Positions 1-64,000 of a stretch of DNA of 64,000 nt are shown here, in pieces. Each line of letters starts with the position of its first letter. Within the stretch, counting starts at the first letter, position 1. Below the pieces are notes generated by a model. It was not told the DNA's origin. It was given only the letters and a program-made list of their open reading frames with translations, and made no database searches. The DNA is from Catellatospora bangladeshensis (GTDB lineage Bacteria; Actinomycetota; Actinomycetes; Mycobacteriales; Micromonosporaceae): positions 1 through 64,000 of the forward strand of contig NZ_BONF01000011.1 of the NCBI RefSeq assembly GCF_016862575.1. Reading direction: 5' to 3'. Made by a program: the position numbers and the translations under genes.

Positions 1-224
1 GGCACCTCTGCAAAGTCGAGGATTCGTTCGCGACTGGTCGGGTCAGCTGGCCGTAACTCCAAGGGCTGGTATGACCCGCGCAGCTTGACGGCCCTGACGC
101 CCACGAACAGGACGGAAAGGTGCTCGGTGTCGCCGCTGCGGGCAGGAGCGCGAAGCAGCAGCTGCGAATGCCCGACACCGAACTGCCAAGGTACGAAACG
201 ATGGTCAAGGATGATCGGGTCCAC
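1..224 (-). CDS. Conserved hypothetical protein, 5' part only (runs off the left edge)
   Basis: Reading the minus strand from a GTG at 224 gives 74 codons without a stop down to base 1. The product begins VDPIILDHRFVPWQ and continues through GVGHSQLLLR and SVLFVGVRAVKLRG, a plausible folded beta-rich sequence with normal high-GC codon use; the C-terminus lies outside the window. It resembles small actinobacterial hypothetical proteins with a conserved LLLR...GD...VLF.GV pattern, but I cannot name a function. The start is not certain because no clear Shine-Dalgarno precedes the GTG. The IS701-type transposase begins 115 nt away, divergently, so the element may lie in this gene's promoter region. 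Confidence 0.6.
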   Translation of the reverse strand, partial: MDPIILDHRFVPWQFGVGHSQLLLRAPARSGDTEHLSVLFVGVRAVKLRGSYQPLELRPADPTSRERILDFAEV

Positions 225-339
225 CGGGCAAGGATGCCTGCTTCTGCTGGCCACCGTCCAACGGGCGGCATGGCCTGGGTAAGCCGGGGTAGGTGACCCC
301 GGGCTCGCAGGCGCAGCCACCGCGAGATCATCGTCTGTT

Positions 340-1659
340 GTGGACAAACTGAATAGCTTCGTGGTGGCCGCTGGCCATAGCGTAAACCCTGCCGCGTGGT
401 GGCAGGTGTTCGAGGACGTGCTGGCCCGCATCGGCGCACGCTTCGCTCGCGCAGAGCCCCGACGGACCATGCGGGAGCTGCTGCTGGGGCTGCTCGCGCC
501 GATCGAGCGCAAGAACGGATGGTGGCTGGCCGAGCAAGCCGGCCACCCTGGACCCGACCGGATGCAGCGCCTTCTGCGTACCGCGGTGTGGGACACCGAC
601 GCCGTCGCCAGCGACCTGCGCACCTTCGTGGTCGAGCACCTTGGCCACCGCGACGGGATCCTCGTCGCCGACGAGACCGGCTGCCTGAAGAAGGGCGTGC
701 ACTCGGTCGGCGTCCAGCGGCAGTACTCTGGCACCGCCGGACGGGTGGAGAACTCTCAGATCGGGGTGTTCCTGGCCTACGTGTCCCCACTCGGGCGGGC
801 ACTGCTGGACCGGCGGCTGTACCTGCCGCGCAGCTGGTCGGACGACGAACGCCGCTGCGCGGTAGCCGGGGTCCCTGATGAGGTGCTGTTCGCGACCAAG
901 CCCGAGCTGGCTCTCGCGATGGTCGACGCCGCGATCACCGCCGGGGTCCCGGCCAGGTGGTTCACCGCGGACGAGGCCTACGGCCTGGACCCCGCGCTGC
1001 GTGCCGGCCTGCGCGAACGGCGCATGTCCTACGTCCTGGCTGTGGCCTGCAACATCCAGGTCAACACGACACCGGTGCAGCGTGAACGCGTCGACCGGGT
1101 AGCCGCGCTGCTGCCCGAACAGGCATGGCAGACCCGCTCGGCCGGGCCCGGATCGAAAGGCCCCAGGTTCTACGACTGGGCGTGGGTGCACATCCACGAC
1201 CAGGCCGAAGGACGCCACAGTCTGCTCGTCCGCCGCGGTAGCGACGGACAGTTGGCCTTCTACCTGTGCTGGACTCCCGAACCGGTGCCGCTGGTGCGAC
1301 TGGTCACCGTCGCGGGCAGCAGGTGGTCGATCGAGGAGGCGTTCCAGACCGCCAAAGGCCAGGTCGGGCTCGACCAGTACCAATGCCGAGGCTGGGTCGC
1401 CTGGCACCGATTCACGCTCCTGGCCATGATCGCCCTGGCCGTGCTGACCGTCATCACCATCACGCAGCGACCCGCCGCCAGCAGCCCCGACGTGATCGAC
1501 CTGACCCTCGCCGAGACACAACGCCTGATCAACGCCGCGATACCGACCGCCGCCACCCTGGCCGCCGTACTCGCCTGGTCACGATGGCGACGACGACACC
1601 AAGCCGGGGCCAAACGAAGCCACTACAAGCGGCGCTCAGAACCCGCTACCAGCGCATAA
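340..1659 (+). CDS. IS701-family DDE transposase (copy 1)
   Basis: A 439-aa transposase starting at a GTG (VDKLNSF). The catalytic core shows the IS701-type block VADETGCLKKGVHSVGVQR (about residues 109-127; first catalytic Asp in ADETG), then FTADEAYG (second Asp, about 210) and the late block SRWSIEEAFQTAKGQVGLDQ with the catalytic Glu. It is full length and uninterrupted, so it may be active. It is clearly homologous to the transposase at 34139-35458 but diverged, so they are different elements. A terminal-repeat-like GCCGCTGCCGTACCAGC lies just after the stop (about 1669-1685) and resembles the right end of the second element; I could not find a convincing left partner, so the element ends are not called. 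Confidence 0.9.
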   Translation: MDKLNSFVVAAGHSVNPAAWWQVFEDVLARIGARFARAEPRRTMRELLLGLLAPIERKNGWWLAEQAGHPGPDRMQRLLRTAVWDTDAVASDLRTFVVEHLGHRDGILVADETGCLKKGVHSVGVQRQYSGTAGRVENSQIGVFLAYVSPLGRALLDRRLYLPRSWSDDERRCAVAGVPDEVLFATKPELALAMVDAAITAGVPARWFTADEAYGLDPALRAGLRERRMSYVLAVACNIQVNTTPVQRERVDRVAALLPEQAWQTRSAGPGSKGPRFYDWAWVHIHDQAEGRHSLLVRRGSDGQLAFYLCWTPEPVPLVRLVTVAGSRWSIEEAFQTAKGQVGLDQYQCRGWVAWHRFTLLAMIALAVLTVITITQRPAASSPDVIDLTLAETQRLINAAIPTAATLAAVLAWSRWRRRHQAGAKRSHYKRRSEPATSA

Positions 1660-2258
1660 GCGCTATATGCCGCTGCCGTACCAGCACTGCCCCGGGCCGA
1701 TCGGCGCTAGCCTGGCTACATGAGAGGGGTCAGTGCGATAGCCGCCGGTTCGGTCGGGTTTCGGGCCACTCCCCGGGGTGCTCATCAAGCCGTTGCGACC
1801 AAGCGCCAAGTCGTGGATGCAATCATCTCGCTAACAGTGTTGGGCTCTAGGTTGAGACGCAACACGGGTTCGGTGCTGGGCGGAATCTAACGGGCCATCT
1901 CCAAGTCGTTATCGGCTGGCGTGAAGATTCAACTGGGCCGGCAACATCCTGTGGCGCGGGAAGAGGCAGAACCCAAAAATAAGCTCGACCTGTACCGGAG
2001 CCCGCGGCTGAGGCTACGCCCGAGCCAGCTCCTAGTGGACCACGGGAGCTCAGTCTGGAACCCGCGCCAGAACGACCTGGCCGCGCACATCGGCATCGAC
2101 AAGGTCTAAGGCCTGCGCCGGCTCGACTGATGCACCTCGACTCCGCGTCGATCAACCCGCGCCTCCCGCGTCCGGCGCGACGACAACGAGAACTCCATGA
2201 CAAGTCAGCAGATGCGGGCAATGGAAGACAAAGATTTAGAGCGTTATTAAATCGATTT
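1660..2258. other. Non-coding stretch between transposase and acetyltransferase relic
   Basis: About 600 bases without a convincing gene. Short open frames exist on both strands but their translations are Arg/Pro/Ser-rich and show no family motif. Probably degenerate sequence next to the insertion element. Confidence 0.4.
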
Positions 2259-2683
2259 TCATGAGATCGTGAACACCACGTGTCGAACGATCAGGCCACT
2301 GCCGTCGTCGACATAGGGCTCGCCCGAAACGCGCGCACCGCAGGCGACATAGAAGCCAACGGCAGACTCGCGGGCGTCGGCCCACATCACGAGCTCACCG
2401 GAGGCGCGGGCCAGAGCCGCGACCGCGGTGAGCAGCCGCCGCCCGTGCCCTCGGTGCTGGTGTGCCGTGTCGACGGCCATCGCCCAGAAGTAGCGCGCGG
2501 GAACCCCCGGTTCGTCGGGGCACGGCCACCTGACATGGGACACCACCGCCGTGACGATATCCCCCTGACGAGCGCTAGATGGCCGGCGCCATCGCTGTCT
2601 ATGCGCGTTGTCGGCACGGCCCAACCGAGCACCTCCTACCGCAGCCGATACGTTGTCTCCGCAGCGACATCCACCAGGTCCAT
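2259..2683 (-). pseudogene. GNAT-family N-acetyltransferase, decayed
   Basis: From the ATG at 2683 the minus strand reads MDLVDVAAETTYRLR, then an in-frame TAG (2636-2638), then EVLGWAVPTTRIDSDG and HLALVRG. The reading then has to shift one base near a G run (2561-2565) to continue with DIVTAVVSHVRWPCPDE, YFWAMAVDTAHQHRGHGRRL (acetyl-CoA loop, Q/RxxGxG/A type) and AVGFYVACGARVSGEP, the usual end of GNAT enzymes. With the stop and the frameshift both repaired the product is a normal-length (about 140 aa) acetyltransferase. Two independent lesions make this a pseudogene; its long open frame from 2771 is misleading because that N-terminus is read in the wrong frame. Confidence 0.8.
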
Positions 2684-2730
2684 CCGGCCACCCTAGTGCG
2701 GCGCGGGGAATGGGCGCCTTGGATTTATGA

Positions 2731-3548
2731 TCATGAGGTCCGGTAGATTTCGAGCTTCGTGACGGCATCAAGGAACGGCGGGAACTTATCGAGTAGACCG
2801 CGGTATCCGGTGGCCAGGAGCCGCCAGTTCCTCAGATGCGCGATGACGCGCTCGACGCTGGCGCGGCGCGAGGCGATCGCGCGGTTGTAGTCGCGTGCCG
2901 ATTCGGTCAGGGTCTGGCCTTTCTGCCTACGAACGGGTACGCACAGGCCGGTGCCGGTGTAAGCGGTGTCGGCGAAGCCCCCGGGTCCGCCGTCGGCATG
3001 CAGCCTGCCCTTGAAGATCGCGGCGAGTCCGGACTGACGCCAGGCCTTCGCGTCGTGCATCGCGCCCGGCTGCGGTGCGCCGGTGAGCACGAGCCGGCCG
3101 TGGATGGAGCCGACGACCTGGATGTTGAACCCGCACCGATGGCGCTTTCCGGAGTACATGCCTGAGGTGTACGTGTCCTTGCGTCGATCGCCGGTCGGGG
3201 CGACGAACCCGTCGACGCGGACGGTGGAGCGAAGATCCCGGTCGGCGGCCCGCTCGGCGTTGGGGGTGAGCACCGTGGTGATGACGGGCGTGAGCCGGGT
3301 GATCAGACGGGACACCGTCGGCCGCGAGCAGCCGAACAGCTCGGCAAGTAGTGCCTGGGACAGGTTCTGGCGCAGGTAGAGCAGACCACCAGCACCGTGC
3401 GGTAGGGGCTGACAGCCCGGCGGCGGTTTGGGTCCAGGCCGGCGTGGGCGTAGACGTCGAGCACGAGCCGGTCTACTTGATCGCTGGTCAGGCCCGCCAT
3501 AGTGGCTACCCGCGACGGCCTGTCCGCGAAGATCGCCTGTGTTGTCAC
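2731..3548 (-). pseudogene. IS5-type (DDE_Tnp_4) transposase split by a frameshift
   Basis: The N-terminal part starts at a GTG at 3548 (MTTQAIFADRPSRVATMAG) and reads an HTH-like region to PYRTVLVV. Just after that (about 3378-3385) the frame must move by -1 to continue as LLYLRQNLSQALLAELFG and then into the open frame ending at 2731. That second part carries VDGFVAPTGDR, YSGKRHRCGFNIQV, GAMHDAKAW (DDE core) and ERVIAHLRNWRLL. Repaired length is about 270 aa, normal for the family. The junction GGTCTGC is not a classic slippery heptamer, so a disabling one-base deletion is more likely than programmed frameshifting, although some IS5 groups do use it. Flanking inverted repeats are weak. Confidence 0.8.
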
Positions 3549-4083
3549 AAGCCAGGTGATCTACCCGCGGACGGCCGTCGCGTCCATTACCGACAGATTA
3601 CAGCTTGATCAAGGAGGCCCGTACTTGCCATCGATGACGATCGAGTGAATAACACTCTTAGCGATCAGCGACGGTGACGGCTTGGCCGTCACCGGGGACC
3701 CAACAGCTGTCGAGTGCTTCCCCCAAGCCGTAGGACTCTTACCGGTCAGACGAGGCGGAGCTGCGCCGAGAGCCCGTGACGCCGCCGAGCGCACTATCGC
3801 TGGCCGAAGCCGTACTGGAAGAGATCATCTTCGGAGTTTGACCGTCGGGCGACTCGATGGTGAGTGGTCGTGCCCGGCTTACTCGGGTCCTAAACGGATT
3901 GTTCAGGCAGGACTCTGTTGTACCAGGCACGTTATCGAAACGTTACGCAATTGGTCAGCATCAATCTGACCATAACTTCGATGGCGACGCTAGTTTGTTC
4001 AGTGCGTGAACTATTACCTCTCAGCTGGTCTTCGGCGAGCCGCGGAGGGGCCCGCAGTGCTGTCCAGACATTGGAGACTCTTC
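3549..4083. other. Intergenic region with possible coding relic; upstream of the large secreted protein
   Basis: About 535 bases. On the plus strand near 3745-3840 a short reading DEAELRREPVTPPS then SLAEAVLEEIIFG ends at a TGA and looks protein-like, but no start or family could be assigned; it may be the tail of a lost gene. The rest presumably holds the promoter of the large secreted protein; GGAG at about 4073-4076 serves its GTG start. Confidence 0.3.
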
Positions 4084-7000
4084 GTGTCCTCACGACGTCG
4101 TAGCCGCACCCATCCGAAAATCAGAGCACGATCTCTCCTCGGATCGGTGCTCGCGCTCGCTATGACCGCGCTCGCGCTTGCCGTCGGGCAGTCGCCCGCG
4201 CAGGCCGCCCCGGCAACCACCCATCAGGCCAATGCGGCCCTTGCTCCGTTCTCGGTGCTGGTCTTCTCCAAGACCGCCGGGTTCCGGCATGATTCCATTC
4301 CCGCCGGTATCGCAGCAATCCAGCAGCTCGGCGCCGACAACGGGTTCACGGTTACCGCGACGGAGGACGCCAGCGCGTTCACCGACGCCAACCTCGCGCA
4401 GTACGCGGCGGTGATCTGGCTGTCGACCACCGGTGACGTGCTCGACGCCGCCCAGCAGGCGGCCTTCGAGCGCTACATCCGCGCTGGTGGCGGTTTTGCC
4501 GGTGTGCATTCCGCCTCGGACACCGAGTACGGCTGGGCCTGGTACGGCAACCTGGTCGGCGCCTACTTCTCGGCGCACCCGAACAACCAGCAGGCGACCA
4601 TCAAGGTCGAGGACCCGTCGCACCCCTCCACGGCTTCTCTACCAGCGCAGTGGTCGCGGCTCGACGAGTGGTACAACTTCCAGGCGAACCCGCGCAGCAA
4701 GGTGCATGTGCTGGCCAGCCTGGACGAGCGGTCCTACTCGCCGGGCACCGGTGCGATGGGCGCCGACCACCCGATCGCGTGGTGCCACGACTATGACGGC
4801 GGCCGGTCCTGGTACACCGGTATCGGGCACACCATCGCGTCGTACACCGAGCCCTCATTCCTGGCCCACCTGCTCGGCGGCATCCAGACGGCGGCCGGCG
4901 CGCTCGACTCCGACTGCAGCGCGTCGCTGACCAGCGGGTACGAGAAGGTGACGCTCGACAGCAACACACAGAACCCGATGGAGCTGGACATCGCGCCGGA
5001 CGGCCGGGTCTTCTACATCGAGCGCGACGGCCGGGTGCAGATCATCAAGCCCTCCACCGGCACCACGGTGACCGCCGTCGACCTGGACGTCTTCACCGGC
5101 AACGAGGACGGCCTGATCGGAATCCGGCTGGACCCGAACTTCGCCACCACCAACTGGGTCTACCTGTACTGGGCGCCCAACGACGGCATGACGCGCAACC
5201 GGATCTCCCGGTTCACGGTCAGCGGCGACAGCATCGACCTGGCCAGCGAGAAGGTTGTGCTGGAAGTGACGACCCAGCGCGCCACCTGCTGCCACGCCGG
5301 CGGTTCGATGGTGTTCGACAGCGCCGGCAACCTGTACCTGGCCACCGGCGACAACACCAACCCGTTCGAGTCCGACTCGTTCACCCCGATCGACGAGCGG
5401 GCCGGGCGCCAGAACTACGACGCCCAGCGCACCTCCGGCAACACCAACGACCTGCGCGGCAAGATCCTGCGCATCCACCCGGAGGCCGACGGCACGTACA
5501 CCATCCCGAGCGGGAACCTCTTCCCGCAGGGCACGGCGATGACCAGGCCGGAGATCTTCGCGATGGGCTTCCGCAATCCGTTCCGGATCGGCATCGACGC
5601 GAAGACGAACACGCTCTACGTGGCCGACTACGGCCCGGACGCGGGCGCGGCGAACCCGAACCGCGGCCCGGAAGGCACCGTCGAATGGAACATCGTCCGG
5701 CCCGGCAACTACGGCTGGCCGTACTGCCACGGGGCTAACTACGCCTACAACGACTACACCTTCCCCAGCGGACCGTCCGGCCCGAAGTTCGACTGCGCGG
5801 CGCCGGTCAACAACTCGCCCAACAACACCGGTCTGACCAACCTCCCGCCGGCGGTCAGCGCCACCGTCGACTACGACTACAGCGGCAACCCGCTGTTCCC
5901 CGAGATCGGCGGCGGCGGCGCGCCGATGGGCGGGCCGGTCTACCGCTACGACCCCGACCTGGACTCCCAGCGCAAATGGCCGGCGTACTACGACGGCAAG
6001 GCGATGGTCGGCGAGTGGAACCAGAACAAGATGTACGCGTTCCAGGTCGCCGCCGACGGCAAGTCACTGGTCGACATCAACAACATGCTCAGCGGCATGA
6101 CCTTCCTGCGGCCGATGGACTTCGAGTTCGGCCCGGACGGCGCGCTCTACCTGATCGAGTGGGGCACCGGATTCGGCGGCAACAACGGCGACTCCGGGAT
6201 CTACCGCATCGACTACATAGCCGGCGAGCGGGCCCCCATCGCGGTCGCGACCGGCACACCGGACTCCGGACCGGCGCCGCTCACGGTGCAGTTCTCCAGC
6301 GCCGGATCGCGCGACCCGAACGGCGGGGCGCTTAGCTACGCGTGGACGTTCGGTGACGGCGCCACCTCCACCGCGGCCAACCCGTCACACACCTACCCCG
6401 CTGCCGGCAACTACACCGCGCAGCTGACCGTCACCAACACCGCCGACCGCACGGCCGTCGCGAACGTGACCGTCACGGTCGGCAACACCGCGCCCACCGT
6501 CACCATCTCGTTCCCGCCCGACGGCGGCTTCTTCGAGTGGGGCGACCAGGTCAAGTACACCGTCGCGGTGACCGACCCGGAGGACGGCACGATCGACTGC
6601 TCGAAGGTGACCCTGCAGTACTACCTGGGTCACGACCAGCACGCGCACCCCCTGCAGTCGTACACCGGATGCACCGGCACCGTGCAGACGTCGCTGGCCT
6701 CCGGCCACGGCGCCGACGCCAACGTGTTCGCCGTGTTCGAGGCCACCTACACCGATGCCGGTGGGGTCGGCGGCGCCAACCCGCTGACCGGCAGGGCCAT
6801 CGAACAGCTGCAGCCCAAACGCAAGCAGGCCGAGTACTTCACCGCCACCGGACGGGCCCCCGACGGCGTCGGCGGCGGCGACCCGGGCGTGCAGCTGGAG
6901 ACGACGACGGACACCGCCGGCGGCTTCCAGAACATCGGCTTCATCGAGGACGGCGACTTCTGGTCGTACGCCCCGGTGAACCTGACCGGTATCGACGCGC

Positions 7001-9924
7001 TGCGGTTCCGGGTGGCGTCGAACACCGCCGGCGGACGCATCGAGGTACGGGCCGGCGCGGCGGACGGGCCGGTGCTCGCCACCGCGACAGTCCCGGGCAC
7101 CGGCGGCTGGCAGACCTTCACCGACGTCACCGCGACGCTCGGCAGCCCCAGCACGGTCACCGGGCCGCTGTTTCTGGTGGCGAAGAACCCGGCCGGCGAC
7201 ACCGGCACGGGTTCGCTGTTCAACGTCAACTGGGTCGACTTCCTGGGACGCGGCGTGACCGACAACGCGCCGCCGGTGGTTACCGCGTCGGCGACGCCCA
7301 CCACCGGCACCGCGCCGGTGCTGGTCACCTTCACCGGCTCGGCGACCGACGCCGAGGGCGACAACCCGCTGACCTACCAGTGGGAGTTCGGCGACGGCGG
7401 CACCGCCGGCACCGCCGACGCCACGCACACCTACACCACCCCCGGCACGTACACGGCGACGCTGACCGTGACCGATACGCGCGGCGCGAAATCGTACGCC
7501 AACGTGGTCGTCAGGGTCGAAGCGCCGAACAACGCCTGCCTCGGCGCCCGGTCGGACAACTTCGACGGCACGGCGCTGGACAAGGGCCGCTGGTCGGCAG
7601 TGGTCCGGGAGAACCAGCTCTACTCGGTCGCCGGTGGCACGCTGCGGCTGCCCACCGCGGCCGGTGACCTCTACGGCAGCCGCAACGACGCGACCAACCT
7701 GATCCTGCAGCCGGCGCCCGACGATGCCTGGCAGGCAACCACCAAGGTGTCCGTCACCGTGGCGGCCGACTACCAGCAGGCCGGCCTGATCGTGTACGGC
7801 GACGACGACAACTACGCCAAGCTGGACCTGCTGTACGGAGGCTCCAGGAAGTTCGAGTTCATCCGGGAGACCGCCGGGTCGCCGCGCAACGGCTCCGCCG
7901 ACGCGGTCAACGCCCCCGCAGATCTCGCCAGCACGGCCTACCTGCGGTTGATCAGTGACGGCGTGAACCTGACGGCGGCCTGGTCAGCTGACGGCGTGAC
8001 GTTCGCGCCCGTCGGGCAGCCGGCCGAGCTGGCCGGCATCGTCAACCCGAAGGTGGGCGTGTTCGCCCTCAACGGCGGCACCACCGCGCCGGTCGTCGAC
8101 GCGGCGTTCGACTGGTTCCAGGTCACCCCGGACGCTCCGGCCGGGCCGATCGACCCGTCCGACGAATTCACCGGGTCAGCCCTGGACCGGTGCAGGTGGG
8201 ACGCGGTAGTCCGCGAGGACGCCACCAAGTACCGGCTCGCCGGCGGCAAGCTGCAGATCGACGTCCCCAACGGGGACATCTATACAGCCAGCAACACCGG
8301 GCCCACCAACTTCATCCTGCAGAACGCGCCGTCCGGTGACTGGACGCTGGAGACGAAGGTGGACGGCAGCCAGCTCAACGAGCAGTACCAGCAGGCAGGC
8401 CTGCTGGTCTACCTCGACGACGACAACTACCTGAAGCTGGACTACATCGTCGACAACACGGCAGGCTCCCCGGTCAGCCGGCGGATCGAGTTCCGCAGCG
8501 AGATCGCGAGCGTGGTGCAGAACCCGCAACCTGGAATCACCAACCTCACCGACGCGGTATGGCACCTGCGACTGGCTCGGGTGGGCAGCGTCTACACGGC
8601 TTCCTACTCGGCGGACGGCACCACCTGGACGGCGCTGGAGCCGCTGACCAACACGGCCGTAGGTGACACACCCAAGGTCGGGCTGTTCACCCTCGGCGGC
8701 AACCAGACCGCGTCGAAGCCGGCAAGCTTCGACTACTTCCGGATGACCACACCCGGCGCCGGTGACACCACCGCGCCGGTCACCACGGCAGCGGTAACCG
8801 GCGCGGCCACCGCCGGCTGGTACACCGAGTCGCCGACGGTCACCCTGACCGCCGCCGACGAGGCAGCCGGCAGCGGCGTCGCCAGCACCCAGTACCAGCT
8901 CGACGACGCCACGACCTGGACCGCCTACACCGAGCCGCTGCTGATCAGCGGGACGGGAACGCACCGGCTGCGCTACCGCTCCACCGACACCGCGGGCAAC
9001 GTCGAACAGGCCAAGACCGTCGAGGTGAAGGTCGACACCACGGCGCCGATCACCACGGCGACGTTCGCACCGGCCAACGACGACGGCTGGCACGCCGGGC
9101 AGGTCCCGGTGGTGCTCGCCGCCACCGACGCCGGAGCCGGCGTGGCCAAGCTGGAGTGGTCACTGGACGGCGGGCCGTGGACGCCCTACACCGAGCCGGT
9201 CAACATCGGCGGCGACGGGCAGCACGAGCTGCTCTACCGGGCCGCCGACGGGGCAGGCAACGTGGAGACCCTGAAGTCCGCCATCCTGAAGGTCGACGGC
9301 GACCACCCGACCGTCATCGTGGCAGGGCTGGCCGACGGCCAGCTCTACGGCGACAGCCAGGACGTCCGGGTCACCTTCCAGGCCGTCGACCCGACCTCCG
9401 GCATCGCGTCGGTCGTCGGGACGCTCAACGGCGCGCCGTACGCGACCGGCACCCTGCAGGCCATGTACGAGCTGCGGCTCGGCCTGCACGAGCTGACGGT
9501 CACCGCCACGGACAAGGCCGGCAACAAGACGGTCTCGACAGTGCGGTTCTACGTGACGACCTCGTTCCGGGACATGCAGAACCTGCTGGACCGGTTCAAG
9601 GCGACCAGCCGGCTGTCGGCCAACGCGCACAAGAAGCTGACGGCCAAGCTCACAGCGGCCCGCCAGTCCGAGGCGAACGGCAACGACACCAAGGCCATCA
9701 ACCAGCTCAAGGAGTTCCGCGCGCTCGCGTTGAACGCCTCGCTGGTGCCCGAGGCCGAAGTCCGGGCGGTACTCGTCCGCGACACCGATGCCATGATCAT
9801 CAGGCTGGGCGGCACACCGCCGACCAACGCCGGGGTCAAGGCCAACGGCGGCACGTCACTGGCCGGCGTCGGCCGGCTGGACGATGACGCCGTCCGCATC
9901 GGCAAGAACGGCCGCCTGAGGTAG
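4084..9924 (+). CDS. Secreted multidomain ThuA / glucose-sorbosone dehydrogenase-like / PKD / carbohydrate-binding protein
   Basis: A 1946-aa exported protein. The GTG at 4084 is chosen because GGAG lies 7 nt upstream and it gives a clean Arg-rich signal peptide ending near QSPAQAAPA; an in-frame ATG at 4006 would add 26 residues. Order of domains: ThuA-like trefoil (VLVFSKTAGFRHDS..., about 55-270); six-bladed glucose/sorbosone dehydrogenase-type propeller (MELDIAPDGRVFYIE... to FEFGPDGALYLIEWG, about 295-710); PKD repeat (YAWTFGDGATS); linker; CBM6-like module (AEYFTATGRAPDG...); second PKD (YQWEFGDGGTAG); two tandem LamG/DUF1349-like domains (each with DNFDG/DEFTG..., QQAGLLVYLDDDNYLKLD); two OmpL47-like Ig repeats (YTEPLLISGTGTHRLRYRSTD); and a helical FIMAH-like tail. 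It probably acts outside the cell on polysaccharide; the exact reaction is not predictable. Confidence 0.9.
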   Translation: MSSRRRSRTHPKIRARSLLGSVLALAMTALALAVGQSPAQAAPATTHQANAALAPFSVLVFSKTAGFRHDSIPAGIAAIQQLGADNGFTVTATEDASAFTDANLAQYAAVIWLSTTGDVLDAAQQAAFERYIRAGGGFAGVHSASDTEYGWAWYGNLVGAYFSAHPNNQQATIKVEDPSHPSTASLPAQWSRLDEWYNFQANPRSKVHVLASLDERSYSPGTGAMGADHPIAWCHDYDGGRSWYTGIGHTIASYTEPSFLAHLLGGIQTAAGALDSDCSASLTSGYEKVTLDSNTQNPMELDIAPDGRVFYIERDGRVQIIKPSTGTTVTAVDLDVFTGNEDGLIGIRLDPNFATTNWVYLYWAPNDGMTRNRISRFTVSGDSIDLASEKVVLEVTTQRATCCHAGGSMVFDSAGNLYLATGDNTNPFESDSFTPIDERAGRQNYDAQRTSGNTNDLRGKILRIHPEADGTYTIPSGNLFPQGTAMTRPEIFAMGFRNPFRIGIDAKTNTLYVADYGPDAGAANPNRGPEGTVEWNIVRPGNYGWPYCHGANYAYNDYTFPSGPSGPKFDCAAPVNNSPNNTGLTNLPPAVSATVDYDYSGNPLFPEIGGGGAPMGGPVYRYDPDLDSQRKWPAYYDGKAMVGEWNQNKMYAFQVAADGKSLVDINNMLSGMTFLRPMDFEFGPDGALYLIEWGTGFGGNNGDSGIYRIDYIAGERAPIAVATGTPDSGPAPLTVQFSSAGSRDPNGGALSYAWTFGDGATSTAANPSHTYPAAGNYTAQLTVTNTADRTAVANVTVTVGNTAPTVTISFPPDGGFFEWGDQVKYTVAVTDPEDGTIDCSKVTLQYYLGHDQHAHPLQSYTGCTGTVQTSLASGHGADANVFAVFEATYTDAGGVGGANPLTGRAIEQLQPKRKQAEYFTATGRAPDGVGGGDPGVQLETTTDTAGGFQNIGFIEDGDFWSYAPVNLTGIDALRFRVASNTAGGRIEVRAGAADGPVLATATVPGTGGWQTFTDVTATLGSPSTVTGPLFLVAKNPAGDTGTGSLFNVNWVDFLGRGVTDNAPPVVTASATPTTGTAPVLVTFTGSATDAEGDNPLTYQWEFGDGGTAGTADATHTYTTPGTYTATLTVTDTRGAKSYANVVVRVEAPNNACLGARSDNFDGTALDKGRWSAVVRENQLYSVAGGTLRLPTAAGDLYGSRNDATNLILQPAPDDAWQATTKVSVTVAADYQQAGLIVYGDDDNYAKLDLLYGGSRKFEFIRETAGSPRNGSADAVNAPADLASTAYLRLISDGVNLTAAWSADGVTFAPVGQPAELAGIVNPKVGVFALNGGTTAPVVDAAFDWFQVTPDAPAGPIDPSDEFTGSALDRCRWDAVVREDATKYRLAGGKLQIDVPNGDIYTASNTGPTNFILQNAPSGDWTLETKVDGSQLNEQYQQAGLLVYLDDDNYLKLDYIVDNTAGSPVSRRIEFRSEIASVVQNPQPGITNLTDAVWHLRLARVGSVYTASYSADGTTWTALEPLTNTAVGDTPKVGLFTLGGNQTASKPASFDYFRMTTPGAGDTTAPVTTAAVTGAATAGWYTESPTVTLTAADEAAGSGVASTQYQLDDATTWTAYTEPLLISGTGTHRLRYRSTDTAGNVEQAKTVEVKVDTTAPITTATFAPANDDGWHAGQVPVVLAATDAGAGVAKLEWSLDGGPWTPYTEPVNIGGDGQHELLYRAADGAGNVETLKSAILKVDGDHPTVIVAGLADGQLYGDSQDVRVTFQAVDPTSGIASVVGTLNGAPYATGTLQAMYELRLGLHELTVTATDKAGNKTVSTVRFYVTTSFRDMQNLLDRFKATSRLSANAHKKLTAKLTAARQSEANGNDTKAINQLKEFRALALNASLVPEAEVRAVLVRDTDAMIIRLGGTPPTNAGVKANGGTSLAGVGRLDDDAVRIGKNGRLR

Positions 9925-9937
9925 CCAAGCACCAGCT

Positions 9938-9986
9938 GGTACGAGGTCGCGCCGTCACGAATTCCGTGGCGGCGCGACCTCGTACC
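9938..9986. terminator. Rho-independent-type hairpin after the large secreted protein
   Basis: A perfect 17-bp stem (arms 9938-9954 and 9970-9986, GGTACGAGGTCGCGCCG and its complement) around a 15-nt loop. It lies between the stop at 9924 and the convergent regulator gene ending at 10043, so it can terminate both. Confidence 0.75.
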
Positions 9987-10042
9987 CCGTGGTTCTCCAG
10001 GCAGAGATCGACGGGCAGCGCCCGTGCCTATCTGCTAGGTGT

Positions 10043-13027
10043 TCACTCCGTAAGACTGTGTCCCGACACCGCCACGATGCTGTTGCGGGCCAGCACCGCC
10101 CCCCAGCGCGCCGAAGCGGTCGGCGCCGGCAGGCCCAGCTCGGCCATCGCCGCCGCGTACCGGTCGTACCCCCGGCGGGCCTCGCCGTACCGGCCCGCGT
10201 CCAGGTGCACGGTCACCAGGTCGCGGTGGGACTGCTCGTCGTAGGGGTCGTGGCTGAGAATCCGGAGCAGGTAGCGCACCGCGTCATCGCAGTCCCCCGC
10301 CCGGCGGCTCAGCTCGGCGAGGACCCGGGTCACGTGCAGGTACACCGCGCGGGCCTCCTCCCGCAGCGCGTGCAACCAGGTGTCGTAAGGGTCCCCGGCG
10401 AACACTTCGGCGTAGCCGGCCTCGGCGGCCCGGAGCAGTGGGGCGGCCTGGTCGGATGCCCCGCGGGCGTGCAGGCGCAGGCCGTGCCGGGCGTCGTCGA
10501 GGAAGGCCTCCACGTCGATCACCAGCCGGTCGAGGTTGAGTGCGAGGTTGGTGGCGTCGGCGGTGATGAAGTGGTCGGTGGCGGCCCGCCGGCCCGGGTC
10601 GAGCACGCCGCGGAGGATGGACAGCAGTGCGGCCAGCCGGTGGCCGACCTTGTCAGCCTCGTCCGGGGTGGGTTCCCAGAGCAGTTCGGTGAGCTCCTCC
10701 CGGGACGTCGGGCGGCCGCGGCGGGTGATCAGGATCCGGAGCAGGTCGCGGGCCTTGCGGGACTGCCAGCTCGCGGCCGGCACCGGCTCACCGTCGACCA
10801 GCACCCGGAACTGGCCCATCACCTGGATCTGCACGACCGGACCGTCCGCATCCGGCACCACCACGTGCAGTTCGGTGAGCCGGCCGGCGGCGAGGCGGGC
10901 CTGCGACTGCTCGTCGGCCGCCGCGCCGGGCAGCCGGCCGAGCGCGACCCGGACCAGGTCCGCGTAGACCTCGGCGCCGGCGTCACTGTGGATGGCCAGC
11001 GCCTCGCAGTACGCCTGGCGGGCCTCGCGGGGGTCGGTGCTGGCCGCGCCGCGCAGTTCCAGGGCCTCGGCGAGGCCGCCTGCGTCGCGGTGTGCCCGGG
11101 CGGCCGCGGCCGCGTTCTGGGCCCAGTCGACGGCGGTGGCGAGATCGCCGGCGGCGAGTGCCACCCAGCCGTGCGCGAGCTGCGCCGGACAGAGCAGCGG
11201 GCCGGTTGCGAGCTCCAGCGCCCGGGCGGCGTGTCCGGTCGCCCGGGCGGGGTCTTCGGCGGCGAGGGTGCGGGCCAGGCCGGCCAGGGCCGGGATCAGG
11301 CCCAGCCGGTTCTCGTCCTCGGCCGCGGTGCGGGCGGCCTCCTCGAAGGCGGCCAGCGCCTGGCTGGTCCGGCCCCGCAGCCGATACAGGATGCCGAGCC
11401 CAGACAGCGGGTAGGAGACCTTTCTGGAACCGATCTTCTGGTACGCGGCCACACAGCGCTCATACGTCGCGACCGCCTCGTCCAGCCTGCCGAGCTGGGA
11501 CAGCAGGCTGGCCTGGTTGCCGAGCCCGAGGGCCAGGATGGCGGTGTGCCCGATCCGGTCGGCGGCGGTCACGGCCGGGGTCAGCACCGCGAGCGCATCG
11601 GCGTACCGGGCCTCGCGTTCCAGCGCGACGGCCAGGTTCGTCCGGATCCGGATCGCCTGCACCACGTCACCGGCGGTCTCGGCCAGAGCGAGGGCCCGCT
11701 CGTAGTGGGTGTGCAGGGCGGCCTGGTCACCGTCGAGGTTGGCCACCAGAGCCAGCGCCACGTACGCCGCCGAACGGGCCCGGGGGTCCCCGGTCGCCTC
11801 AGCCGTCCCATGCGCGCGGTGCGCGGCCGCCCGGCTCGCGGCGGCGTCGCCGGCCAGCCAGTGTGCCGCCGCGGTCCAGGCCAGCAGTTGCGCCTCGTCG
11901 GCCGAATCGGCGCCGGTGAGCCGGCCGCGGCGGAGGACGGCCAGGGCGTCGCCAGAGGTGCCCGCGTAGTACAGTGCGGCGCCGTATCGCCACGCGAGCC
12001 CTGCCGGCAGCTCCTCGCAGCCGTCGTCGAGCGTCGCGTACGTGTCCACGGCGGCAGCGGTGTCACCGGTGATCGCCAGCGCCTCGCCGAGCAGCAGGGT
12101 GAGCCGTTCGTCGCGGTGGCCGGCGGGCAGGGACCGGATCGCGGCGGCGACGTCCACGGCCGCCCCGCCTGCGAGCAACGCACTGCCGGACCCGCTGAGC
12201 AGCGCCGCGCAGCTGTCGGGGTCCTCGGCGGCCAGATGCAGGCGCAGGGCTTCGGCGGACCGGCCGTGCCGGACATGCCAGTCGGCGGCCGCCCGGAGCA
12301 CCCGCGGCCGGGCCGGGTACTGGGCGCGGACCACCGCGGCCAGCAGCGGCACCAGCCGGTACCACTGATGGTCCGGTGCGGCCGGAACGACCAGGCCGAG
12401 CCGCGCCAGCCAGGCCAGGGTCCGCCCGGCGTCACGGTGGCCCAGCTCGCGGGCCATCGCGGGGGAGATCGCCTCGATCCGGGCGCAGTCCGTCACCAGG
12501 CGCCGGGCGACCGCCGACAAGGGAGCCAGCACCTCGGTGCCGACGTACTCCGCGATGGGGTTGCCCGGCATGGCCAGCTGATCGGGTCCGACGCGGCTGT
12601 CGGCCAGCGCCGCACCGGCCAGCAGCACCAGGGCCGGCCAGCCGGCCGTCAGCTGGTGCACGTGCGTGGCTTCCGGCTCGGCGATGCCGTGCCGCTGGTG
12701 GAGCAGCCGGATCGTGCGCTGCTTTGACAGGGCGAGCCTGCCCGGCCCGACCTCGACCGGAACGTCACCGGCCCACCGCAGGATCGCCGGCGTGGGCGGC
12801 TGGCGGGTCAGCAGCACCAGCCGGGCAGTCGGTGGCGGGCGCAGCGCGGGCAGCTCAGCCGCGAGGTGCAGATCATCGATCACGACAACCGGCGCCGTCG
12901 ATGACGGACCGTCCAATGTCGATGGACCCAGCCAGGTGTGCTCGGCATCGCCGAGCCAGGACCGGACCGCCGTCGTCTTGCCATAGCCGGCCGCCGCCAG
13001 CACCACGGTAAGTCGACCAGTCAGCAT
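10043..13027 (-). CDS. Large ATP-binding transcriptional regulator with C-terminal winged helix and BTAD domain (SARP/MalT-like)
   Basis: A 994-aa protein. Start taken at the ATG at 13027, preceded by GGGGGGCAAGTG; the open frame extends to 13264 but would overlap the divergent lectin promoter. Residues 11-19 AAAGYGKTT form a Walker A loop, VVVIDDLHLA a Walker B-like strand, so the front is a STAND-type ATPase as in MalT/LuxR-family large regulators. The middle (about 300-730) is Ala-rich helical TPR-like repeat. About 745-840 is an OmpR-like winged helix (IQVMGQFRVLVDGEPV, WQSRKARDLLRILITRRGR, LTELLWEPTPDEA) followed by a BTAD domain (VDVEAF-type pattern, LYLHVTRVLAEL, DPYDEQSHRDLV). Unlike typical SARPs, the DNA-binding part is at the C-terminus. 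It is divergent from the lectin gene with 104 nt between starts, so it may control that gene. Confidence 0.85.
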   Translation of the reverse strand: MLTGRLTVVLAAAGYGKTTAVRSWLGDAEHTWLGPSTLDGPSSTAPVVVIDDLHLAAELPALRPPPTARLVLLTRQPPTPAILRWAGDVPVEVGPGRLALSKQRTIRLLHQRHGIAEPEATHVHQLTAGWPALVLLAGAALADSRVGPDQLAMPGNPIAEYVGTEVLAPLSAVARRLVTDCARIEAISPAMARELGHRDAGRTLAWLARLGLVVPAAPDHQWYRLVPLLAAVVRAQYPARPRVLRAAADWHVRHGRSAEALRLHLAAEDPDSCAALLSGSGSALLAGGAAVDVAAAIRSLPAGHRDERLTLLLGEALAITGDTAAAVDTYATLDDGCEELPAGLAWRYGAALYYAGTSGDALAVLRRGRLTGADSADEAQLLAWTAAAHWLAGDAAASRAAAHRAHGTAEATGDPRARSAAYVALALVANLDGDQAALHTHYERALALAETAGDVVQAIRIRTNLAVALEREARYADALAVLTPAVTAADRIGHTAILALGLGNQASLLSQLGRLDEAVATYERCVAAYQKIGSRKVSYPLSGLGILYRLRGRTSQALAAFEEAARTAAEDENRLGLIPALAGLARTLAAEDPARATGHAARALELATGPLLCPAQLAHGWVALAAGDLATAVDWAQNAAAAARAHRDAGGLAEALELRGAASTDPREARQAYCEALAIHSDAGAEVYADLVRVALGRLPGAAADEQSQARLAAGRLTELHVVVPDADGPVVQIQVMGQFRVLVDGEPVPAASWQSRKARDLLRILITRRGRPTSREELTELLWEPTPDEADKVGHRLAALLSILRGVLDPGRRAATDHFITADATNLALNLDRLVIDVEAFLDDARHGLRLHARGASDQAAPLLRAAEAGYAEVFAGDPYDTWLHALREEARAVYLHVTRVLAELSRRAGDCDDAVRYLLRILSHDPYDEQSHRDLVTVHLDAGRYGEARRGYDRYAAAMAELGLPAPTASARWGAVLARNSIVAVSGHSLTE

Positions 13028-13131
13028 CACTTGCCCCCCGGTGGGCCGACCCTGAAAGAAGAGTGATCCCACCGTGACGGCTCGCCGGATGCTGAGGAAG
13101 GCAACAGTCGCCATCACGATACGGAGGGACA

Positions 13132-14235
13132 ATGAACACTCGAACGTCGGCGCTCGGCCGGCTCGCCGCCGGACTCGCCACCGCGGTGTGCGCGATCGGG
13201 TTCGCGGGTCCGGCCGATGCCGCGCCAGCCCCGGTCCACATCGGCCAGAAGATGACGCCCCCACAGACCATGGCCGACGCCGACCCCGTCACCTACGGCG
13301 CGCTCCGGGTCTTCTTCCGCAGCCCCACCGGCCGGCTGATGGAACGCTGGCTGGACGGCGACGGCTGGCACACCGCCGACCACGGCGGCGCAGACATCAT
13401 CGGCGAGCCGACCGCGGTGGTGACCCCGACCGGGCTGCGGGTCTACTCCCGGTACGAGAACGGCCAGATGCGGGAGGACAGCCTGGGCGCCAGCGGAAGC
13501 TGGACCGTCGGCACGCCGATTCCCGGCCTGGTGTTCGCCAGCGACTTCGCCGCGATCCACTACGGCACGCCGCGGGTGTTCGGCCGCACTTCCGCCGGGG
13601 CACTGGTGGAGGCCTGGATCGGCTCGGACAACGCCTGGCACTACGCCGGCCACGGCGGCGCGGCCATCATCGGCAACCCGTCGGCGGTGGTCGACGGCTG
13701 GGGCAAACTGCGGGTGTACAGCCGGTACACGAACAACCTGCTCCGCGAGGACGTGCTGCCGAGCACTGCGGGGCCGTGGAGCATCGGCTCGCCGGCCGCC
13801 GCATACTTCACCAGCGACGTGACCGCGATCGTTGCGCTCGGCTCGCTCCGGGTGTTCGGCCGCAGCACCACCGGCACGCTCAGGGAGCTGTGGCTGAGCA
13901 GTGTGGCCGGCCCCTGGTCCGCAGCCGAACACGCCGGCGGCTCGATGACCGGCAAGCCGGCCGCGGTGCTCGCGTCGGGCACGCTGCGCGTGTACTCCCG
14001 GTTCGCCGGCAACGCCCTCCGCGAGGACAGCCTGGCCTGCTCGGCCTGTGCCTGGGTGACGGGCAACCCGTACGGCGCGGTGTTCACCGGCGACCCAGCC
14101 GCCATCGTCTCGGTCGGCGCGCTGCGGGTGTACGGCCGCGGTACCACGGGCACGCTGTGGGAGCTGTGGCTGAGCGGCAACGGCACCGGGCCGGCCTGGA
14201 GCGCCAGCGACCACGGCATCCCCGTGGCCGCCTAG
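13132..14235 (+). CDS. Secreted beta-propeller lectin-like repeat protein
   Basis: 367 aa with an N-terminal signal peptide (MNTRTSALGRLAAGL... cleavage near GPADAAPA). The mature part is about six tandem repeats of 45-50 residues with alternating motifs: LRVFFRSPTGRLMERWL / W.TADHGGADIIGEPTAVV / LRVYSRYENGQMREDSL / GSWTVGTPI. Such paired blades are typical of PLL-type fucose-binding propellers and related tachylectin-like secreted proteins. Sugar specificity cannot be read from sequence. RBS GGAGGGACA precedes the ATG. It is divergent from the ATP-binding BTAD regulator. Confidence 0.75.
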   Translation: MNTRTSALGRLAAGLATAVCAIGFAGPADAAPAPVHIGQKMTPPQTMADADPVTYGALRVFFRSPTGRLMERWLDGDGWHTADHGGADIIGEPTAVVTPTGLRVYSRYENGQMREDSLGASGSWTVGTPIPGLVFASDFAAIHYGTPRVFGRTSAGALVEAWIGSDNAWHYAGHGGAAIIGNPSAVVDGWGKLRVYSRYTNNLLREDVLPSTAGPWSIGSPAAAYFTSDVTAIVALGSLRVFGRSTTGTLRELWLSSVAGPWSAAEHAGGSMTGKPAAVLASGTLRVYSRFAGNALREDSLACSACAWVTGNPYGAVFTGDPAAIVSVGALRVYGRGTTGTLWELWLSGNGTGPAWSASDHGIPVAA

Positions 14236-14248
14236 GCAGAGTCTGGGT

Positions 14249-14268
14249 CGGCGGGCCACACCCCGCCG
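14249..14268. terminator. GC-rich hairpin between convergent genes
   Basis: CGGCGGG (14249-14255) pairs with CCCGCCG (14262-14268) around a 6-nt loop, 14 nt after the lectin stop and upstream of the convergent lipoprotein gene end. Confidence 0.5.
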
Positions 14269-14418
14269 GCCCGGCCGTGACCGGTGGTTCAGGTGAGCAG
14301 CACCAGCCGACCCCGCACCCGACAGAAGATCAAACAAAGCAGGCCTGGCCACACAAAACACCGTCACCTCGACCCGATCCGCCGCGTCGCCGCCAGCCGA
14401 CGCCACCTCGGTTGAGCT

Positions 14419-15594
14419 CTACAAGTCCGACAGGACAAACGCTCCGTGTTGGGCCCGCAGCACCAGGAAGGTCGGGTTCACCTGCGTACCGTCCCGTTGG
14501 AATTCGGATGGTCCGGACAGGAGCCGGATGTCGCCCGGCTTGGTGTCGGCGATCGCCTTCCGGACGGCCTCCCGGTCCAGGGTGCCGGCGCGGCCGATCG
14601 CGTTGATCGCGAGCCGGGCGGCGTCGTACGCCTGCATGGTGAACGGTCCCGGCTCCCTGCCGTAGGCTGCGCGATACCTCGCGGCCCACGTCGCCGCCTG
14701 CGGCATGAACTTGGCCACGGGCAGCGAAAGACCGAGGAGCCCCTCCGCCTCGGCCGGGGTGATCTGCTCGAGCAGGGCCGGGTCCGTTCCCGCGTCGGCG
14801 AGCATGATCTTGCCGGTGTAGTGGGCGGCGCGCAGGTCCCGGATCAACGCGGCGGCCTCGGAGTAGTAGCCGGTGTAGAAGACCATGTCCGCCCGCTGCT
14901 GGAGCACGGTCGCGACGACCCTGGGATAGCTCGTCGCGCCCTGGCTGACCCGCTGCCGCCCGGTGAGCGTCGTCCCGTTGTCCATCTCCTTGACGAACGC
15001 GGTCGTCTCCGACGCCAGGGTGTCGGAGAAGCTCGTGCCGTCATCCACGACGGCCACGCGCCGGACACCGAGTCTGCCCATCGCCTCGACGGCCTGTTTC
15101 GCCTCCAGCCTCGTGGTTCCGGCAAGCAGGAAGACACTGTCGTACCCCGGCGCGAGCAGATCCGTGGAATTGGCACCCGGGATGATCATCGGTATCCCCG
15201 CCGCCCGGAAGATCTTGAGACTCGGTACGGCCGCCACGCTGCACCCACCGCCCACCGAGACCGTGATGTCCTCGCTGACGAGCTGGTTGGCGCCGACCAC
15301 CGCCGCACCCGGGTCGCAGGCATCATCGCTGAAGACGATCTCCACCCGGCGTCCCAGCACTCCGCCCGCCTCGTTGGCCTCCTTGATCGCCATGTTGTAC
15401 GCGTCGGCCATCGGCTGGCCGGTCGGGGCGAAGTACCCGCTCAGCGGAAGCAGGGCGCCGAGCCGAACGGGTGGTGTTTCCGCTGCTTTGTCGGATTTGC
15501 CACAGCCCGCGAGGGCGCCTGTCGCCACGGCAAGCACGGCACCCGCGGCCAGCAAGCGCCGGCCCGCGCGACCGAGCACCCCCGGAAGTATCAT
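14419..15594 (-). CDS. Periplasmic-type substrate-binding lipoprotein, branched-chain amino acid ABC transporter family (LivK-like)
   Basis: 391 aa. N-terminal lipoprotein signal peptide with lipobox LAGC (about residues 28-31), followed by the type I periplasmic-binding fold: VRLGALLPLSGYFAPTG, IKEANEAGGVLGRRVEIVF (canonical for Leu/Ile/Val and amide binding proteins), VSVGGGCSVAAVPSLKIF, VRRVAVVDDGTSFSD and PFTMQAYDAARLAINAIG. Family length is normal. It would deliver an amino acid or small polar ligand to an ABC importer, but no permease or ATPase gene is next to it, so it is an orphan or works with a transporter elsewhere. Confidence 0.88.
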   Translation of the reverse strand: MILPGVLGRAGRRLLAAGAVLAVATGALAGCGKSDKAAETPPVRLGALLPLSGYFAPTGQPMADAYNMAIKEANEAGGVLGRRVEIVFSDDACDPGAAVVGANQLVSEDITVSVGGGCSVAAVPSLKIFRAAGIPMIIPGANSTDLLAPGYDSVFLLAGTTRLEAKQAVEAMGRLGVRRVAVVDDGTSFSDTLASETTAFVKEMDNGTTLTGRQRVSQGATSYPRVVATVLQQRADMVFYTGYYSEAAALIRDLRAAHYTGKIMLADAGTDPALLEQITPAEAEGLLGLSLPVAKFMPQAATWAARYRAAYGREPGPFTMQAYDAARLAINAIGRAGTLDREAVRKAIADTKPGDIRLLSGPSEFQRDGTQVNPTFLVLRAQHGAFVLSDL

Positions 15595-15964
15595 GGCCGC
15601 AATTATTATGATTAATCCTCAAATCAGCCACCTCCCCGGCCTCGATCGCCACGCCGGAGCATTCCCACGTGGCAGCATCGACGAAGGCGCTGATGCGACA
15701 TCCCGACTGGTCGACCGCCCCTTCTGGCCGCCGGTCGCGGCGCCCCTGCTCCCGCAGCGCTGATCGGCGGCCTCGTCACCGGCCCACCTGGGAGCTCGAC
15801 GCGAAGCGGACGCGGCAGGGCCGACAGGACCTGTTATTGCGTCTCCGGTTCGGCCCTGGCACCGCCGCACCGGACAAAACCGGCATAAAATTCTGAGGTG
15901 CGACAGGCGTAAGGGGATTTCAGCGCAGGAACAGTTCCAGCGACGGTCGGCATGGAGGAACCTG

Positions 15965-17458
15965 ATGTCGCAGCTGACCCTGGTGCTCTACCTAGCCACC
16001 ATGCTCGCAGCGCTAGTAGGGTTCTTCGTCGCTGCACCCGACGGCCTGGTGGCCGTGCTGTGGCAGATAGCCGTCGGCTACTCGGCGACCACGGCCATCC
16101 TGGTCGGCGCCCGGCGCAACACCGGCGACCGGGCAGCCTGGTACTGCTTCGCGGTGGGGATCTTCGCCAACAGCACCGGACTCCTCGTCGAGGCCGTCGA
16201 CGCCACTCTGGTCCATCCGACGGGCCTGCCCTCGGTGCCGTCGCTGGCGGACGCATTCTACCTCACCCTCTACCCCGCCTTCGCACTCGGGCTCGCCCTG
16301 TTGATCCGTAAGCGTGAGGCCCGGCGGGACTGGGGAGCACTGGTCGACGCGACCATGGTCGTCGCGGGACTCAGCCTGCCCGCATGGATATTCGTCATCG
16401 CGCCGAGCGCCGGGGACCCCACCTTGAGCATTCCCGGACACCTGGTGAGCATCGCCTATCCCGTCGGCGACCTCATGCTCGCCGCGATGCTGATCAGGCT
16501 GCACCTAGGCGCCCGCCGACCGCGTCCTCGCGCTCTGTGGCTGATGAGCGGATCACTGGCGGCCTTTCTGTGTGCCGACATCGCCTGGGCCGTCCTCCAC
16601 GTGCTCGGGCAGTCACCCGACGACACCACCCGCCGCCTCATCCAGGTGACCTCCATGCTCGCGTACACCCTGATCGGTGCCGCCGCGCTGCACCCGTCAG
16701 CCCGCCAGATCGGCGAACACGACCGGCCCCCGGCCGCCCACCTGAAGATCGCCACGATCTGCCTGTTCACCGGCGCGGCACTGATCGCTCCCGCCCTGTT
16801 GATCTTCCAGGTCGCCCAGGGTCGGGTGACCAACGGCCTCGCCATCGCCGTCGGCTGCATCGCCATGGTCCTGCTGGTGGCGACACGGATGTCGCAGCTG
16901 ATACGGCGGCTGGAACAGCAGGCGACGACGATCCGGGAGATGTCGCACACCGACGAACTGACCGGCCTGCCCAACCGCCGAGCCTGGACCATCGAGCTGC
17001 CCCGGGCCATCGAACGGGCCCGCCGCGACAGCGTCCCTCTGTCGGTGGCCATGCTCGACATGGACCACTTCAAGCTCTTCAACGACACCCACGGACACCC
17101 CGCCGGGGACAGGCTGCTCACCGCCTCCAGCGCTGCATGGCAGCGGCGGCTGCGCGAGGTGGACTACCTCGCCCGGTACGGCGGCGAGGAGTTCCTCGTC
17201 CTGCTACCCGACGCCGACGGTGCCCGAGCAGGGCAGGTGGTCGACCGGCTGCGCGACACCACACCCCTCGGCCAGACCTTCTCCGCCGGCATAGCGACCT
17301 GGAACGGCCGTGAAACCTCGGATGAGCTGGTCGCCCGAGCGGACAGCGCCCTGTACGCCGCCAAGCAGGCAGGCCGCAACCAGACCGTACTGGCCCTGTC
17401 GCCCAGGACCGACCCGACCGGCCAGTATCCCGCGACAGCGAGCAACCCATCACGGTGA
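15965..17458 (+). CDS. Membrane-bound diguanylate cyclase (GGDEF domain)
   Basis: 497 aa, ATG preceded by GGAGGAACCTG. Residues 1-310 contain about nine hydrophobic segments (for example LVLYLATMLAALVGFFVAA, IAVGCIAMVLLVATRM), a multi-pass sensory region without a named domain. After a short coiled linker (LIRRLEQQATTIREMSHTDELTGLPNRRAW) comes a complete GGDEF domain with RYGGEEFLVLLP near residue 405. The inhibitory RxxD site (REVD, five residues before GGEEF) is present, so the enzyme should make c-di-GMP and be product-inhibited. The EAL protein at 27 kb is a potential antagonist. Confidence 0.92.
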   Translation: MSQLTLVLYLATMLAALVGFFVAAPDGLVAVLWQIAVGYSATTAILVGARRNTGDRAAWYCFAVGIFANSTGLLVEAVDATLVHPTGLPSVPSLADAFYLTLYPAFALGLALLIRKREARRDWGALVDATMVVAGLSLPAWIFVIAPSAGDPTLSIPGHLVSIAYPVGDLMLAAMLIRLHLGARRPRPRALWLMSGSLAAFLCADIAWAVLHVLGQSPDDTTRRLIQVTSMLAYTLIGAAALHPSARQIGEHDRPPAAHLKIATICLFTGAALIAPALLIFQVAQGRVTNGLAIAVGCIAMVLLVATRMSQLIRRLEQQATTIREMSHTDELTGLPNRRAWTIELPRAIERARRDSVPLSVAMLDMDHFKLFNDTHGHPAGDRLLTASSAAWQRRLREVDYLARYGGEEFLVLLPDADGARAGQVVDRLRDTTPLGQTFSAGIATWNGRETSDELVARADSALYAAKQAGRNQTVLALSPRTDPTGQYPATASNPSR

Positions 17459-17807
17459 TCGGATTGCATCTCGCCCGTAATCGGTCTCGTGTCCCTCAGT
17501 ACATGATCCTGATGGCGGGTGACCTGCTACTTACATGATCACGATGGCCGAGCGGGGACGGCCATCGCGGGTCGCCGCCCGGCTGAACGACGGCGCGAGG
17601 TCACAGATCCCGAGCCCCGCCATGATCGCCGGCTTCGTCAGCCCTGTCTGCAGCCGGGAGCGGCTCCATGTCGACCACGTGCCGCAGGCCCCCGGCACGG
17701 TGCGTACCTCGGCTTCCCGCTCGGGGCGACCGCGGCCGGCGGCCAGCCGCGAGTCGCACTGACCTGCCGCGCGCCCTCGGGACGTGCGGCAGTCAGCAGT
17801 TTGCGGG
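17459..17807. other. Intergenic region holding a short dispersed repeat
   Basis: About 350 bases between convergent genes. Apart from the 49-nt repeat at 17500-17548 no gene or clear hairpin is visible. Confidence 0.4.
17500..17548 (+). repeat. Dispersed 49-nt repeat, copy 1
   Basis: Sequence pattern ATGATC..GATGGC.GGTGA.CTGCT.CTT.C.TGATCAC. It matches about 38 of 49 positions at 22819-22867 in the same orientation. Both copies lie in intergenic DNA. The internal TGATC units recur at both ends of the repeat. Confidence 0.5.
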
Positions 17808-18875
17808 TTAGGCGATGTAGGCGACGTTGAGCAGCACGGCCGGGTTCGCCACGCCGGTGTTTCCGTCGAAGCAGTTGACGAGCAGATGCTCGTCGCCAGC
17901 GCTCTGCCACCAGGACTGGATCGTGCAGTACGCCGGTGGAGTGCCCATGATGCCGGCCACCGCGTGTCCCGTGAGGTGCCCGGCGCCGGGGAACACGATC
18001 TCGTACACGCCGGGAATGATCATCGTCGCGGTCGGGGCGCCGCCGTAGCTGTTGGTCCAGCCGCGCATCACCGGCACGACACCGGACAGGTCGACGGTGG
18101 CGGTGGTCCGGGCGCCGGAGCCGCCGAGCATCGCGGCCTGCCGGGCGTAGGTGAGCACGAACCGGGTGTCGACCGCCGCGCCGGTGTCGTCGAAGCAGCG
18201 CACCTCGATCACCGACGGGTCGACGACCAGTGCGGGATCGAGCGCCTGGCAGTGCCGGGCAGCCGCACCATACGGTGTGACGTGCAGGTAGCCGGCCGCC
18301 CACGGCCCCGGGCTGTCGGTCTGGAAGGCGCCCAGTTCCACCTGGTAGCGGCCGACGGCGCTGCGGAAGACGGTGATCGGCAGCCCCGCCGAGTCGTACG
18401 AGTACGCAGGCGCCGGGGTGTGCCCGATCGCCGGTGGCACCGCGTTGTCGTTCCACAGGTATCCGACGTGAACGCCGACCGGCTTGCGGTTGGTGAAGTT
18501 GACGACGAATCTGCTGTCGATCAGCACCCCGGCGTTGTTGTAGCAGCGGACGTTGATGTCCAGGTCAACCGCCGCCGGCGACCAGGACGCGACCACGCAC
18601 AGGCTGTTGCTGCCGTGCGCGGTGACGTGGGCGGTCCCGCCAGGCGCCGCCATTCCGTAGAACCGCACCCGGTACGTGCCGACGACCGGTCGGCTGACCT
18701 GGATCGCTCCGCCGGTGGAGTTGTACTCGTTGCCGGTCGCAACGACATAGAGGGGGTTGCCGGGCTGGTCGGCGTAGGCGAAGCCGGCCACCTGCGGCGG
18801 TGGCACGGCATGGGCGGCGGTGGCGGGAGCGGCGGCCAGCAGCAGAGCTGCGGCGAGCGTGGCTATGGGTCTCAT
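17808..18875 (-). CDS. Secreted protein of three Cys-containing repeats, function unknown
   Basis: 355 aa from the ATG at 18875, which gives a clean signal peptide (MRPIATLAAALLLAAAPATAAHA); the open frame reaches 19013 but the extra N-terminus is not protein-like. The mature part has three related modules of about 100 residues. Each contains a beta-rich stretch ending in a motif such as LDINVRCYNNAGVLIDSRFVV, IEVRCFDDTGAAVDTRFVL or LLVNCFDGNTGVANPAVLL, plus a second Cys about 25 residues earlier (SLCVVASW, HCQALDP, YCTIQSW) that probably forms a disulfide. I do not recognise a named family. The promoter lies in the gap before the HEAT-like gene. Confidence 0.7.
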   Translation of the reverse strand: MRPIATLAAALLLAAAPATAAHAVPPPQVAGFAYADQPGNPLYVVATGNEYNSTGGAIQVSRPVVGTYRVRFYGMAAPGGTAHVTAHGSNSLCVVASWSPAAVDLDINVRCYNNAGVLIDSRFVVNFTNRKPVGVHVGYLWNDNAVPPAIGHTPAPAYSYDSAGLPITVFRSAVGRYQVELGAFQTDSPGPWAAGYLHVTPYGAAARHCQALDPALVVDPSVIEVRCFDDTGAAVDTRFVLTYARQAAMLGGSGARTTATVDLSGVVPVMRGWTNSYGGAPTATMIIPGVYEIVFPGAGHLTGHAVAGIMGTPPAYCTIQSWWQSAGDEHLLVNCFDGNTGVANPAVLLNVAYIA

Positions 18876-19298
18876 GCCGGTATGAGTCGGCAGGGCCCGG
18901 CAGGACAACACCTTTTCAACGTCGGTGTTCATCGGTGTGCGGCAGAGCAGCCGGAGCGCTCCGAACGGCCACGATCGTCGAGATCGTCCCCCGCCACCGC
19001 TGACCCACGGCACAACGACGGCGGAGAGGTGGATCTGCCTGACCGGCGCACGTCCGCACGCGTTCGACTTCAGCCCCGCGGCCGCGCTTCGGGGCGAGCT
19101 GCCTTACTACACAGTCCGCGAAGCCGATCAAGCCCCATGCCACCGAGTCCCATCGACACCGCGAAGGACGTGACGGCGCCGCCTACGTAGGACAGGATTG
19201 GAGTCGGCTACGCCAGTGTGCGACCTCCCCACCATGCACGAGAACCTGGCCACCGCCAGCAGGCCCGCGGTCGGCAAGATCAATGGCATCATGAGCCG

Positions 19299-19898
19299 AT
19301 GGACGATGGTCTCGATGCCGTGATCGCCAAGGTTCTCGACTGGGAACCCGGGGCCGACGAAGCCCTGATCGCTGCCGGGCCCACCGGGGCGAAACGCGTA
19401 TTCGACCTCTACTACGGCAGGGCCAGGGCGAACCTGGTCACTAAAGCCACCGGCCGGGAGCTGGGCGACGGCTGGTCGGCCGCCCTGCACATCGCCGCCT
19501 CGGTCGCGCCCGAGGAGTTCCTCGCCCACCTGCCGAGCCGCGTCGGCACCACGGAAATCGTGATCCTGGGCCACATCGACGACCCGCGCGCTACGCACAT
19601 CCTCTGCGAGCAGGCTCGGCACCCGGACTACCTGCACCGCGTCAACGCCGTCAGGGCACTGGCCAAGCACACCGGCCAGGCGAGCCAGGAGGCGGTCGAG
19701 CAGGCCCTCGCCGATGAGGATCTCGTGGTGCGCAGTGCGGCGATCCGCTGTGTCGCCGACGCGGATCCCAGCCGAGGCACGACCTTGTACGAGGCATTCC
19801 TGGCCGAGCCGCGCCTCACCCCACTCCTACGGCAGGAGGCGCGGTGGGCGTTGTCCTATCTGCGTGAAGGCAGTCCTATTCCGCTTCATCCGTGGTGA
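19299..19898 (+). CDS. HEAT-repeat-like protein
   Basis: 199 aa, starting MDDGLDAVIAKVLDWEPGAD. The C-terminal half repeats helical pairs typical of HEAT/PBS-lyase repeats: DYLHRVNAVRALAKHTGQAS, EDLVVRSAAIRCVADADPS and LRQEARWALSYLREG. No catalytic motif is seen; such proteins are usually binding scaffolds. The ATG at 19299 is chosen because conserved-looking sequence begins there; the RBS is weak. It ends 12 nt from the convergent hydrolase gene. Confidence 0.65.
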   Translation: MDDGLDAVIAKVLDWEPGADEALIAAGPTGAKRVFDLYYGRARANLVTKATGRELGDGWSAALHIAASVAPEEFLAHLPSRVGTTEIVILGHIDDPRATHILCEQARHPDYLHRVNAVRALAKHTGQASQEAVEQALADEDLVVRSAAIRCVADADPSRGTTLYEAFLAEPRLTPLLRQEARWALSYLREGSPIPLHPW

Positions 19899-19910
19899 GG
19901 CCGGACGGGT

Positions 19911-20963
19911 TCAGCCCGGCGGAGACGGCGAGGTCCTCGTCGAATCTGCGATGAACGCCGCGACGGCCTGGTTGACCGCGGCTGAGCGGATTGACTCGAA
20001 CAGGTCGAAGTCGTGGTGTGCGCCGGGCAGCTCGGCGTAACGGACTGGAGCGCGCGATGCTGCGCGTGACCGTTCGGCAAACGCGCGCGCGTGCGACGCC
20101 GGTACCACGAGGTCGTTCTGGCCATGGATGACCAGCAGCGGCGGACCGTCGCGTAGCGTGAGGTCGCCGTAGTATCCGTAGCGGCCGATGAGCCCCGCAA
20201 TGGCGTCTGTGCGCTCACCGACCGCCCGTATCGCCAGGTACGCGCCGGCCGAGCTGCCCGCGATGAACAGCGCCTCGGGATTGCCGCCGTACTCGGCGGC
20301 GTGCTCGCGTACCCAGGCGATGGCCGCGTGGGCGTCGGCCACCTGTTCGGCGAGGGTCGCCTGCGGCTGCAGCCGGTAGTTCGCGCTGACGCAGACGATG
20401 CCGCACGTTGCCGTGAGGTAGCGGATCAGCGGCCGCGCCTCGCGCCGTTTGTCTCCGGAGTGGAAGCCGCCGCCGTGCAGGTGCAGCAGGACCGGCACGC
20501 CGGACGGCCGGTCGCGCCGGTGGTACACGTCCAGCGTACGGCGCGATCTGGCTGCCTGTGCCGTTGGGGACGGGCCGTCGCCGTAGCTGCGGTCGGGCAC
20601 CCGGACCAGATTCCCTGCGCCCTGGACGAAGGGTGCGGCCAGGATCCGTACCCACGGCCGGTGCGGCCGCCCGTCCAGGTGCAGCGCCGCGTGCGCGCGG
20701 GTCGCCCGGCCCACGATCACCCCCAGCCCGGCGAGCGCGAGCAGCGCGACACCGGCACCGACTGCCCCGGCCACCGAGTCCAGGTCACCTTCGATGAGGG
20801 CAAGCACCGTCGAAGCGACCAGGACATACCCGACGATGAAGGGCAACTCGTTGACGAGCAGGGCCGGTATCGCGCAAACCGGACCGGGTCGACGCCACCG
20901 GGTCAGCGCACACGTGACGCCCCACGACACGAGTGTCACCGTGAGCAGGTACCCGACCGGCAT
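19911..20963 (-). CDS. Membrane-anchored alpha/beta hydrolase (esterase/lipase, HGGG type)
   Basis: 350 aa. The first 95 residues contain three hydrophobic segments (GYLLTVTLVSWGVTCAL; ELPFIVGYVLVASTVLALI; AVGAGVALLALAGLGVIV). The rest is an alpha/beta hydrolase of the hormone-sensitive-lipase type: oxyanion motif LHLHGGGFHSG, nucleophile elbow IAGSSAGAY, acid near GPPLLVIHGQNDLVVP and the catalytic His in LPGAHHDFDLF. The substrate is probably a carboxylic ester. The ATG overlaps the stop of the upstream sensor-domain gene by one base (TGATG), implying translational coupling. Confidence 0.85.
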   Translation of the reverse strand: MPVGYLLTVTLVSWGVTCALTRWRRPGPVCAIPALLVNELPFIVGYVLVASTVLALIEGDLDSVAGAVGAGVALLALAGLGVIVGRATRAHAALHLDGRPHRPWVRILAAPFVQGAGNLVRVPDRSYGDGPSPTAQAARSRRTLDVYHRRDRPSGVPVLLHLHGGGFHSGDKRREARPLIRYLTATCGIVCVSANYRLQPQATLAEQVADAHAAIAWVREHAAEYGGNPEALFIAGSSAGAYLAIRAVGERTDAIAGLIGRYGYYGDLTLRDGPPLLVIHGQNDLVVPASHARAFAERSRAASRAPVRYAELPGAHHDFDLFESIRSAAVNQAVAAFIADSTRTSPSPPG

Positions 20964-21382
20964 CAGGCACCCATCACCCGGCGCCACACTGCCACGTACG
21001 CGCGCAGGATCCACGGCACGAGCAGCAGGAAGACAATGCCGGCGAGCGCGTGTACCGCCCAGGCGCCGGCGAGCGTCGGACCGCCCCACGAGTCGCGGTA
21101 CTCGCCGCTCATGCCGAACAATGATCTTGTCGGGTACGCGAGATTCACCACCACGCCGATCCAGCAGTACCCGGTCACGGCCAGCGTGACCAGATCGATT
21201 GGCACCGCGGCGAGCCCGGATAGCCTGGACCGCCGCGGCTCCCGGCGCAACAGGGCGGTCGCGACCAGGCGCTGCGCTTCGCCGCCGTCCACTACCGCCC
21301 ACACGGCGAGAGGAACGGACAGCACGACAAAAAGCGCGTACCGGTACGGCTCTGCCGACAGAGGCAATCTCCACCATGGCAT
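20963..21382 (-). CDS. Small membrane protein resembling the actinobacterial putative-sensor domain
   Basis: 139 aa from the ATG at 21382 (MPWWRLPLSAEPYRYALF). Hydrophobic segments YALFVVLSVPLAVWAVV, LAAVPIDLVTLAVTGYCWIGVVV and AVHALAGIVFLLLVPWILRAYVAVWRR match the layout of the 'putative sensor' domain normally fused to actinobacterial histidine kinases, with its NLAYPTRSLFG...DSWGGP loop. Here it stands alone. It is translationally coupled to the hydrolase gene (TGATG overlap), so the two membrane proteins probably work together. Confidence 0.6.
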   Translation of the reverse strand: MPWWRLPLSAEPYRYALFVVLSVPLAVWAVVDGGEAQRLVATALLRREPRRSRLSGLAAVPIDLVTLAVTGYCWIGVVVNLAYPTRSLFGMSGEYRDSWGGPTLAGAWAVHALAGIVFLLLVPWILRAYVAVWRRVMGA

Positions 21383-21432
21383 GCCGCTCAGCCTAACGAC
21401 GGTCGACAATGGACAGCGAAAACCGCCAGATG

Positions 21433-21554
21433 ACCCGATCGACTCCGACGTGGCCATAGTGCCGGTACGCGCGAAGGCCTACAGCCTCACGGGCGAGCCT
21501 GTTCGGGAACTGCATCTGTTCGACGGCGACCGGTTCTTCACCCACAACGCGTAA
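21433..21554 (+). pseudogene. Possible C-terminal gene fragment
   Basis: A plus-strand reading with the look of a real protein end: DSDVAIVPVRAKAYSLTG then EPVRELHLFDGDRFFTHNA followed by TAA. It has no start of its own. The family is not recognised. It could be the tail of a gene truncated by rearrangement, or chance. Confidence 0.3.
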
Positions 21555-21775
21555 AGAGCGCCTGGTGCCGATAGCATCGACCAGCTCAACGACTACCCCA
21601 CGAAGCTCGCAGATCCCTGCGGCCGTCAAGTGAGGTGCCCTCATCATGGCGAGCATGGCGTTCCCGCGCCCGAGCGGATAAGCGCGGCCCTGTTCCAATC
21701 GCTCAAGCACTGCATATCTCTACGTCAGCGTTAGCGTTAGCGGTCACACAGGAGCGGCACCCGTACTCTCTCGGG

Positions 21776-22579
21776 GTGAGCGAGAGCAATGACTACGTGA
21801 GGCTGCGAGAAACCTTCAACGAGGACGCTGAACGGTATGACCGTGCACGGCCCCGGTACCCGGCACAGATGTTCGATGATCTCGCTGCGGCCGGCGTCGC
21901 GCCCGGTGCAAGGGTGTTGGAGATCGGCTGTGGCACTGGGCAGGCGACCGTGCCGTTGGCGGAACGTGGCTGCCGGATCGTGGCCGTCGAATTGGGCGCA
22001 GACATGGCTGCCGTGGCTCGAAGAAACCTTGCCGGCTCCGACTCGGTGGAGGTCGTGACGGCAGCGTTCGAGGAGTGGCCCTTGCCTGCGGAACCGTTCG
22101 ACGTGGTCTTCTCCGCGACGGCGTTTCACTGGATCGATCCGGCCGTGCGGGTGTCGAAGTCTGCCGACGCCTTGCGTCTCGGTGGTCTGCTGGCGACCGT
22201 GGGAACCCACCACATCGCCGGTGGCACCTGGACCGAGGCGTTCTTCGCCGAGATTCAGAAGCTTTACGAGCGCTTCGACCCGTCGACCCCACCGGGGCTG
22301 CGTCTTGAAGGTGCTGAAGACATTCCGGAAGACGATCGGGAGCTGACCTCGTCGGAACGGTTCGGGCCTGCGAGCTTCTACCGATACGAGTGGGAGTTGC
22401 CGTACTCGACAGCGGACTACCTGGATCTGCTGCTGACCTACTCCGGCCACCGGGCCTTGCCGGACGCGCAGCAGAGCGCCTTGCTGAACTCCATCGCGCG
22501 GCTCATAGACGTCGACTACGGGGGCCAAGTCGTCAAGCGCTACTTGACTGAGCTGAGGCTCGCCGAACGTGTCCGGTGA
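21776..22579 (+). CDS. Class I SAM-dependent methyltransferase (type 11)
   Basis: 267 aa from GTG 21776 (VSESNDYVRLRETFNEDAERYDRARPRYP), the usual N-terminus of this subgroup. Motif I is VLEIGCGTGQATVPLA; acidic strand-2 end IVAVELGADM; motif II-like EPFDVVFSATAFHWIDP; then LRLGGLLATVG. The family covers many small-molecule methyltransferases; the substrate is not predictable. It stands alone and is followed by a strong terminator. Confidence 0.85.
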   Translation: MSESNDYVRLRETFNEDAERYDRARPRYPAQMFDDLAAAGVAPGARVLEIGCGTGQATVPLAERGCRIVAVELGADMAAVARRNLAGSDSVEVVTAAFEEWPLPAEPFDVVFSATAFHWIDPAVRVSKSADALRLGGLLATVGTHHIAGGTWTEAFFAEIQKLYERFDPSTPPGLRLEGAEDIPEDDRELTSSERFGPASFYRYEWELPYSTADYLDLLLTYSGHRALPDAQQSALLNSIARLIDVDYGGQVVKRYLTELRLAERVR

Positions 22580-22660
22580 ATCGCTTCTATCGTCAGCCGC
22601 CGTCGGATTCAGCAGAGTGCACGTGCATTCGGCCGAGTCGTGGTTGAACGGCAACGAAGA

Positions 22661-22698
22661 CGCCCCGTGCAGCTCGCCTTGTTCGGCTGCACGGGGCG
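22661..22698. terminator. Hairpin after the methyltransferase gene
   Basis: A perfect 13-bp stem CGCCCCGTGCAGC / GCTGCACGGGGCG (22661-22673 and 22686-22698) with a 12-nt loop, 82 nt after the methyltransferase stop. Confidence 0.75.
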
Positions 22699-22818
22699 CC
22701 CAAGCTTCTGTGGGTCGCGGTTTCGTCACGGATGCCCCTCCCGGAGGCTCGCGCGCAGGGCGTGAGCGGAATGAAGGCCGTGTCGTTGCCGTGTCCGAGG
22801 GGCCGCATGAACCCGAAG

Positions 22819-22867
22819 TAAATGATCACGATGGCTGGTGAGCTGCTGCTTGCGTGATCACCAGGCC
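22819..22867 (+). repeat. Dispersed 49-nt repeat, copy 2
   Basis: Second copy of the repeat at 17500-17548, in the 520-base intergenic region 22580-23099 before the convergent acyl-CoA dehydrogenase gene. Apart from this repeat and the terminator, that region shows no gene. Confidence 0.5.
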
Positions 22868-23099
22868 GGGCGGGAGCCAACATGGTCATGACGCCGCCCG
22901 GCCGACCTTGCGTCAAATGGGCACCTCAGGCGGCCCGGCCGGCTTGACACGATCCTCGGCCGGACTCGGCGACCGCAACCATGGGCTCCGGCATGGACAG
23001 TCTTCCGACAGCTTGGCGGAGTCGCCGGGCCGGCCGCGACCTGGATGGGCCAGAATCGCGGGTCGGACATGCTGCTCAGGCTTGGAGAGGCTGCTGTCG

Positions 23100-24248
23100 T
23101 CAGGCGAGCAGGCCCTTGCTGCCAAGCGCGTGCCGGCCGGTCTCGACCAGGGCGTCCTCGGCAGTCAGCGGATGGAACTTCGCCGCGCGGATGTCGCGGT
23201 AGCACCGTTCGATCACCGAGCCCTTGAAGAAGGCGGACCCGCCGGCGACGTCCATGGCGAGATCGCAGACCGCGACGCCCGCCTCGGCGACCTCGTTCTT
23301 GGCCGACATCACCGCGAGGTAGACCTCGGGGGACGGGCTGGGATCGTCACCGACCGCCGCCAGGGCACCGTCGAGCGCCCACGAGGCGACCCGCAGCTTG
23401 TGCCGCATCAGACCGACCTGGCGCTGCACGAGCACGTTCTCGGCCTTCTGGGCGGCACCGGCGAGCGCGGCCCGGTACGCCGCCTCGGCCACCCCGAGGT
23501 AGACGCCCGAGATGATCGGGAACGCGATCTGCGAGATCACCTGCAGGGGAGGATCGACCACGCCGTACGGGCGATTGGCGAGCACCCGCTCATCCGGGAC
23601 GAACACGTCCGTGAGCAGGATGTCGTTGCTGGCGGTGCCGCGCATGCCGAGGGTGTCCCAGTTGTCTGCGACGGTGACGCCCGGTGACGCCAGCGGGATC
23701 GCGACGTTCAGCACCCGCCGGCCCCGCTCGGGGTCGTCGCAGGTGAACATGGTCGCCATCACCGTGCCATGGTTCGACTGGCTGGCGAAGCGCTTGTGGC
23801 CGGTGACCCGGTAGCCCCCGTCGACCCTGACCGCCTCGCCGCGCGGGTGGGTGTAGTCGCCGCCGCCGGTCGAGACGAGCATGATGCCCTCCTCCGCCAC
23901 CCGGCGCAGGGTGGCCTCGGCGCCGGGCAGATTGCGGCGATACCGCCACGAGGTGAACGCGACGACGTGCTGGTGCATCGAGCTGGCCAGCGCCGCCGAA
24001 CCGCAGTGCTGGGCGAGCTCGCGCTGCAGCGCGGTCAGCTCGGCGATGGTGGCGCCGTCGCCGCCGAGCTCTACGGGCACCCCCGCCTTGAGCAGGCCGG
24101 CGGAGCGGAGCACGTCATACGCCTCGGTCACGAAGCTGCCCTCGGCGTCGTGCCGGGCGGCGTGTTCGGCGAGTGTGGCGCCGACCGCCGCGGCCCGCTC
24201 GGTGAGATCGGTGGTCTGCTGAGCCATCGGCTCGGTCGTTGTCGTCAT
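23100..24248 (-). CDS. Acyl-CoA dehydrogenase-family flavoprotein
   Basis: 382 aa starting MTTTTEPMAQQTTDL. N-terminal helical domain (LRSAGLLKAGVPVELGGDGATIAEL), middle beta domain (GEAVRVDGGYRVTGHKRFASQSN; DNWDTLGMRGTASNDILLTDVFVPDE) and C-terminal helical domain (LGVAEAAYRAALAGA; GSVIERCYRDIRAAKFHPLT). The catalytic Glu of fatty acyl-CoA dehydrogenases is not obvious; the late CYRDIRAAKFHP block is like the DszC/monooxygenase-type subgroup, so it may be an FMN-dependent oxygenase. It is divergent from an HxlR regulator with 102 nt between starts, so regulation by that protein is likely. Confidence 0.85.
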   Translation of the reverse strand: MTTTTEPMAQQTTDLTERAAAVGATLAEHAARHDAEGSFVTEAYDVLRSAGLLKAGVPVELGGDGATIAELTALQRELAQHCGSAALASSMHQHVVAFTSWRYRRNLPGAEATLRRVAEEGIMLVSTGGGDYTHPRGEAVRVDGGYRVTGHKRFASQSNHGTVMATMFTCDDPERGRRVLNVAIPLASPGVTVADNWDTLGMRGTASNDILLTDVFVPDERVLANRPYGVVDPPLQVISQIAFPIISGVYLGVAEAAYRAALAGAAQKAENVLVQRQVGLMRHKLRVASWALDGALAAVGDDPSPSPEVYLAVMSAKNEVAEAGVAVCDLAMDVAGGSAFFKGSVIERCYRDIRAAKFHPLTAEDALVETGRHALGSKGLLA

Positions 24249-24350
24249 GCACCCAGCGTCGGTGGCGGCGTAGGCCCGCCACTAGTCCACAATCGCGACC
24301 TGGCTGGTACAGATTCAGGACTACAAGCCGCGCCGGGGCGCTGCGACGAT

Positions 24351-25052
24351 ATGTCCATGCCTGACTACGGTGACTACTGCCCGGTCCAGCTAGCTGCGGA
24401 GGTCGTCGCGGACCGCTGGACACCCCTGATCCTCCGGGAGATGGTGCTCGGCAACACCCGGTTCAACGACATCGCGCGGGCGATGCCCGGCATCTCCCGC
24501 TCGCTGCTCGTCCAGCGACTGCGGCACCTTGAGAAGCACGGAGTCGTCGAGACCTGGCCCGCGCCGACCGGGCGTGGCAGCGAGTACCGCCTCACAGCGG
24601 CCGGCAAGGACCTGGAACGGGTCATCGACGCGATGGCGCGGTGGGCGATCGAATGGCTGTTCGAGGAGATCCGCCCGCACGATGTGCCGCCGACCACGCT
24701 CATGTGGTGGATGCACCGCCGGGTCCGGCCGGAGGGGCTGCCGACGGCTCGTACGGTGCTGGAATTCCGGCACACCGCGCCGGCACCGCAGACGATCTGG
24801 CTGGTGCTCGACCGGGGCGAGGTGTCGGTCTGCCACCAGCATCCGGGCTTCGACAGCGATGCCATCGTCACCTCGACCACCGCCGACCTCGCCGACGTGT
24901 TCCAGGGCTACCGCACCTGGGCCGAGGCCACCGCCGACGGCCGGATCGACGTCGCCGGGCCACCCAGGATCACCTCGGCCATCCCGCGATGGTTCGCGTG
25001 GAGCCCCTGGACCGACGTCACCCGCGAACGATCCCAGCGCCCCACCAGCTGA
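24351..25052 (+). CDS. HxlR-family winged-helix regulator with C-terminal ligand-binding-like domain
   Basis: 233 aa. Residues 5-100 are a classic HxlR domain: DYCPVQLAAEVVADRWTPLI, LREMVLGNTRFNDIARAMPG, ISRSLLVQRLRHLEKHGVVE and the wing GRGSEYRLTAAGKDL. About 130-225 is an SCP2-like module (EFRHTAPAPQTIWLVLDRG, VSVCHQHPGFDSDAIVTST, ADVFQGYRTWAEATADGRI). It probably represses or activates the divergent acyl-CoA dehydrogenase-type gene in response to a hydrophobic ligand. ATG 24351 is followed by a second in-frame ATG at 24357; neither has a strong RBS. Confidence 0.85.
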   Translation: MSMPDYGDYCPVQLAAEVVADRWTPLILREMVLGNTRFNDIARAMPGISRSLLVQRLRHLEKHGVVETWPAPTGRGSEYRLTAAGKDLERVIDAMARWAIEWLFEEIRPHDVPPTTLMWWMHRRVRPEGLPTARTVLEFRHTAPAPQTIWLVLDRGEVSVCHQHPGFDSDAIVTSTTADLADVFQGYRTWAEATADGRIDVAGPPRITSAIPRWFAWSPWTDVTRERSQRPTS

Positions 25053-25117
25053 GGTGATGAACCGTCGTGACCGCGGACCGGAGAGGCAGCACATCAGGCT
25101 GCACCTACCGACCAACC

Positions 25118-25225
25118 GACCTCGCCCGCCTACTGCTCTGGTCCTGCTGGAGACGCCGACACCATGCCCTCGCGCGGACCAGCCACTACCGCCGCCGACG
25201 CGAGTCACCGCGGCTCACCAGCTAA
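25118..25225 (+). mobile_element. Relic: 3' end of an IS701-family transposase
   Basis: The plus strand reads DLARLLLWSCWRRRHHALA then RTSHYRRRRESPRLTS and a stop. This aligns with the C-terminus of the 34139-35458 transposase (DIAHLLRWSYWRRRHQALA, RTSHYRRRELQQLSRQT). The upstream part of the element is gone. It abuts the GTG start of the next gene. Confidence 0.75.
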
Positions 25226-25227
25226 CC

Positions 25228-25983
25228 GTGAACGTCCCATATCCTTCGTTCGTGCATCAGCCGCTGCTCATACCGGAGTACCCGAACGACGATCTGGTCC
25301 AGGGCGACGACCTTGCTTTCGGGCCGGCCTTCTGGCTTGCCCACCTGCTGCTGACCATGGGCGACCCGGATGACGCTCCGCAGGACTACGGCGTCACGGC
25401 AGCGGCCTACGACTCCATGGTCGAGCGGCTCAGCGACGCCGCCTTGCCGTGGCCCGTGTTCCAGATCCCGTTCGGCGGTGGACACACGATCCTGGTCATT
25501 TACGCCAGCTACGAGGACGAGAACAACGTCGAATTCATCGTCCGGCACTCGGACTGGGGGCGTTTGGGATACCTCGGAAACATCGGCCCCAGCCACTCCG
25601 GTCCCGGCCTGTCCTGGCAGGAACTGACCACGATCGCGGCGTACTCCCCGGACTGCGACACCGAACCCGGGCTGAGCGATCCGGCGCAGCGGCTGCTTCT
25701 CCTGCTGCCCATGCTCGGCGACGCCGCTACGCCCAGTGAGGTGACCGAGGTGGTGACCCACGCCCTGATCCAGTGCGGGATCTCGGAAGAGTCCGCACCA
25801 GGGTTCGCGGACAAGTTGGTCGGCCGAGAAGAGGACCAGCAGAACACTTGGTCGGCCGGTCCGGACAACCCGATACCCGTCTGTTCCTCGCGCCGAAGCG
25901 CGCGCCAGGTCCCGATCGCCCTGGGTATCACCGCCGAGGCTGCCCGCGCCCTGGCCGACGCGTTGACCGGAGCCGCTCGTTGA
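25228..25983 (+). CDS. Hypothetical protein
   Basis: 251 aa from GTG 25228 (VNVPYPSFVHQPLLIPEYPNDD). Soluble, acidic, with HTILVIYASYEDENNVEFIV, SHSGPGLSWQELTTIAAYSP and a helical C-terminal half (VTEVVTHALIQCGISEES; ALGITAEAARALADALTG). No named family recognised; the fold pattern resembles small actinobacterial SMI1/immunity-like hypothetical proteins, but this is a guess. The first codons lie directly on the end of the IS701 relic, and the end overlaps a recombinase fragment, so either terminus may be altered. Confidence 0.55.
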   Translation: MNVPYPSFVHQPLLIPEYPNDDLVQGDDLAFGPAFWLAHLLLTMGDPDDAPQDYGVTAAAYDSMVERLSDAALPWPVFQIPFGGGHTILVIYASYEDENNVEFIVRHSDWGRLGYLGNIGPSHSGPGLSWQELTTIAAYSPDCDTEPGLSDPAQRLLLLLPMLGDAATPSEVTEVVTHALIQCGISEESAPGFADKLVGREEDQQNTWSAGPDNPIPVCSSRRSARQVPIALGITAEAARALADALTGAAR

Positions 25984-26239
25984 CGGGATTCGCCGACGAG
26001 ATCCGGCCCCTGGTCGAAGCCATGTCGGGCGTCGCGGCAATCCTTAACGCAGCCCACCCGGCAGACAAGGGGGAGCTATACCGAAAACTCCGACTACGCC
26101 TCACATACGAACCAGGCCCCCGCTTGATCAAAGCGGAGGCCAGCCCAAGTGGATCATGTACTTAATGTGTGTCCGAGGGGCAACACGAACCAAAACCCAA
26201 CCGGGTCCGACGCTGTCGACGTCGCTCCAGTTGATCTAG
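25980..26239 (+). pseudogene. C-terminal fragment of a large serine recombinase
   Basis: Plus-strand translation from 25980: LTGFADEIRPLVEAMSG, ILNAAHPADKGELYRKL, RLRLTYEPGPRLIKAEA. DPADKAELYRQLGLRLTY-like text is a hallmark of the C-terminus of actinobacterial site-specific serine recombinases. After SPSG the frame breaks (stop at 26163); moving one base continues as IMYLMCVRGATRTKTQPG then PTLSTSLQLI and TAG at 26237-26239. The catalytic N-terminal domain is absent. A marker of a past integrative element. Confidence 0.7.
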
Positions 26240-26440
26240 CGGCTGATCGCGGCGGCGTTCCGGGTCTCGACACCTTTACGGTGGAGCAGCTCTTGGGGCG
26301 CCGCCTTGCCAACCCCTATGAAGTTGTGGCCCTTTTCCCCCTCCGCTCCCGTTTTCGACTCTGTGTAGAGCGCACCCATCACGGTCCGCGGTATCCATCT
26401 GGTCACCCCATAGGGGTTACGCTGCGGAATCTTCCTTCTC
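26177..26440 (+). repeat. Duplicated 260-bp junction sequence, copy A
   Basis: About 85-90 percent identical by eye to 30656-30920 in the same orientation, with small indels. It starts in the recombinase tail (GGGGCAACACGAACC), spans the spacer with CGTTTTCGACTCTGTGTAGAGCG, and ends in GGGGTTACGCTGCGGAA, the 3' end of a convergent HAD-type gene. Confidence 0.8.
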
Positions 26441-26591
26441 CAGCGTTATGCGATGGCGCGATGGTCTGCGTCGGTGAGGCCGCCGTGGAAGAACCCAGCA
26501 GGCCGAGCCGCGGTGCCATCTTGTTCGCTCCAGCCGTCCAACTCGTGACTCAGACCCGATCGCCAGCCACGCGGCCAGGCAGCGGCCGTGC
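26403..26591 (-). pseudogene. Remnant of a HAD-type gene (paralogue of the gene at 30884-31555)
   Basis: Minus-strand bases 26403-26591 align with the 3' half of the HAD-type gene at 30.9 kb: GGCCGCTGCCTGGCCG, GGAGCGAACAAGATGGCACC and CGGCTCGGCCTGC match the segments encoding EYGRRLAVL and EANEVLAPRLGLP. An internal deletion then joins to GGCCTCACCGACGCAGACC (cf. CGLTVADYRAM). Several frameshifts; not functional. Confidence 0.6.
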
Positions 26592-26850
26592 TCGCTGGCG
26601 CTGCTGCGCTGGGTTGACGGCCACCCGCTGACTACCGCATCAGACGACCAGGCCGTGATGGGCCGCACGCTCGCCGAGGTACACCGCATCCTGATGACAG
26701 CACCGACCGGGCTTGACGAGCGGTTCCCGTGGCTGGACCTGACCGGCCGGCGGTCGACATCCAGCCTGAATCCGCCCTGTCAGATGCGCTGGCGCGTTAC
26801 CACGCTGCGTCCTTCGACGCTCACCTGGGGCGCGATGCACGCCGATCCGG
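26592..26850 (+). pseudogene. Fragment of an aminoglycoside/choline phosphotransferase-like gene
   Basis: Plus strand reads SLALLRWVDGHPLTT, AVMGRTLAEVHRILMTAP, GLDERFPWLDLTG, then after a frameshift near 26749 PAVDIQPESALSDALARYH and AASFDAHLGRDA. WVDGHPL...LGxxLAxxHR is the APH-family lid/hinge pattern. The nucleotide-binding front and the catalytic loop (HxDxxxxN) are missing, so no resistance function can be inferred. Confidence 0.55.
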
Positions 26851-26860
26851 CATCCCAGCG

Positions 26861-26905
26861 AAGGGAAGATTCCCGTCAACTCACGATTGACGGGAATCTT
26901 CCCTT
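26861..26905. terminator. Long perfect hairpin
   Basis: A perfect 19-bp stem AAGGGAAGATTCCCGTCAA (26861-26879) and its complement (26887-26905) with a 7-nt loop CTCACGA, followed by T-rich TTTGCC on the plus strand. It probably terminated the vanished phosphotransferase gene. Confidence 0.75.
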
Positions 26906-27120
26906 TGCCGCCTCTTCGTCCCGAGTTATTGGCGACGCGGTCGCGGGAGGCGTCATGCGAGATCAGACGCCGTGTTGCGGTCCGGATCCCGCGCTACGGT
27001 CGGCTCGATTGCGGCCCTGCACTGCTATACGTCAGCTGACGTCGCTATTCACCTCTGCCGCGTACGATCAGTAAGTCGACTCATGTTCGCGTGTCTTGGC
27101 GTGATCGCTCGGGGGCCGGG

Positions 27121-28392
27121 ATGCAGACTGCGACTTCGGCTCGTGACCCTTTCGACGCCTTGCTCGCTGCCCGCGCTGTTTGTCCTGTCTTCCAGCCCAT
27201 TGTCTCGCTCAGGGACGGGCGGCCCGTGGGATTCGAGGCGCTGGCGCGCGGTCCCGACGGCAGCCAGTACCAGACCCCGGCAGCGCTCTTCGCCGAGGCC
27301 GCACATCGCGGCGTGACCGCGGAACTCGACTGGATCTGCGGCGTCACGGCCTGCGCTGAGGCTCTCGACAGAGGTATGCGCCACGCTCCGCTGTTCCTGA
27401 ACGTGGACCCGGATACGCTCGGCACTCCTTGCCCGGTCGACCTGTTGCCCACTTATGAACGAGCGCTGCAAGAGCTGGACCTCGTCCTGGAGATCACCGA
27501 ACGCCGGGGCGGCAATCCTGCGTCCATCCTGCGTTCGGTGACCACATTCCGGCAGCGGGGAGGCCGCATCGCGATCGACGATGTCGGCGTCGACCCCTTC
27601 AGCCTAAATATGATCTCCATGCTGGCACCAGACGTGATCAAGCTGGACCGGAGTGTCACGCAGGGCGACAAACCATCGTGGGCTCGTACGCTCGTGATCA
27701 ACTCAGTGAAAATGGAAGCTCAGGCGACTGGAGCCGCAGTGCTCTGCGAGGGCATTGAGACCCCGGAGCACTTGGAAGCGGCCCGCGCCATCGGCGCGAC
27801 TCTCGGCCAGGGCTGGTTGTTCGGACGGCCCGGCCGGCTGCCGACGGCGGTCGAACTGTCCGCTGACCCGCTGCCCCGCGTCACCCCATACCCGGGCTGT
27901 GCCTCCACCCCGTTCGCGGCGATACGCGATCGCGTCCGGACGCTACCCATGAGCCAGCACATGCTCGTGCCGTTGTGCGGCCTGCTGGAGGAGATGGCCC
28001 AGCACACCGATGCCGTCCGCATGCTGTTCGCCGTGGTCCCCAAGACCACGCCCTTCGATGAACAGACCTGGATGACCTACAGCCATATCGCGAAGCGCGG
28101 CGTTGCCGTTGCTGTGTTCGGTCAGGAGTCACCAGCTCCTCTGGGAGCCGGAGTCCACGTCGTGCCGCTGCCGGATACCGACCCGCTGCTAGACGAACGC
28201 GTCCTCATCGCGGTGGGCAGCCACTTCGCAGCCGCAATGCTTGCGCATCGTGCCGAACCTACGCGTACGTGCGACGGCGAATCGCAGATCTACGATGCCG
28301 TTTTGACATACGACCGCAGGATCGTGATCGAGGCGCTTCACGCGCTCGTTAGCCGACTCACTTCGCTACCTGCCAATGCGCCTGGGCTGTGA
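27121..28392 (+). CDS. EAL-domain c-di-GMP phosphodiesterase with C-terminal DICT domain
   Basis: 423 aa from ATG 27121, preceded by GGGGGCCGGG; a GTG at 27091 is possible. Residues about 18-245 form an EAL domain with all key positions visible: PVFQPIVSL, GFEALARGP (metal Glu), LFLNVDPDTL (Asn), LVLEITERRG (Glu), IAIDDVGVDPFS (Asp pair), VIKLDRSV (Lys) and LCEGIETPEHL with GATLGQGWLFG. It should hydrolyse c-di-GMP to pGpG. The rest (about 270-423: MLVPLCGLLEEMAQHTDAV, VVPKTTPFDEQTWMTY, VLTYDRRIVIEALHALV) matches the DICT sensory domain often attached to EAL and GGDEF proteins. The GGDEF cyclase at 16 kb would oppose it. Confidence 0.9.
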   Translation: MQTATSARDPFDALLAARAVCPVFQPIVSLRDGRPVGFEALARGPDGSQYQTPAALFAEAAHRGVTAELDWICGVTACAEALDRGMRHAPLFLNVDPDTLGTPCPVDLLPTYERALQELDLVLEITERRGGNPASILRSVTTFRQRGGRIAIDDVGVDPFSLNMISMLAPDVIKLDRSVTQGDKPSWARTLVINSVKMEAQATGAAVLCEGIETPEHLEAARAIGATLGQGWLFGRPGRLPTAVELSADPLPRVTPYPGCASTPFAAIRDRVRTLPMSQHMLVPLCGLLEEMAQHTDAVRMLFAVVPKTTPFDEQTWMTYSHIAKRGVAVAVFGQESPAPLGAGVHVVPLPDTDPLLDERVLIAVGSHFAAAMLAHRAEPTRTCDGESQIYDAVLTYDRRIVIEALHALVSRLTSLPANAPGL

Positions 28393-28964
28393 GTTAACCC
28401 CGTCGGCCTAGCAGCTCCGACCGGTGCCAAGTCTCCCCGTCCGAGAAGTAGCTGATGATCGCGGTGACCCTCCGGCTGGTGGTTTAGGAATTCTCGATCG
28501 CCGCTGAAAGCAGGGTGTCGGCCTGGCGAAATCCCAGCTAGCGGGGCGGCCAGGCCGATCCAGCCGTATCCCCGATCGGCCCTCGGTGACCGCGGTATCG
28601 GGCGCGATCGGGCACGGTCGGGCACGGCGCTCAGCCTGTACCTGGTTCACGCGGCGGATTCCGGCGGCGATGGCTCGCGAAGACAGCTAGGTCACGCGAT
28701 GGCCCGGCGAGCGCCAGATCAGCATGAGGTTGCCTCGCTTTGACGGACAGGATGTCCGTCGAAGCGGGTCATGCTCAGCGGAGGCTGAGGGTTCCAATCG
28801 CCCCCGCCTGAAGTGGAGCTCCGAGGGCGGGGATTGCGCTGGACGTGAACATGAGCCGGTTTTTGGCGGCGTGGCCGGGCTGCCCCGTCCAGTGGGCCGG
28901 TTCTCATAGCTGGGCGCATCGTGAGCACAATGAAACGCTCAGTGACGCGCGAGGGGAGTTGCCG
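28393..28964. other. Intergenic leader region with hairpins upstream of the sigma factor
   Basis: About 570 bases with no convincing gene. At 28736-28766 CGCTTTGACGGACA pairs with TGTCCGTCGAAGCG (13 of 14 bp, 3-nt loop). A second imperfect GC-rich stem lies at about 28797-28843. These may be a terminator for the EAL gene or a structured leader of the sigma operon; GAGGGGAG at 28951-28958 is the ribosome binding site of the next gene. Confidence 0.4.
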
Positions 28965-29540
28965 GTGGCCGAGCTGCGCCCGAACATCGCCGACCTCACG
29001 GCGGCGGTGAATGCGGCTCAGCGCGGAGACGAGGCTGCGTTCAATCGGATCTACCTGGCGGTTCAGCCGTCGCTGCTGCGTTACCTGCGGGTCCTGGTCG
29101 GCCCGGACGCCGAGGACGTCGCCTCGGAGAGCTGGCTGCAGATCGTCCGCGACCTGCACACCTTTCGTGGTGACGCTGACGGGTTCCGACGCTGGGCGGC
29201 CACCGTGGCCCGGCACCGGGCCATGGACCACCTGCGGCACCACCAGCGCCGCCCGTCGGTGCCCGTCCCGGCCGAGGCCATGGCGCACCTGCCCGCGCGC
29301 GAAACCACTGAAAGTGACGCCGAGCAGCTGATGACCACCGACAGCGCGCTGGCGCTCATCGCCTCGCTACCCACCGACCAAGCCGAGGCGGTACTGCTGC
29401 GGGCGGTGATGGGACTGGACACGAAAGCGGCCGCCGACGTACTCGGCAAGCGGCCCGGAGCGGTGCGCATGGCCGCCCACCGGGGCCTGCGCCGTCTTGC
29501 CGACGTGCTCGCGCGCACCACCCGGTGCAGGGCGGGCTGA
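28965..29540 (+). CDS. ECF RNA polymerase sigma factor
   Basis: 191 aa from GTG 28965 (VAELRPNIADLTAAVNAAQ), chosen because GAGGGGAG sits 6 nt upstream; the open frame reaches 28845 without protein-like sequence. Sigma-70 region 2: AAFNRIYLAVQPSLLRYLRV, GPDAEDVASESWLQIVRDLHTF, WAATVARHRAMDHLRHHQRR. Region 4: LIASLPTDQAEAVLLRAVMG, DTKAAADVLGKRPGAVRMA, AHRGLRRLADVL. No extra C-terminal domain. It directs transcription of an unknown regulon, often including its own promoter. The membrane protein 34 nt downstream is the likely regulator. Confidence 0.9.
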   Translation: MAELRPNIADLTAAVNAAQRGDEAAFNRIYLAVQPSLLRYLRVLVGPDAEDVASESWLQIVRDLHTFRGDADGFRRWAATVARHRAMDHLRHHQRRPSVPVPAEAMAHLPARETTESDAEQLMTTDSALALIASLPTDQAEAVLLRAVMGLDTKAAADVLGKRPGAVRMAAHRGLRRLADVLARTTRCRAG

Positions 29541-29574
29541 CGCCCGGCACAGACCCGACGCCCAACGAGGTGAC

Positions 29575-30627
29575 ATGAGCGAGTTCCATACGACCGACGC
29601 GTTCGACCCCGATGCGTGCGAAGGGATGCTCGACGGCGCTCGGACACAGGTCCCCGGCCATGGACCGGTCGGCGATCTGCTGGCGCTCGCGGCCGCACCG
29701 GGGCGACCAGAGGAGTTGGCCGGGGCGTCCACGGTGATGACGGCCTTCCGCGCCGCGTACCCCCGGCATGTTGCGCGGACCCGCAGGAGACTGGGGCGTG
29801 CCCTCGCGCTCAAGGTCGGGGCGGTCGTCGCTGCGCTCACCGTCGGCGGTGTCGCCTTCGCGGCGCACTCGGGCGTGCTGCCCAGCCCGTTTCCAGCTAC
29901 ACCGGACCGGACCGCGCCGGTTGCCTCCCGTCCAGGCGGCACGTCCGCCTCCGGCTCCAGCCCCGGCGCTAGCGCCTCGCCGCCGGCCTCGCTGCTGCCC
30001 AGTCCGTCGCTCTCCCCCTCGCCCGCGCCGAACCTACACGGAATGTGCCGGTCCTTTCTGGCCACTGCGGACAAGGACAGACCAAAGGCAATCGACAGCC
30101 CGAAGTACGCGGCCCTGCGCGCCGCTGCGGCTGGCCAGGATCTGGTCACGTACTGCACGACACTGCTCGCGTCGAAGGGCAACCAGCCGACCACCCGACC
30201 CGGCAACGGGCCGTCGGCGAAAGCGACCAAGGCACACCCATCGGCCAAGCCCAACAAGGCCAAGCCGAAGCAGAACGGTGAGCGTGACAACGCAGCAGTG
30301 ATCGTCGTCATCAGCAGGACGCACCCTCGCTGGTCCCACACGCAACTCCGACTGGCTATTCACACTGTTCCGGCCACGTGTTTTGCGACCCACCCCAACC
30401 CTCGCTGCCGGCCATCCGTTACTGAGGGCGACGCGGAGCCTGCGCGCGATTTGGTCCGTGCGGCCGGAGTCACGAAACCCTGTCGCGTCGCGCATCGACC
30501 CATCATCGGAGTACCCATGCCGTCACCACCTTCATGGGAACACCGAGCCGACCCGATGCCCGAGTTGTCACCGCTCGGCGTGGAGGTTCAACTCGGCCAG
30601 CGACACATACGCACCTCGAAGCGCTGA
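29575..30627 (+). CDS. Anti-sigma-like single-pass membrane protein with an altered C-terminus
   Basis: 350 aa from ATG 29575 (MSEFHTTDAFDPDACEGML). N-terminal cytoplasmic part about 75 residues, Arg-rich border (RHVARTRRRLGRALAL), one membrane segment (VGAVVAALTVGGVAFAAH), then a Ser/Pro-rich extracytoplasmic linker and MCRSFLATADKDRPKAIDSP. Position directly after an ECF sigma gene suggests anti-sigma function, though the zinc-finger HxxxCxxC motif is absent. From about residue 245 (after KPKQNGERDN) the sequence becomes low-quality and Arg/His/Pro-rich up to the repeat at 30656, suggesting the original stop was lost and the frame runs into rearranged DNA. Confidence 0.7.
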   Translation: MSEFHTTDAFDPDACEGMLDGARTQVPGHGPVGDLLALAAAPGRPEELAGASTVMTAFRAAYPRHVARTRRRLGRALALKVGAVVAALTVGGVAFAAHSGVLPSPFPATPDRTAPVASRPGGTSASGSSPGASASPPASLLPSPSLSPSPAPNLHGMCRSFLATADKDRPKAIDSPKYAALRAAAAGQDLVTYCTTLLASKGNQPTTRPGNGPSAKATKAHPSAKPNKAKPKQNGERDNAAVIVVISRTHPRWSHTQLRLAIHTVPATCFATHPNPRCRPSVTEGDAEPARDLVRAAGVTKPCRVAHRPIIGVPMPSPPSWEHRADPMPELSPLGVEVQLGQRHIRTSKR

Positions 30628-30655
30628 CCTGCATGTTGGTAAAGGGTTTGTATCG

Positions 30656-30920
30656 GGGGCAACACAAACCAAAACCCAACCAGGTCCGACGCTGTCGACG
30701 TCGATCCAGTTGATCTAGCGGCTGTTCACGGCGGCGTTCCGGGTCTCGACACCTTCACGGTGGAGCACCTCCTGGGGCGCCGCCTTGCCAACCCATATCA
30801 AGTTGTGGCTGTTTCTCCCTTTTCACTCCCGTTTTCGACTCTGTGTAGAGCGTACCCACCCGCAGTCCGCGGTGTCCATTTGGTCACCCTGTAGGGGTTA
30901 CGCTGCAGAACCTTCTTCCT
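30656..30920 (+). repeat. Duplicated 260-bp junction sequence, copy B
   Basis: Partner of 26177-26440. The left end reads GATQTKTQPG then PTLSTSIQLI and TAG (30716-30718), the same recombinase tail as copy A (GATRTKTQPG ... LSTSLQLI). The right end contains the last codons and TGA stop of the HAD-type gene at 30884. The spacing between copies is 4.48 kb. Confidence 0.8.
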
Positions 30921-31555
30921 TCACCCATTGCCCGGTAGTCCGCGACAGTGAGGCCGCAGCGCGGATCCACGCGATGCAGGAGGGCCGGAACGCTGGAGTT
31001 CGTTGCCACCCACTTCCGGTCGGCGTCGGTGATCTCATCATCGACCCACACAAACCGGCGCCCCGCGGCCCACTCGACAAGGTGGCGTGTCTTCCAGGGC
31101 AGCCGACCGTCGTCATGATCGTCCGGCCAGTCGACGATGGGCAGACGAGGCAGGCCGAGCCGGGGCGCGAGCACTTCGTTCGCTTCGGCCATCCAGGTCG
31201 TGGCCCAAACCAGGTCACACGGCAACACGGCCAGGCGGCGGCCGTATTCGGGGTCGAGCCCGGCAAGCAACGGGTTGGCTTCGTCGCCCACCTGCCGCGC
31301 GGCGCCGGCGAACGGCAGGAGCGTTCCGTCCACGTCGCGGAACAGCAGCGGACGTGTACCGATCCCGTGTTCGGCGAGGTAGCGCACGCCCGCATCGCCG
31401 AGGTCCATGTCCGGCCAAATCTGGTGCGCGGCCCAATCCAGCCATTCGTGCGGCGGCTCGTCAGCCTGAAAGTAGGCAGTCCTTTCGGCCTCGTCCATGC
31501 CGCCGGACTCCCACCAGTGCCACCAGACCATCAGGTGCCACTCGCCGTCGCCCAT
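30884..31555 (-). CDS. HAD-family hydrolase-like protein, probably fused or damaged at its N-terminus
   Basis: 223 aa. The HAD signature is RPLLFRDVDGTLLPF (DxDGT, about residues 68-82), then LVWATTWMAEANEVLAPRLG (motif II region), WKTRHLVEW (Lys) and RRFVWVDDEITDAD (motif III/IV acids). It probably acts on a phosphorylated metabolite. The first 60 residues (HLMVWWHWWESGGMDEA...) are unusual for HADs. In the same frame upstream, an ATG at 31678 with GAGGAGG before it reads MDDRTRKLLDAAVREQLD ... LSPWRAYP, then an in-frame TAG at 31583-31585, then IERFSIGWR and this ORF. The locus may be two neighbouring genes fused by a deletion plus a nonsense mutation. Confidence 0.65.
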   Translation of the reverse strand: MGDGEWHLMVWWHWWESGGMDEAERTAYFQADEPPHEWLDWAAHQIWPDMDLGDAGVRYLAEHGIGTRPLLFRDVDGTLLPFAGAARQVGDEANPLLAGLDPEYGRRLAVLPCDLVWATTWMAEANEVLAPRLGLPRLPIVDWPDDHDDGRLPWKTRHLVEWAAGRRFVWVDDEITDADRKWVATNSSVPALLHRVDPRCGLTVADYRAMGEGRRFCSVTPTG

Positions 31556-31800
31556 CCGCCAGCCGATGCTGAACCGCTCGATCTACGGGTACGCCCGCCA
31601 CGGCGACAGAACACGCCCATGGGCGTCAAGCTGCTCGCGCACCGCGGCGTCGAGAAGTTTGCGCGTTCGGTCATCCATCGCCCGTCCTCCTCAGCTCAGC
31701 TCGGTAGCCGTCCAGCGCCCATACCGTGCACGCTGAAGCTCACCGGGTTCTGCTCGATCTATCCGGTGATCATCTGCCTACGGGAACTACCTGAGCAGAG

Positions 31801-33756
31801 TCAGACAGAGTCGCGGGACGCGTTCGTTGGTGCGGCCTCACTCCACTGCTGTTGTGCAGGTACGGAATAGCTGGGTTGCCCGATCGTTTCCTGTCGCACT
31901 ACGTCGGCGGGTGGACCGGCCCATACTTCGCAGATGTGATCAGTCAGGTTGGCTGCCCGTGCTTCGATATCATCATCGGTCCAAGCGTCGGGATGGTCCC
32001 TGATCAGCTGCCTGGACAGCACCAGCAGGCTGTATTTCTCAAGTAGACTACGCTTGCCCAGGCCAACCTCACCGCCGGGAGTCATCCCGGCCGCCTCTGG
32101 GTCAGTCCACGGCCGATTCGACAGGGCACCGTTGAGGCTCTTTGCGACCAGGGTGAGGTTGCCAAGCGTCTGGATGCGTCGGTCACGGTCAGCCGCCTGC
32201 TCGGGCGTGAGCCGTGGCTCTGGGTTCCAGTGGGTTCGCCATGACTGCGGCATGACATGTTCGATCTCAAGCTTGGCCGGAAGCGTGACGTTCTCGTGGA
32301 ATTCGGTCCGGAGATTTCTTTCGATCGCCTCCAACACGACGCGGAGACGAGTTTGACGGATGTGTCCATAAAGCTTGAGCGAGGGAAGCTCCGCCTTCAT
32401 CATGTCGTCCGTAGGCCATAGGCGCGCGTCTGCACGTTGAGCAGCGAGGAAGTCCCGGACAGCATCGCCAGCCGAGTCGATCGGAGTTCGATCGAGAAGC
32501 TTGAGGATGGAGACCATGGTCTTGTTGACGTCCTTCATGGTCATCCGCAGCAGCGTGCGGCGCATGACCCAGCTCTCCAATGCCCCGAGGGCGGTCTCCA
32601 CCTGCTTTTCCGGCACCTTGTGATTGTCCGAAAGCAGCCACAGCAGCAGCGGGCTGGTCGCGGCGAGTCCCATCGTCTCGATGACGCGGGAGTAGAACGA
32701 CCCCTGGGCCGTGTCCTCCGGGAGATTCGCTAAGGCGCGATAGGTATCCGCGTCCCTACGGAACTCGCTCAGGAGCTGGCTCGCGCCTGCCCGATTGGAC
32801 ATGTATGGCGCCGCGTGCTCAGTGAAGACGCGGAAGACCTGCTCGGTCTTCACCTCTTCGCTCAATCGCATGGTGAGCCAGTACTGCACGAAGATGTCGA
32901 TACGGGAGCGCTGGTGACGCCCCTGGACAATCTCGGCGCGCCACCAGTCATCGTCGAAGTCGACCCAGTGCGTCTCTGACCATTCCTCGACGTCGGCGCC
33001 AGCCTTCGCACCCTGTTGGAAAACCCAATTCTTGATCAGATCAGCCTTGAGAAGCGGTGTCCCGCGATCGTTAAGCGTCTCGAAGATCAGTTGAGAGTCG
33101 TCGTGGCCCGTCAGGTTGATCGCGACGATATAGAGCCCGTCCCGCAACGTCGACGAGAGCGCCGCCGCACGTGCCTGCTCAGTTCCCGGTGGGGTGTTAC
33201 CGTCATCGTCGGGTGTCCCGGTGAGCCAAGCGCGAGCCTCATTTGAGAAGTACTCGTGCGCAGAGATGATTCGGTGCTCCCCCACCCAATCGAGCGCCGG
33301 ATCCATCGCCTGAGCGAATGCAGCCCGATCATGCTTGGATGGCCACAGCTTGAAACGCTCAGGCTTGCCCCGAAAGGCTGTCGAACGGTTGAGAATGAGC
33401 TCTTCGAGATCCTCTGCAAGTAGGTCGTGCCCACGCTCGGCGATTACCGCCTGGACCGCATCGATCACGAGCTGGACCGTGGTCATGCGCTGCTGCCCGT
33501 CAATCACCATGTGTCGAGTGACATCCCCGACGACTGGAGGCTTCGACTCGTAGACGACTGCCCCGAGGAAGTGGTGCGGCACGGCCGGCTCAGCGCCATC
33601 GGCGATCACATGACTCTCGGCAACGCGAACGATGTCGGCCCACAGAGGCGCCCACTGATCTTCTTCGTTCCAGACATATGGCCGCTGGAAGGGCGGGATC
33701 TCGTAGTGCATCTTGCCGTCGAACAACTGACGAGGACTGAGCGCGTCTGCCTTCAC
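31801..33756 (-). CDS. GmrSD-like DUF262/DUF1524 protein (type IV-like restriction or related defence nuclease)
   Basis: 651 aa from GTG 33756 (VKADALSPRQLF), chosen because GGAG lies 8 nt upstream. The N-terminal DUF262 domain shows IPPFQRPYVWNEED, FLGAVVY, VIDGQQRMTTVQL (the ParB-like DGQQR motif) and LIFETLNDRGTPLLKADLI. The C-terminal DUF1524 domain has the HNH-type LEIEHVMPQSW (about 555-565) and TLGNLTLVAKSLNGALSN. In GmrSD enzymes DUF262 is an NTP-dependent DNA-binding module and DUF1524 the nuclease acting on modified (e.g. glucosylated) phage DNA; both are in one chain here. It lies in a defence island, with an IS701 element 300 nt upstream. Confidence 0.88.
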   Translation of the reverse strand: MKADALSPRQLFDGKMHYEIPPFQRPYVWNEEDQWAPLWADIVRVAESHVIADGAEPAVPHHFLGAVVYESKPPVVGDVTRHMVIDGQQRMTTVQLVIDAVQAVIAERGHDLLAEDLEELILNRSTAFRGKPERFKLWPSKHDRAAFAQAMDPALDWVGEHRIISAHEYFSNEARAWLTGTPDDDGNTPPGTEQARAAALSSTLRDGLYIVAINLTGHDDSQLIFETLNDRGTPLLKADLIKNWVFQQGAKAGADVEEWSETHWVDFDDDWWRAEIVQGRHQRSRIDIFVQYWLTMRLSEEVKTEQVFRVFTEHAAPYMSNRAGASQLLSEFRRDADTYRALANLPEDTAQGSFYSRVIETMGLAATSPLLLWLLSDNHKVPEKQVETALGALESWVMRRTLLRMTMKDVNKTMVSILKLLDRTPIDSAGDAVRDFLAAQRADARLWPTDDMMKAELPSLKLYGHIRQTRLRVVLEAIERNLRTEFHENVTLPAKLEIEHVMPQSWRTHWNPEPRLTPEQAADRDRRIQTLGNLTLVAKSLNGALSNRPWTDPEAAGMTPGGEVGLGKRSLLEKYSLLVLSRQLIRDHPDAWTDDDIEARAANLTDHICEVWAGPPADVVRQETIGQPSYSVPAQQQWSEAAPTNASRDSV

Positions 33757-33926
33757 CGATGCCACTCCAACTCGACCACGAACGGACCAGACGCATCCTG
33801 CCAGACAGCCCCGACGGCGACACCGGTCGTCCCGCCCGCACCACGGTTGCGTCCAGGGTCGTGGTGTACAACGGCGAGGTACAGGTACGCGGGACCTCCG
33901 GTGGCAGCGACGACACGGCCCTGCAT
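33753..33926 (-). CDS. Possible small leader protein of the DUF262 gene
   Basis: A 57-aa reading, MQGRVVAATGGPAYLYLAV ... GAVWQDASGPFVVELEWHR, whose stop overlaps the DUF262 start region by 4 nt. It has balanced composition, but the RBS is weak and no family is recognised. It could be a small regulator, or the end of a gene cut off by the insertion element upstream. Confidence 0.35.
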   Translation of the reverse strand: MQGRVVAATGGPAYLYLAVVHHDPGRNRGAGGTTGVAVGAVWQDASGPFVVELEWHR

Positions 33927-33932
33927 GTAATC

Positions 33933-33974
33933 GTTCGAGTTCGCCCGTATCGAAGATATCGGGCGAACTCGAAC
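33933..33974. promoter_or_regulatory. 15-bp perfect inverted repeat upstream of the DUF262 gene
   Basis: GTTCGAGTTCGCCCG (33933-33947) and its exact complement (33960-33974) surround a 12-nt centre TATCGAAGATAT. It lies 6 nt upstream of the small ORF start, where an operator or a transcript hairpin would control the small ORF and DUF262 genes. Confidence 0.5.
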
Positions 33975-34055
33975 CAGTGGACCCGATGTGGCACAACCCG
34001 AACCGCATTCACACCGCTCAGGGGCCTGCCGTGACTGTTGCCGCCGTCCGCAGGC

Positions 34056-35476
34056 GGGAGTCGTAGTACGGCAGTGCCGGTTCGTGCTCTGAGCTGCCCG
34101 GATGCGTGAGGGCGGCCACCGCCTGATCATCGAATGTTGTGGACAAGTCAATAAGCAAGACGGTGGCCGCTGCGCACAGCGTAGGGCCTGCCGCATCACG
34201 GGTGTTCGACGAGGTGATGGCCCGGATCGCGGGCCGGTTCACGCGGGTCGAGCCGCGGCTGGTGGCCAGGGACTTCGTACGGGCGCTGTTGACGGCGCTG
34301 GACAGGAAGAACTGCTGGCAGCTGGCCGAGGCGGCCGGACATGCGCGTCCTTCGCGGATGCAGCGGCTGCTGCGTGAGGCGGTGTGGGACGCCGAGGTTG
34401 TGGCCGCTGATCTGCGCAGCCTGGTCGTCGACGGGTTGGCGCACCCGGACGCGGTCCTGGTGGTCGACGAGACCGGCTTCTTGAAGAAGGGCGTTTGCTC
34501 GGTCGGGGTGCAGCGCCAATACTGCGGAACCGCCGGGCGGATCGAAAACAGCCAGGTAGCGGTGTTCCTTGCCTATGCCTCGCCACGTGGCCGGGCGCTG
34601 GTCGACCGCAGGCTTTATGTGCCGAAGTCGTGGACCGTCGACGCCGACCGCTGCAGGCAGGCCGGCATCCCGCCAAGCCTGGAGTTCGCGACCAAGCCGG
34701 CCCTGGCCGTGCAGATGATCGACGCGGCGGTCGCCGCGGGCGTGCGGGTCGGTTTCGTCACCGCCGATGAGGCCTACGGCCGCGACCCGGCACTGCGGCA
34801 ACGGCTGCGTGAACTGGGCATCGGCTACGTCCTGGCCGTGGCCCGCAACCACTACGCCCAGGTCACCACGGTGGTCAAGGAGCGTGTCGACGTGACCGAG
34901 TCGTGGCTGTCGGAGCTGGCGTGGCAGCGGCGCAGTTGCGGACCCGGCTCCAAAGGTGAGCGCTTCTACGACTGGGCCTGGGTCGGTATCCACGACGACG
35001 GACCCGGCCTGCACAGCCTGCTCATCCGCCGCAACAGCGACGGCGACCTCGCGTTCTACCGCTGCTGGACCCCGCGACCGGCGCCGCTGGGGACCCTGGT
35101 CCGGGTCGCGGGCAGCAGGTGGACGGTGGAGGAAACGTTCCAGATCGCGAAGGGGCAGGTCGGTCTGGACCAGTACCAATGCCGCAACTGGACCTCATGG
35201 CACCGGTTCACGATCTTGGCGATGCTGGCCTTGGCGGTCCTGACCCTCACCACCCTGGCCCTGGCCAGCACCACCACGACCGAGATGGTCGCCCTGACCG
35301 TCGCCGAGACTCGGCGCCTGATCAACGCGCTGCACCACACGCCACCCGACATCGCCCACCTGCTGCGCTGGTCCTACTGGCGACGCCGACACCAAGCCCT
35401 CGCACGGACCAGTCACTACCGCCGACGCGAGTTACAGCAGCTCAGCCGTCAAACGTGACTGCCGTAGTAGACGATT
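34056..35476 (+). mobile_element. IS701-family insertion sequence (copy 2), apparently complete
   Basis: The left end carries TCGTAGTACGGCAGT (34061-34075) and the right end, just after the transposase stop, ACTGCCGTAGTAGACGA (about 35457-35473). Read inward, the right end is TCGTCTACTACGGCAGT, so the ends form an imperfect inverted repeat. The length of about 1.42 kb fits IS701 elements. I could not see a convincing target duplication. Confidence 0.7.
34139..35458 (+). CDS. IS701-family DDE transposase (copy 2)
   Basis: 439 aa from GTG (VDKSISKTVAAAHSVGP). Core motifs VVDETGFLKKGVCSVGVQR, YCGTAGRIENSQVAVFLAY, VTADEAYGRDPALRQRLR and SRWTVEETFQIAKGQVGLDQ; DDE residues intact. Same length as copy 1 (340-1659) with many substitutions, so a separate family member rather than a recent duplicate. 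It has inserted between the ImmA/XRE/ubiquitin-like block and the DUF262 gene. Confidence 0.92.
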   Translation: MDKSISKTVAAAHSVGPAASRVFDEVMARIAGRFTRVEPRLVARDFVRALLTALDRKNCWQLAEAAGHARPSRMQRLLREAVWDAEVVAADLRSLVVDGLAHPDAVLVVDETGFLKKGVCSVGVQRQYCGTAGRIENSQVAVFLAYASPRGRALVDRRLYVPKSWTVDADRCRQAGIPPSLEFATKPALAVQMIDAAVAAGVRVGFVTADEAYGRDPALRQRLRELGIGYVLAVARNHYAQVTTVVKERVDVTESWLSELAWQRRSCGPGSKGERFYDWAWVGIHDDGPGLHSLLIRRNSDGDLAFYRCWTPRPAPLGTLVRVAGSRWTVEETFQIAKGQVGLDQYQCRNWTSWHRFTILAMLALAVLTLTTLALASTTTTEMVALTVAETRRLINALHHTPPDIAHLLRWSYWRRRHQALARTSHYRRRELQQLSRQT

Positions 35477-35611
35477 CACTACATCAAACGTATGGGCCTG
35501 CCCGTGTCACCCGGCACTGGCAGGCCAGTCTTTTGTTGTGGACTAACCGGCCTCTGCGTTGTGTTCAGCCTTGTCTTGCCGGGCGCTGCCCGCCGGATAG
35601 TTGAGGCGGCG

Positions 35612-36130
35612 TCAGGAGTAGATACCGAGGTTGATCAACCTGTAGCTCATGGCCGAGGTGCTGACGTCGAATATCTGGGCCAGGTAAGAGATGATTCGGT
35701 CGCGGCCTGATAGGTCGGAACGCTGAGCGGCCAACCTAACCTCGCGGACGACTAGGTCTTGGGGCATCAACAGCGCCGCAGCGAAGGCGTTCGCGTCAAT
35801 CTCCTTGGGGTCGACGGCAAGGCTAGAGTTCTCATCTCGCCAGTTAACCTCCCGGTCCACCACGAGAGGGTCCTGCAGGTGGAGAGTCATGTGACCGATC
35901 TCGTGGGCGATGGTAAATCGTTGCCGTCTGCGACCCGAACTGGTGTTGATGCCGATGATGCGCTCGCGACCTTCTCGGTACATGAAGCCGGACTGTTCGC
36001 CTTCGAAGCGTTGCCGGACGACCTGCGCACCCTCCCACATAGCGATTTCCTCGACGGGGACCGGCAACCGGTCGATGCCGTACTTGTTTAGCAACTGGCT
36101 GGCGGCGTTTTCAGCTTCGAGGCGGCTCAT
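35612..36130 (-). CDS. ImmA/IrrE-family metallo-endopeptidase
   Basis: 172 aa. Contains RQRFTIAHEIGHMTLHL (zinc motif HEIGH, about residues 75-79) and the third-ligand region KEIDANAFAAALLMPQDLV. In ICEBs1 and many prophages, ImmA cleaves the partner XRE repressor when the element is induced. The gene overlaps the XRE gene by 4 nt (ATGA), so the two are co-translated as a regulatory pair. Its promoter is the divergent region shared with the ubiquitin-like operon. Confidence 0.92.
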   Translation of the reverse strand: MSRLEAENAASQLLNKYGIDRLPVPVEEIAMWEGAQVVRQRFEGEQSGFMYREGRERIIGINTSSGRRRQRFTIAHEIGHMTLHLQDPLVVDREVNWRDENSSLAVDPKEIDANAFAAALLMPQDLVVREVRLAAQRSDLSGRDRIISYLAQIFDVSTSAMSYRLINLGIYS

Positions 36131-36474
36131 CGGGCACTCACCGACCTGCGGACGGCACCTACGACGTTAAGCACGAAGGCGCGATCATCTGCGGGAAAGC
36201 TACTAGCTTGCTCGTTGAGCTTCACAAGGTCGACATCCTTCGATTTCCGTCGCTCCGGCATGAGGTCAGCCGGGTCGAGGTCGAGTGCATCGCAAATCCC
36301 ATACATCGCGTGCAGTAAAACCTTCTGGCGGCCAGCCTCCAGGTTCGCAATCGAAGACCGGGTCAGGCCGATGCGTGCCGCCAACTGACCCTGGGTCACG
36401 CCCGCCTTCTCCCGAGCCACGCGGACGCGCCGTCCAAAATCTTCGTAGAACTCCTTGACATCGCCGCCGTCCAT
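36127..36474 (-). CDS. XRE-family repressor partner of the ImmA-like peptidase
   Basis: 115 aa starting MDGGDVKEFYEDFGRRV. Residues about 12-70 are a Cro/C1 helix-turn-helix (VRVAREKAGVTQGQLAARIG, LTRSSIANLEAGRQKVLLH, YGICDALDLDPADLMP). The C-terminal tail (DLVKLNEQASSFPADDRAFV) is a likely cleavage or dimer region. It is divergent from the ubiquitin-like operon with 205 nt between starts; two 15-bp palindromes in that gap are good candidates for its operators, one 51 nt from its own start. Confidence 0.92.
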   Translation of the reverse strand: MDGGDVKEFYEDFGRRVRVAREKAGVTQGQLAARIGLTRSSIANLEAGRQKVLLHAMYGICDALDLDPADLMPERRKSKDVDLVKLNEQASSFPADDRAFVLNVVGAVRRSVSAR

Positions 36475-36525
36475 GTGCCGAATTCTGCCGGTCCACGCCC
36501 CCGAGTGTCAATCACACAAACATGG

Positions 36526-36540
36526 GTTTGCGTCACAAAC
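36526..36540. promoter_or_regulatory. Operator-like palindrome 1
   Basis: GTTTGCGTCACAAAC: arms GTTTG/CAAAC around a 5-nt centre. It shares 12 of 15 bases with the site exactly 100 bp downstream. An additional half-site ACAAAC lies at 36516-36521. Probable XRE binding site. Confidence 0.55.
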
Positions 36541-36625
36541 GGCCAGCACGTCACTCGATCGTGTCGTTGACACCATCGAGTCTTCTCAAGTAGCGTCACT
36601 CACGCAATCTTCGGATGTCGGGGCA

Positions 36626-36640
36626 GTTTGTGCAACAAAC
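36626..36640. promoter_or_regulatory. Operator-like palindrome 2
   Basis: GTTTGTGCAACAAAC: arms GTTTGT/ACAAAC around a 3-nt centre. It lies 40 nt before the start of the multiubiquitin-type gene, where a bound repressor would block transcription or initiation. Confidence 0.55.
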
Positions 36641-36679
36641 CTCTCCCGCATTCGAGCCCGACTGACTTGGGGATACGGC

Positions 36680-36940
36680 ATGAGCCAGGACGACCACGGG
36701 AAGAAGCCCGTAACGATCATCGTGAATACCCGCTCGTACGAGTGGGCGGAGAAGGAAATTTCCTACGAGCAGGCGTACGACCTTGCGTATCCCAATCAGC
36801 CGCTGGGTGACGGCGACACGGCGACGATCGAGTACTCCCGTGGCCCGGACGGTCACGGCGGCGGCTCGCTGACGGCCGGCCACGGCGTACACGTCAAGGA
36901 TGGCATGGTTTTCGATGTCTACCGCACCTCTCGTTCGTGA
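36680..36940 (+). CDS. Multiubiquitin-type ubiquitin-like (beta-grasp) protein
   Basis: 86 aa from ATG 36680 (MSQDDHGKKPVTIIVNTRS). One beta-grasp unit: VTIIVNTRSYEWAEKEISYE (beta hairpin), QAYDLAYPNQPLGDGDTA (helix and loop), TIEYSRGPDGHGGGSLTAG and HVKDGMVFDVYRTSRS. This is the pattern of the bacterial multiubiquitin domain, whose strand-2 region normally reads I.i..LvyL..y...p.g....v.Y. Here only one copy is present, and the chain ends ...RTSRS without a GlyGly, so maturation or use of another carboxyl end is uncertain. It overlaps the E1-like gene and is the first gene of the operon. Confidence 0.75.
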   Translation: MSQDDHGKKPVTIIVNTRSYEWAEKEISYEQAYDLAYPNQPLGDGDTATIEYSRGPDGHGGGSLTAGHGVHVKDGMVFDVYRTSRS

Positions 36941-38084
36941 CCCGTCCACGAGCCGCCTCCTGGATGACGGCTACGACCTCGCCATCCAGGGCGGACATCT
37001 GATCGTTCGTAAGGTCCCGTACGTCACACCCTCCGGCGCGGTGGCGTACGGGTGCCTGGCGTACCCGATTACGGTCAGCGGCGATCGGATCAACGATGAC
37101 AGCGGTGACCACCGGATCTGGTTCGTCGGCGAGCAGCCGTGCGACGAACACGGCAGGGTGCTTCCAGCGGCGTCGGCGCAAGTCCGCCCGATCACCAAGA
37201 ACCTCGCGGCGGACTACATGCTCTCCAGCAAGCCGCCAAACGGGTACGCAGACCAATACGCGAAGGTCACCTCGTACGCGCGAATCCTGTCCCATCCCGC
37301 ACAAGCAATCGATCCCACAGTTACCGCGACCCCCGGAGCGGGATGGGACGAGGTTGAGGATGGCCTGCCCTTCGTGTACCGGGACACCGCTTCGTCTCGC
37401 GCTGGTCTTGCTGAGCTCAACAGCAAGTTCCAGGGCCACAAGATCGCGATTGTCGGCCTCGGCGGCACAGGCAGTTACATTCTCGATCAGGTTGCGAAGA
37501 CGTGGGTCGATGCCATCGACTTGTTCGATGGTGACTTCCTCGACAACCACAACGCCTTCCGTGCACCCGGCGCCGCGGACATCGAGGAGCTGCGTCGCAG
37601 ACCGAACAAGGCGGAGTACTTCGCTGCGCTGTACTCGCACATGCACACCGGCATCACTGCCCATCCTGTGGATCTTGACGAGGAGAACTTCTCACTCCTC
37701 GATGGGGCTACGTTTGTTTTCCTCGCCGCAGCGGACGCAGAGTCCCTGCCTGCTCTCATGGCATGGCTGTCCGGACGAGGAGTTCCATTCATCGACGTCG
37801 GAATGGGGATCGAGGAAACCGACGGACACCTCTCGGGTCTGCTGCGTGTGACGACGCACTTTCCGGAAGACCATGTTCGCCCGACGCGACCGCCAGCGGT
37901 CGCTCGCGGCGGTGTAGACGACTATGACCGGAATATCCAAACGGCTGATCTCAACGCGCTCAACGCCATTCTGGCCGTCATCGCCTGGAAGAAGTATCTC
38001 GGCTACTACGCCGATCACACCGCCGCCGTCGAGACGCTGTACAAGGTGTTCACAGGAGAGATTCGGAATGTGGAGGCCGGGTGA
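36915..38084 (+). CDS. E1-like ThiF-fold adenylyltransferase with N-terminal E2-like (DUF6791-type) domain
   Basis: 389 aa from ATG 36915 (MSTAPLVRDPSTSRLLDDG); ATG 36900 is possible. N-terminal part (about 5-150): GYDLAIQGGHLIVRKVPYVT, HRIWFVGEQPCDEHGRVLP, a pattern seen in the domain fused to bacterial ThiF proteins of multiubiquitin operons and suspected to be E2-like; Cys76 is a candidate acceptor. C-terminal Rossmann E1 domain: KIAIVGLGGTGSYILDQVAK (ATP loop, about 176-195), DLFDGDFLDNHNAFRAPGA (the D..v...N..R signature), FVFLAAADAESLPALMAWL and VPFIDVGMGIEETDGHL. No Cys follows residue 76, so a classical E1 catalytic Cys is absent. It should adenylate the C-terminus of the small beta-grasp protein. 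Confidence 0.82.
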   Translation: MSTAPLVRDPSTSRLLDDGYDLAIQGGHLIVRKVPYVTPSGAVAYGCLAYPITVSGDRINDDSGDHRIWFVGEQPCDEHGRVLPAASAQVRPITKNLAADYMLSSKPPNGYADQYAKVTSYARILSHPAQAIDPTVTATPGAGWDEVEDGLPFVYRDTASSRAGLAELNSKFQGHKIAIVGLGGTGSYILDQVAKTWVDAIDLFDGDFLDNHNAFRAPGAADIEELRRRPNKAEYFAALYSHMHTGITAHPVDLDEENFSLLDGATFVFLAAADAESLPALMAWLSGRGVPFIDVGMGIEETDGHLSGLLRVTTHFPEDHVRPTRPPAVARGGVDDYDRNIQTADLNALNAILAVIAWKKYLGYYADHTAAVETLYKVFTGEIRNVEAG

Positions 38085-38491
38085 GCAGGGTGTCGAACAT
38101 GGTCGCGGAGTTCGTCGCGACCTTCCCGACGACTCTCAGACCGGGGGTGCTCTATGTTTCTGGCGCCTACTCCACTGCAGCTCACCTGTGCTGCTGCGGG
38201 TGCGGCCACGAAGTCATAACGCCTCTATCGCGAGCGCAGTGGGTGCTGACGTTCGACGGTACCGTGTCGCTGCGACCGTCAATTGGAAACTGGACGCTTC
38301 CGTGCCGGTCCCACTACTTCATCGACAGTGGGTCCATCCGATGGGCTAGGCGGTACTCCGAACCAGAGATCGAGGCCAACCGCGAGCACGACCGTCAACT
38401 GCTTGCCGATGCACGAATCGACACGCCAGGCGGGCGGCACCCCCTCATCCAATACTGCCGATCAGTATGGCGGCGTCTACGGCGGTTATAA
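38081..38491 (+). CDS. DUF6527-type Cys/His metal-binding protein of the ubiquitin-like operon
   Basis: 136 aa from GTG 38081, overlapping the E1-like stop by 4 nt (GTGA). Motifs AHLCCCGCGHEVITPL (residues 35-50) and NWTLPCRSHYFIDSGSIRW (70-88) give a C-C-C-G-C-G-H plus C-x-x-H set that looks like a zinc ribbon, followed by a basic tail (YCRSVWRRLRRL). This matches the small DUF6527 protein that accompanies multiubiquitin/ThiF operons. Its role is unknown; it could be a ligase-like adaptor or a metal-dependent protease. No separate JAB deubiquitinase is visible here. Confidence 0.75.
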   Translation: MSRVSNMVAEFVATFPTTLRPGVLYVSGAYSTAAHLCCCGCGHEVITPLSRAQWVLTFDGTVSLRPSIGNWTLPCRSHYFIDSGSIRWARRYSEPEIEANREHDRQLLADARIDTPGGRHPLIQYCRSVWRRLRRL

Positions 38492-38683
38492 GGCTCATTG
38501 CCGCCGCCGACGACGTTCACACGGTAGGTGCGACGGGTTCAAGCAGAACCCGTCGCAACTTCTTCGCCAGGCCGGCAGAAGGGGGCCGGAGTCGCCAGCG
38601 GCGAGGAGAGCGCCGAGTTGGGGTGCAGGTTGGTCTTGACAGGCCGGTAGTTGAATAGGGTCGTGTCACACGTTGACGAGAAG

Positions 38684-39268
38684 ATGGCCCGCATGAACTC
38701 GCCGTTGGAACCGGATACCCTCCGGTCCGTCACTGCCGCCCTGAACGCCGCACCGTTGATCCTCGCAGATGCGGCAAGCCACGTGCCGAGTGCCGTCGGC
38801 ATGTATGCATGGTGGGCAGCGCCCACGGTCTTCACCAACCTTCCCGGCCCCACGAACGGCAATGACCCTGCCGTCCGCCTCCTTTACCTCGGTATCGCGG
38901 AGAGAAAGGGTGGTGGGCTCCGTACCAGGGTCATCAGGGAGCACCTGGCTCGATCCCGCAGGTCGACTCTGCGTCGTACCCTCGCCGGTTTGTTGATGCC
39001 GACCGAGGGCTACAGGACCACGTGGGCTGATGGCCACGTGGTCCTCGTGCCGGACGATGAGCAGCGTCTCACAACGTGGATGCACGCCAACCTGCGTCTC
39101 ACCTGGTTCCGCGGCGAAGACCCGGAGCAGCACGAGCAGATATTGATCGACAGCCTTGAGCCACCGCTGAACGTCAAGCACGCCAAGCCGGGCGCCGCCC
39201 TCACGATCGTCAAAGCGGCGAAGGCCGCTTACAAGGCGAGTGCCGGACCTCGACCGACTGAGGCATAG
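38684..39268 (+). CDS. GIY-YIG-family nuclease domain protein
   Basis: About 194 aa (MARMNSPLEPDTLRSVTAA). GIY element GMYAWWAAPTVF (about 34-45), YIG element LLYLGIAERKGGGLRTRVI with the conserved Arg, then a His/Arg-rich helix (REHLARSRRSTLRRTLAGLL), and a late Glu/Asn region DSLEPPLNVKHAKPG. This is the usual order of the GIY-YIG active site. The start is uncertain: TTG 38651, GTG 38663 and ATG 38693 are all in frame. It lies between the ubiquitin-like operon and the type ISP gene, so a defence role is likely. Confidence 0.75.
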   Translation: MARMNSPLEPDTLRSVTAALNAAPLILADAASHVPSAVGMYAWWAAPTVFTNLPGPTNGNDPAVRLLYLGIAERKGGGLRTRVIREHLARSRRSTLRRTLAGLLMPTEGYRTTWADGHVVLVPDDEQRLTTWMHANLRLTWFRGEDPEQHEQILIDSLEPPLNVKHAKPGAALTIVKAAKAAYKASAGPRPTEA

Positions 39269-39392
39269 CGCTGTGCCGCGACGCCCGTAAGTCGATGACC
39301 TCCTACCGAATGTCCGGCTTCCAAGTGAGCGCCGCACTACCCTAGGCTGACTCTCTTGCCGTATTGGTGTTGAGAGCGGGGAGCTGGCACAC

Positions 39393-42300
39393 GTGGCGAC
39401 GAGTATCCACGACATCCTGCACGAGCTTCAGGTCACGTCGACCGACGAGCGCGACAAAGGCGACAAGTTCGAGCGCCTGATCGCCGCATATCTCCGCATG
39501 GACACCGCCTGGTCTGACCGCTTCAGCAACGTCTGGTTGTGGGCAGACTGGCCTGGCCGCGCCGGCAAGCCCGACACGGGGATCGACCTCGTTGCCGAGG
39601 AGCGGGAGACCGGCGCTCTGACCGCGATCCAGTGCAAGTTCTATGACGCCTCCCACACGCTTCAGAAGAACGACATCGACTCGTTCTTCACCGCGTCGGG
39701 CAAGGCCCCGTTCACCGGACGCATGATCGTCTCCACGACTGACAAGTGGAGCACTCACGCCGAGGACGCTCTCGCCGACCAGCACATCCCGGTTACCCGC
39801 CTTCGCGTGCAGGACCTCGACGAGTCGAGCATCGACTGGTCGCAGTTCAGCCTGAAGCAGCCCGAGGTGATGACACTCCGGGCGAAGAAGGTTCTGCGCC
39901 CTCACCAGACGACGGCCTTGGAGAAGGTCCGCGAGGGCTTCCAGGCACACGACCGCGGCAAGCTCATCATGGCCTGCGGCACCGGCAAGACCATGACCTC
40001 ACTCCGCATCGTCGAGGACCAGGTCGCACCGGGCGGCATGGTGCTGCTGCTCGTGCCCTCGATTTCGCTGCTCTCGCAGACGCTGAAGGAGTGGACCTCC
40101 GAGGCAGAGGTACCGCTTCGTCCCTTCGCGGTGTGCTCTGACGTACGTGCGGGACGGCGTACCGAAAGCGAGGACATCTCGCCTTACGACCTCATCTTCC
40201 CTGCCACTACGGACCCTCAGAAGCTGCACGCTCAGGTGAACGAGGGTCAGCACGGCGGCAAGATCACGGTCATCTTTTCCACCTATCAGTCGCTGCCCGC
40301 CGTGGCTGCGGCCCAGAGGGCCGGACTGCCCGAGTTCGACTTGATCGTCTGCGACGAGGCACACCGAACTACGGGCGTGACGCTCGTCGATGAAGACGAG
40401 TCGAACTTCGTCAAGGTGCACAAGCAGGAGTTCGTCAAGGGCGCGAAGCGCCTGTACATGACAGCGACCCCGCGCATCTACGACGACGGCAGCAAGTCGA
40501 AGGCTGACGAGGGCTCTGCCGAGTTGGCGTCGATGGACGACGAGGCCATGTTCGGGCCGGAGTTCCACAGGCTCGGATTCGGCGAGGCTGTCGACAAGGG
40601 CCTGCTGGCTGACTACAAGGTGCTAGTACTCGCCGTTGACGAGCGGGCCGTCAGCGCTACCTTCCAGCAGCAGCTTGCCGACGAGGACAGCGAGCTTCGC
40701 CTGGATGACGCCGCGAAGATCGTGGGCTGTTGGAACGGCCTCGCCAAGCGCGGCCAGGCCGAGTCCGGTTTCGGTACGGACCCCCGCCCCATGACCCGTG
40801 CGGTTGCCTTCGCGCGATCGATCGAGGACTCGAAGAAGTTCGCCAAGCTGTTCACGAGCATCGTCGACCAGCACATCACGTCGCTCGCCCTGGACGACGA
40901 TGAGACCTCGAACGAGCCGCTGCTGCGCTGCCAGGCAGATCACGTAGACGGCACCTTCAACGTTCTGCGTCGCAGTCAGAAGCTCGACTGGTTGAAGGCG
41001 CCAGCCGAGGCAGACTCCTGCCGGGTGCTGTCGAACGCTCGATGCCTGTCCGAAGGCGTAGATGTACCAGCGCTCGACGCGGTGATGTTCCTGAACCCAC
41101 GGAACTCTGTCGTCGACGTCGTGCAGTCCGTCGGCCGGGTGATGCGCAAGGCGCCGGGCAAGCAGTACGGCTACGTGATCCTGCCCATCGGCATCCCAGC
41201 CGAGATGACGCCTGAGCAAGCCCTCGCCGACAACCAGAAATACAAGGTCGTCTGGCAGGTGCTCCAGGCGCTGCGAGCGCATGATGAGCGCTTCAACGCG
41301 ATGGTCAACCAGATCGAGCTGAACAAGGCGCGGCCGGACAAGCTCCAGGTCATCGGCGTCGGAGGTTTCGAGGGCGAACCCGGCGAACAGCGCAACCGGC
41401 AGCAGTACGTCCAGCCGGGGTTCGACTTCCCGCACATCGGTGAATGGCGCGACGCCATCTACGCACGCATCGTTCAGAAGGTCGGCAGCCGCCGCTACTG
41501 GGAGGACTGGGCCAAGGACGTATCGGTCATCGCTGAACGGCACACGACGCGCATCAGGGCACTGCTCGGAGACCCCACGCTCCACGTCAACGACACGTTC
41601 GAGGACTTCCTCAACGGCCTTCGCGCCAACCTCAACGATGGCATCACACGTGACGACGCCATCGACATGCTTGCCCAGCACCTCATCACGAGGCCGGTTT
41701 TCGAGGCGTTGTTCGACGGCTACTCCTTCGCGGAGAACAACCCAGTGTCCAAGGTGATGCAGGGGATGCTCGACGCGCTCGACGAACAGAACCTCGACAG
41801 CGAGACCGAAACGCTGGATCGGTTCTACAACAGCGTCCGCTTGCGCGCCGAGGGCATCGACAACGCCGAAGGCAAGCAGAAGATCATCACAGAGTTGTAC
41901 GAGAAGTTCTTCAAGATTGCGTTCCCACGTGCGGCCGAGTCTCTGGGTATTGTCTACACCCCGGTCGAGGTTGTCGACTTCATCATCCGCAGCGCCGAGG
42001 AAGTTCTGCGCCGCGAGTTCAACGCATCAATAAGCGATCGAGGAGTACATGTACTCGATCCTTTCACCGGTACGGGCACGTTCATCGTCCGGCTACTTCA
42101 GAGCGGAATCATTCGATCTGAGGACCTGCTTTACAAGTACACCCAAGAGCTTCACGCTAACGAAATCCTGCTACTGGCGTACTACATCGCGGCCATCAAC
42201 ATCGAAGCCACCTACCATGGCATCGCGGGCGGTGAGTACGTTTCGTTCAACGGCATCGTCCTGACGGACACTTTCCAGATGGCCGAGGACGGTGACCCCA

Positions 42301-44207
42301 TGGACGAGTTCATCTTCCCGCAGAACAACGAGCGCGTCGCGCATCAGAAGAGCCTGGACATCCGGGTCATCGTCGGAAACCCGCCCTACTCGGTTGGACA
42401 GACCAGCCAGAATGACGGTAACCAGAACCAGAGGTACCCAACTCTGGACGCCTCCATCGCTCGCACTTATGCCGCGCGCTCAACCGCGACGAACAGAAAC
42501 TCGCTGTACGACTCGTACATCCGAGCCATCCGCTGGGCTTCGGACCGGATCGCCGCATCGCAACAGGGCGGCATAATCTGCTACGTCTCTAATGGCGGCT
42601 ACATCGACTCCAACACGGCTGATGGCCTACGTAAGAGTCTTGCCGAGGAGTTCCACGCCATCTACTGCTTCAATTTGCGTGGAAACCAGCGCACTGCCGG
42701 AGACCTATCGAAGCGCGAAGGCGGCAAGATCTTCGGGCAGGGCAGCCGCAGCACCGTTGCGATACTGCTCCTAGTCAAAAAGCCAGGCGCGTCCGTCGGC
42801 GCACAGATCTACTACCGCGACATCGGCGATTACCTCACGCGGGAACAGAAGCTCGCCGTAGTTGCAGGCAACTCTATCGACACAATCGACTGGCAGCCGA
42901 TCACGCCGAATGACGACGGCGACTGGATCAACCAGCGCAGTGCTTATTTTGAAGCCTTCTCTCCCATGGGCGCGAAGGCTGACGACCAAGCAAGTGTCTT
43001 CCGAACATATTCCGGCGGACTCAAGACCAACCGAGACGCATGGGTCTACAACTCATCACGTGACGCACTGCAAGTCAACATCGGACGAATGGTCGGCCAC
43101 TACAACAATCAGGTTGCGGAGTACGCCGAGTTCTGCCGACGTGAAAAGGTCGTGGACCCAAAGGCGGGTGTTGATTCGTTCGTCGACCTTGATCCGAAAA
43201 AGATCAGCTGGAACCGTGCCGACAAGGCGAACCTGGCACGCGGGGTCTATTATCCCGTCCACACAAACGCGATAACTGTCAGCACATACAGACCGTTCAA
43301 CAAGCAATACGTCTACTTTGATCGCCAACTGAACGACATGATCTATCAGTTGGCGAAGATCTTCCCGACTTCAGATCACTCCAACTTGGGGTTCTACATC
43401 GTCGGAATGGGCTCCGCCGTACCGTTCTCTGTTCTTATGATCGACTCGCTTCCCGACCTGCATGTAACAGGCGCAGGTAGCGGAGGCCAATTCTTTCCCC
43501 GATACACCTACGAGCAGTCAACGGGACAGGCGAATCTGTTCGACAATGGAGACACAGACGCATATAAGCGCATCGATAATATCTCCGATGAGATCCTGCA
43601 AGGCTATCGCAGCACCTACGGAGCACTGGTTACAAAAGACGATATCTTCTACTACACATACGGCCTGCTTCACTCTCCAGAATATCGATTTGAATACGCT
43701 GCCGACCTCAAAAAGATGCTCCCGCGGATTCCCCAGGTCGCAACGGCGGAGGACTTTGCCACCTTCTGCGCCGCAGGACGCAAATTGGCGGAGCTCCATG
43801 TCGGCTATGAGCAGGTCGACCCGTATCCGCTTGATGAGATCGTTAGGCCAGGGGCGGACGCGGCACACCCAGACTTCTACCGCGTGGAGAAGATGACGTT
43901 CGGCAAGGCGGGCAAGTCTGTGGATAGGTCCACCGTGGTCTACAACAGCAACATCACCCTCAAGGGAATCCCTTCCGAGGCTCACGACTACATGCTGGGC
44001 TCGCGGTCTGGTGTTGAGTGGATCGTTGAGCGGTACCAGGTGAAGACCGACAAGGCCAGCGGCATCGTCAATGACCCGAACGACTGGGCGGCCGAGGCGG
44101 GTGACCCGCGCTACATCATCGACCTGCTAAAGCGCATCGTGACCGTCAGCGTGGAGACTGTCCGTATCGTCAACGAACTGCCACCGTTGAAGCTCGCCAC
44201 GTCGTAG
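39393..44207 (+). CDS. Type ISP restriction-modification enzyme (nuclease-helicase-methyltransferase-specificity in one chain)
   Basis: 1604 aa. Mrr-like nuclease: GDKFERLIAAYL, PDTGIDLVAEE (Asp65), AIQCKFYD (QxK, Lys82). RecA-like motor: Walker A ACGTGKTMT (about 194-202), DEAH box CDEAHRTTG (320-328), YMTATPRIY, SNARCLSEGVDVPALDAV and QSVGRVMRKAPG. A helical coupler, then gamma-type N6-adenine methyltransferase: LDPFTGTGTF (from 888) and VGNPPYSVG (NPPY 996-999). A long target-recognition region follows to the end. Size and order match LlaGI/LlaBIII-type enzymes, which methylate one strand of an asymmetric site and translocate to cut. All motifs are intact, so no separate modification gene is needed. 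Confidence 0.93.
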   Translation: MATSIHDILHELQVTSTDERDKGDKFERLIAAYLRMDTAWSDRFSNVWLWADWPGRAGKPDTGIDLVAEERETGALTAIQCKFYDASHTLQKNDIDSFFTASGKAPFTGRMIVSTTDKWSTHAEDALADQHIPVTRLRVQDLDESSIDWSQFSLKQPEVMTLRAKKVLRPHQTTALEKVREGFQAHDRGKLIMACGTGKTMTSLRIVEDQVAPGGMVLLLVPSISLLSQTLKEWTSEAEVPLRPFAVCSDVRAGRRTESEDISPYDLIFPATTDPQKLHAQVNEGQHGGKITVIFSTYQSLPAVAAAQRAGLPEFDLIVCDEAHRTTGVTLVDEDESNFVKVHKQEFVKGAKRLYMTATPRIYDDGSKSKADEGSAELASMDDEAMFGPEFHRLGFGEAVDKGLLADYKVLVLAVDERAVSATFQQQLADEDSELRLDDAAKIVGCWNGLAKRGQAESGFGTDPRPMTRAVAFARSIEDSKKFAKLFTSIVDQHITSLALDDDETSNEPLLRCQADHVDGTFNVLRRSQKLDWLKAPAEADSCRVLSNARCLSEGVDVPALDAVMFLNPRNSVVDVVQSVGRVMRKAPGKQYGYVILPIGIPAEMTPEQALADNQKYKVVWQVLQALRAHDERFNAMVNQIELNKARPDKLQVIGVGGFEGEPGEQRNRQQYVQPGFDFPHIGEWRDAIYARIVQKVGSRRYWEDWAKDVSVIAERHTTRIRALLGDPTLHVNDTFEDFLNGLRANLNDGITRDDAIDMLAQHLITRPVFEALFDGYSFAENNPVSKVMQGMLDALDEQNLDSETETLDRFYNSVRLRAEGIDNAEGKQKIITELYEKFFKIAFPRAAESLGIVYTPVEVVDFIIRSAEEVLRREFNASISDRGVHVLDPFTGTGTFIVRLLQSGIIRSEDLLYKYTQELHANEILLLAYYIAAINIEATYHGIAGGEYVSFNGIVLTDTFQMAEDGDPMDEFIFPQNNERVAHQKSLDIRVIVGNPPYSVGQTSQNDGNQNQRYPTLDASIARTYAARSTATNRNSLYDSYIRAIRWASDRIAASQQGGIICYVSNGGYIDSNTADGLRKSLAEEFHAIYCFNLRGNQRTAGDLSKREGGKIFGQGSRSTVAILLLVKKPGASVGAQIYYRDIGDYLTREQKLAVVAGNSIDTIDWQPITPNDDGDWINQRSAYFEAFSPMGAKADDQASVFRTYSGGLKTNRDAWVYNSSRDALQVNIGRMVGHYNNQVAEYAEFCRREKVVDPKAGVDSFVDLDPKKISWNRADKANLARGVYYPVHTNAITVSTYRPFNKQYVYFDRQLNDMIYQLAKIFPTSDHSNLGFYIVGMGSAVPFSVLMIDSLPDLHVTGAGSGGQFFPRYTYEQSTGQANLFDNGDTDAYKRIDNISDEILQGYRSTYGALVTKDDIFYYTYGLLHSPEYRFEYAADLKKMLPRIPQVATAEDFATFCAAGRKLAELHVGYEQVDPYPLDEIVRPGADAAHPDFYRVEKMTFGKAGKSVDRSTVVYNSNITLKGIPSEAHDYMLGSRSGVEWIVERYQVKTDKASGIVNDPNDWAAEAGDPRYIIDLLKRIVTVSVETVRIVNELPPLKLATS

Positions 44208-44335
44208 GAGTACTTGTGTGCCAGGCGGTGGGGCATCGTTGCAAGTGCTCCGCCGTCTGGCCGCTCACAACGCCACCCACTCCTATCGCCTGTTGCCATC
44301 GATACATCGGGCTTCGCTCCGCTATCGTGGCTGCC

Positions 44336-44815
44336 GTGACTGCGTACCTCGCGATCCTGAGCCACCGCGACGCCATTCGCTGGGTGTTGGCCGAGCAGCG
44401 TATGGCGTTCCCCAGCACGCCTCGGGCAGAGGTACGTGCCCTCGCTGCCGGCGATCGGCTCTACTTGTACGCCACACGTGGTGCCATGCTGAACCCAACC
44501 CGTGACCGCGGTCGCATCATCGCTACGGCAACCGCAACGGCTGCCGTACGCGTGTTGGACGAGCCTGTCTCGCTCGCGGGCAGAGTTTTCGCGTCAGGTT
44601 GCCCTTTGACCGTTGAGGGCGTCGTGCTGCATCCGGGCGGGCTGGAGCTCCAACCCCTTGTAAACCAGCTCGCCGCCTTCCCCAAGCCAGACGCCTGGAG
44701 CGCATACATGCGCCGCCCCCTGCTGGGCCTCGCCGAGAATGACGTGGCGCTCCTCGACAAGCACCTTACGCCGATGCTCGTGCGTCGCGAGGAGGCGCTA
44801 GCGACGTACCCCTGA
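44336..44815 (+). CDS. EVE/PUA-like domain protein
   Basis: 159 aa from GTG 44336 (VTAYLAILSHRDAIRWVLA); the open frame extends to 44216 but that N-terminus is Cys/His-rich and unlikely. Motifs AEQRMAFPSTPRAEVRALAAGD, RLYLYATRGAMLNPTRDRGR and IIATATATAAVRVLDE fit the EVE fold, a PUA-like module that binds modified bases and often accompanies modification-dependent restriction genes. It lies 128 nt after the type ISP gene. No nuclease domain is fused, so it may act as a reader or regulator. Confidence 0.65.
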   Translation: MTAYLAILSHRDAIRWVLAEQRMAFPSTPRAEVRALAAGDRLYLYATRGAMLNPTRDRGRIIATATATAAVRVLDEPVSLAGRVFASGCPLTVEGVVLHPGGLELQPLVNQLAAFPKPDAWSAYMRRPLLGLAENDVALLDKHLTPMLVRREEALATYP

Positions 44816-44901
44816 TGCGGACCAAGGTCCGAACGAGCATCCATCAGCCGCTTCACGCATTGCCGTAGTCTCGCCGCTTCACGGCGCGCCGACTTCCCTT
44901 G

Positions 44902-44929
44902 CTCATCATTTGTGGTCGCAAATGATGAG
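44902..44929. terminator. Bidirectional hairpin between convergent genes
   Basis: Perfect 11-bp stem CTCATCATTTG / CAAATGATGAG with loop TGGTCG, between the EVE-like gene and the convergent MerR-like gene. It marks the right edge of the defence island. Confidence 0.65.
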
Positions 44930-44945
44930 TGTCGATGAAATAGCT

Positions 44946-45827
44946 CTATATGAAGCTGATCCGGGGGGCGGGTGTTGCTGCGATGCGTGCGGCGTGTTCA
45001 GGGTGCAGTTCGGCCATGCCCAGGGTTGTGAGGAGGTCGCCGCATGACCTGTTCAGTGCTGCTTCGGCCGTGACGGGCTCGTACATGTCGGGAACGGTTG
45101 ACGGTGCTGCGGCGGCGAGTCCGGGCTGCTGGAGAGCGTAACCGGCGAAGGTCACCAGGTGGAGATGGCGGGCTCGCACCAGCTCCTCATCAGTTACCTT
45201 GCCGGCCCGTAGGCGAGCAACGGCCGCCAGACGAGCCTTAATGAGGTCGATCACCGAGTCCGCCATCATCGGAGCGGCGGGATGGCCGATAGCTCTGCGA
45301 ATCTTGCTTCCCGTTGGATCGAAGACGCCACGTACCGCGCGTTCCAGGCGCGAGTGGTCCGGCCGGGCGGTGTAGGCGATGTCCGTCAGGGCGTCGAGAA
45401 GCTCGCGCTTCGCGGCGATGCTCGCGTCGCGGTTGTCGATCTGCCGGAGGATTTCTTGGGCGCTTTGCTTGGCCTGCTGCTTGCTGGCCCGCGGGTCGCC
45501 CAGCCAGGTGATCATGGCCCGCCGGGCCTGGCTTGTGGGCACGAACTCGTCGCCCCAGTACATCCAGATACCTACCGGAATACGAGCGAGGCTCTTGATC
45601 TTGTTGTTGGCCCTGTGGTGCAGCAAGGTCAGGAACAGATTGCGCTGGTTGGCGGAGTACAGGGCTGGGTGCGAGCCGTGTCCCTTGCCAGCTGAGCGAC
45701 GTAGCGGATAGTCGAGCAGGCCCTGTTCGGTCCAGTCGCGGATTAGACGTACGCCGACCGCGTGACCGTGCGCAGCGGCGTCGGACACCAGCTGTTCGAT
45801 CGTCCCCGGCTGCGTGATGGGCTCCAC
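44946..45827 (-). CDS. MerR-like winged-helix DNA-binding protein, function unknown
   Basis: 293 aa. The start (MEPITQPGTIEQLVSDAAA) is followed by AVGVRLIRDWTEQGLLDYPL, RRSAGKGHGSHPALYSANQ, RNLFLTLLHHRANNKIKSLA, the layout of a MerR-type recognition helix and wing (R.I.DW...GLLD.P). The rest is all helical with no clear ligand site (LRQIDNRDASIAAKRELLDA; DSVIDLIKARLAAVARLRAGK). Such proteins are common hypothetical regulators in actinomycetes. It is divergent from the 50-aa peptide gene (135 nt between starts) and could regulate it. Confidence 0.65.
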   Translation of the reverse strand: MEPITQPGTIEQLVSDAAAHGHAVGVRLIRDWTEQGLLDYPLRRSAGKGHGSHPALYSANQRNLFLTLLHHRANNKIKSLARIPVGIWMYWGDEFVPTSQARRAMITWLGDPRASKQQAKQSAQEILRQIDNRDASIAAKRELLDALTDIAYTARPDHSRLERAVRGVFDPTGSKIRRAIGHPAAPMMADSVIDLIKARLAAVARLRAGKVTDEELVRARHLHLVTFAGYALQQPGLAAAAPSTVPDMYEPVTAEAALNRSCGDLLTTLGMAELHPEHAARIAATPAPRISFI

Positions 45828-45962
45828 GCTATGGAGATTACACCTAATTGGTGGTCCTGGAAGGGTGCGCCATGGAATCTAGCGCAGCACAATCGTTTGG
45901 AGGAGGAGCGTTTACGCCGATCGTGGTGACCGATCCGGACCGGGGAAGGAGGTGACTTCACG

Positions 45963-46115
45963 ATGTCAGGGACATCTAGCGGCGCGTTTTCCGGGGACTT
46001 GGGCAAGTGGCTGGCTTTGGCCGGCGCGCTGGCCGCCCTCGGTTTGCTGCCCAAGGCTTGGCAGAAGGCGATCAGTGCGGCGGGCGCCGCGTACGTGATC
46101 GCGAAGATGCTGTGA
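45963..46115 (+). CDS. Small hydrophobic peptide (50 aa), possible bacteriocin or membrane peptide
   Basis: A 50-codon gene with a near-ideal ribosome binding site AAGGAGGTGA 5-14 nt upstream of ATG 45963. Product: MSGTSSGAFSGDLGKWLAL then AGALAALGLLPKAWQKAIS and AAGAAYVIAKML. A short polar N-terminus is followed by a 35-residue Ala/Leu-rich amphipathic stretch with Lys and Trp, no Cys. Leaderless or circular bacteriocins and small toxin peptides have this composition, but the family is unknown. A strong terminator follows within 16 nt, so it forms a one-gene transcript. Confidence 0.7.
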   Translation: MSGTSSGAFSGDLGKWLALAGALAALGLLPKAWQKAISAAGAAYVIAKML

Positions 46116-46130
46116 CTGTGGTCGCAGCTC

Positions 46131-46175
46131 GCACGCGGTCAGGTGCGGCCTTCGGGCCTCACCTGACCGTGCGTG
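46131..46175. terminator. Strong hairpin with TTCG tetraloop
   Basis: GCACGC..GGTCAGGTG.GGCC-TTCG-GGCC.CACCTGACC.GTGCGTGC: a long stem with a stable UUCG loop, 16 nt after the 50-aa peptide gene and before the convergent end of the lanthipeptide operon. Confidence 0.85.
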
Positions 46176-46227
46176 CAGCCCGTGACCGCCGACTTCGCTA
46201 CCGCCTGTGGTCGGACTGAATGCGGCT

Positions 46228-47352
46228 TCATCGTCTGGCGGACTTGAGCCCGATTTCGATGATCTTCGCAGCCGAGTCGGCTGCGCGGCTGATTCTGTTG
46301 AGCACTGCCTCGGGCAAGTGCAGAACGGCCAGTCCAGCGCGTCGGCTGATGTTCTGTAAGTCGGTGATCTGATCGTGTGTGATGCCCTCGATGGGTTCGC
46401 GGAAGCCGAGTACGTCTCGTGCCGCGTAGCCGTCGGTGCTGTTGATCGCGAGCGCGGCCGTGCGATGGAGTAGCCCGGTGGCCGCCTCGGGCCAGATGCC
46501 GTGAGCGAGGATGGTGACGGTGAGTCCGAGACGGGCTCGGTATGAGGCGTAGTTGGCCGCAGGCGGCGCGGTGGCGAGGCGCCGCATCGCGGTGGCGAGG
46601 TGATCCTTCACGCGCGTGGCGTCGGGTGGGCTGCACATAAGTTGCAGGCAGGAGGCCACCTGTTGTTCCCAGGGTTGGGTCAGGACACTGCTTGCAAGGA
46701 TCTTGTTGGCTTCGGCAGGATCACCTACGGCGCATTGGGCGATGATGAGGGCTTGGCGTCCCTCCGTCAGGTGGGTGCCGACGCCCCTGTACGCCAGAGC
46801 GTGGTCAGCTGCGTCGGCCCAGCGGTTCGCCATGGTCAGCGCTCGGATGCCCTCGCCTAAGAGTTGGAGCCACACCCATTCGACCATCCTGCGGCGTTCA
46901 GCCTGTTCGCCGGTGAGGATCGCGGTGGGCAGTGTGCGTCCGTCGATGACGAGGTCCGTTCGTTCGGTCACGGCTCGGTGGACGGCTTTGAGGGCGGTGA
47001 CCGCGGATTGGCCTTGCTCGGATCGGATGTCGAGCCGTGCCAGGTTGATGACGGGTTCGAGCATGTAGCGCGCTTCGGTGAAGGTCAGAGGACGCTCGGC
47101 CGTCAGGTAGGCGCTGATGTGCTGCCAGCACAGGGCGCGGGCCATGTCCGCCATGCCCGCGTCGCTGGCGATGAGCGCGGCCTTGTTGAGCGCGTGTGCC
47201 GCGTCGTCCATGCCATGGTCCAACTTCTCCACGGCGGCGTTTGCGAGGTCGATGACCTCCTTGATCCGTAGGGGCAGCGCGGGGCAGTCTGGTCGTGGAC
47301 GTCCAAGCAACGGGAAGCGGCGTGCAGCTGCGGCGAAGGGGGTTGGTTGCAT
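46228..47352 (-). CDS. Helical-repeat hypothetical protein, last gene of the lanthipeptide operon
   Basis: 374 aa (MQPTPFAAAARRFPLLGRP). Almost entirely helical, with Ala-rich pairs resembling TPR: IDLANAAVEKLDHGMDDAAH, ALIASDAGMADMARALCWQH, IRALTMANRWADAADHALAY, RQALIIAQCAVGDPAEANKI. No catalytic residues are seen. Its start is 1 nt after the stop of the thiopeptide-type gene, so it belongs to the same transcript. Similar helical proteins accompany FxLD-type clusters in actinomycetes and may bind peptide or regulator; this is inference. Confidence 0.65.
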   Translation of the reverse strand: MQPTPFAAAARRFPLLGRPRPDCPALPLRIKEVIDLANAAVEKLDHGMDDAAHALNKAALIASDAGMADMARALCWQHISAYLTAERPLTFTEARYMLEPVINLARLDIRSEQGQSAVTALKAVHRAVTERTDLVIDGRTLPTAILTGEQAERRRMVEWVWLQLLGEGIRALTMANRWADAADHALAYRGVGTHLTEGRQALIIAQCAVGDPAEANKILASSVLTQPWEQQVASCLQLMCSPPDATRVKDHLATAMRRLATAPPAANYASYRARLGLTVTILAHGIWPEAATGLLHRTAALAINSTDGYAARDVLGFREPIEGITHDQITDLQNISRRAGLAVLHLPEAVLNRISRAADSAAKIIEIGLKSARR

Positions 47353-47353
47353 G

Positions 47354-48313
47354 TCAGCTCCCGGGAAGGATCGCGGTGGCGGCTGCGCGGGCGAGGACGC
47401 CCTGTGCGGGGGCAGTCAGATCGAGCCGGTTCCAGGCGAAGATCACGGCGTGAGCGATGGTCGCTCGCAAGCCGCGGCCTAGCCGGGCGGTGTTGGCCGC
47501 TTCGGCGAGTTGGTTACCGGCTTTGGCGTAGGCGTCGTGCCACGAAGACGCGGACGCGAGCGCCCCGGTCGCGTCGAACAGCGCACTGTGCGCCTCGGCG
47601 GGCAGTCCCAGGAGCGGGCGCAGCTTGTCCGCCAGACGCTCGGTGCGTGTGAGATCGGAGGTGGCGGGTTGCGGTCGCATACGGGCTACGCGGTCGAACA
47701 CGTCGGCGGCTTCGTACCAGTCCAGACCGGCGTGCTGTTGCAGGGCTCGGATGAGCAGGATCGATAGCTCCCGGCGGCCCAACGGGAGCGGATCTTGGGC
47801 GACGTAGGCCAGGAGGCTGCGACTGTCTGCGCAGAACAACTCGTGGACGATGTCCATGGCGGTGTGCCCGCCGAAGGCTGCGAGTTCCGGCTCGTAGATC
47901 GCGCCGGGCTCCCAGGCGGTGATGGTGCCGGCGGCGGCGAGTTCGTCGAGCGTGTTCTTGGCCGCGCTGCGGTTGGCGGTGCGGATGCGAACTCGCCAGT
48001 GCGGGTGCTTGCGCAGGAACCACCAGGCGGCGTTGCCGCCGTCGAGTAGGTCCAGTCGCGGGCCGATCTGCTCCCGGAACGCCCCCTCGGCCTGGTCCCA
48101 GTCGGCGGGCGTGAGGCGGGCGCTGAACCAGGCAAGGTCGTATGCGTGGTGGAGGGCGGTCTGGCCGCCTGTGCGGTAGGTCTCGATCGCGGCTTTGACC
48201 TCGGCGAGGTTGATCGCGGCGTCGGCTGCGGCGGTGTCTGCCGGAGTTCCGGCGAGGACGGCCTCGACGGCGGCGGTCAGGACGGCCGGATCGGTCAGGC
48301 GATAAGGAGACAT
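47354..48313 (-). CDS. Thiopeptide-type bacteriocin biosynthesis domain protein (SpaB-C/LanB elimination-domain-like)
   Basis: 319 aa from ATG 48313, preceded by AAGGAG within the end of lanC (19-nt overlap). It contains AWFSARLTPADWDQAEGAFRE, AAWWFLRKHPHWRVRIRTA (the WffiRK..HwRvR signature of thiopep_ocin/SpaB_C), AAGTITAWEPGAIYEPELAA and FGGHTAMDIVHELFCADS (GG...m...H..F..DS). In LanB enzymes this fold eliminates glutamate to give dehydro-residues. Since the LanB next door already has its own copy, this stand-alone protein may add another step, such as N-terminal or ring modification. Confidence 0.85.
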   Translation of the reverse strand: MSPYRLTDPAVLTAAVEAVLAGTPADTAAADAAINLAEVKAAIETYRTGGQTALHHAYDLAWFSARLTPADWDQAEGAFREQIGPRLDLLDGGNAAWWFLRKHPHWRVRIRTANRSAAKNTLDELAAAGTITAWEPGAIYEPELAAFGGHTAMDIVHELFCADSRSLLAYVAQDPLPLGRRELSILLIRALQQHAGLDWYEAADVFDRVARMRPQPATSDLTRTERLADKLRPLLGLPAEAHSALFDATGALASASSWHDAYAKAGNQLAEAANTARLGRGLRATIAHAVIFAWNRLDLTAPAQGVLARAAATAILPGS

Positions 48314-49452
48314 GTGTCCCACCTGGTTCGAGGGCTGTGGGTAAGCGTCCGCGTGGCCAGCAGGTAGCCCGCTGTGCCGGTGAGGAAGCTGTGGTCTTGG
48401 TGTCCCGGCTCGGCGTGCGTGAGGACGGCGGCGATGTGGTGCAGCTGGTCGGCCAGGGCGCTGGTGCGGGCATCTGCGGCGGCGCGGTATGCCGTCTGGT
48501 AGAGCCCGGCGATGCCATGGCACAGGCCAGGGTCTGCCAGCAGCCGGATGTGGGCGGTGGACAGGTGCGCGGCGAGTGCGTGTTCGGCCACGTCGCGACG
48601 GGCGGTGTTGCCAGTGGCGATGGCGGCCAGCTGGAGCGCGCGGGCGATGCCGGGTGTTCCGTAGCACCAGGATGGTCGGCCGGGTCCGATGGTGGGCCGT
48701 GCGGTGCGCAGGTCGTCCCGGGTGATCCATTGCGGCCACCAGGGGCCGAGTGGGCCGTCCTGCCGCCAGCTGTCGAACCAGGAGGCCAGGTCGTCGATGG
48801 CTTCCAGTAGCCCGTCTAACTGGATGCCCTGGCGCGCGGCGAGGGCGAGTGAGGCCAGCAGCCCGGCGGCGCCGTGGGCCATACCGAGGTTGGCATGGCC
48901 GCCTGGTGTGGGCAGGGTCGGGTCGGGGTCGTGGTCGACCCACCAGCCGGGCAGCGTGTCCCCGTCGTCGGTGCGCTGTCGGGTCAGGCGTATGGCGTAG
49001 GTCAGCACGTCTGCGTACTCGTCGCTGTCGGGCATGCATCGTCGGAGCAGGGCGCTGAGGCCGGTGAGCCCGTAGAAGAGGTCGTACTCGCCGAAGCTGG
49101 TGTGCCGGCCGCTGCGGTGGCGTTGCTCGGCCGCCGCCAACCGCTCGCGGACGAGGTGCCGGACGTGGCCGCTCAAGGTCGCGCGGGCGGTGCCGTAGCG
49201 GTCCTGCCCATCGGCGGTCGCGGCGTCCAGTAGGAGCAGGATCGCCGGGGCTCCGTAGAAGAGGCTGCTGTGGGCGGCGGCGTCGACAGGTCCACTCGCG
49301 GCTCGTTTGATGAGCTGGCGGGCGTCAGACCAGTCTCCGGTGCTGAGCGCTTGCTCGACGGCGAGCAGCGCGATGCCCAGATCGCCGGTGATCAGCGACT
49401 GCTCTCCCGCCTCGTCGTCGGTGATGCTGGCGGCATCGATTGTGTCGGTCAT
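48295..49452 (-). CDS. lanC: Lanthionine synthetase C-family cyclase (LanC)
   Basis: 385 aa (MTDTIDAASITDDEAGEQS). Double alpha-barrel pattern with SLFYGAPAILLLL, YDLFYGLTGLSALLRR, HANLGMAHGAAGLLASLAL, SWCYGTPGIARALQLAA (zinc Cys), DPGLCHGIAGLYQTAYRA (zinc Cys-His) and FLTGTAGYLLA. All zinc ligands (C, C-H) are present, so it should catalyse thioether ring formation between Cys and dehydro-Ser/Thr of the precursor. It overlaps the lanB stop by 4 nt. Its C-terminus overlaps the next gene. Confidence 0.93.
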   Translation of the reverse strand: MTDTIDAASITDDEAGEQSLITGDLGIALLAVEQALSTGDWSDARQLIKRAASGPVDAAAHSSLFYGAPAILLLLDAATADGQDRYGTARATLSGHVRHLVRERLAAAEQRHRSGRHTSFGEYDLFYGLTGLSALLRRCMPDSDEYADVLTYAIRLTRQRTDDGDTLPGWWVDHDPDPTLPTPGGHANLGMAHGAAGLLASLALAARQGIQLDGLLEAIDDLASWFDSWRQDGPLGPWWPQWITRDDLRTARPTIGPGRPSWCYGTPGIARALQLAAIATGNTARRDVAEHALAAHLSTAHIRLLADPGLCHGIAGLYQTAYRAAADARTSALADQLHHIAAVLTHAEPGHQDHSFLTGTAGYLLATRTLTHSPRTRWDTCLLIA

Positions 49453-52400
49453 GGCCGTGCCGCCTTGGCCAGGCAGAGCATGGCCGCTGCGCGAGCGGCG
49501 TGGTTGGTCGCACGCTCGAACTCTGGATCGACACCGACCGCCCGGACGTGGTGTTCGTGCAGGAGACTGCGCAGCACCGTTAGCGGATCGCGCTGCGGCA
49601 GTAGACAGGCCCGGTACCGTTCAACAGCGATATCCCGGTGCTGCCAGCTTTCGGCGATGGCTTCGCCGCCGGGCAGGCTTTGAAGGAAGTGGTGCTCGCC
49701 GCCCGGGTCGGCCAGGCGCCGGGCCAGTTCGGTGAGTGCGCGGCTCGCGGGTTGCGTCACGTTCTCCAGACACGTGAGTAGCGCTCGCCATCCGGTGGCC
49801 GGGTCTTCAGCGAGTGCGGCGGCGAGCCGGGTCATGGAGACGGCGGCAAGGGCTTGTGCCGTCGCCTCGGCCATCGCGGGTGTGATGTGCCCGGCTGGTT
49901 CGATGCGTAGTTGTTCGGCGGTGCGGATCTGCGCGATGGCGGCTGCGGTATCAGTGGCGAAGACCCGCTCGGCTTCGAGCATGGCCGGGCCTTCGCCGTA
50001 GCGGCCGGTGTGCCGGTGGTAGGCGGTGAAGGTCAGCTCGGCGGGAAGGCCGCCCGCGGCCAGGCCGGCGGCGAACTCCGCCACCTTCGCCGCGATGGTC
50101 GCGTACGCGGCTGTGGGATCGAGCCGCAGGAACAGCGAGAGATGTTGGTCGGCTTCGACGCGGATCGTGTCGCGGTGACGGGTGACCCACCAATCGTCGA
50201 CGCCGTGTTGTGTGAGGCGTGCGGCTAGGGACGGCAGGTGGTCGGTCAGCAGGGTGTCGAAACGTGCTGGGGTGCCGACCAGCCGGGCGTGGACGATGTC
50301 CGCCGCGCCGGGTTGTGACGTGCCGCCCGGCGTGGCGGTGACTGGTAGACGCCGTATCGGCGGTGTTGCCGGGGTCAGGGCGGTGAGGAATTCGGCGGGG
50401 CGGCCGATCCAGCCGAATCCGTCTTCGGGGGCGTCTTCTCGCAGTTCGAGGCGTTCGACCTGCGTGAGGCGGTGGCGCAGCAGCTCCCGGTCCAGCGGTT
50501 GGTCGAGGTCCAACGGTTGGCGTACCTCACCGTGGCACAAGACGACTCGGGCGGGTACACGCCAGCGCCGTCTCCAGGTCCGTAGGTCCGCTGTCCAGCG
50601 GCTGCTGTCGGTGATGGTCGGGGTGATGTCGGTGCTCGACAGTAGCCAGCGTCCGGCGGTCAGCAGGGTGCGGCGGTAGCGGATGCGCGGGACGTACGGC
50701 AGGTTACGGGCGGCTGCGCCGAGGTCCAATGGCCCGAAGACCGCACTGCGTGCCTCGGCGACCTCGGCGATGAATCGGGCCAGCGGCGGCGTCTGGACCA
50801 CCAGGTCCAGGGCGTGCAGGACGCGGGGGATCACCATCCGCCCGGTGGGTTTGTGGGCGAGGTACAGCTGCTCGGCGTCGGCAGTGACGGCGAGGTCGTC
50901 GACCGTGATCACGTCGGTGTCGGCGTACTCGGAAACCGTCATGACGTCTGGAAGCAGCTGGCCGACGCGGGTCACGTTCTCGTTGTGGATCCGGCGGGGC
51001 GGAAACGACATCTGGACGGTCATTGCCTCGGCGCTCGTGCCGACCGCGAAGGAGGCGGCGACCTGTTGCTGGTCGGTCGGATCGAGCAGGTACGCGAACC
51101 GGCCTGCCATGCTGGTCGGCGTGCGGGGAGCACCGGTCACCTGCAGCGCGAAATCGCCAGCTGCCAGCGCTTCGCAGCTGGCGGCGTAGACGGCGAAGCC
51201 CAGCTCGACACGCGAGGGTGGCACGACTGTGGCGTGGTCACCGGTGGTCAGCGCGTCGATGTCGGCGTCGGTCAGCTCGATCTCGTCTGTGCCGTCCAGC
51301 AGTGCTCGCTGGATGAGCGCCATCAGGTGCACGTCGCGTTCGGTGACCGCGCGCCAGGACGGACGGGCGCGTGGTGCGCCGAGAAACCCGGCCGGGTATC
51401 CGAGACCGGAGTCGGCCACCAGGTCCCGCACCGCGACCAGCGCGCCAGGGCCGTAGCGGTCGCGGAATCGGGCGTGGTAATCCAGCCAGGAGATCGACCC
51501 GAAGGGCTGGGTGCTGATCTGCAGCAGCACCGCGGCGGCACGAGCCGCTTCGTCTATCACCTGCTGCGGGACGCTGATGTGCGCGTCCAGGTGCAGGTCG
51601 ATGGCGAGCTGGTGCTCGGTACCGGGTGCGATGCCGGCCATGGTCTCGGTGACCGAGGCACGGATCGTCGCGGCGTCGGCGGGCGAGTCGGCACTGTTAT
51701 GACGGGCAAGCTGCATGTGGACGTCGCGCAGCTGCTTGACCGTGGGCGCTATCTCGCTGATGTCGTCGGCGCCGGCCGCGTCGAGCACACGGAGGACGTG
51801 AGCCAGGCCGTCCACGGCAGTCAGCGGCGGCTGGAGGCTCGTGATCAGATGGCCACTGCTGATCAGGCGGTGCAGCAGCGCCTCGATCCTCGCCGGTGCG
51901 ATGGACGGCCCGGCTGCGGCGACCCGAGATAGGAGGTCGCTGAACGGGATCGGCTTGGCCGCGTGTTGAAGAACGAGGCGAACGGCCGGGGTAAGAGTGG
52001 TCGACGTTTCCCGGGGTGTGCCCGGTTTCCGCGATCCCGCTTCCGGGCGCGCGTTCACGATGACCCGGCCGTCGCGGACGGTGGCGGCGCTGTCGGCGGT
52101 GACGGAAAGTCTACGGCGCAGATCGTGGCTCTGTCCGAGTCTGGCGAGCGCGATGGCGAGCCAGTCGGCATCGACGCGGGCGATGGCACGGTGTCTATCA
52201 CCGATCTTCGCCTCAGCTGGTCCGGTAGCCGCCGTCGTGACCGCTGCGAACAGGCCGAACGGCGTGGTTCGTCGTCTCCAGCGCAGCAGGTAGGACGCGA
52301 GGGCCAGGGATGCTCTGCGGGCGGCGGCAACGTCGGTGTCAGCCGGAGCTGCGAGGATCTGGCCTACGCGGAGGGCGAGGTCGGGGCTGGCCGTGGAGAT

Positions 52401-52574
52401 CGCCTCACGGATGTGTGGTTGTTCCCAGGACTTGGCCAGCCAGTCGATCGCCGCTGGTGCGTCAACGATCGGAACGGCCAGGCTCGCGGTCGGATCGGGC
52501 TGGATGCCGGGGTCGGTGCTGGTGCGTACCAGCAGCGGGCCGACCGGCCGGAATCGGGTGCGCGCGGGCGGCAC
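49449..52574 (-). CDS. lanB: Class I lantibiotic dehydratase (LanB)
   Basis: 1041 aa from GTG 52574 with GGAGG 8-12 nt upstream. The glutamylation domain spans about 1-730 (TRFRPVGPLLVRTS, YLLRWRRRTTPFGLFAAVT with the RxTPFG motif, FGSISWLDYHARFRDRYGPG, RYRRTLLTAGRWLL), and the elimination domain about 770-1030 (VDDWWVTRHRDTIRVEADQ, FTAYHRHTGRYGEGPAMLEA with the R/YGG/E..ml..e pattern, VFATDTAAAI). It would use Glu-tRNA to activate Ser/Thr of the precursor and then eliminate to Dha/Dhb. Full-length, not split. A hairpin separates it from the precursor gene. Confidence 0.95.
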   Translation of the reverse strand: MPPARTRFRPVGPLLVRTSTDPGIQPDPTASLAVPIVDAPAAIDWLAKSWEQPHIREAISTASPDLALRVGQILAAPADTDVAAARRASLALASYLLRWRRRTTPFGLFAAVTTAATGPAEAKIGDRHRAIARVDADWLAIALARLGQSHDLRRRLSVTADSAATVRDGRVIVNARPEAGSRKPGTPRETSTTLTPAVRLVLQHAAKPIPFSDLLSRVAAAGPSIAPARIEALLHRLISSGHLITSLQPPLTAVDGLAHVLRVLDAAGADDISEIAPTVKQLRDVHMQLARHNSADSPADAATIRASVTETMAGIAPGTEHQLAIDLHLDAHISVPQQVIDEAARAAAVLLQISTQPFGSISWLDYHARFRDRYGPGALVAVRDLVADSGLGYPAGFLGAPRARPSWRAVTERDVHLMALIQRALLDGTDEIELTDADIDALTTGDHATVVPPSRVELGFAVYAASCEALAAGDFALQVTGAPRTPTSMAGRFAYLLDPTDQQQVAASFAVGTSAEAMTVQMSFPPRRIHNENVTRVGQLLPDVMTVSEYADTDVITVDDLAVTADAEQLYLAHKPTGRMVIPRVLHALDLVVQTPPLARFIAEVAEARSAVFGPLDLGAAARNLPYVPRIRYRRTLLTAGRWLLSSTDITPTITDSSRWTADLRTWRRRWRVPARVVLCHGEVRQPLDLDQPLDRELLRHRLTQVERLELREDAPEDGFGWIGRPAEFLTALTPATPPIRRLPVTATPGGTSQPGAADIVHARLVGTPARFDTLLTDHLPSLAARLTQHGVDDWWVTRHRDTIRVEADQHLSLFLRLDPTAAYATIAAKVAEFAAGLAAGGLPAELTFTAYHRHTGRYGEGPAMLEAERVFATDTAAAIAQIRTAEQLRIEPAGHITPAMAEATAQALAAVSMTRLAAALAEDPATGWRALLTCLENVTQPASRALTELARRLADPGGEHHFLQSLPGGEAIAESWQHRDIAVERYRACLLPQRDPLTVLRSLLHEHHVRAVGVDPEFERATNHAARAAAMLCLAKAARP

Positions 52575-52609
52575 GGCGAAGCCTCCGGGAGGGGTTGAGG
52601 GGTGGATGG

Positions 52610-52642
52610 GCTGCCGGAGCCCGGCTTGCGGACTCCGGCAGC
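52610..52642 (-). terminator. Attenuator-like hairpin between precursor and lanB
   Basis: A perfect 10-bp stem GCTGCCGGAG / CTCCGGCAGC with a 13-nt loop, 28 nt after the precursor stop. It has no T-run and so is likely a partial terminator or an RNA stabiliser giving more precursor than enzyme mRNA. Confidence 0.6.
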
Positions 52643-52670
52643 GGGTAGTGCTTGAGTGGGCGTTACCCGA

Positions 52671-52859
52671 TCAGTTCGGGTCGTAGGACGAGGTGTTGCA
52701 GGCGCTGGTGTTGCAGGTGGCGCCGCAGCCGTCGCTGGTGCTGCACATCATGACCACCAGCGGCGTGGTCGCTTCGACCACGCGCATGTCCAGGTCGAAG
52801 TCCTCGTCGGTGAGGACGGCTTCGGGGGCGTCGAGGACCGCGGTCGGCGGCATCGACAT
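52671..52859 (-). CDS. lanA: FxLD-family lanthipeptide precursor (LanA)
   Basis: 62 aa from ATG 52859 with GAAGGAG 7 nt upstream. The leader is acidic and contains the FDLD motif at residues 21-24 (EDFDLDMRVVEATTP), the recognition signature of the FxLD family. The core (about from 31) has Cys39, Cys45, Cys49, Cys54, eleven Ser/Thr and one Asp-Gly (43-44) in CSTSDGCGATCNTSACN. With LanB/LanC this can give up to four thioether rings. The leader cleavage site is not obvious and no LanP protease or ABC exporter is adjacent; the permease in the operon is of the APC type. Confidence 0.92.
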   Translation of the reverse strand: MSMPPTAVLDAPEAVLTDEDFDLDMRVVEATTPLVVMMCSTSDGCGATCNTSACNTSSYDPN

Positions 52860-52909
52860 CACTCTCCTTCGTGAGAAGTGAAAGGGGTTCCTTGCCACCT
52901 GGCCCGAGT

Positions 52910-54148
52910 TCAGCGTTGGGGAGATCCGCTGTCCTTGGGCCAGGAGATCGTGACGACGCCATGGGTCTTGGCCATGGCGTCGGTGCCGGTGGGGGCCTGC
53001 GTCTGGCCACCGCTCGGCCAGTAGGCGAAGGTCGGTTCGGTCCGGCGGCCGTAGCGGTCCCACGCCTGGATCTGCTCCACCATCGCCGTGGCGGCCAGCT
53101 CGCCGCCGTCGCCGTAGCCGCGAGCGCCGAACTCCGCGCCGGTTCCCTCAAGGGCTGGCCGCACCACCAGGTAGGCGAACCCACCACCGCTTACGACACC
53201 GAACGGGAACCACTGCTTCTCACCGGCCAGGACCGTGCCGGGTTCGGCGGTGAAGCGGCAGAAGCCATCCAGGTACCACGCGAACCACAGATGCAGGTCG
53301 ACGAACGAGACCCCATTCGGAATGGTCACGCCTGACCAGACCTCGGCCCGCTCAGTGGCGAGCGCTCCGTCGAGCTGATGCATGTCGTCGGGTGCGCCGG
53401 AGTCGAACGCCAGCCGGACCTTGTGGCCGTTGGCGTCGGGCAGCTCGAAAACCCGATCGGCGTGGCCGCCGTCGCCCTGCATCGGCACGAAGCCCGCGAT
53501 CTCCGTAGCGGTGCTGACCAGGCGGTCGCCATCGCGGCGGAAGCCGATCACCCGCGTGACATTGTTCATGATCAGCGGCACGACGATCACGCCGTCCGGT
53601 CGCAGCTGGCGCAGCCACGCCGGAGCGATGTCCCACGCGCCCACCGTCACGATGATGGCGTCGAACGCGTCCTCGTCCGGCACACCGTGCTCAGCGTCTA
53701 CGGTCAGGACGCGTACGCGGCTTCCGTAGCCACTCGCATCCAGGGCGGTCGCGGCGCGGTCGATAACCTCCGGGTCGATGTCGATGCTGACCACCCGGCC
53801 CTGCGGCCCGACGATCTCGGCGATGTAGGCCGCGTTGAGTCCGCCGCTGCCGACCTCCAGCACCGACATGCCTGGCCGCAGCTGGGCCTGCTCCAACATC
53901 ACCGCCTGGATGTAGGCCGCCGACACAGACGACATCGCGCGGCCGTGTTCGTCGCGCTTGGTCACGACCGAGTTGTCGTAGCCGTACACCTCGGCCAAGT
54001 CCGTGCCCTCGGGCATGAACCGCTCGCGGGGAACCTGGCGAATCGCCGCCTCTACCGCGTCGGACGTGATCTTGCCCTGGGTGCGCAGTTCGGCGATCAG
54101 CACGTCTCGCATCTCGGCGGCACGGTCGGCATCAACCATCTGGACCAC
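52910..54148 (-). CDS. FxLD-system methyltransferase (protein L-isoaspartate O-methyltransferase-like)
   Basis: 412 aa from GTG 54148 with AAGGAG 6 nt upstream. N-terminal PCMT fold: QVPRERFMPEGTDLAEVYGY, MSSVSAAYIQAVMLEQAQL, PGMSVLEVGSGGLNAAYIAE (SAM motif I), VVSIDIDPEVIDRAATAL, EDAFDAIIVTVGAWDIAPAW and LRPDGVIVVPL. The C-terminal 170 residues are specific to lanthipeptide-linked enzymes. Relatives in other class I clusters methylate an Asp in the core, giving aspartimide or isoaspartate. The single Asp-Gly of the adjacent precursor fits that role. The gene directly precedes lanA. Confidence 0.88.
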   Translation of the reverse strand: MVQMVDADRAAEMRDVLIAELRTQGKITSDAVEAAIRQVPRERFMPEGTDLAEVYGYDNSVVTKRDEHGRAMSSVSAAYIQAVMLEQAQLRPGMSVLEVGSGGLNAAYIAEIVGPQGRVVSIDIDPEVIDRAATALDASGYGSRVRVLTVDAEHGVPDEDAFDAIIVTVGAWDIAPAWLRQLRPDGVIVVPLIMNNVTRVIGFRRDGDRLVSTATEIAGFVPMQGDGGHADRVFELPDANGHKVRLAFDSGAPDDMHQLDGALATERAEVWSGVTIPNGVSFVDLHLWFAWYLDGFCRFTAEPGTVLAGEKQWFPFGVVSGGGFAYLVVRPALEGTGAEFGARGYGDGGELAATAMVEQIQAWDRYGRRTEPTFAYWPSGGQTQAPTGTDAMAKTHGVVTISWPKDSGSPQR

Positions 54149-54196
54149 TCAGCACTCCTTCATCGAATTGATCGGGCATATCTGCATCGGTGTTGA

Positions 54197-55009
54197 TCAG
54201 TTCAGCTGCTGGCAAATCAGGCGGTGGCTAGACAAGCCGGGCTGCTCCATAGGCTCGGTGGGGAGCGCGACGCCGGCCATCAGCGCGAGACTGGCGAAGG
54301 TCGGCGGGCGCTTCGGCCATAACCGGTAAATCAGCTTCGGCAGGACATAGGCCGCTGCGACGCTGTCCCAGTACGCGCGGTGAGGCTGACTTCTTCCGGC
54401 TGCGGCATGCATCGCCTCCCGCAGCCGCAAGCTGTCCACCAGCGTCAACAGCTTGCGATCGGGAAACGCCATGGTCCGCGCAAGCCGAAGGGTGTCGAGC
54501 AGGCCCGCCGGGCGAAGTCCGGGAAGGTGCCTGCTCAGCAGCCGCCAGTCGACCAGCACGTTGTGCCCCACCACCCACTTTCCGTCGATCAGCTCGCCCA
54601 AGGTGGGCGCAATGCTGTCCAACGTCGGAGCCGTAGCGAGGACCTCGTCCGTCAAGCCGGGTGCGAGCCACGCTCGCGGCGGTATCGGCCGCCCAGGGTT
54701 GATCAGCGAGGTGAACGCACGATCGAGGTCAGGTTGGCCGCGAAGTAGCGGGACGGCGGCGACTTCCAGGATCGCCTCGGCGTCGTGGTCCTGTGCGCCG
54801 CTGCCCTCCAGGTCGAGGGCAACGATGTCGGCGGCGTGCCACGGCGGGGAACCCACCGGGGCCAGTCTTCCGTACTTCGTGCGGGCCGTCGGTGTCCCGC
54901 GCCGCTTGCCGATGCTGGCCGCGTACGCCGCCCAGCGCCGATGGACGAGCCCGGTCGGCGCGGTGCCAGCAGCGACGGCAGGTGACGAACCGATCACCTT
55001 TGTGATCAT
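54197..55009 (-). CDS. DnaQ-like 3'-5' exonuclease domain protein
   Basis: 270 aa from ATG 55009, overlapping the glycosyltransferase-like stop (ATGA). DEDDh motifs: DIVALDLEGSGAQDHDAEAI (D-x-E, Exo I), LIDGKWVVGHNVLVDWRLLS (H-N...D, Exo II) and SQPHRAYWDSVAAAYVLPKL (H....D, Exo III). The catalytic set is complete, so it should remove nucleotides from DNA or RNA 3' ends. Such a protein within a lanthipeptide operon is unusual; it could act on tRNA-derived products of the Glu-tRNA-using LanB or be a hitchhiker. Confidence 0.8.
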   Translation of the reverse strand: MITKVIGSSPAVAAGTAPTGLVHRRWAAYAASIGKRRGTPTARTKYGRLAPVGSPPWHAADIVALDLEGSGAQDHDAEAILEVAAVPLLRGQPDLDRAFTSLINPGRPIPPRAWLAPGLTDEVLATAPTLDSIAPTLGELIDGKWVVGHNVLVDWRLLSRHLPGLRPAGLLDTLRLARTMAFPDRKLLTLVDSLRLREAMHAAAGRSQPHRAYWDSVAAAYVLPKLIYRLWPKRPPTFASLALMAGVALPTEPMEQPGLSSHRLICQQLN

Positions 55010-56034
55010 GAAACTGCCTCCAGCATCGAGAGGGCCTGGCGCGCGACGAGCGAGCAGCGGAACGGTTCCAGCCGGGCGAAGCAGGCCGTCAGCAGATCGG
55101 CGTGTTCTCTGGTGCCAGCCAGACTGCGCAGCCACGCCAGCCGGTCGATGACGTCCTGGCCGTCAGTGACGTGTAGGTCGCGAGGCAGGTAGACGTCGGC
55201 GCCGCGCATCTCGATCGGTGCGAGCGGGATGCAGCCCGCAAGCAGCGCCTCCCACCACCGCGACGACAGGTGCCCGACGCGCCACAGCCGCTCCGGTTGG
55301 AGCAGAACGGTCGCGAGCGATCGGCAGTACATCCGCTCCACCTCCCCGAAGGCGATCGGCCCGACGAACTCCACGTGTGGCCACGCCTCGGCCTTGGGCC
55401 AGTTGCCGGCCACCTGGTGCTGCACGAGTTCAGCCGCGGGCGAGAAGAACCGCTCGAAGTGCTCGTCGAGGTCGCCGCCGTGCTGGTTGCCCACATAGGC
55501 CAGCGGCAGTTCGCGCACCTTCCGAGCCAGCCGCTGTGTATCGGCGATATCGAGCAGCTGGTCGGGTACAGGGCACGCCAGCCATCTGGCACCCGGGGTA
55601 GCCAGCGGGGTCGTCTCGCCGACCGCGACGTTCGGCAGGACGCGCAGCGGATCATCGGCGGACAGTTGCCGGTGGAGATCCCAGATCAGGGTGGGGGTCG
55701 CGCGCTCGCGGGTGTACCAGTCCAGCAGCTCGGCCTGCCTGTGCACCTCCGTGTCGCGGGTGAAGCCGTGCAGAAGGTTGCGCTCTGTTGGCCAGCGCCA
55801 TTCGAGGATCAGCGCGTCGAGGTCAGGAAAGTAGATCGACTCCCACCGGTAGGTGCTGGTCAGGTCGAGTCCTGCCTCCAGCAGGTCTCGGTTGCGCTGG
55901 AGAAGCACGATCTGGTGGCCCTCGGCCGTGAACCTGTCGAGCAGCGCCCGGCGGTACGCCCGCGAGTTGTCGGAGGTGTCGATCACGCCGGGGCCGAGGA
56001 AGCCCCACATGCTGTAGCCGATGCGCATCGTCAT
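55006..56034 (-). CDS. Glycosyltransferase-like protein (CgeB/GT-B type)
   Basis: 342 aa (MTMRIGYSMWGFLGPGVID). N-terminal Rossmann half with RRALLDRFTAEGHQIVLLQR and LDALILEWRWPTERN; the C-terminal half has LPLAYVGNQHGGDLDEHFERF, WPHVEFVGPIAFGEVERMYC and SSRWWEALLAGCIPLAPIE, similar to the nucleotide-sugar site of GT-B enzymes (E-A...G..P). It could glycosylate the lanthipeptide or a surface polymer. Overlaps of 4 nt on both sides show it is an integral operon member. Confidence 0.6.
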   Translation of the reverse strand: MTMRIGYSMWGFLGPGVIDTSDNSRAYRRALLDRFTAEGHQIVLLQRNRDLLEAGLDLTSTYRWESIYFPDLDALILEWRWPTERNLLHGFTRDTEVHRQAELLDWYTRERATPTLIWDLHRQLSADDPLRVLPNVAVGETTPLATPGARWLACPVPDQLLDIADTQRLARKVRELPLAYVGNQHGGDLDEHFERFFSPAAELVQHQVAGNWPKAEAWPHVEFVGPIAFGEVERMYCRSLATVLLQPERLWRVGHLSSRWWEALLAGCIPLAPIEMRGADVYLPRDLHVTDGQDVIDRLAWLRSLAGTREHADLLTACFARLEPFRCSLVARQALSMLEAVS

Positions 56035-56315
56035 GCCCCCGTCTGCGAATGGGCGCGGCGCAGCGCGACGATCAGGGCGCGCTCGCCGGGGCTGGTCAGG
56101 CTGACGGTCATGGTCCGGTGGTACGGGACGAGCGCGACGATGCGCAGGCTCAGCAGGAAGTTGACCGTGTCGCGCACGGACGTCTCCTTGACCGTGGCGT
56201 GCGCGGCAAGTGCCTCGGTCAGCGTGCGGACGGTCCAGTGCCTGCCGGGCTGACTCACCAGCGTCTGGTAGATCCGGCGTCGGGCCGCTGTGGGCAGCTG
56301 CAGGACGGCTGCCAT
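56031..56315 (-). CDS. Small winged-helix protein
   Basis: 94 aa from ATG 56315 (MAAVLQLPTAARRRIYQTL). Winged-helix layout: RRRIYQTLVSQPGRHWTVRT, LTEALAAHATVKETSVRDTV, NFLLSLRIVALVPYHRTMTV. It may be a local transcription factor for the cluster. It overlaps the upstream stop by 1 nt (TGATG) and the downstream start by 4 nt. Confidence 0.65.
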   Translation of the reverse strand: MAAVLQLPTAARRRIYQTLVSQPGRHWTVRTLTEALAAHATVKETSVRDTVNFLLSLRIVALVPYHRTMTVSLTSPGERALIVALRRAHSQTGA

Positions 56316-56893
56316 CACGGCGCTCCGACCTGCGTTGCCGGGTCGAGGCCGAGCACTGCCGTGGCTTGCTTCGCGTCGGGGCAGGGTGCCCACCGGAACT
56401 GGGTCCGCTCCGCGCATGCGGTGCACAGTCCGAGCTCGTCGGGGTAGTGCAGGCTGAGGGTCACCCGGGCTTGGACGGCGGTCGGAAGGTCCCCGGAGGC
56501 AGCTGGCGATGCGCTCCGGTCGCCTTCCCGTACTGGCCGGTCGCGCAGCTGGAGGTGGCTGATGTGCACCGTCTCGACCATGACATCGGCCGAACCGGGC
56601 GCTGGGTAGATCACCAGAGCGGAACTGCCGCTGGTGTCGGCGACGCCAGCACTTAGCCAGGTACCGCCGATGTACGCCCAGACCGGTGCGCCGGGTGCGT
56701 ACTGGTCGATGCTGTCGACGGTCGCCGGATCGCGGTCGAGCGGCGGTTGGACAGGCGGGCCGTACTGCGGTGGCGTACCCGTACGCCGGTGGATGATCTT
56801 GCCGATGAGGTCGAGAAGGGGCCGGGCAAAAGTGGTCGCGGGTCGGGCCGGTGCCGCCGAGGGCGATGTCATGGGCGTGACGTGAGTGGTCAT
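56315..56893 (-). CDS. Hypothetical protein with C-terminal Cys cluster
   Basis: 192 aa (MTTHVTPMTSPSAAPARPA). A Pro/Ala-rich front, a central beta-rich block (APVWAYIGGTWLSAGVADTS, SADVMVETVHISHLQLRDRP) like an SH3-type or Tudor-like fold, and a Cys-rich tail ELGLCTACAERTQFRWAPC that may bind metal. No named family. RBS GGAGGAAGAC precedes the start. Confidence 0.55.
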   Translation of the reverse strand: MTTHVTPMTSPSAAPARPATTFARPLLDLIGKIIHRRTGTPPQYGPPVQPPLDRDPATVDSIDQYAPGAPVWAYIGGTWLSAGVADTSGSSALVIYPAPGSADVMVETVHISHLQLRDRPVREGDRSASPAASGDLPTAVQARVTLSLHYPDELGLCTACAERTQFRWAPCPDAKQATAVLGLDPATQVGAP

Positions 56894-56949
56894 CGTCTTC
56901 CTCCAGGGACGTTCTGGGATGGGCGGTACCGGCCCGGCTCGGGTGTGGG

Positions 56950-57882
56950 CTAAACCGTTATGCCGCTGGTCGGGGTCTGGCTGTCGCGGCGGTCGAGCGT
57001 CAGGTAGAGGGTGTAGTCGTCCAGCACGTAGCCCGGGACGCCTCGTTCCGAGGCCAGCAGGAAGCCGGTCTTGCGGTCGAACAGCAGGCAGAACCGGATG
57101 CCGCCTTCGGTGACGGCCACGCCGATGGCCTTGCGTCCGGCGCGGTCGGTGACTTCACCGAGGAACGTGATGCCGGGTTGGACGGCCACGAGCCGCAGCA
57201 GCGCCGTCCGTGCGGGCAGGTCGAGGTACGTCTCGCGGTACAGGCCGGTGACCGCGTCGAAGAACACGATGGGCCGGATGGTGAGGCCGCACGATGGCGG
57301 GCATGGGTCGGCCAGCGGCTGGCCGCCGTTGTCGTTGTCGATGATCTTCGCCAGCTCGGTCGGGTTACCTGACGGGCGCCCGTGCCGCTCGATGAACGAC
57401 TCCATCTCGGCGGGGTCGCCGGTGTCGCGCTTGGGGGTCACCCCGGCGAACGTGCCGGGCACCCCGATGCGCGCCATGTCGAACGATGCCGCTGGCTGGC
57501 CAGGGAGGCGCTGTTGCGAGCGGATCAGGCCGCCGTCGTCGGTCCGCCAGTCTTCGCGGCGGAAACCGATGATCTCAGCGTCGGCCCGTGACCACTCCTC
57601 GACCTGGAGGTAGTAGTACCGCCCGTGTGTCGCGTCGCTGGGTGCGGCGACCAGCAGGTCGGCCACGGCGATCAGCGGCCCGGAGGCGTCGGTCGGCGGC
57701 GTCGGTGAGGCGGCTCCCGGCATCACGGTGAGCGCGACGTTGACCGGCGTTGGCGTCAGCGAGGCGAGTCCGCTCGGCGTGAGCGCCACGGCCCCGGCCG
57801 ATGCCACCACCAGGACGGCGACGGCTACAGCGGCAGGGCCGAGCCATCGGCGGCGGGTGGGGCGTGCAGGTGCGTCGGTCAT
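56950..57882 (-). CDS. CU044_5270-like membrane-anchored protein
   Basis: 310 aa from ATG 57882 (MTDAPARPTRRRWLGPAAV). One membrane segment near the N-terminus (LGPAAVAVAVLVVASAGAVAL), then an extracytoplasmic domain: YYYLQVEEWSRADAEIIGFR, REDWRTDDGGLIRSQQRLPG, GVTPKRDTGDPAEMESFIE, TGLYRETYLDLPARTALLRL and VPGYVLDDYTLYLTLDRRD. The YY..Q..EW pattern and the late Y...YL..L are typical of CU044_5270-type proteins, normally paired with sigma factors in actinomycetes. Here it is coupled to a GNAT gene (4-nt overlap). Role unknown. Confidence 0.7.
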   Translation of the reverse strand: MTDAPARPTRRRWLGPAAVAVAVLVVASAGAVALTPSGLASLTPTPVNVALTVMPGAASPTPPTDASGPLIAVADLLVAAPSDATHGRYYYLQVEEWSRADAEIIGFRREDWRTDDGGLIRSQQRLPGQPAASFDMARIGVPGTFAGVTPKRDTGDPAEMESFIERHGRPSGNPTELAKIIDNDNGGQPLADPCPPSCGLTIRPIVFFDAVTGLYRETYLDLPARTALLRLVAVQPGITFLGEVTDRAGRKAIGVAVTEGGIRFCLLFDRKTGFLLASERGVPGYVLDDYTLYLTLDRRDSQTPTSGITV

Positions 57883-58517
57883 GACCGGGCGTCGTCCTCT
57901 CGTGCGGTGGGTTGGGCGGCCTGCGGTTCGCGCCACATCGGCCACAGGGGCGGGCCGTCGTCGGGCAGGTGGAACGCGTCCCGCGCCGTGTAGTCGTGGC
58001 GCAAGTACAGGTCGCGGTTGCGGGGCATGCTGGCTTCCAGGTACGCCGGGATGCCTTCGGCGTCGAGCTGGGCGTGGTGGTGGGCCAGCAGCGCCGACCC
58101 GATACCGCGCGACTGCTGGCTGGGCAGGACGCCCAGGAACAGCAGGTGGTGGTGGAACACTCCGTGCGGGTGCTGCTCGTCGAACGTCTTGTCCAGCGCG
58201 CGGAACCGGTCGGCCCACGTTCCGGTGGCCTCGGCGAGCTGCCGGTCGTAGTTGTCGGGGCCGGGGGTGTCGTGGTCGCGTGGAAGCCAGATCGCCACGC
58301 CGGTCAGGTCGTCGGTGACGTCCACGAGGCCGTGGGCCAGACCGTGCCGGACGAAGATGTCGAAGTAGCGCAGGTAGACGTGGCGGCGCACACCGATGCC
58401 CGGGATGAGCCAGTTGCCGACCGGGGAGATCAGGAACGCGTCGGTGAGCAGCGCCGTCAGACGCCCCGCGTCGGTGGGCTCGGCGCGGCGGATGGTGAGG
58501 TCGCGGGCGCCGGTCAT
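57879..58517 (-). CDS. GNAT-family N-acetyltransferase
   Basis: 212 aa from ATG 58517 (MTGARDLTIRRAEPTDAGR). GNAT core: LTIRRAEPTDAGRLTALLTD, HHHLLFLGVLPSQQSRGIGS (acetyl-CoA loop Q-x-x-G-x-G), ALLAHHHAQLDAEGIPAYLE, ASMPRNRDLYLRHDYTARDA. It overlaps the permease stop by 4 nt and the next gene by 4 nt. Within the lanthipeptide operon it could acetylate the peptide N-terminus or serve self-protection. Confidence 0.85.
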   Translation of the reverse strand: MTGARDLTIRRAEPTDAGRLTALLTDAFLISPVGNWLIPGIGVRRHVYLRYFDIFVRHGLAHGLVDVTDDLTGVAIWLPRDHDTPGPDNYDRQLAEATGTWADRFRALDKTFDEQHPHGVFHHHLLFLGVLPSQQSRGIGSALLAHHHAQLDAEGIPAYLEASMPRNRDLYLRHDYTARDAFHLPDDGPPLWPMWREPQAAQPTAREDDARS

Positions 58518-60028
58518 GGCTGCCTCGCCTCGGCCAGAGGCGCGGCCGGCGCGAACGGGTTGGCCGAGGCGGCGTTGACTCCCATGCCGATCGCCTCGTA
58601 CACCGCGGGGCTCCACGCCTTGAGCAGCCCGGCCCAGACCAGGCCCGCGATAGCCGCGACGCCGAACGAGGCGGGAAACAGCCAGCGCAGCGGCGAATCC
58701 GGTGTGACGCCGAGGAGCACGTCGAACTGGTCGATGGTGAGGTAGAGGACCCAGCCGAGGGCGATGGTCGCCAGCACGGGGGCGATCACCCTGCGCCAGA
58801 TGTTCTCGCCGAGCCGGTCGCGGCCGAAGAACCCGATCACGGCGGCCGACGTCAGAGTCATCAGGATCAGGACGCCGAGCCCGCCCGACACCGTAACCCA
58901 GAAGAACAGGTGCACGATCGGGTCGGCGTGCGCGATGGCGTAGCCGATCAGCACCACCAGGGCCAGGACGCTCTGCGTCACTGAGCCCCACTTCGGCGCT
59001 CCGGTGACCCGGCTGGTGCGGCCCAGGAAGCTCGGCAGGACCTTCTCACGGCCCAGGCTGAACAGGTACCGGCCGACCGTGTGATGGAAGCTCAGCAGCG
59101 CTGCGAACAGCGAGGTCACGAACAGCATGTGGCCCAGGTCCACGAAGAACTGCCCCAGCTGCGGCTGCACCAGTTTGAAGATCAGCTCGGTGCTGTACTG
59201 CTGGGCGTCGGGCACGATCTTGTCCGGTCCGGAGGCGACCGTCAGCGCCCACGCCGATCCGCCGTACAGCAGGCCCGTGATGGCCACGGCGATGTAGGTC
59301 GCACGGGCCACCGTGCGCCGGGGGTCCTTGGTCTCTTCGGAGAACACCGTGGTGGCCTCGAAGCCCACGAAGCCCGTCACCGCGGTCACCAGAGCCGCGC
59401 CGATGCCCGGGGCGATCAGGTAGCTGGGCGACAAGGTGGAGAAGCTGACCGAGCCCTCAGCCGGATGCGTGACCATGACGATCGCGAACAGGCCCGCGAC
59501 GGCGACCTCAGCGGCGAGCATGACGGCCAGGACGTGTCCGTTGAGGTCGATGCGCAGGACGCCCAGGACGGCCACGATCGCCCAGCCGATGAGCGCGCAC
59601 AGCCACCAGGCGATCGAGATGCCGAACCGGTCGTGCAGCCAGCCGGACAGCACCGCGCCGAAACCGCCGTACAAGCCGATCTGCATGGCGTTGTAGGCCA
59701 GCACGGCGACGAATGCCGCTGCGACACCGGTCGGTTTGCCCAGGCCCTGGCTGACGTAGCTGTAGAAGCTCCCGGCGTTGACGACGTGGCGGGACATCGC
59801 GACGTAGCCGACCGCGAACAGGGCCAGGATGACCGCGACGGCCAGGTACGCCACTGGGATGCCCTTGCTGCCCGTGATCGCGAATCCGCTGGTGGCACCT
59901 CCGGCGGTCACCGTGAGCGGCGCGGCGGCGGCCATCACGAAGACCACGACAGCGGGGGTGCCGAGTTTGCTGCGGGCCAGGGTGTTGGCCACGTTGCTCG
60001 AGGTGGCCGGGATTCTAGCGAAGGGCAT
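58514..60028 (-). CDS. APC-superfamily amino acid permease
   Basis: 504 aa from ATG 60028 with AGGAG 7 nt upstream. About 12-13 hydrophobic segments; APC signature near the start (VVVFVMAAAAPLTVTAGGA, TGSKGIPVAYLAVAVILALF), then VNAGSFYSYVSQGLGKPTGV and FVGFEATTVFSEETKDPRRT (the FxGFE...E...P.R motif of amino acid permeases). It would import or exchange amino acids or amines. It shares the operon with lanthipeptide genes where an ABC exporter would be expected. Confidence 0.9.
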   Translation of the reverse strand: MPFARIPATSSNVANTLARSKLGTPAVVVFVMAAAAPLTVTAGGATSGFAITGSKGIPVAYLAVAVILALFAVGYVAMSRHVVNAGSFYSYVSQGLGKPTGVAAAFVAVLAYNAMQIGLYGGFGAVLSGWLHDRFGISIAWWLCALIGWAIVAVLGVLRIDLNGHVLAVMLAAEVAVAGLFAIVMVTHPAEGSVSFSTLSPSYLIAPGIGAALVTAVTGFVGFEATTVFSEETKDPRRTVARATYIAVAITGLLYGGSAWALTVASGPDKIVPDAQQYSTELIFKLVQPQLGQFFVDLGHMLFVTSLFAALLSFHHTVGRYLFSLGREKVLPSFLGRTSRVTGAPKWGSVTQSVLALVVLIGYAIAHADPIVHLFFWVTVSGGLGVLILMTLTSAAVIGFFGRDRLGENIWRRVIAPVLATIALGWVLYLTIDQFDVLLGVTPDSPLRWLFPASFGVAAIAGLVWAGLLKAWSPAVYEAIGMGVNAASANPFAPAAPLAEARQP

Positions 60029-60055
60029 AGGGAACTCCTGAATCGTGGGGGTGGG

Positions 60056-60691
60056 TTACTTGTGGCGGTGCGCGAGCACCGCCTCCCCGATGACCTCGTG
60101 CGTGTACCGCAGCAGGCAGGTCATCGGTGGCCACAGGTTCGCGACCTGGCTGTGCAGGAAGTCGAACGTCTCGGCGGCGGCGTCCAGGAGCAGCCGACGC
60201 TCCAGTCCCGTGGCGACGGCGAGCCCGGCAAGGGCGAGTTCGTTGTAGGCCAGAGGCTCGTGGCGTCGGATCAGCTGCGACAGCACAGCCCATGGACGGG
60301 CGGCCTCGTTGATGTCGACCGGTACGTAGAGCAGCCCGGTCTGGCGGCCGAGCTTGCGGACCGGAGTCATCCGAACGTGGCCGCCCCGCAGCAGCCTCTC
60401 AGCGATCTGGGTGGCGGCGTCCTTGCTGAAGAAGGTCAGCCAAGTGCTGACGCTGTGCCGGCGGCCTTCCTCCTTGACGAGGTGATCGAGGACTAGATGC
60501 ATCAGCGAGTCCTCGGGCGGCTGCCGATTCTTGATCAGCACACCGGTGTCGTCGACCTCGACGTGGCGGCTGCTGATCAGCTCGGCGAGCAGAGCAGCGC
60601 CGCAGCCGACGTTGAGGGCTTTGGTGTGCAGGCGGGGCTTGCCGGTCACGTCATCGTGGGCAAGCCGGAAGAAGTCATCGCCGAGCATCAT
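60056..60691 (-). CDS. GPP34 (GOLPH3/VPS74)-family protein, first gene of the operon
   Basis: 211 aa (MMLGDDFFRLAHDDVTGKP). Typical GPP34 layout: LGDDFFRLAHDDVTGKPRL, NVGCGAALLAELISSRHVEV, DTGVLIKNRQPPEDSLMHLV, ERLLRGGHVRMTPVRKLGRQ, VDINEAARPWAVLSQLIRRH and ELALAGLAVATGLERRLLLD. In eukaryotes this fold binds PI4P and retains glycosyltransferases in the Golgi; in actinomycetes the role is unknown. The glycosyltransferase-like gene downstream makes a related pairing possible. The promoter is in 60692-61135. Confidence 0.85.
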   Translation of the reverse strand: MMLGDDFFRLAHDDVTGKPRLHTKALNVGCGAALLAELISSRHVEVDDTGVLIKNRQPPEDSLMHLVLDHLVKEEGRRHSVSTWLTFFSKDAATQIAERLLRGGHVRMTPVRKLGRQTGLLYVPVDINEAARPWAVLSQLIRRHEPLAYNELALAGLAVATGLERRLLLDAAAETFDFLHSQVANLWPPMTCLLRYTHEVIGEAVLAHRHK

Positions 60692-61135
60692 CGGACCGGC
60701 CTCCCTCGGTGGCGATCATGGACGTCTGACCCAGCCCGCCGCCGCGCTCTGAGTAGCTACGACGGCGGGCGGGCGCTATGTGCGGCGGGCAGGGACCGGT
60801 ATGGTCAGACCGCACGCGCTTACGTGCGGGTCTCACTGCCGGTCCTTCTGCGCCTCCGCAGGGCCGTAACCCGACCGGGCTGGAAGCTCGGCCGTGACCC
60901 AGGGATCGATACATCGCTTGCGGTAGGTCCACCTTCACGGACAGTCCACATAGACCGGAATCCCGATCTAACACCCGGCCTGATACTCGTTCTGATACCC
61001 GGATGGCCTCTGAGCAGGACCTCGATACGGACCGTCACCACGCTCAGGGCTTGATCACCAAAATCCGGGGTTACGCTGACCGCACAGCCGCTGAGCCATT
61101 GCCCACCGGCGATGGCTTGTACCCGGAGGTGCGTA
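60692..61135. other. Divergent promoter region
   Basis: About 440 bases between the minus-strand operon and the plus-strand XRE gene, without a gene of its own. It contains the repeated phrase GATACTCG/GATACCCG near 60979-61003 and GGAGG at 61124-61128 for the XRE start. It probably holds the promoters of both units. Confidence 0.45.
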
Positions 61136-62011
61136 GTGATCAGCCCGCTCGTGCGCCGCCGAAGGCTTGCCCAGGAACTGATCCGGCTCCGTGACGCGCA
61201 TGGGTACTCATCCGCCCACGTCGCCTCAGCCGTAGGTGTCTCACGTCAGCGCATCTCGGAGCTGGAGAACGGTCGCGTCGTTCCCAACCTCGATCTGGTC
61301 GCCAAGGTTCTGAAGTTCTTCGCAGTACCCGAGGCGCAGAGGCAGCAGCTCATGACCATCGCCCGCGACACGCAGGAACGCGGATGGTGGGCCACCTTCG
61401 CCGAAGAGATGGGCACCCGCCAAGCGCTCTACGCCGACCTCGAAGCTGGCGCGAGCGAGATTCACGAATACCAGATGGTGTACCTACCGGGCCTGCTCCA
61501 AATACAGCCCTACACCGAGGCGCGCATCCTGACGGACCGCCCAGACGGGGCGACCTACAGCCTCGCCCGAGCACTCGAAGCCCGCGCCGGCCGCCAGCTC
61601 GTGCTGGAGCGACCCGACGGCCCCACCTACGAGGTCATCATCGACGAGCTGGCGATACGCCGGTACGCAGCACCCCCACCGGTGATCGCCGAACAGCTCG
61701 ACCACCTCGTGATGGTCGGACACGAACGCCCGACCATCACCATCAGGGTCCTGCCGCTCGCTGCCGAGATCCGTCAACACGCCGTACCCCGTTCGGCGTT
61801 CTTCACCTACCGGTACCCGGACCCGCAAGACCCTGTGGTAGCCGCCGTGGACACGGTCACCGATGACCTCGTCCTGACCGACGAGACGGGCGTCAACCGC
61901 TACCTCGACCTGTACGCCCGGTTGCAGGAGGCAGCCATGTCGCCTGGCGACAGCCTCGACTACCTCGCCACAACGGCCGAGGAGATCAGGAGAACGATTC
62001 ACAATGGATGA
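61136..62011 (+). CDS. XRE-family regulator with C-terminal DUF5753 domain
   Basis: 291 aa from GTG 61136, chosen because GGAGG lies 7 nt upstream. HTH residues about 5-65: RRRLAQELIRLRDAHGYSSA, HVASAVGVSRQRISELENGR. The DUF5753 part (about 95-280) has GASEIHEYQMVYLPGLLQIQ, PYTEARILTD and TITIRVLPLAAEIRQHAVPR, conserved in the actinobacterial XRE/DUF397 (WhiJ/BldB-like) systems. It overlaps the DUF397 gene by 8 nt, forming the usual pair, and may control the lanthipeptide operon divergent to it. Confidence 0.92.
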   Translation: MISPLVRRRRLAQELIRLRDAHGYSSAHVASAVGVSRQRISELENGRVVPNLDLVAKVLKFFAVPEAQRQQLMTIARDTQERGWWATFAEEMGTRQALYADLEAGASEIHEYQMVYLPGLLQIQPYTEARILTDRPDGATYSLARALEARAGRQLVLERPDGPTYEVIIDELAIRRYAAPPPVIAEQLDHLVMVGHERPTITIRVLPLAAEIRQHAVPRSAFFTYRYPDPQDPVVAAVDTVTDDLVLTDETGVNRYLDLYARLQEAAMSPGDSLDYLATTAEEIRRTIHNG

Positions 62012-62204
62012 ACGGCAGTTCGGTCCCTGGAGAAAGTCCACCCGCAGCGGTGGCGCCGACAACTGCGTCGAAGTCGCTACTGGTCCTGATCGGCAGATCG
62101 GTGTCCGCGACTCGAAGAACGCCGACGGCGGCATCCTGGTCTTCACTCCAGGTGAGTGGGCGGCCTTCGTAGAGGGGGTACGCAACGGCGAGTTCGATCT
62201 CTGA
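62004..62204 (+). CDS. DUF397 protein
   Basis: 66 aa (MDERQFGPWRKSTRSGGAD). The family hallmarks are all present: W.KSTRSGGADNCVEVA, VGVRDSKN-type IGVRDSKNADGGILVFTP, EWAAFVEGVRNGEFDL. DUF397 proteins counteract or modulate the adjacent XRE-DUF5753 regulator in morphological and antibiotic control, as in whiJ-like loci. Confidence 0.95.
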   Translation: MDERQFGPWRKSTRSGGADNCVEVATGPDRQIGVRDSKNADGGILVFTPGEWAAFVEGVRNGEFDL

Positions 62205-62214
62205 ATAGGCATAT

Positions 62215-62246
62215 GGCCGCCAACGCCGCTGCGGGGGTTGGCGGCC
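62215..62246. terminator. Hairpin after the DUF397 gene
   Basis: Perfect 10-bp stem GGCCGCCAAC / GTTGGCGGCC with a 12-nt loop, 10 nt after the DUF397 stop. Confidence 0.75.
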
Positions 62247-62420
62247 CCGCTGTACTGAACCGGGATGACCATCGGCGCAATGCCCTGATCACCGCAGCGC
62301 GCAACCCCCATCGATGCATGCTTGAACCAAATGGGGACACCCTGGGACCATGTAAGCGCGTGTAATGGGCAAACCAACCGTACGGATACGTCGTCACCGA
62401 TCGACCTTTGGGGGCAGTAC

Positions 62421-63812
62421 GTGGGCAGGCGCATCGTGCCGAACGACCGGCTAAATGCGGCCCGGAAGGCCCTTCTGTCGCCATCCGGTTCTGGCCGCCC
62501 GATGTCGCGCCAGGAGTTGGCAGACGCGTGCAATGCCGAACTGGCCGTGAGGTACACCGACCGCGCGGGCAAGCAACGGTGGGCAGGACTCACTGAGAAG
62601 GCGATCGGCGCGCTTGAACGTGGCGACATCCGGTGGCCGAACGACGACTACCGGTGGGCGCTATGCCGTGTGTTGCAGGCAGACGAGCGAACCCTCGGCT
62701 TCTATATCGACCGACCTGACGCCTCGGGTGAGCGCAGTTCCGTCAGCAGAACAGCCGTCCACACGGGCGTTCAGGGGACGTGGTCTGCGGCTGACGACGC
62801 AGATACCGTGGATGCTGTGAAACGCCGTACTGCGCTCACCCTCCCGGCAATCTCCCTGATGGCTGCTGCCCTTCCAACCGAGCCCTGGAAACGGCTGTCC
62901 TACATCCTTGAACACCCAGGTCAGCTCGACGAGGCAACCCTGGGCCACCTGGAAGGGCGCACTACGGAGCTGTTTCGCCAGGAGGAGCAGCTGCCAGCCC
63001 GCCAGCTGGCCGCCCAGCTAGGGGCACACGTCCAGCGGTTGCAGCAGCTGGCGGGCCAGGTGCCCGAGCCGTTCGCGCGTCGGGTTCTCGCGACTACCGG
63101 TGAGGCATTGGCCTTGGCGGGCTGGGTCGCTTGGGACAGCAAACAGTACGCGTACGCGGAGGAGCTGTACGGCCGGGCGCTTCGTGTCGCCACCGACGCC
63201 GGCGACGGGCCTCTGTACGCCTGCGTGCTCGCTTACCAGAGCTATGGCGCTGAGGCGGCTGGCGACTTGCCGTATGCGCGGGAGCTTCTGAGGGCGGCCC
63301 AAGGGTTGGTGCGTGGTGAAGGAAGCGCAGGAACGCGTGCCTGGCTCGCGGCGCGGGAGGCGGAGGTGGACGCGGCCCTAGGAGAATCGACGGCCGCGCT
63401 GCGGGCACTCGAACGCGCGATGACGGCGTATGACTACGCACATCCGCATCGGGAGCGCTCGTGGACGGGCTTCTTCACGCCGACGCGTCTGGGGAGCATG
63501 ACTGTCACCGCGTACGCGCGTCTCGATCACGCCGACCTGGACTCGACGGCCGATGCGGTGGTCGCCGCGCTTCCGCCGACCGATGCGAAGATCAAAGCGG
63601 TGATCCTCGCCGATGTGGCTGCCGCCGCGGTCCAGCGAGGCCGAAATGATCGTGCAGCTTTACTCGGCCATCAGGCGCTGGATCAGACGATCAGCCAAGA
63701 GGCGAGCTTGGGCCGCCAGCGCCTTCGCGAGCTTCACCTCATGATCGTGGGTAAGCGAAGCGATCCAGCACTGGCTGAACTGGATGACCGGCTGTTGGCC
63801 ACCGTTGCCTAA
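62421..63812 (+). CDS. XRE-like regulator with TPR-type C-terminal repeats
   Basis: 463 aa from GTG 62421 (VGRRIVPNDRLNAARKALL); GGGGG lies about 9 nt upstream and the longer TTG frame from 62322 is less likely. Atypical HTH: SGRPMSRQELADACNAELAV, RWAGLTEKAIGALERGDIRW, RWALCRVLQADERTLGF. The rest is helical repeat: RVLATTGEALALAGWVAWDS, KQYAYAEELYGRALRVATDA, GDGPLYACVLAYQSYGAEAA, RAWLAAREAEVDAALGESTA. This arrangement is common for actinobacterial regulators near RiPP clusters. It converges on cutA with a 4-nt overlap. Confidence 0.8.
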   Translation: MGRRIVPNDRLNAARKALLSPSGSGRPMSRQELADACNAELAVRYTDRAGKQRWAGLTEKAIGALERGDIRWPNDDYRWALCRVLQADERTLGFYIDRPDASGERSSVSRTAVHTGVQGTWSAADDADTVDAVKRRTALTLPAISLMAAALPTEPWKRLSYILEHPGQLDEATLGHLEGRTTELFRQEEQLPARQLAAQLGAHVQRLQQLAGQVPEPFARRVLATTGEALALAGWVAWDSKQYAYAEELYGRALRVATDAGDGPLYACVLAYQSYGAEAAGDLPYARELLRAAQGLVRGEGSAGTRAWLAAREAEVDAALGESTAALRALERAMTAYDYAHPHRERSWTGFFTPTRLGSMTVTAYARLDHADLDSTADAVVAALPPTDAKIKAVILADVAAAAVQRGRNDRAALLGHQALDQTISQEASLGRQRLRELHLMIVGKRSDPALAELDDRLLATVA

Positions 63813-64000
63813 CCCCTCGGCGCTGTCTCTTCACCGACCCAGGAGAGATAGGCAGGATTCCCAGCGAGGATAGGAAGTAGGACGATCTCGGGGACGTCGT
63901 AGCTGTGGTTGTCGCGGATGTGCTGCTCAAGGTCGGGGTAGCGGTCGCTGGTCACCTTGAACGTGACGTACCACTCCTGGGCGGTCTCGACGTTGCCCTG
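63809..64000 (-). CDS. cutA: Divalent cation tolerance protein CutA, C-terminal part (runs off the right edge)
   Basis: Minus strand from base 64000 to the TAG at 63809: VETAQEWYVTFKVTSDRYPD, LEQHIRDNHSYDVPEIVLLP, ILAGNPAYLSWVGEETAPRG. The HSYDVPEI...P...G...YL.W block is the diagnostic end of CutA1. The N-terminal half is outside the window. CutA forms very stable trimers and binds divalent metals. It overlaps the convergent TPR regulator gene by 4 nt. Confidence 0.92.
   Translation of the reverse strand, partial: QGNVETAQEWYVTFKVTSDRYPDLEQHIRDNHSYDVPEIVLLPILAGNPAYLSWVGEETAPRG

Follow-up and report, generated by a model that had tools for sequence, protein, structure and literature searches.

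The locus described here raises two questions: which residue of a lanthipeptide precursor its methyltransferase modifies, and which of two lyase domains eliminates glutamate when that precursor is dehydrated. The window, a 64,000-nucleotide stretch of the Catellatospora bangladeshensis contig NZ_BONF01000011.1, carries a lanthipeptide cluster that belongs to class I and, within it, to the LanSA (FxLD) kind of actinobacteria. The kind is common, with matches at E values up to 1e-60 in 75 of 150 genomes from the window's family; a family search across the whole phylum returned 8 of 396 genomes. A first-pass annotation had paired an FxLD precursor with a PIMT-like methyltransferase, and both lie where it placed them, on the minus strand and above curated cut-offs.

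52671..52859, minus strand: lanA, precursor peptide of 62 aa, with FxLD as FDLD at residues 21-24 and the core after about E29
52731..52733, minus strand: codon of lanA Asp43, the predicted methylation/aspartimide site inside the predicted ring T41-C45
52910..54148, minus strand: LanSA-type PIMT-like O-methyltransferase of 412 aa

The precursor reads MSMPPTAVLDAPEAVLTDEDFDLDMRVVEATTPLVVMMCSTSDGCGATCNTSACNTSSYDPN, with the core CSTSDGCGATCNTSACNTSSYDPN. Its frame runs from an ATG at 52859 to a stop ending at 52671, a ribosome site of GGAG type lies immediately 5', and the peptide scores 54 bits against TIGR04363 ('FxLD family lanthipeptide', curated cut-off 30). Among the six-frame stop-to-stop ORFs of the window, [TS]xD[GN]C occurs in one and FxLD in four; lanA alone has both in that order and is therefore not a chance frame. 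Its own motif is TSDGC, in which Asp43 precedes Gly44. The residues past position 29 include one Asp-Gly, two Asp (D43 and D60), N50 and N55. The single Asp-Gly previously claimed for the core is thus present, but the core quoted with it was too short, as TSSYDPN continues it and adds Asp60. The description as a four-Cys lanthipeptide gave the right number of Cys, but just three rings (T41-C45, T48-C54 and T56-C49) map onto CoiA1; these are predictions made by analogy, by hand and via residue numbers. A fixed ring partner for Cys39 was sought and rejected, since by eye no one Ser/Thr position is common to all Cys39-bearing cores.

The methyltransferase reaches 476.4 bits against TIGR04364 ('methyltransferase, FxLD system'), far over the curated cut-off of 320. 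It carries a SAM-type motif, VLEVGSGGLNAA, at residue 96. PF01135 spans residues 15-224, so that a C-terminal extension follows the PIMT domain, with WDRYG at residue 363. A WXXXGXP motif near the C terminus is reported for the lasso, graspetide and imiditide PIMT subgroup in the available part of a review (PMC13001092); the window enzyme has WDRYGRR, that is WxxxG without the Pro. Among 86 methyltransferase domains in LanB loci, the full WXXXGXP is found within the last 70 residues of 17, a W-xxx-G/N form in 13 and neither in 56. The shared PF01135 catalytic domain could also belong to a housekeeping isoaspartate repair enzyme that is a chance neighbour of the cluster. This is scarcely credible, as the housekeeping profile TIGR00080 scores 95.7 bits, below its cut-off of 159.05, against the high TIGR04364 score, and the pairing with an FxLD lanA repeats in relatives.

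Conservation of the core was followed in 100 loci, made up of 19 named methyltransferase-related loci, 80 regions from the window's genome and family, and 20 kb of the window itself; L020, a distant match, is excluded from the set. LanB is present in 76 of them. A profile of leader segments only, with the core ignored, was run against all small ORFs at E values up to 1 and identified 73 precursors (68 distinct cores) from 72 of the 76 loci with LanB, so that L013, L077, L088 and L109, which gave no match, lie outside the precursor counts. A motif-free precursor scan was also run, and its many chance ORFs were discarded by eye. [TS]xDxC occurs in 72 of the 73 precursors, a count that very dissimilar leaders could escape because the leader segments were drawn from motif-bearing peptides. 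Gly follows the Asp in 55 of these, Asn in 15, and Ser and Gln in one each. The lone exception is the second peptide of L086, with SSGGC and Gly where Asp is expected. This peptide (DSSGGC, minus strand near 8029) sits beside a normal precursor as a natural variant lacking the Asp.

The position of Asp60 is more variable: among 27 window-type precursors, 23 have D there, 2 have N and 2 have E. Because the motif Asp is kept in 72 of 73 precursors whereas Asp60 varies, homology and conservation together make Asp43 very probably the target of methylation and aspartimide formation. The related LanSA enzyme OlvSA, in the available part of the review, methylates the OlvA Asp after cyclisation, the modified residue lying in the N-terminal MeLan ring, and the methyl ester passes through an aspartimide to 70-80% isoAsp and 20-30% Asp (PMC13001092). 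OlvSA is also said there to accept isoAsp. Together with the presence of Asp60, N50 and N55 past residue 29, this would allow the enzyme to modify another residue (Asp60, or Asn50/Asn55 once deamidated), with Asp43 structural. That seems very unlikely given the near-invariant motif Asp, the substitutions at Asp60 and the ring position of the modified OlvA residue; furthermore, the tail motif is absent from other precursor types adjoining the same enzyme. The succinimide or isoaspartate proposed earlier at position 43 therefore fits the LanSA literature in residue, enzyme kind and chemistry, as well as the conservation, but the idea was not new. In the available portions of two surveys the conserved core Asp and TxDGC motif are already described for this group (PMC7268733, PMC10787088), and one of them reports 1305 lanthipeptide PAMT clusters (PMC10787088). 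The aspartimide reading is sound but already published for this cluster kind, and in this respect the window adds a further member to a widespread, studied group.

The cluster is larger than the precursor and methyltransferase, which the first-pass annotation had placed correctly; LanB, LanC, a standalone glutamyl lyase and a further protein (H) follow. The lyase and the altered state of LanB, both relevant to ring stereochemistry, had been overlooked.

52610..52642, minus strand: stem-loop between lanA and lanB, with 14-nt arms 93% complementary (z -4.66)
49449..52574, minus strand: LanB of 1041 aa, with PF04738 and PF14028
48295..49452, minus strand: LanC cyclase of 385 aa, with PF05147 and the motifs WCYG (262) and CHG (311)
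47354..48313, minus strand: standalone glutamyl lyase (GL) of 319 aa from the start codon chosen here, with TIGR03891 (157.4 bits) and PF14028 found on a longer frame
46228..47352, minus strand: protein H of 374 aa, no NCBIfam or Pfam match

The WCYG and CHG motifs of LanC are presumably of the Zn-ligand type. The stem-loop is a possible attenuator or processing site. Mean folding energy over the 110 nt 3' of lanA is -53.5 in window-type loci and -50.0 to -52.2 in the other typed groups, with -47.3 for the window itself; random stretches from the same loci, a crude control, average -42.1. Among LanB loci, 80 of the 117 that have an additional glutamyl lyase encode protein H, compared with none of the 16 that do not; some of these 16 are cut or broken (L014, L017 and L098, for example). 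The protein may correspond to CoiH of the coi cluster, perhaps serving the syn-lyase. Profile scans of ten ORFs between 44946 and 56426 gave no match to protease or transporter families. The cluster is flanked by a 1604-aa protein (39393-44207) that by eye resembles a fused helicase/DNA methylase, and by an exonuclease-like protein (RNase_T, 54197-55135).

The two domains of LanB differ in the state of their functional residues. In the glutamylation domain R98, R102 and T104 correspond to NisB R83, R87 and T89, as in class I enzymes that glutamylate. In the elimination domain S813, F815 and H855 stand where NisB has R784, R786 and E823, so that the glutamate-binding Arg are missing, while R858 and H1006 (NisB R826 and H961) are retained. 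This mapping onto NisB is based on a full-length match to MibB, a weak match of GL to NisB (E 0.31), a motif alignment and a fold match; a phmmer search of the C-terminal part of LanB against solved structures gave no convincing match. In the predicted structure (pLDDT 78.7) the elimination domain still has the lyase fold, and it matches MibB (Z 26.0, rmsd 3.1, 271 aligned).

GL shows the complementary pattern. It has K102, R107, R109 and E143, with A146 at the NisB R826 position, and so carries the published signature of syn-glutamyl lyases: the active-site Lys in its special position, the two Arg that bind glutamate, and a hydrophobic Ala in place of Arg826. The AlphaFold2 model (pLDDT 88.5) has LanB elimination domains as its best solved matches (Z 16.6, rmsd 3.8-3.9, 249-251 aligned). 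A separate lyase of this type, SptBb of SapT, makes (E)-Dhb according to the available parts of two reports (PMC9890492, PMC9011353). The reported effect of CoiA1-T57S had suggested that elimination by the syn-lyase depends on a Thr in the reverse ring (excerpts of PMC9486935). Such a dependence was considered and rejected as a rule, since by eye Ser stands at that position in several standalone-lyase clusters (L003, L010, L012, L079 and L085, as well as those of the CxSC types).

Because GL has the glutamate clamp that LanB has lost and is without the Arg826 that LanB has kept, a division of labour is the simplest reading. From the genes, motifs and conservation observed, we infer the following catalytic steps, their order and the resulting rings. 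LanB would transfer glutamate from Glu-tRNA onto core Ser/Thr, and the standalone syn-type lyase would eliminate most of it, because the LanB lyase pocket has no glutamate-binding Arg. LanC would then close the three rings mapped onto CoiA1, and the methyltransferase would act on Asp43 in the first ring, giving an ester, then an aspartimide and mostly isoaspartate. That GL performs most or all of the elimination, with LanB mainly glutamylating, appears evenly balanced on these sequence comparisons. The serious rival to this division of labour is that the LanB lyase of the window's clade still works with a rebuilt pocket, the two lyases sharing the Thr residues as in coi and giving rings of mixed stereochemistry. 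This is plausible, though its chances fall somewhat below even.

Published mutants bear on both sides of this choice, as far as the available parts of the sources go. NisB R786A glutamylates without eliminating (PMC4979651), which speaks against a rebuilt pocket; because of it, LanBs of the window's clade resemble a natural R786 mutant in which the tested glutamylation residues are kept. MadB Arg822, Arg864 and His1005, here taken as NisB R786, R826 and H961, are described as conserved residues essential for elimination (PMC12241602). In favour of the rebuilt pocket, the single change R784A in NisB lowers dehydration in vivo only mildly (PMC4341554), and the coi system needs both of its lyases (PMC9486935). 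CoiSA(ED) R51A and R53A stay active (PMC9486935), which also counts against the division of labour.

In the first sample, 73 LanBs could be aligned, 26 with window-type precursors (CxTSAC...xP), 44 with other types and three untyped; L007 (two pieces), L013 and L098 (short) were left out. R784 and E823 are present in 44/44 LanBs of the other types and 0/26 of the window type, and R786 in 44/44 and 1/26 (L079). Two of the untyped LanBs (L077 and L109) are intact, and L088 keeps R784 without R786 and E823. L079 and L088, which group as sisters in the tree, have one Arg each (HLLQIRLR and HFLRFYIR), and a small shift in the alignment could leave part of the Arg pair retained in them. Conserved columns, taken as those with at least 93% conservation in the other types, are lost in the window type at 8 of 31 elimination-domain positions and 3 of 56 glutamylation-domain positions (Fisher p 0.014). 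The same comparison gave 1 of 108 and 0 of 134 columns lost in two other groups, and 9 of 80 in a subgroup of five LanBs, where the elimination domain shows no excess (3/30 vs 6/50 in the glutamylation domain). Loss of conserved columns is thus not unique, and among the groups compared its focus on the lyase domain is seen in the window type only. Overall the rate of divergence in this domain is little above that of the N domain, with an identity ratio of 0.955 compared with 1.02-1.05 in the other groups. So small a rise in rate, like the predicted retention of the fold, favours a pocket that still works.

A second sample was drawn with the window LanB as query in 394 genomes of the class, of which 46 match at E values up to 1e-100, in at least 59 places, with no more than two candidates scored in each genome; 57 of these were fetched, the two missing ones both being in the window's own genome. 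Among the matches listed, the 57 places comprise 17 LanBs that have lost both Arg (L180 is gapped at one of them), 39 that are intact and one that is misaligned (L225). A standalone GL lies beside all 17 of the Arg-loss LanBs, while 8 of the 39 intact ones have no GL in the fetched flanks, some of which are short or cut by a contig end. The two samples share at least one record (L169 is L004).

In a glutamylation-domain tree of 130 LanBs, the losses fall in one clade of 43, in L220 and in the misaligned L225, giving a Fitch count of three. The sister of L220, L196, is intact (support 1.0). These placements suggest about two true origins of the loss; therefore the sample sizes do not represent independent events. 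L225, which is truncated in the alignment, is left outside the clade and lyase counts. Within the clade, R784 is kept once (L088), R786 once (L079), both never and E823 in 0/43, while the glutamylation-site R83, R87 and T89 are present in 43/43. The 85 LanBs outside the clade (without L220 and L225) all keep R784, R786 and E823, as well as R826 and H961. Below 90% identity the sets shrink to 35 clade members and 81 others.

The clade retains R826 in 43/43 and H961 in 37 of 41 readable LanBs. A dead lyase would not need them, which counts against lost LanB activity, and residual LanB lyase activity is possible on this basis. The rebuilt pocket is also favoured by an Arg at NisB position 788, found in 35 of 43 clade LanBs and 27 of 85 others, which might stand in for the lost pair. 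Against it, the remaining four have Arg in place of H961 (L185, L087, L101 and L103, the last two being alike), and the R786 site, which never varies in the others, ranks at the 87th percentile of variability for lyase-domain columns of the clade. L220, which has lost R784 and R786, keeps E823, has Gln in place of H961 and is accompanied by a standalone syn-type lyase.

A standalone GL is present in 41 of 43 clade loci and in all 41 of those that are neither cut nor broken, and the K/R/R/E/Ala signature is found in 41/41 of these enzymes. The two exceptions, set outside the lyase-presence counts, are L014 (contig end) and L017 (LanB truncated, LanC missing). In L017, a broken cluster of the window type, the LanB ORF (7390-10245) ends inside the lyase domain and neither LanC nor a lyase follows. 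With L220 included, a standalone GL accompanies the loss in 42/42 evaluable loci. Loci with an intact LanB have a standalone lyase in 41 of 85, a fused one in 31 and none in 13. The association has a Fisher p of 2.3e-10, a value inflated by shared ancestry, and again speaks against a rebuilt, working LanB pocket.

The division of labour can also be stated in a stronger form, in which the clade LanB would act as a glutamyl-transferase whose lyase domain folds but is crippled, the standalone syn-lyase would be the sole effective eliminator and every MeLan would be of the allo type. If only the syn-lyase eliminates, all dehydrated Thr would pass through (E)-Dhb and therefore every MeLan ring would be allo-type. 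This form is put forward tentatively, its chances lying just short of even. If true, the isoAsp or aspartimide at Asp43 lies inside an allo-type ring, and the clade holds a functionally split LanB of about two origins. It would also be an exception to the anti elimination expected of full-length LanBs, all of which are predicted to be anti-eliminating in the available text of PMC9486935. The altered LanB of the clade finds no mention in the main-text portions consulted of open-licence PubMed Central papers, PMC11855644 among them.

The LanB/lyase pattern, which lies beyond the coordinates first annotated, is the lasting point of the locus. If it holds, a sequence rule (the state of NisB R784/R786/E823 together with a standalone syn-lyase) would predict ring stereochemistry from a genome, and the clade would be a natural set of clusters for studying how class I dehydration divides glutamylation from elimination. 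The window genome has three FxLD methyltransferases over the cut-off, in three LanSA clusters. The lyase is standalone in the window cluster (C11, L021), fused to the methyltransferase in C58 (L059) and absent from the fetched 18 kb in C10 (L060). These arrangements mirror the standalone, coi and olv forms, a ready internal comparison. What remains of a broken methyltransferase on contig C80 (L027) is two short fragments with 51 and 58% identity to the window enzyme. In 24 of the 100 loci, for instance L011, which shares its record with L102, the fetched flanks of an FxLD methyltransferase contain no LanB, and no shared precursor family was found in them. The neighbour clusters present in at least four of these loci, named by eye, are a regulator-like protein (five, two being the same record) and an ABC-transporter-like protein (four).

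Among known systems, the closest relatives include the olv cluster of Streptomyces olivaceus (OlvA/OlvB/OlvC/OlvSA), reportedly described by Acedo in 2019. For this cluster and for coi of Streptomyces coelicolor (CoiA1/B/C/SA), the likeness was judged on gene set and TxD-C core from published descriptions rather than sequences. According to the available parts of two sources, olv is likewise class I, with a PIMT-like LanSA, a core Asp in the N-terminal MeLan ring and an aspartimide/isoAsp product (PMC13001092, PMC9486935). No extra glutamyl lyase appears in those descriptions of olv, whereas the window has GL and a LanB without glutamate-binding Arg. The coi cluster, in the excerpts of PMC9486935, shares with the window an extra syn-type lyase and a protein of unassigned function, and its ring residues can be mapped from CoiA1. 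However, in coi the methyltransferase carries the lyase as a fusion and CoiB reportedly retains the canonical lyase residues, while the window lyase is standalone and its LanB is without R784/R786/E823 equivalents. As of 2022 the same excerpts give the olv and coi products as unreported from their native hosts (PMC9486935). Precursor families I 1-4 (PMC7268733) and the 1305 PAMT clusters (PMC10787088) resemble the window in their conserved core Asp, TxDGC and PIMT homologue; these are surveys, and the state of the LanB lyase pocket is not discussed in their available portions. The split LanB of SapT (SptBa and SptBb), as described in the available parts of PMC9011353 and PMC9890492, likewise combines a separate syn-lyase with a glutamylating enzyme. 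In SapT, however, SptBa is the glutamylating half alone, whereas the LanB of the window has a full-length lyase domain, predicted to be folded, with an altered pocket.
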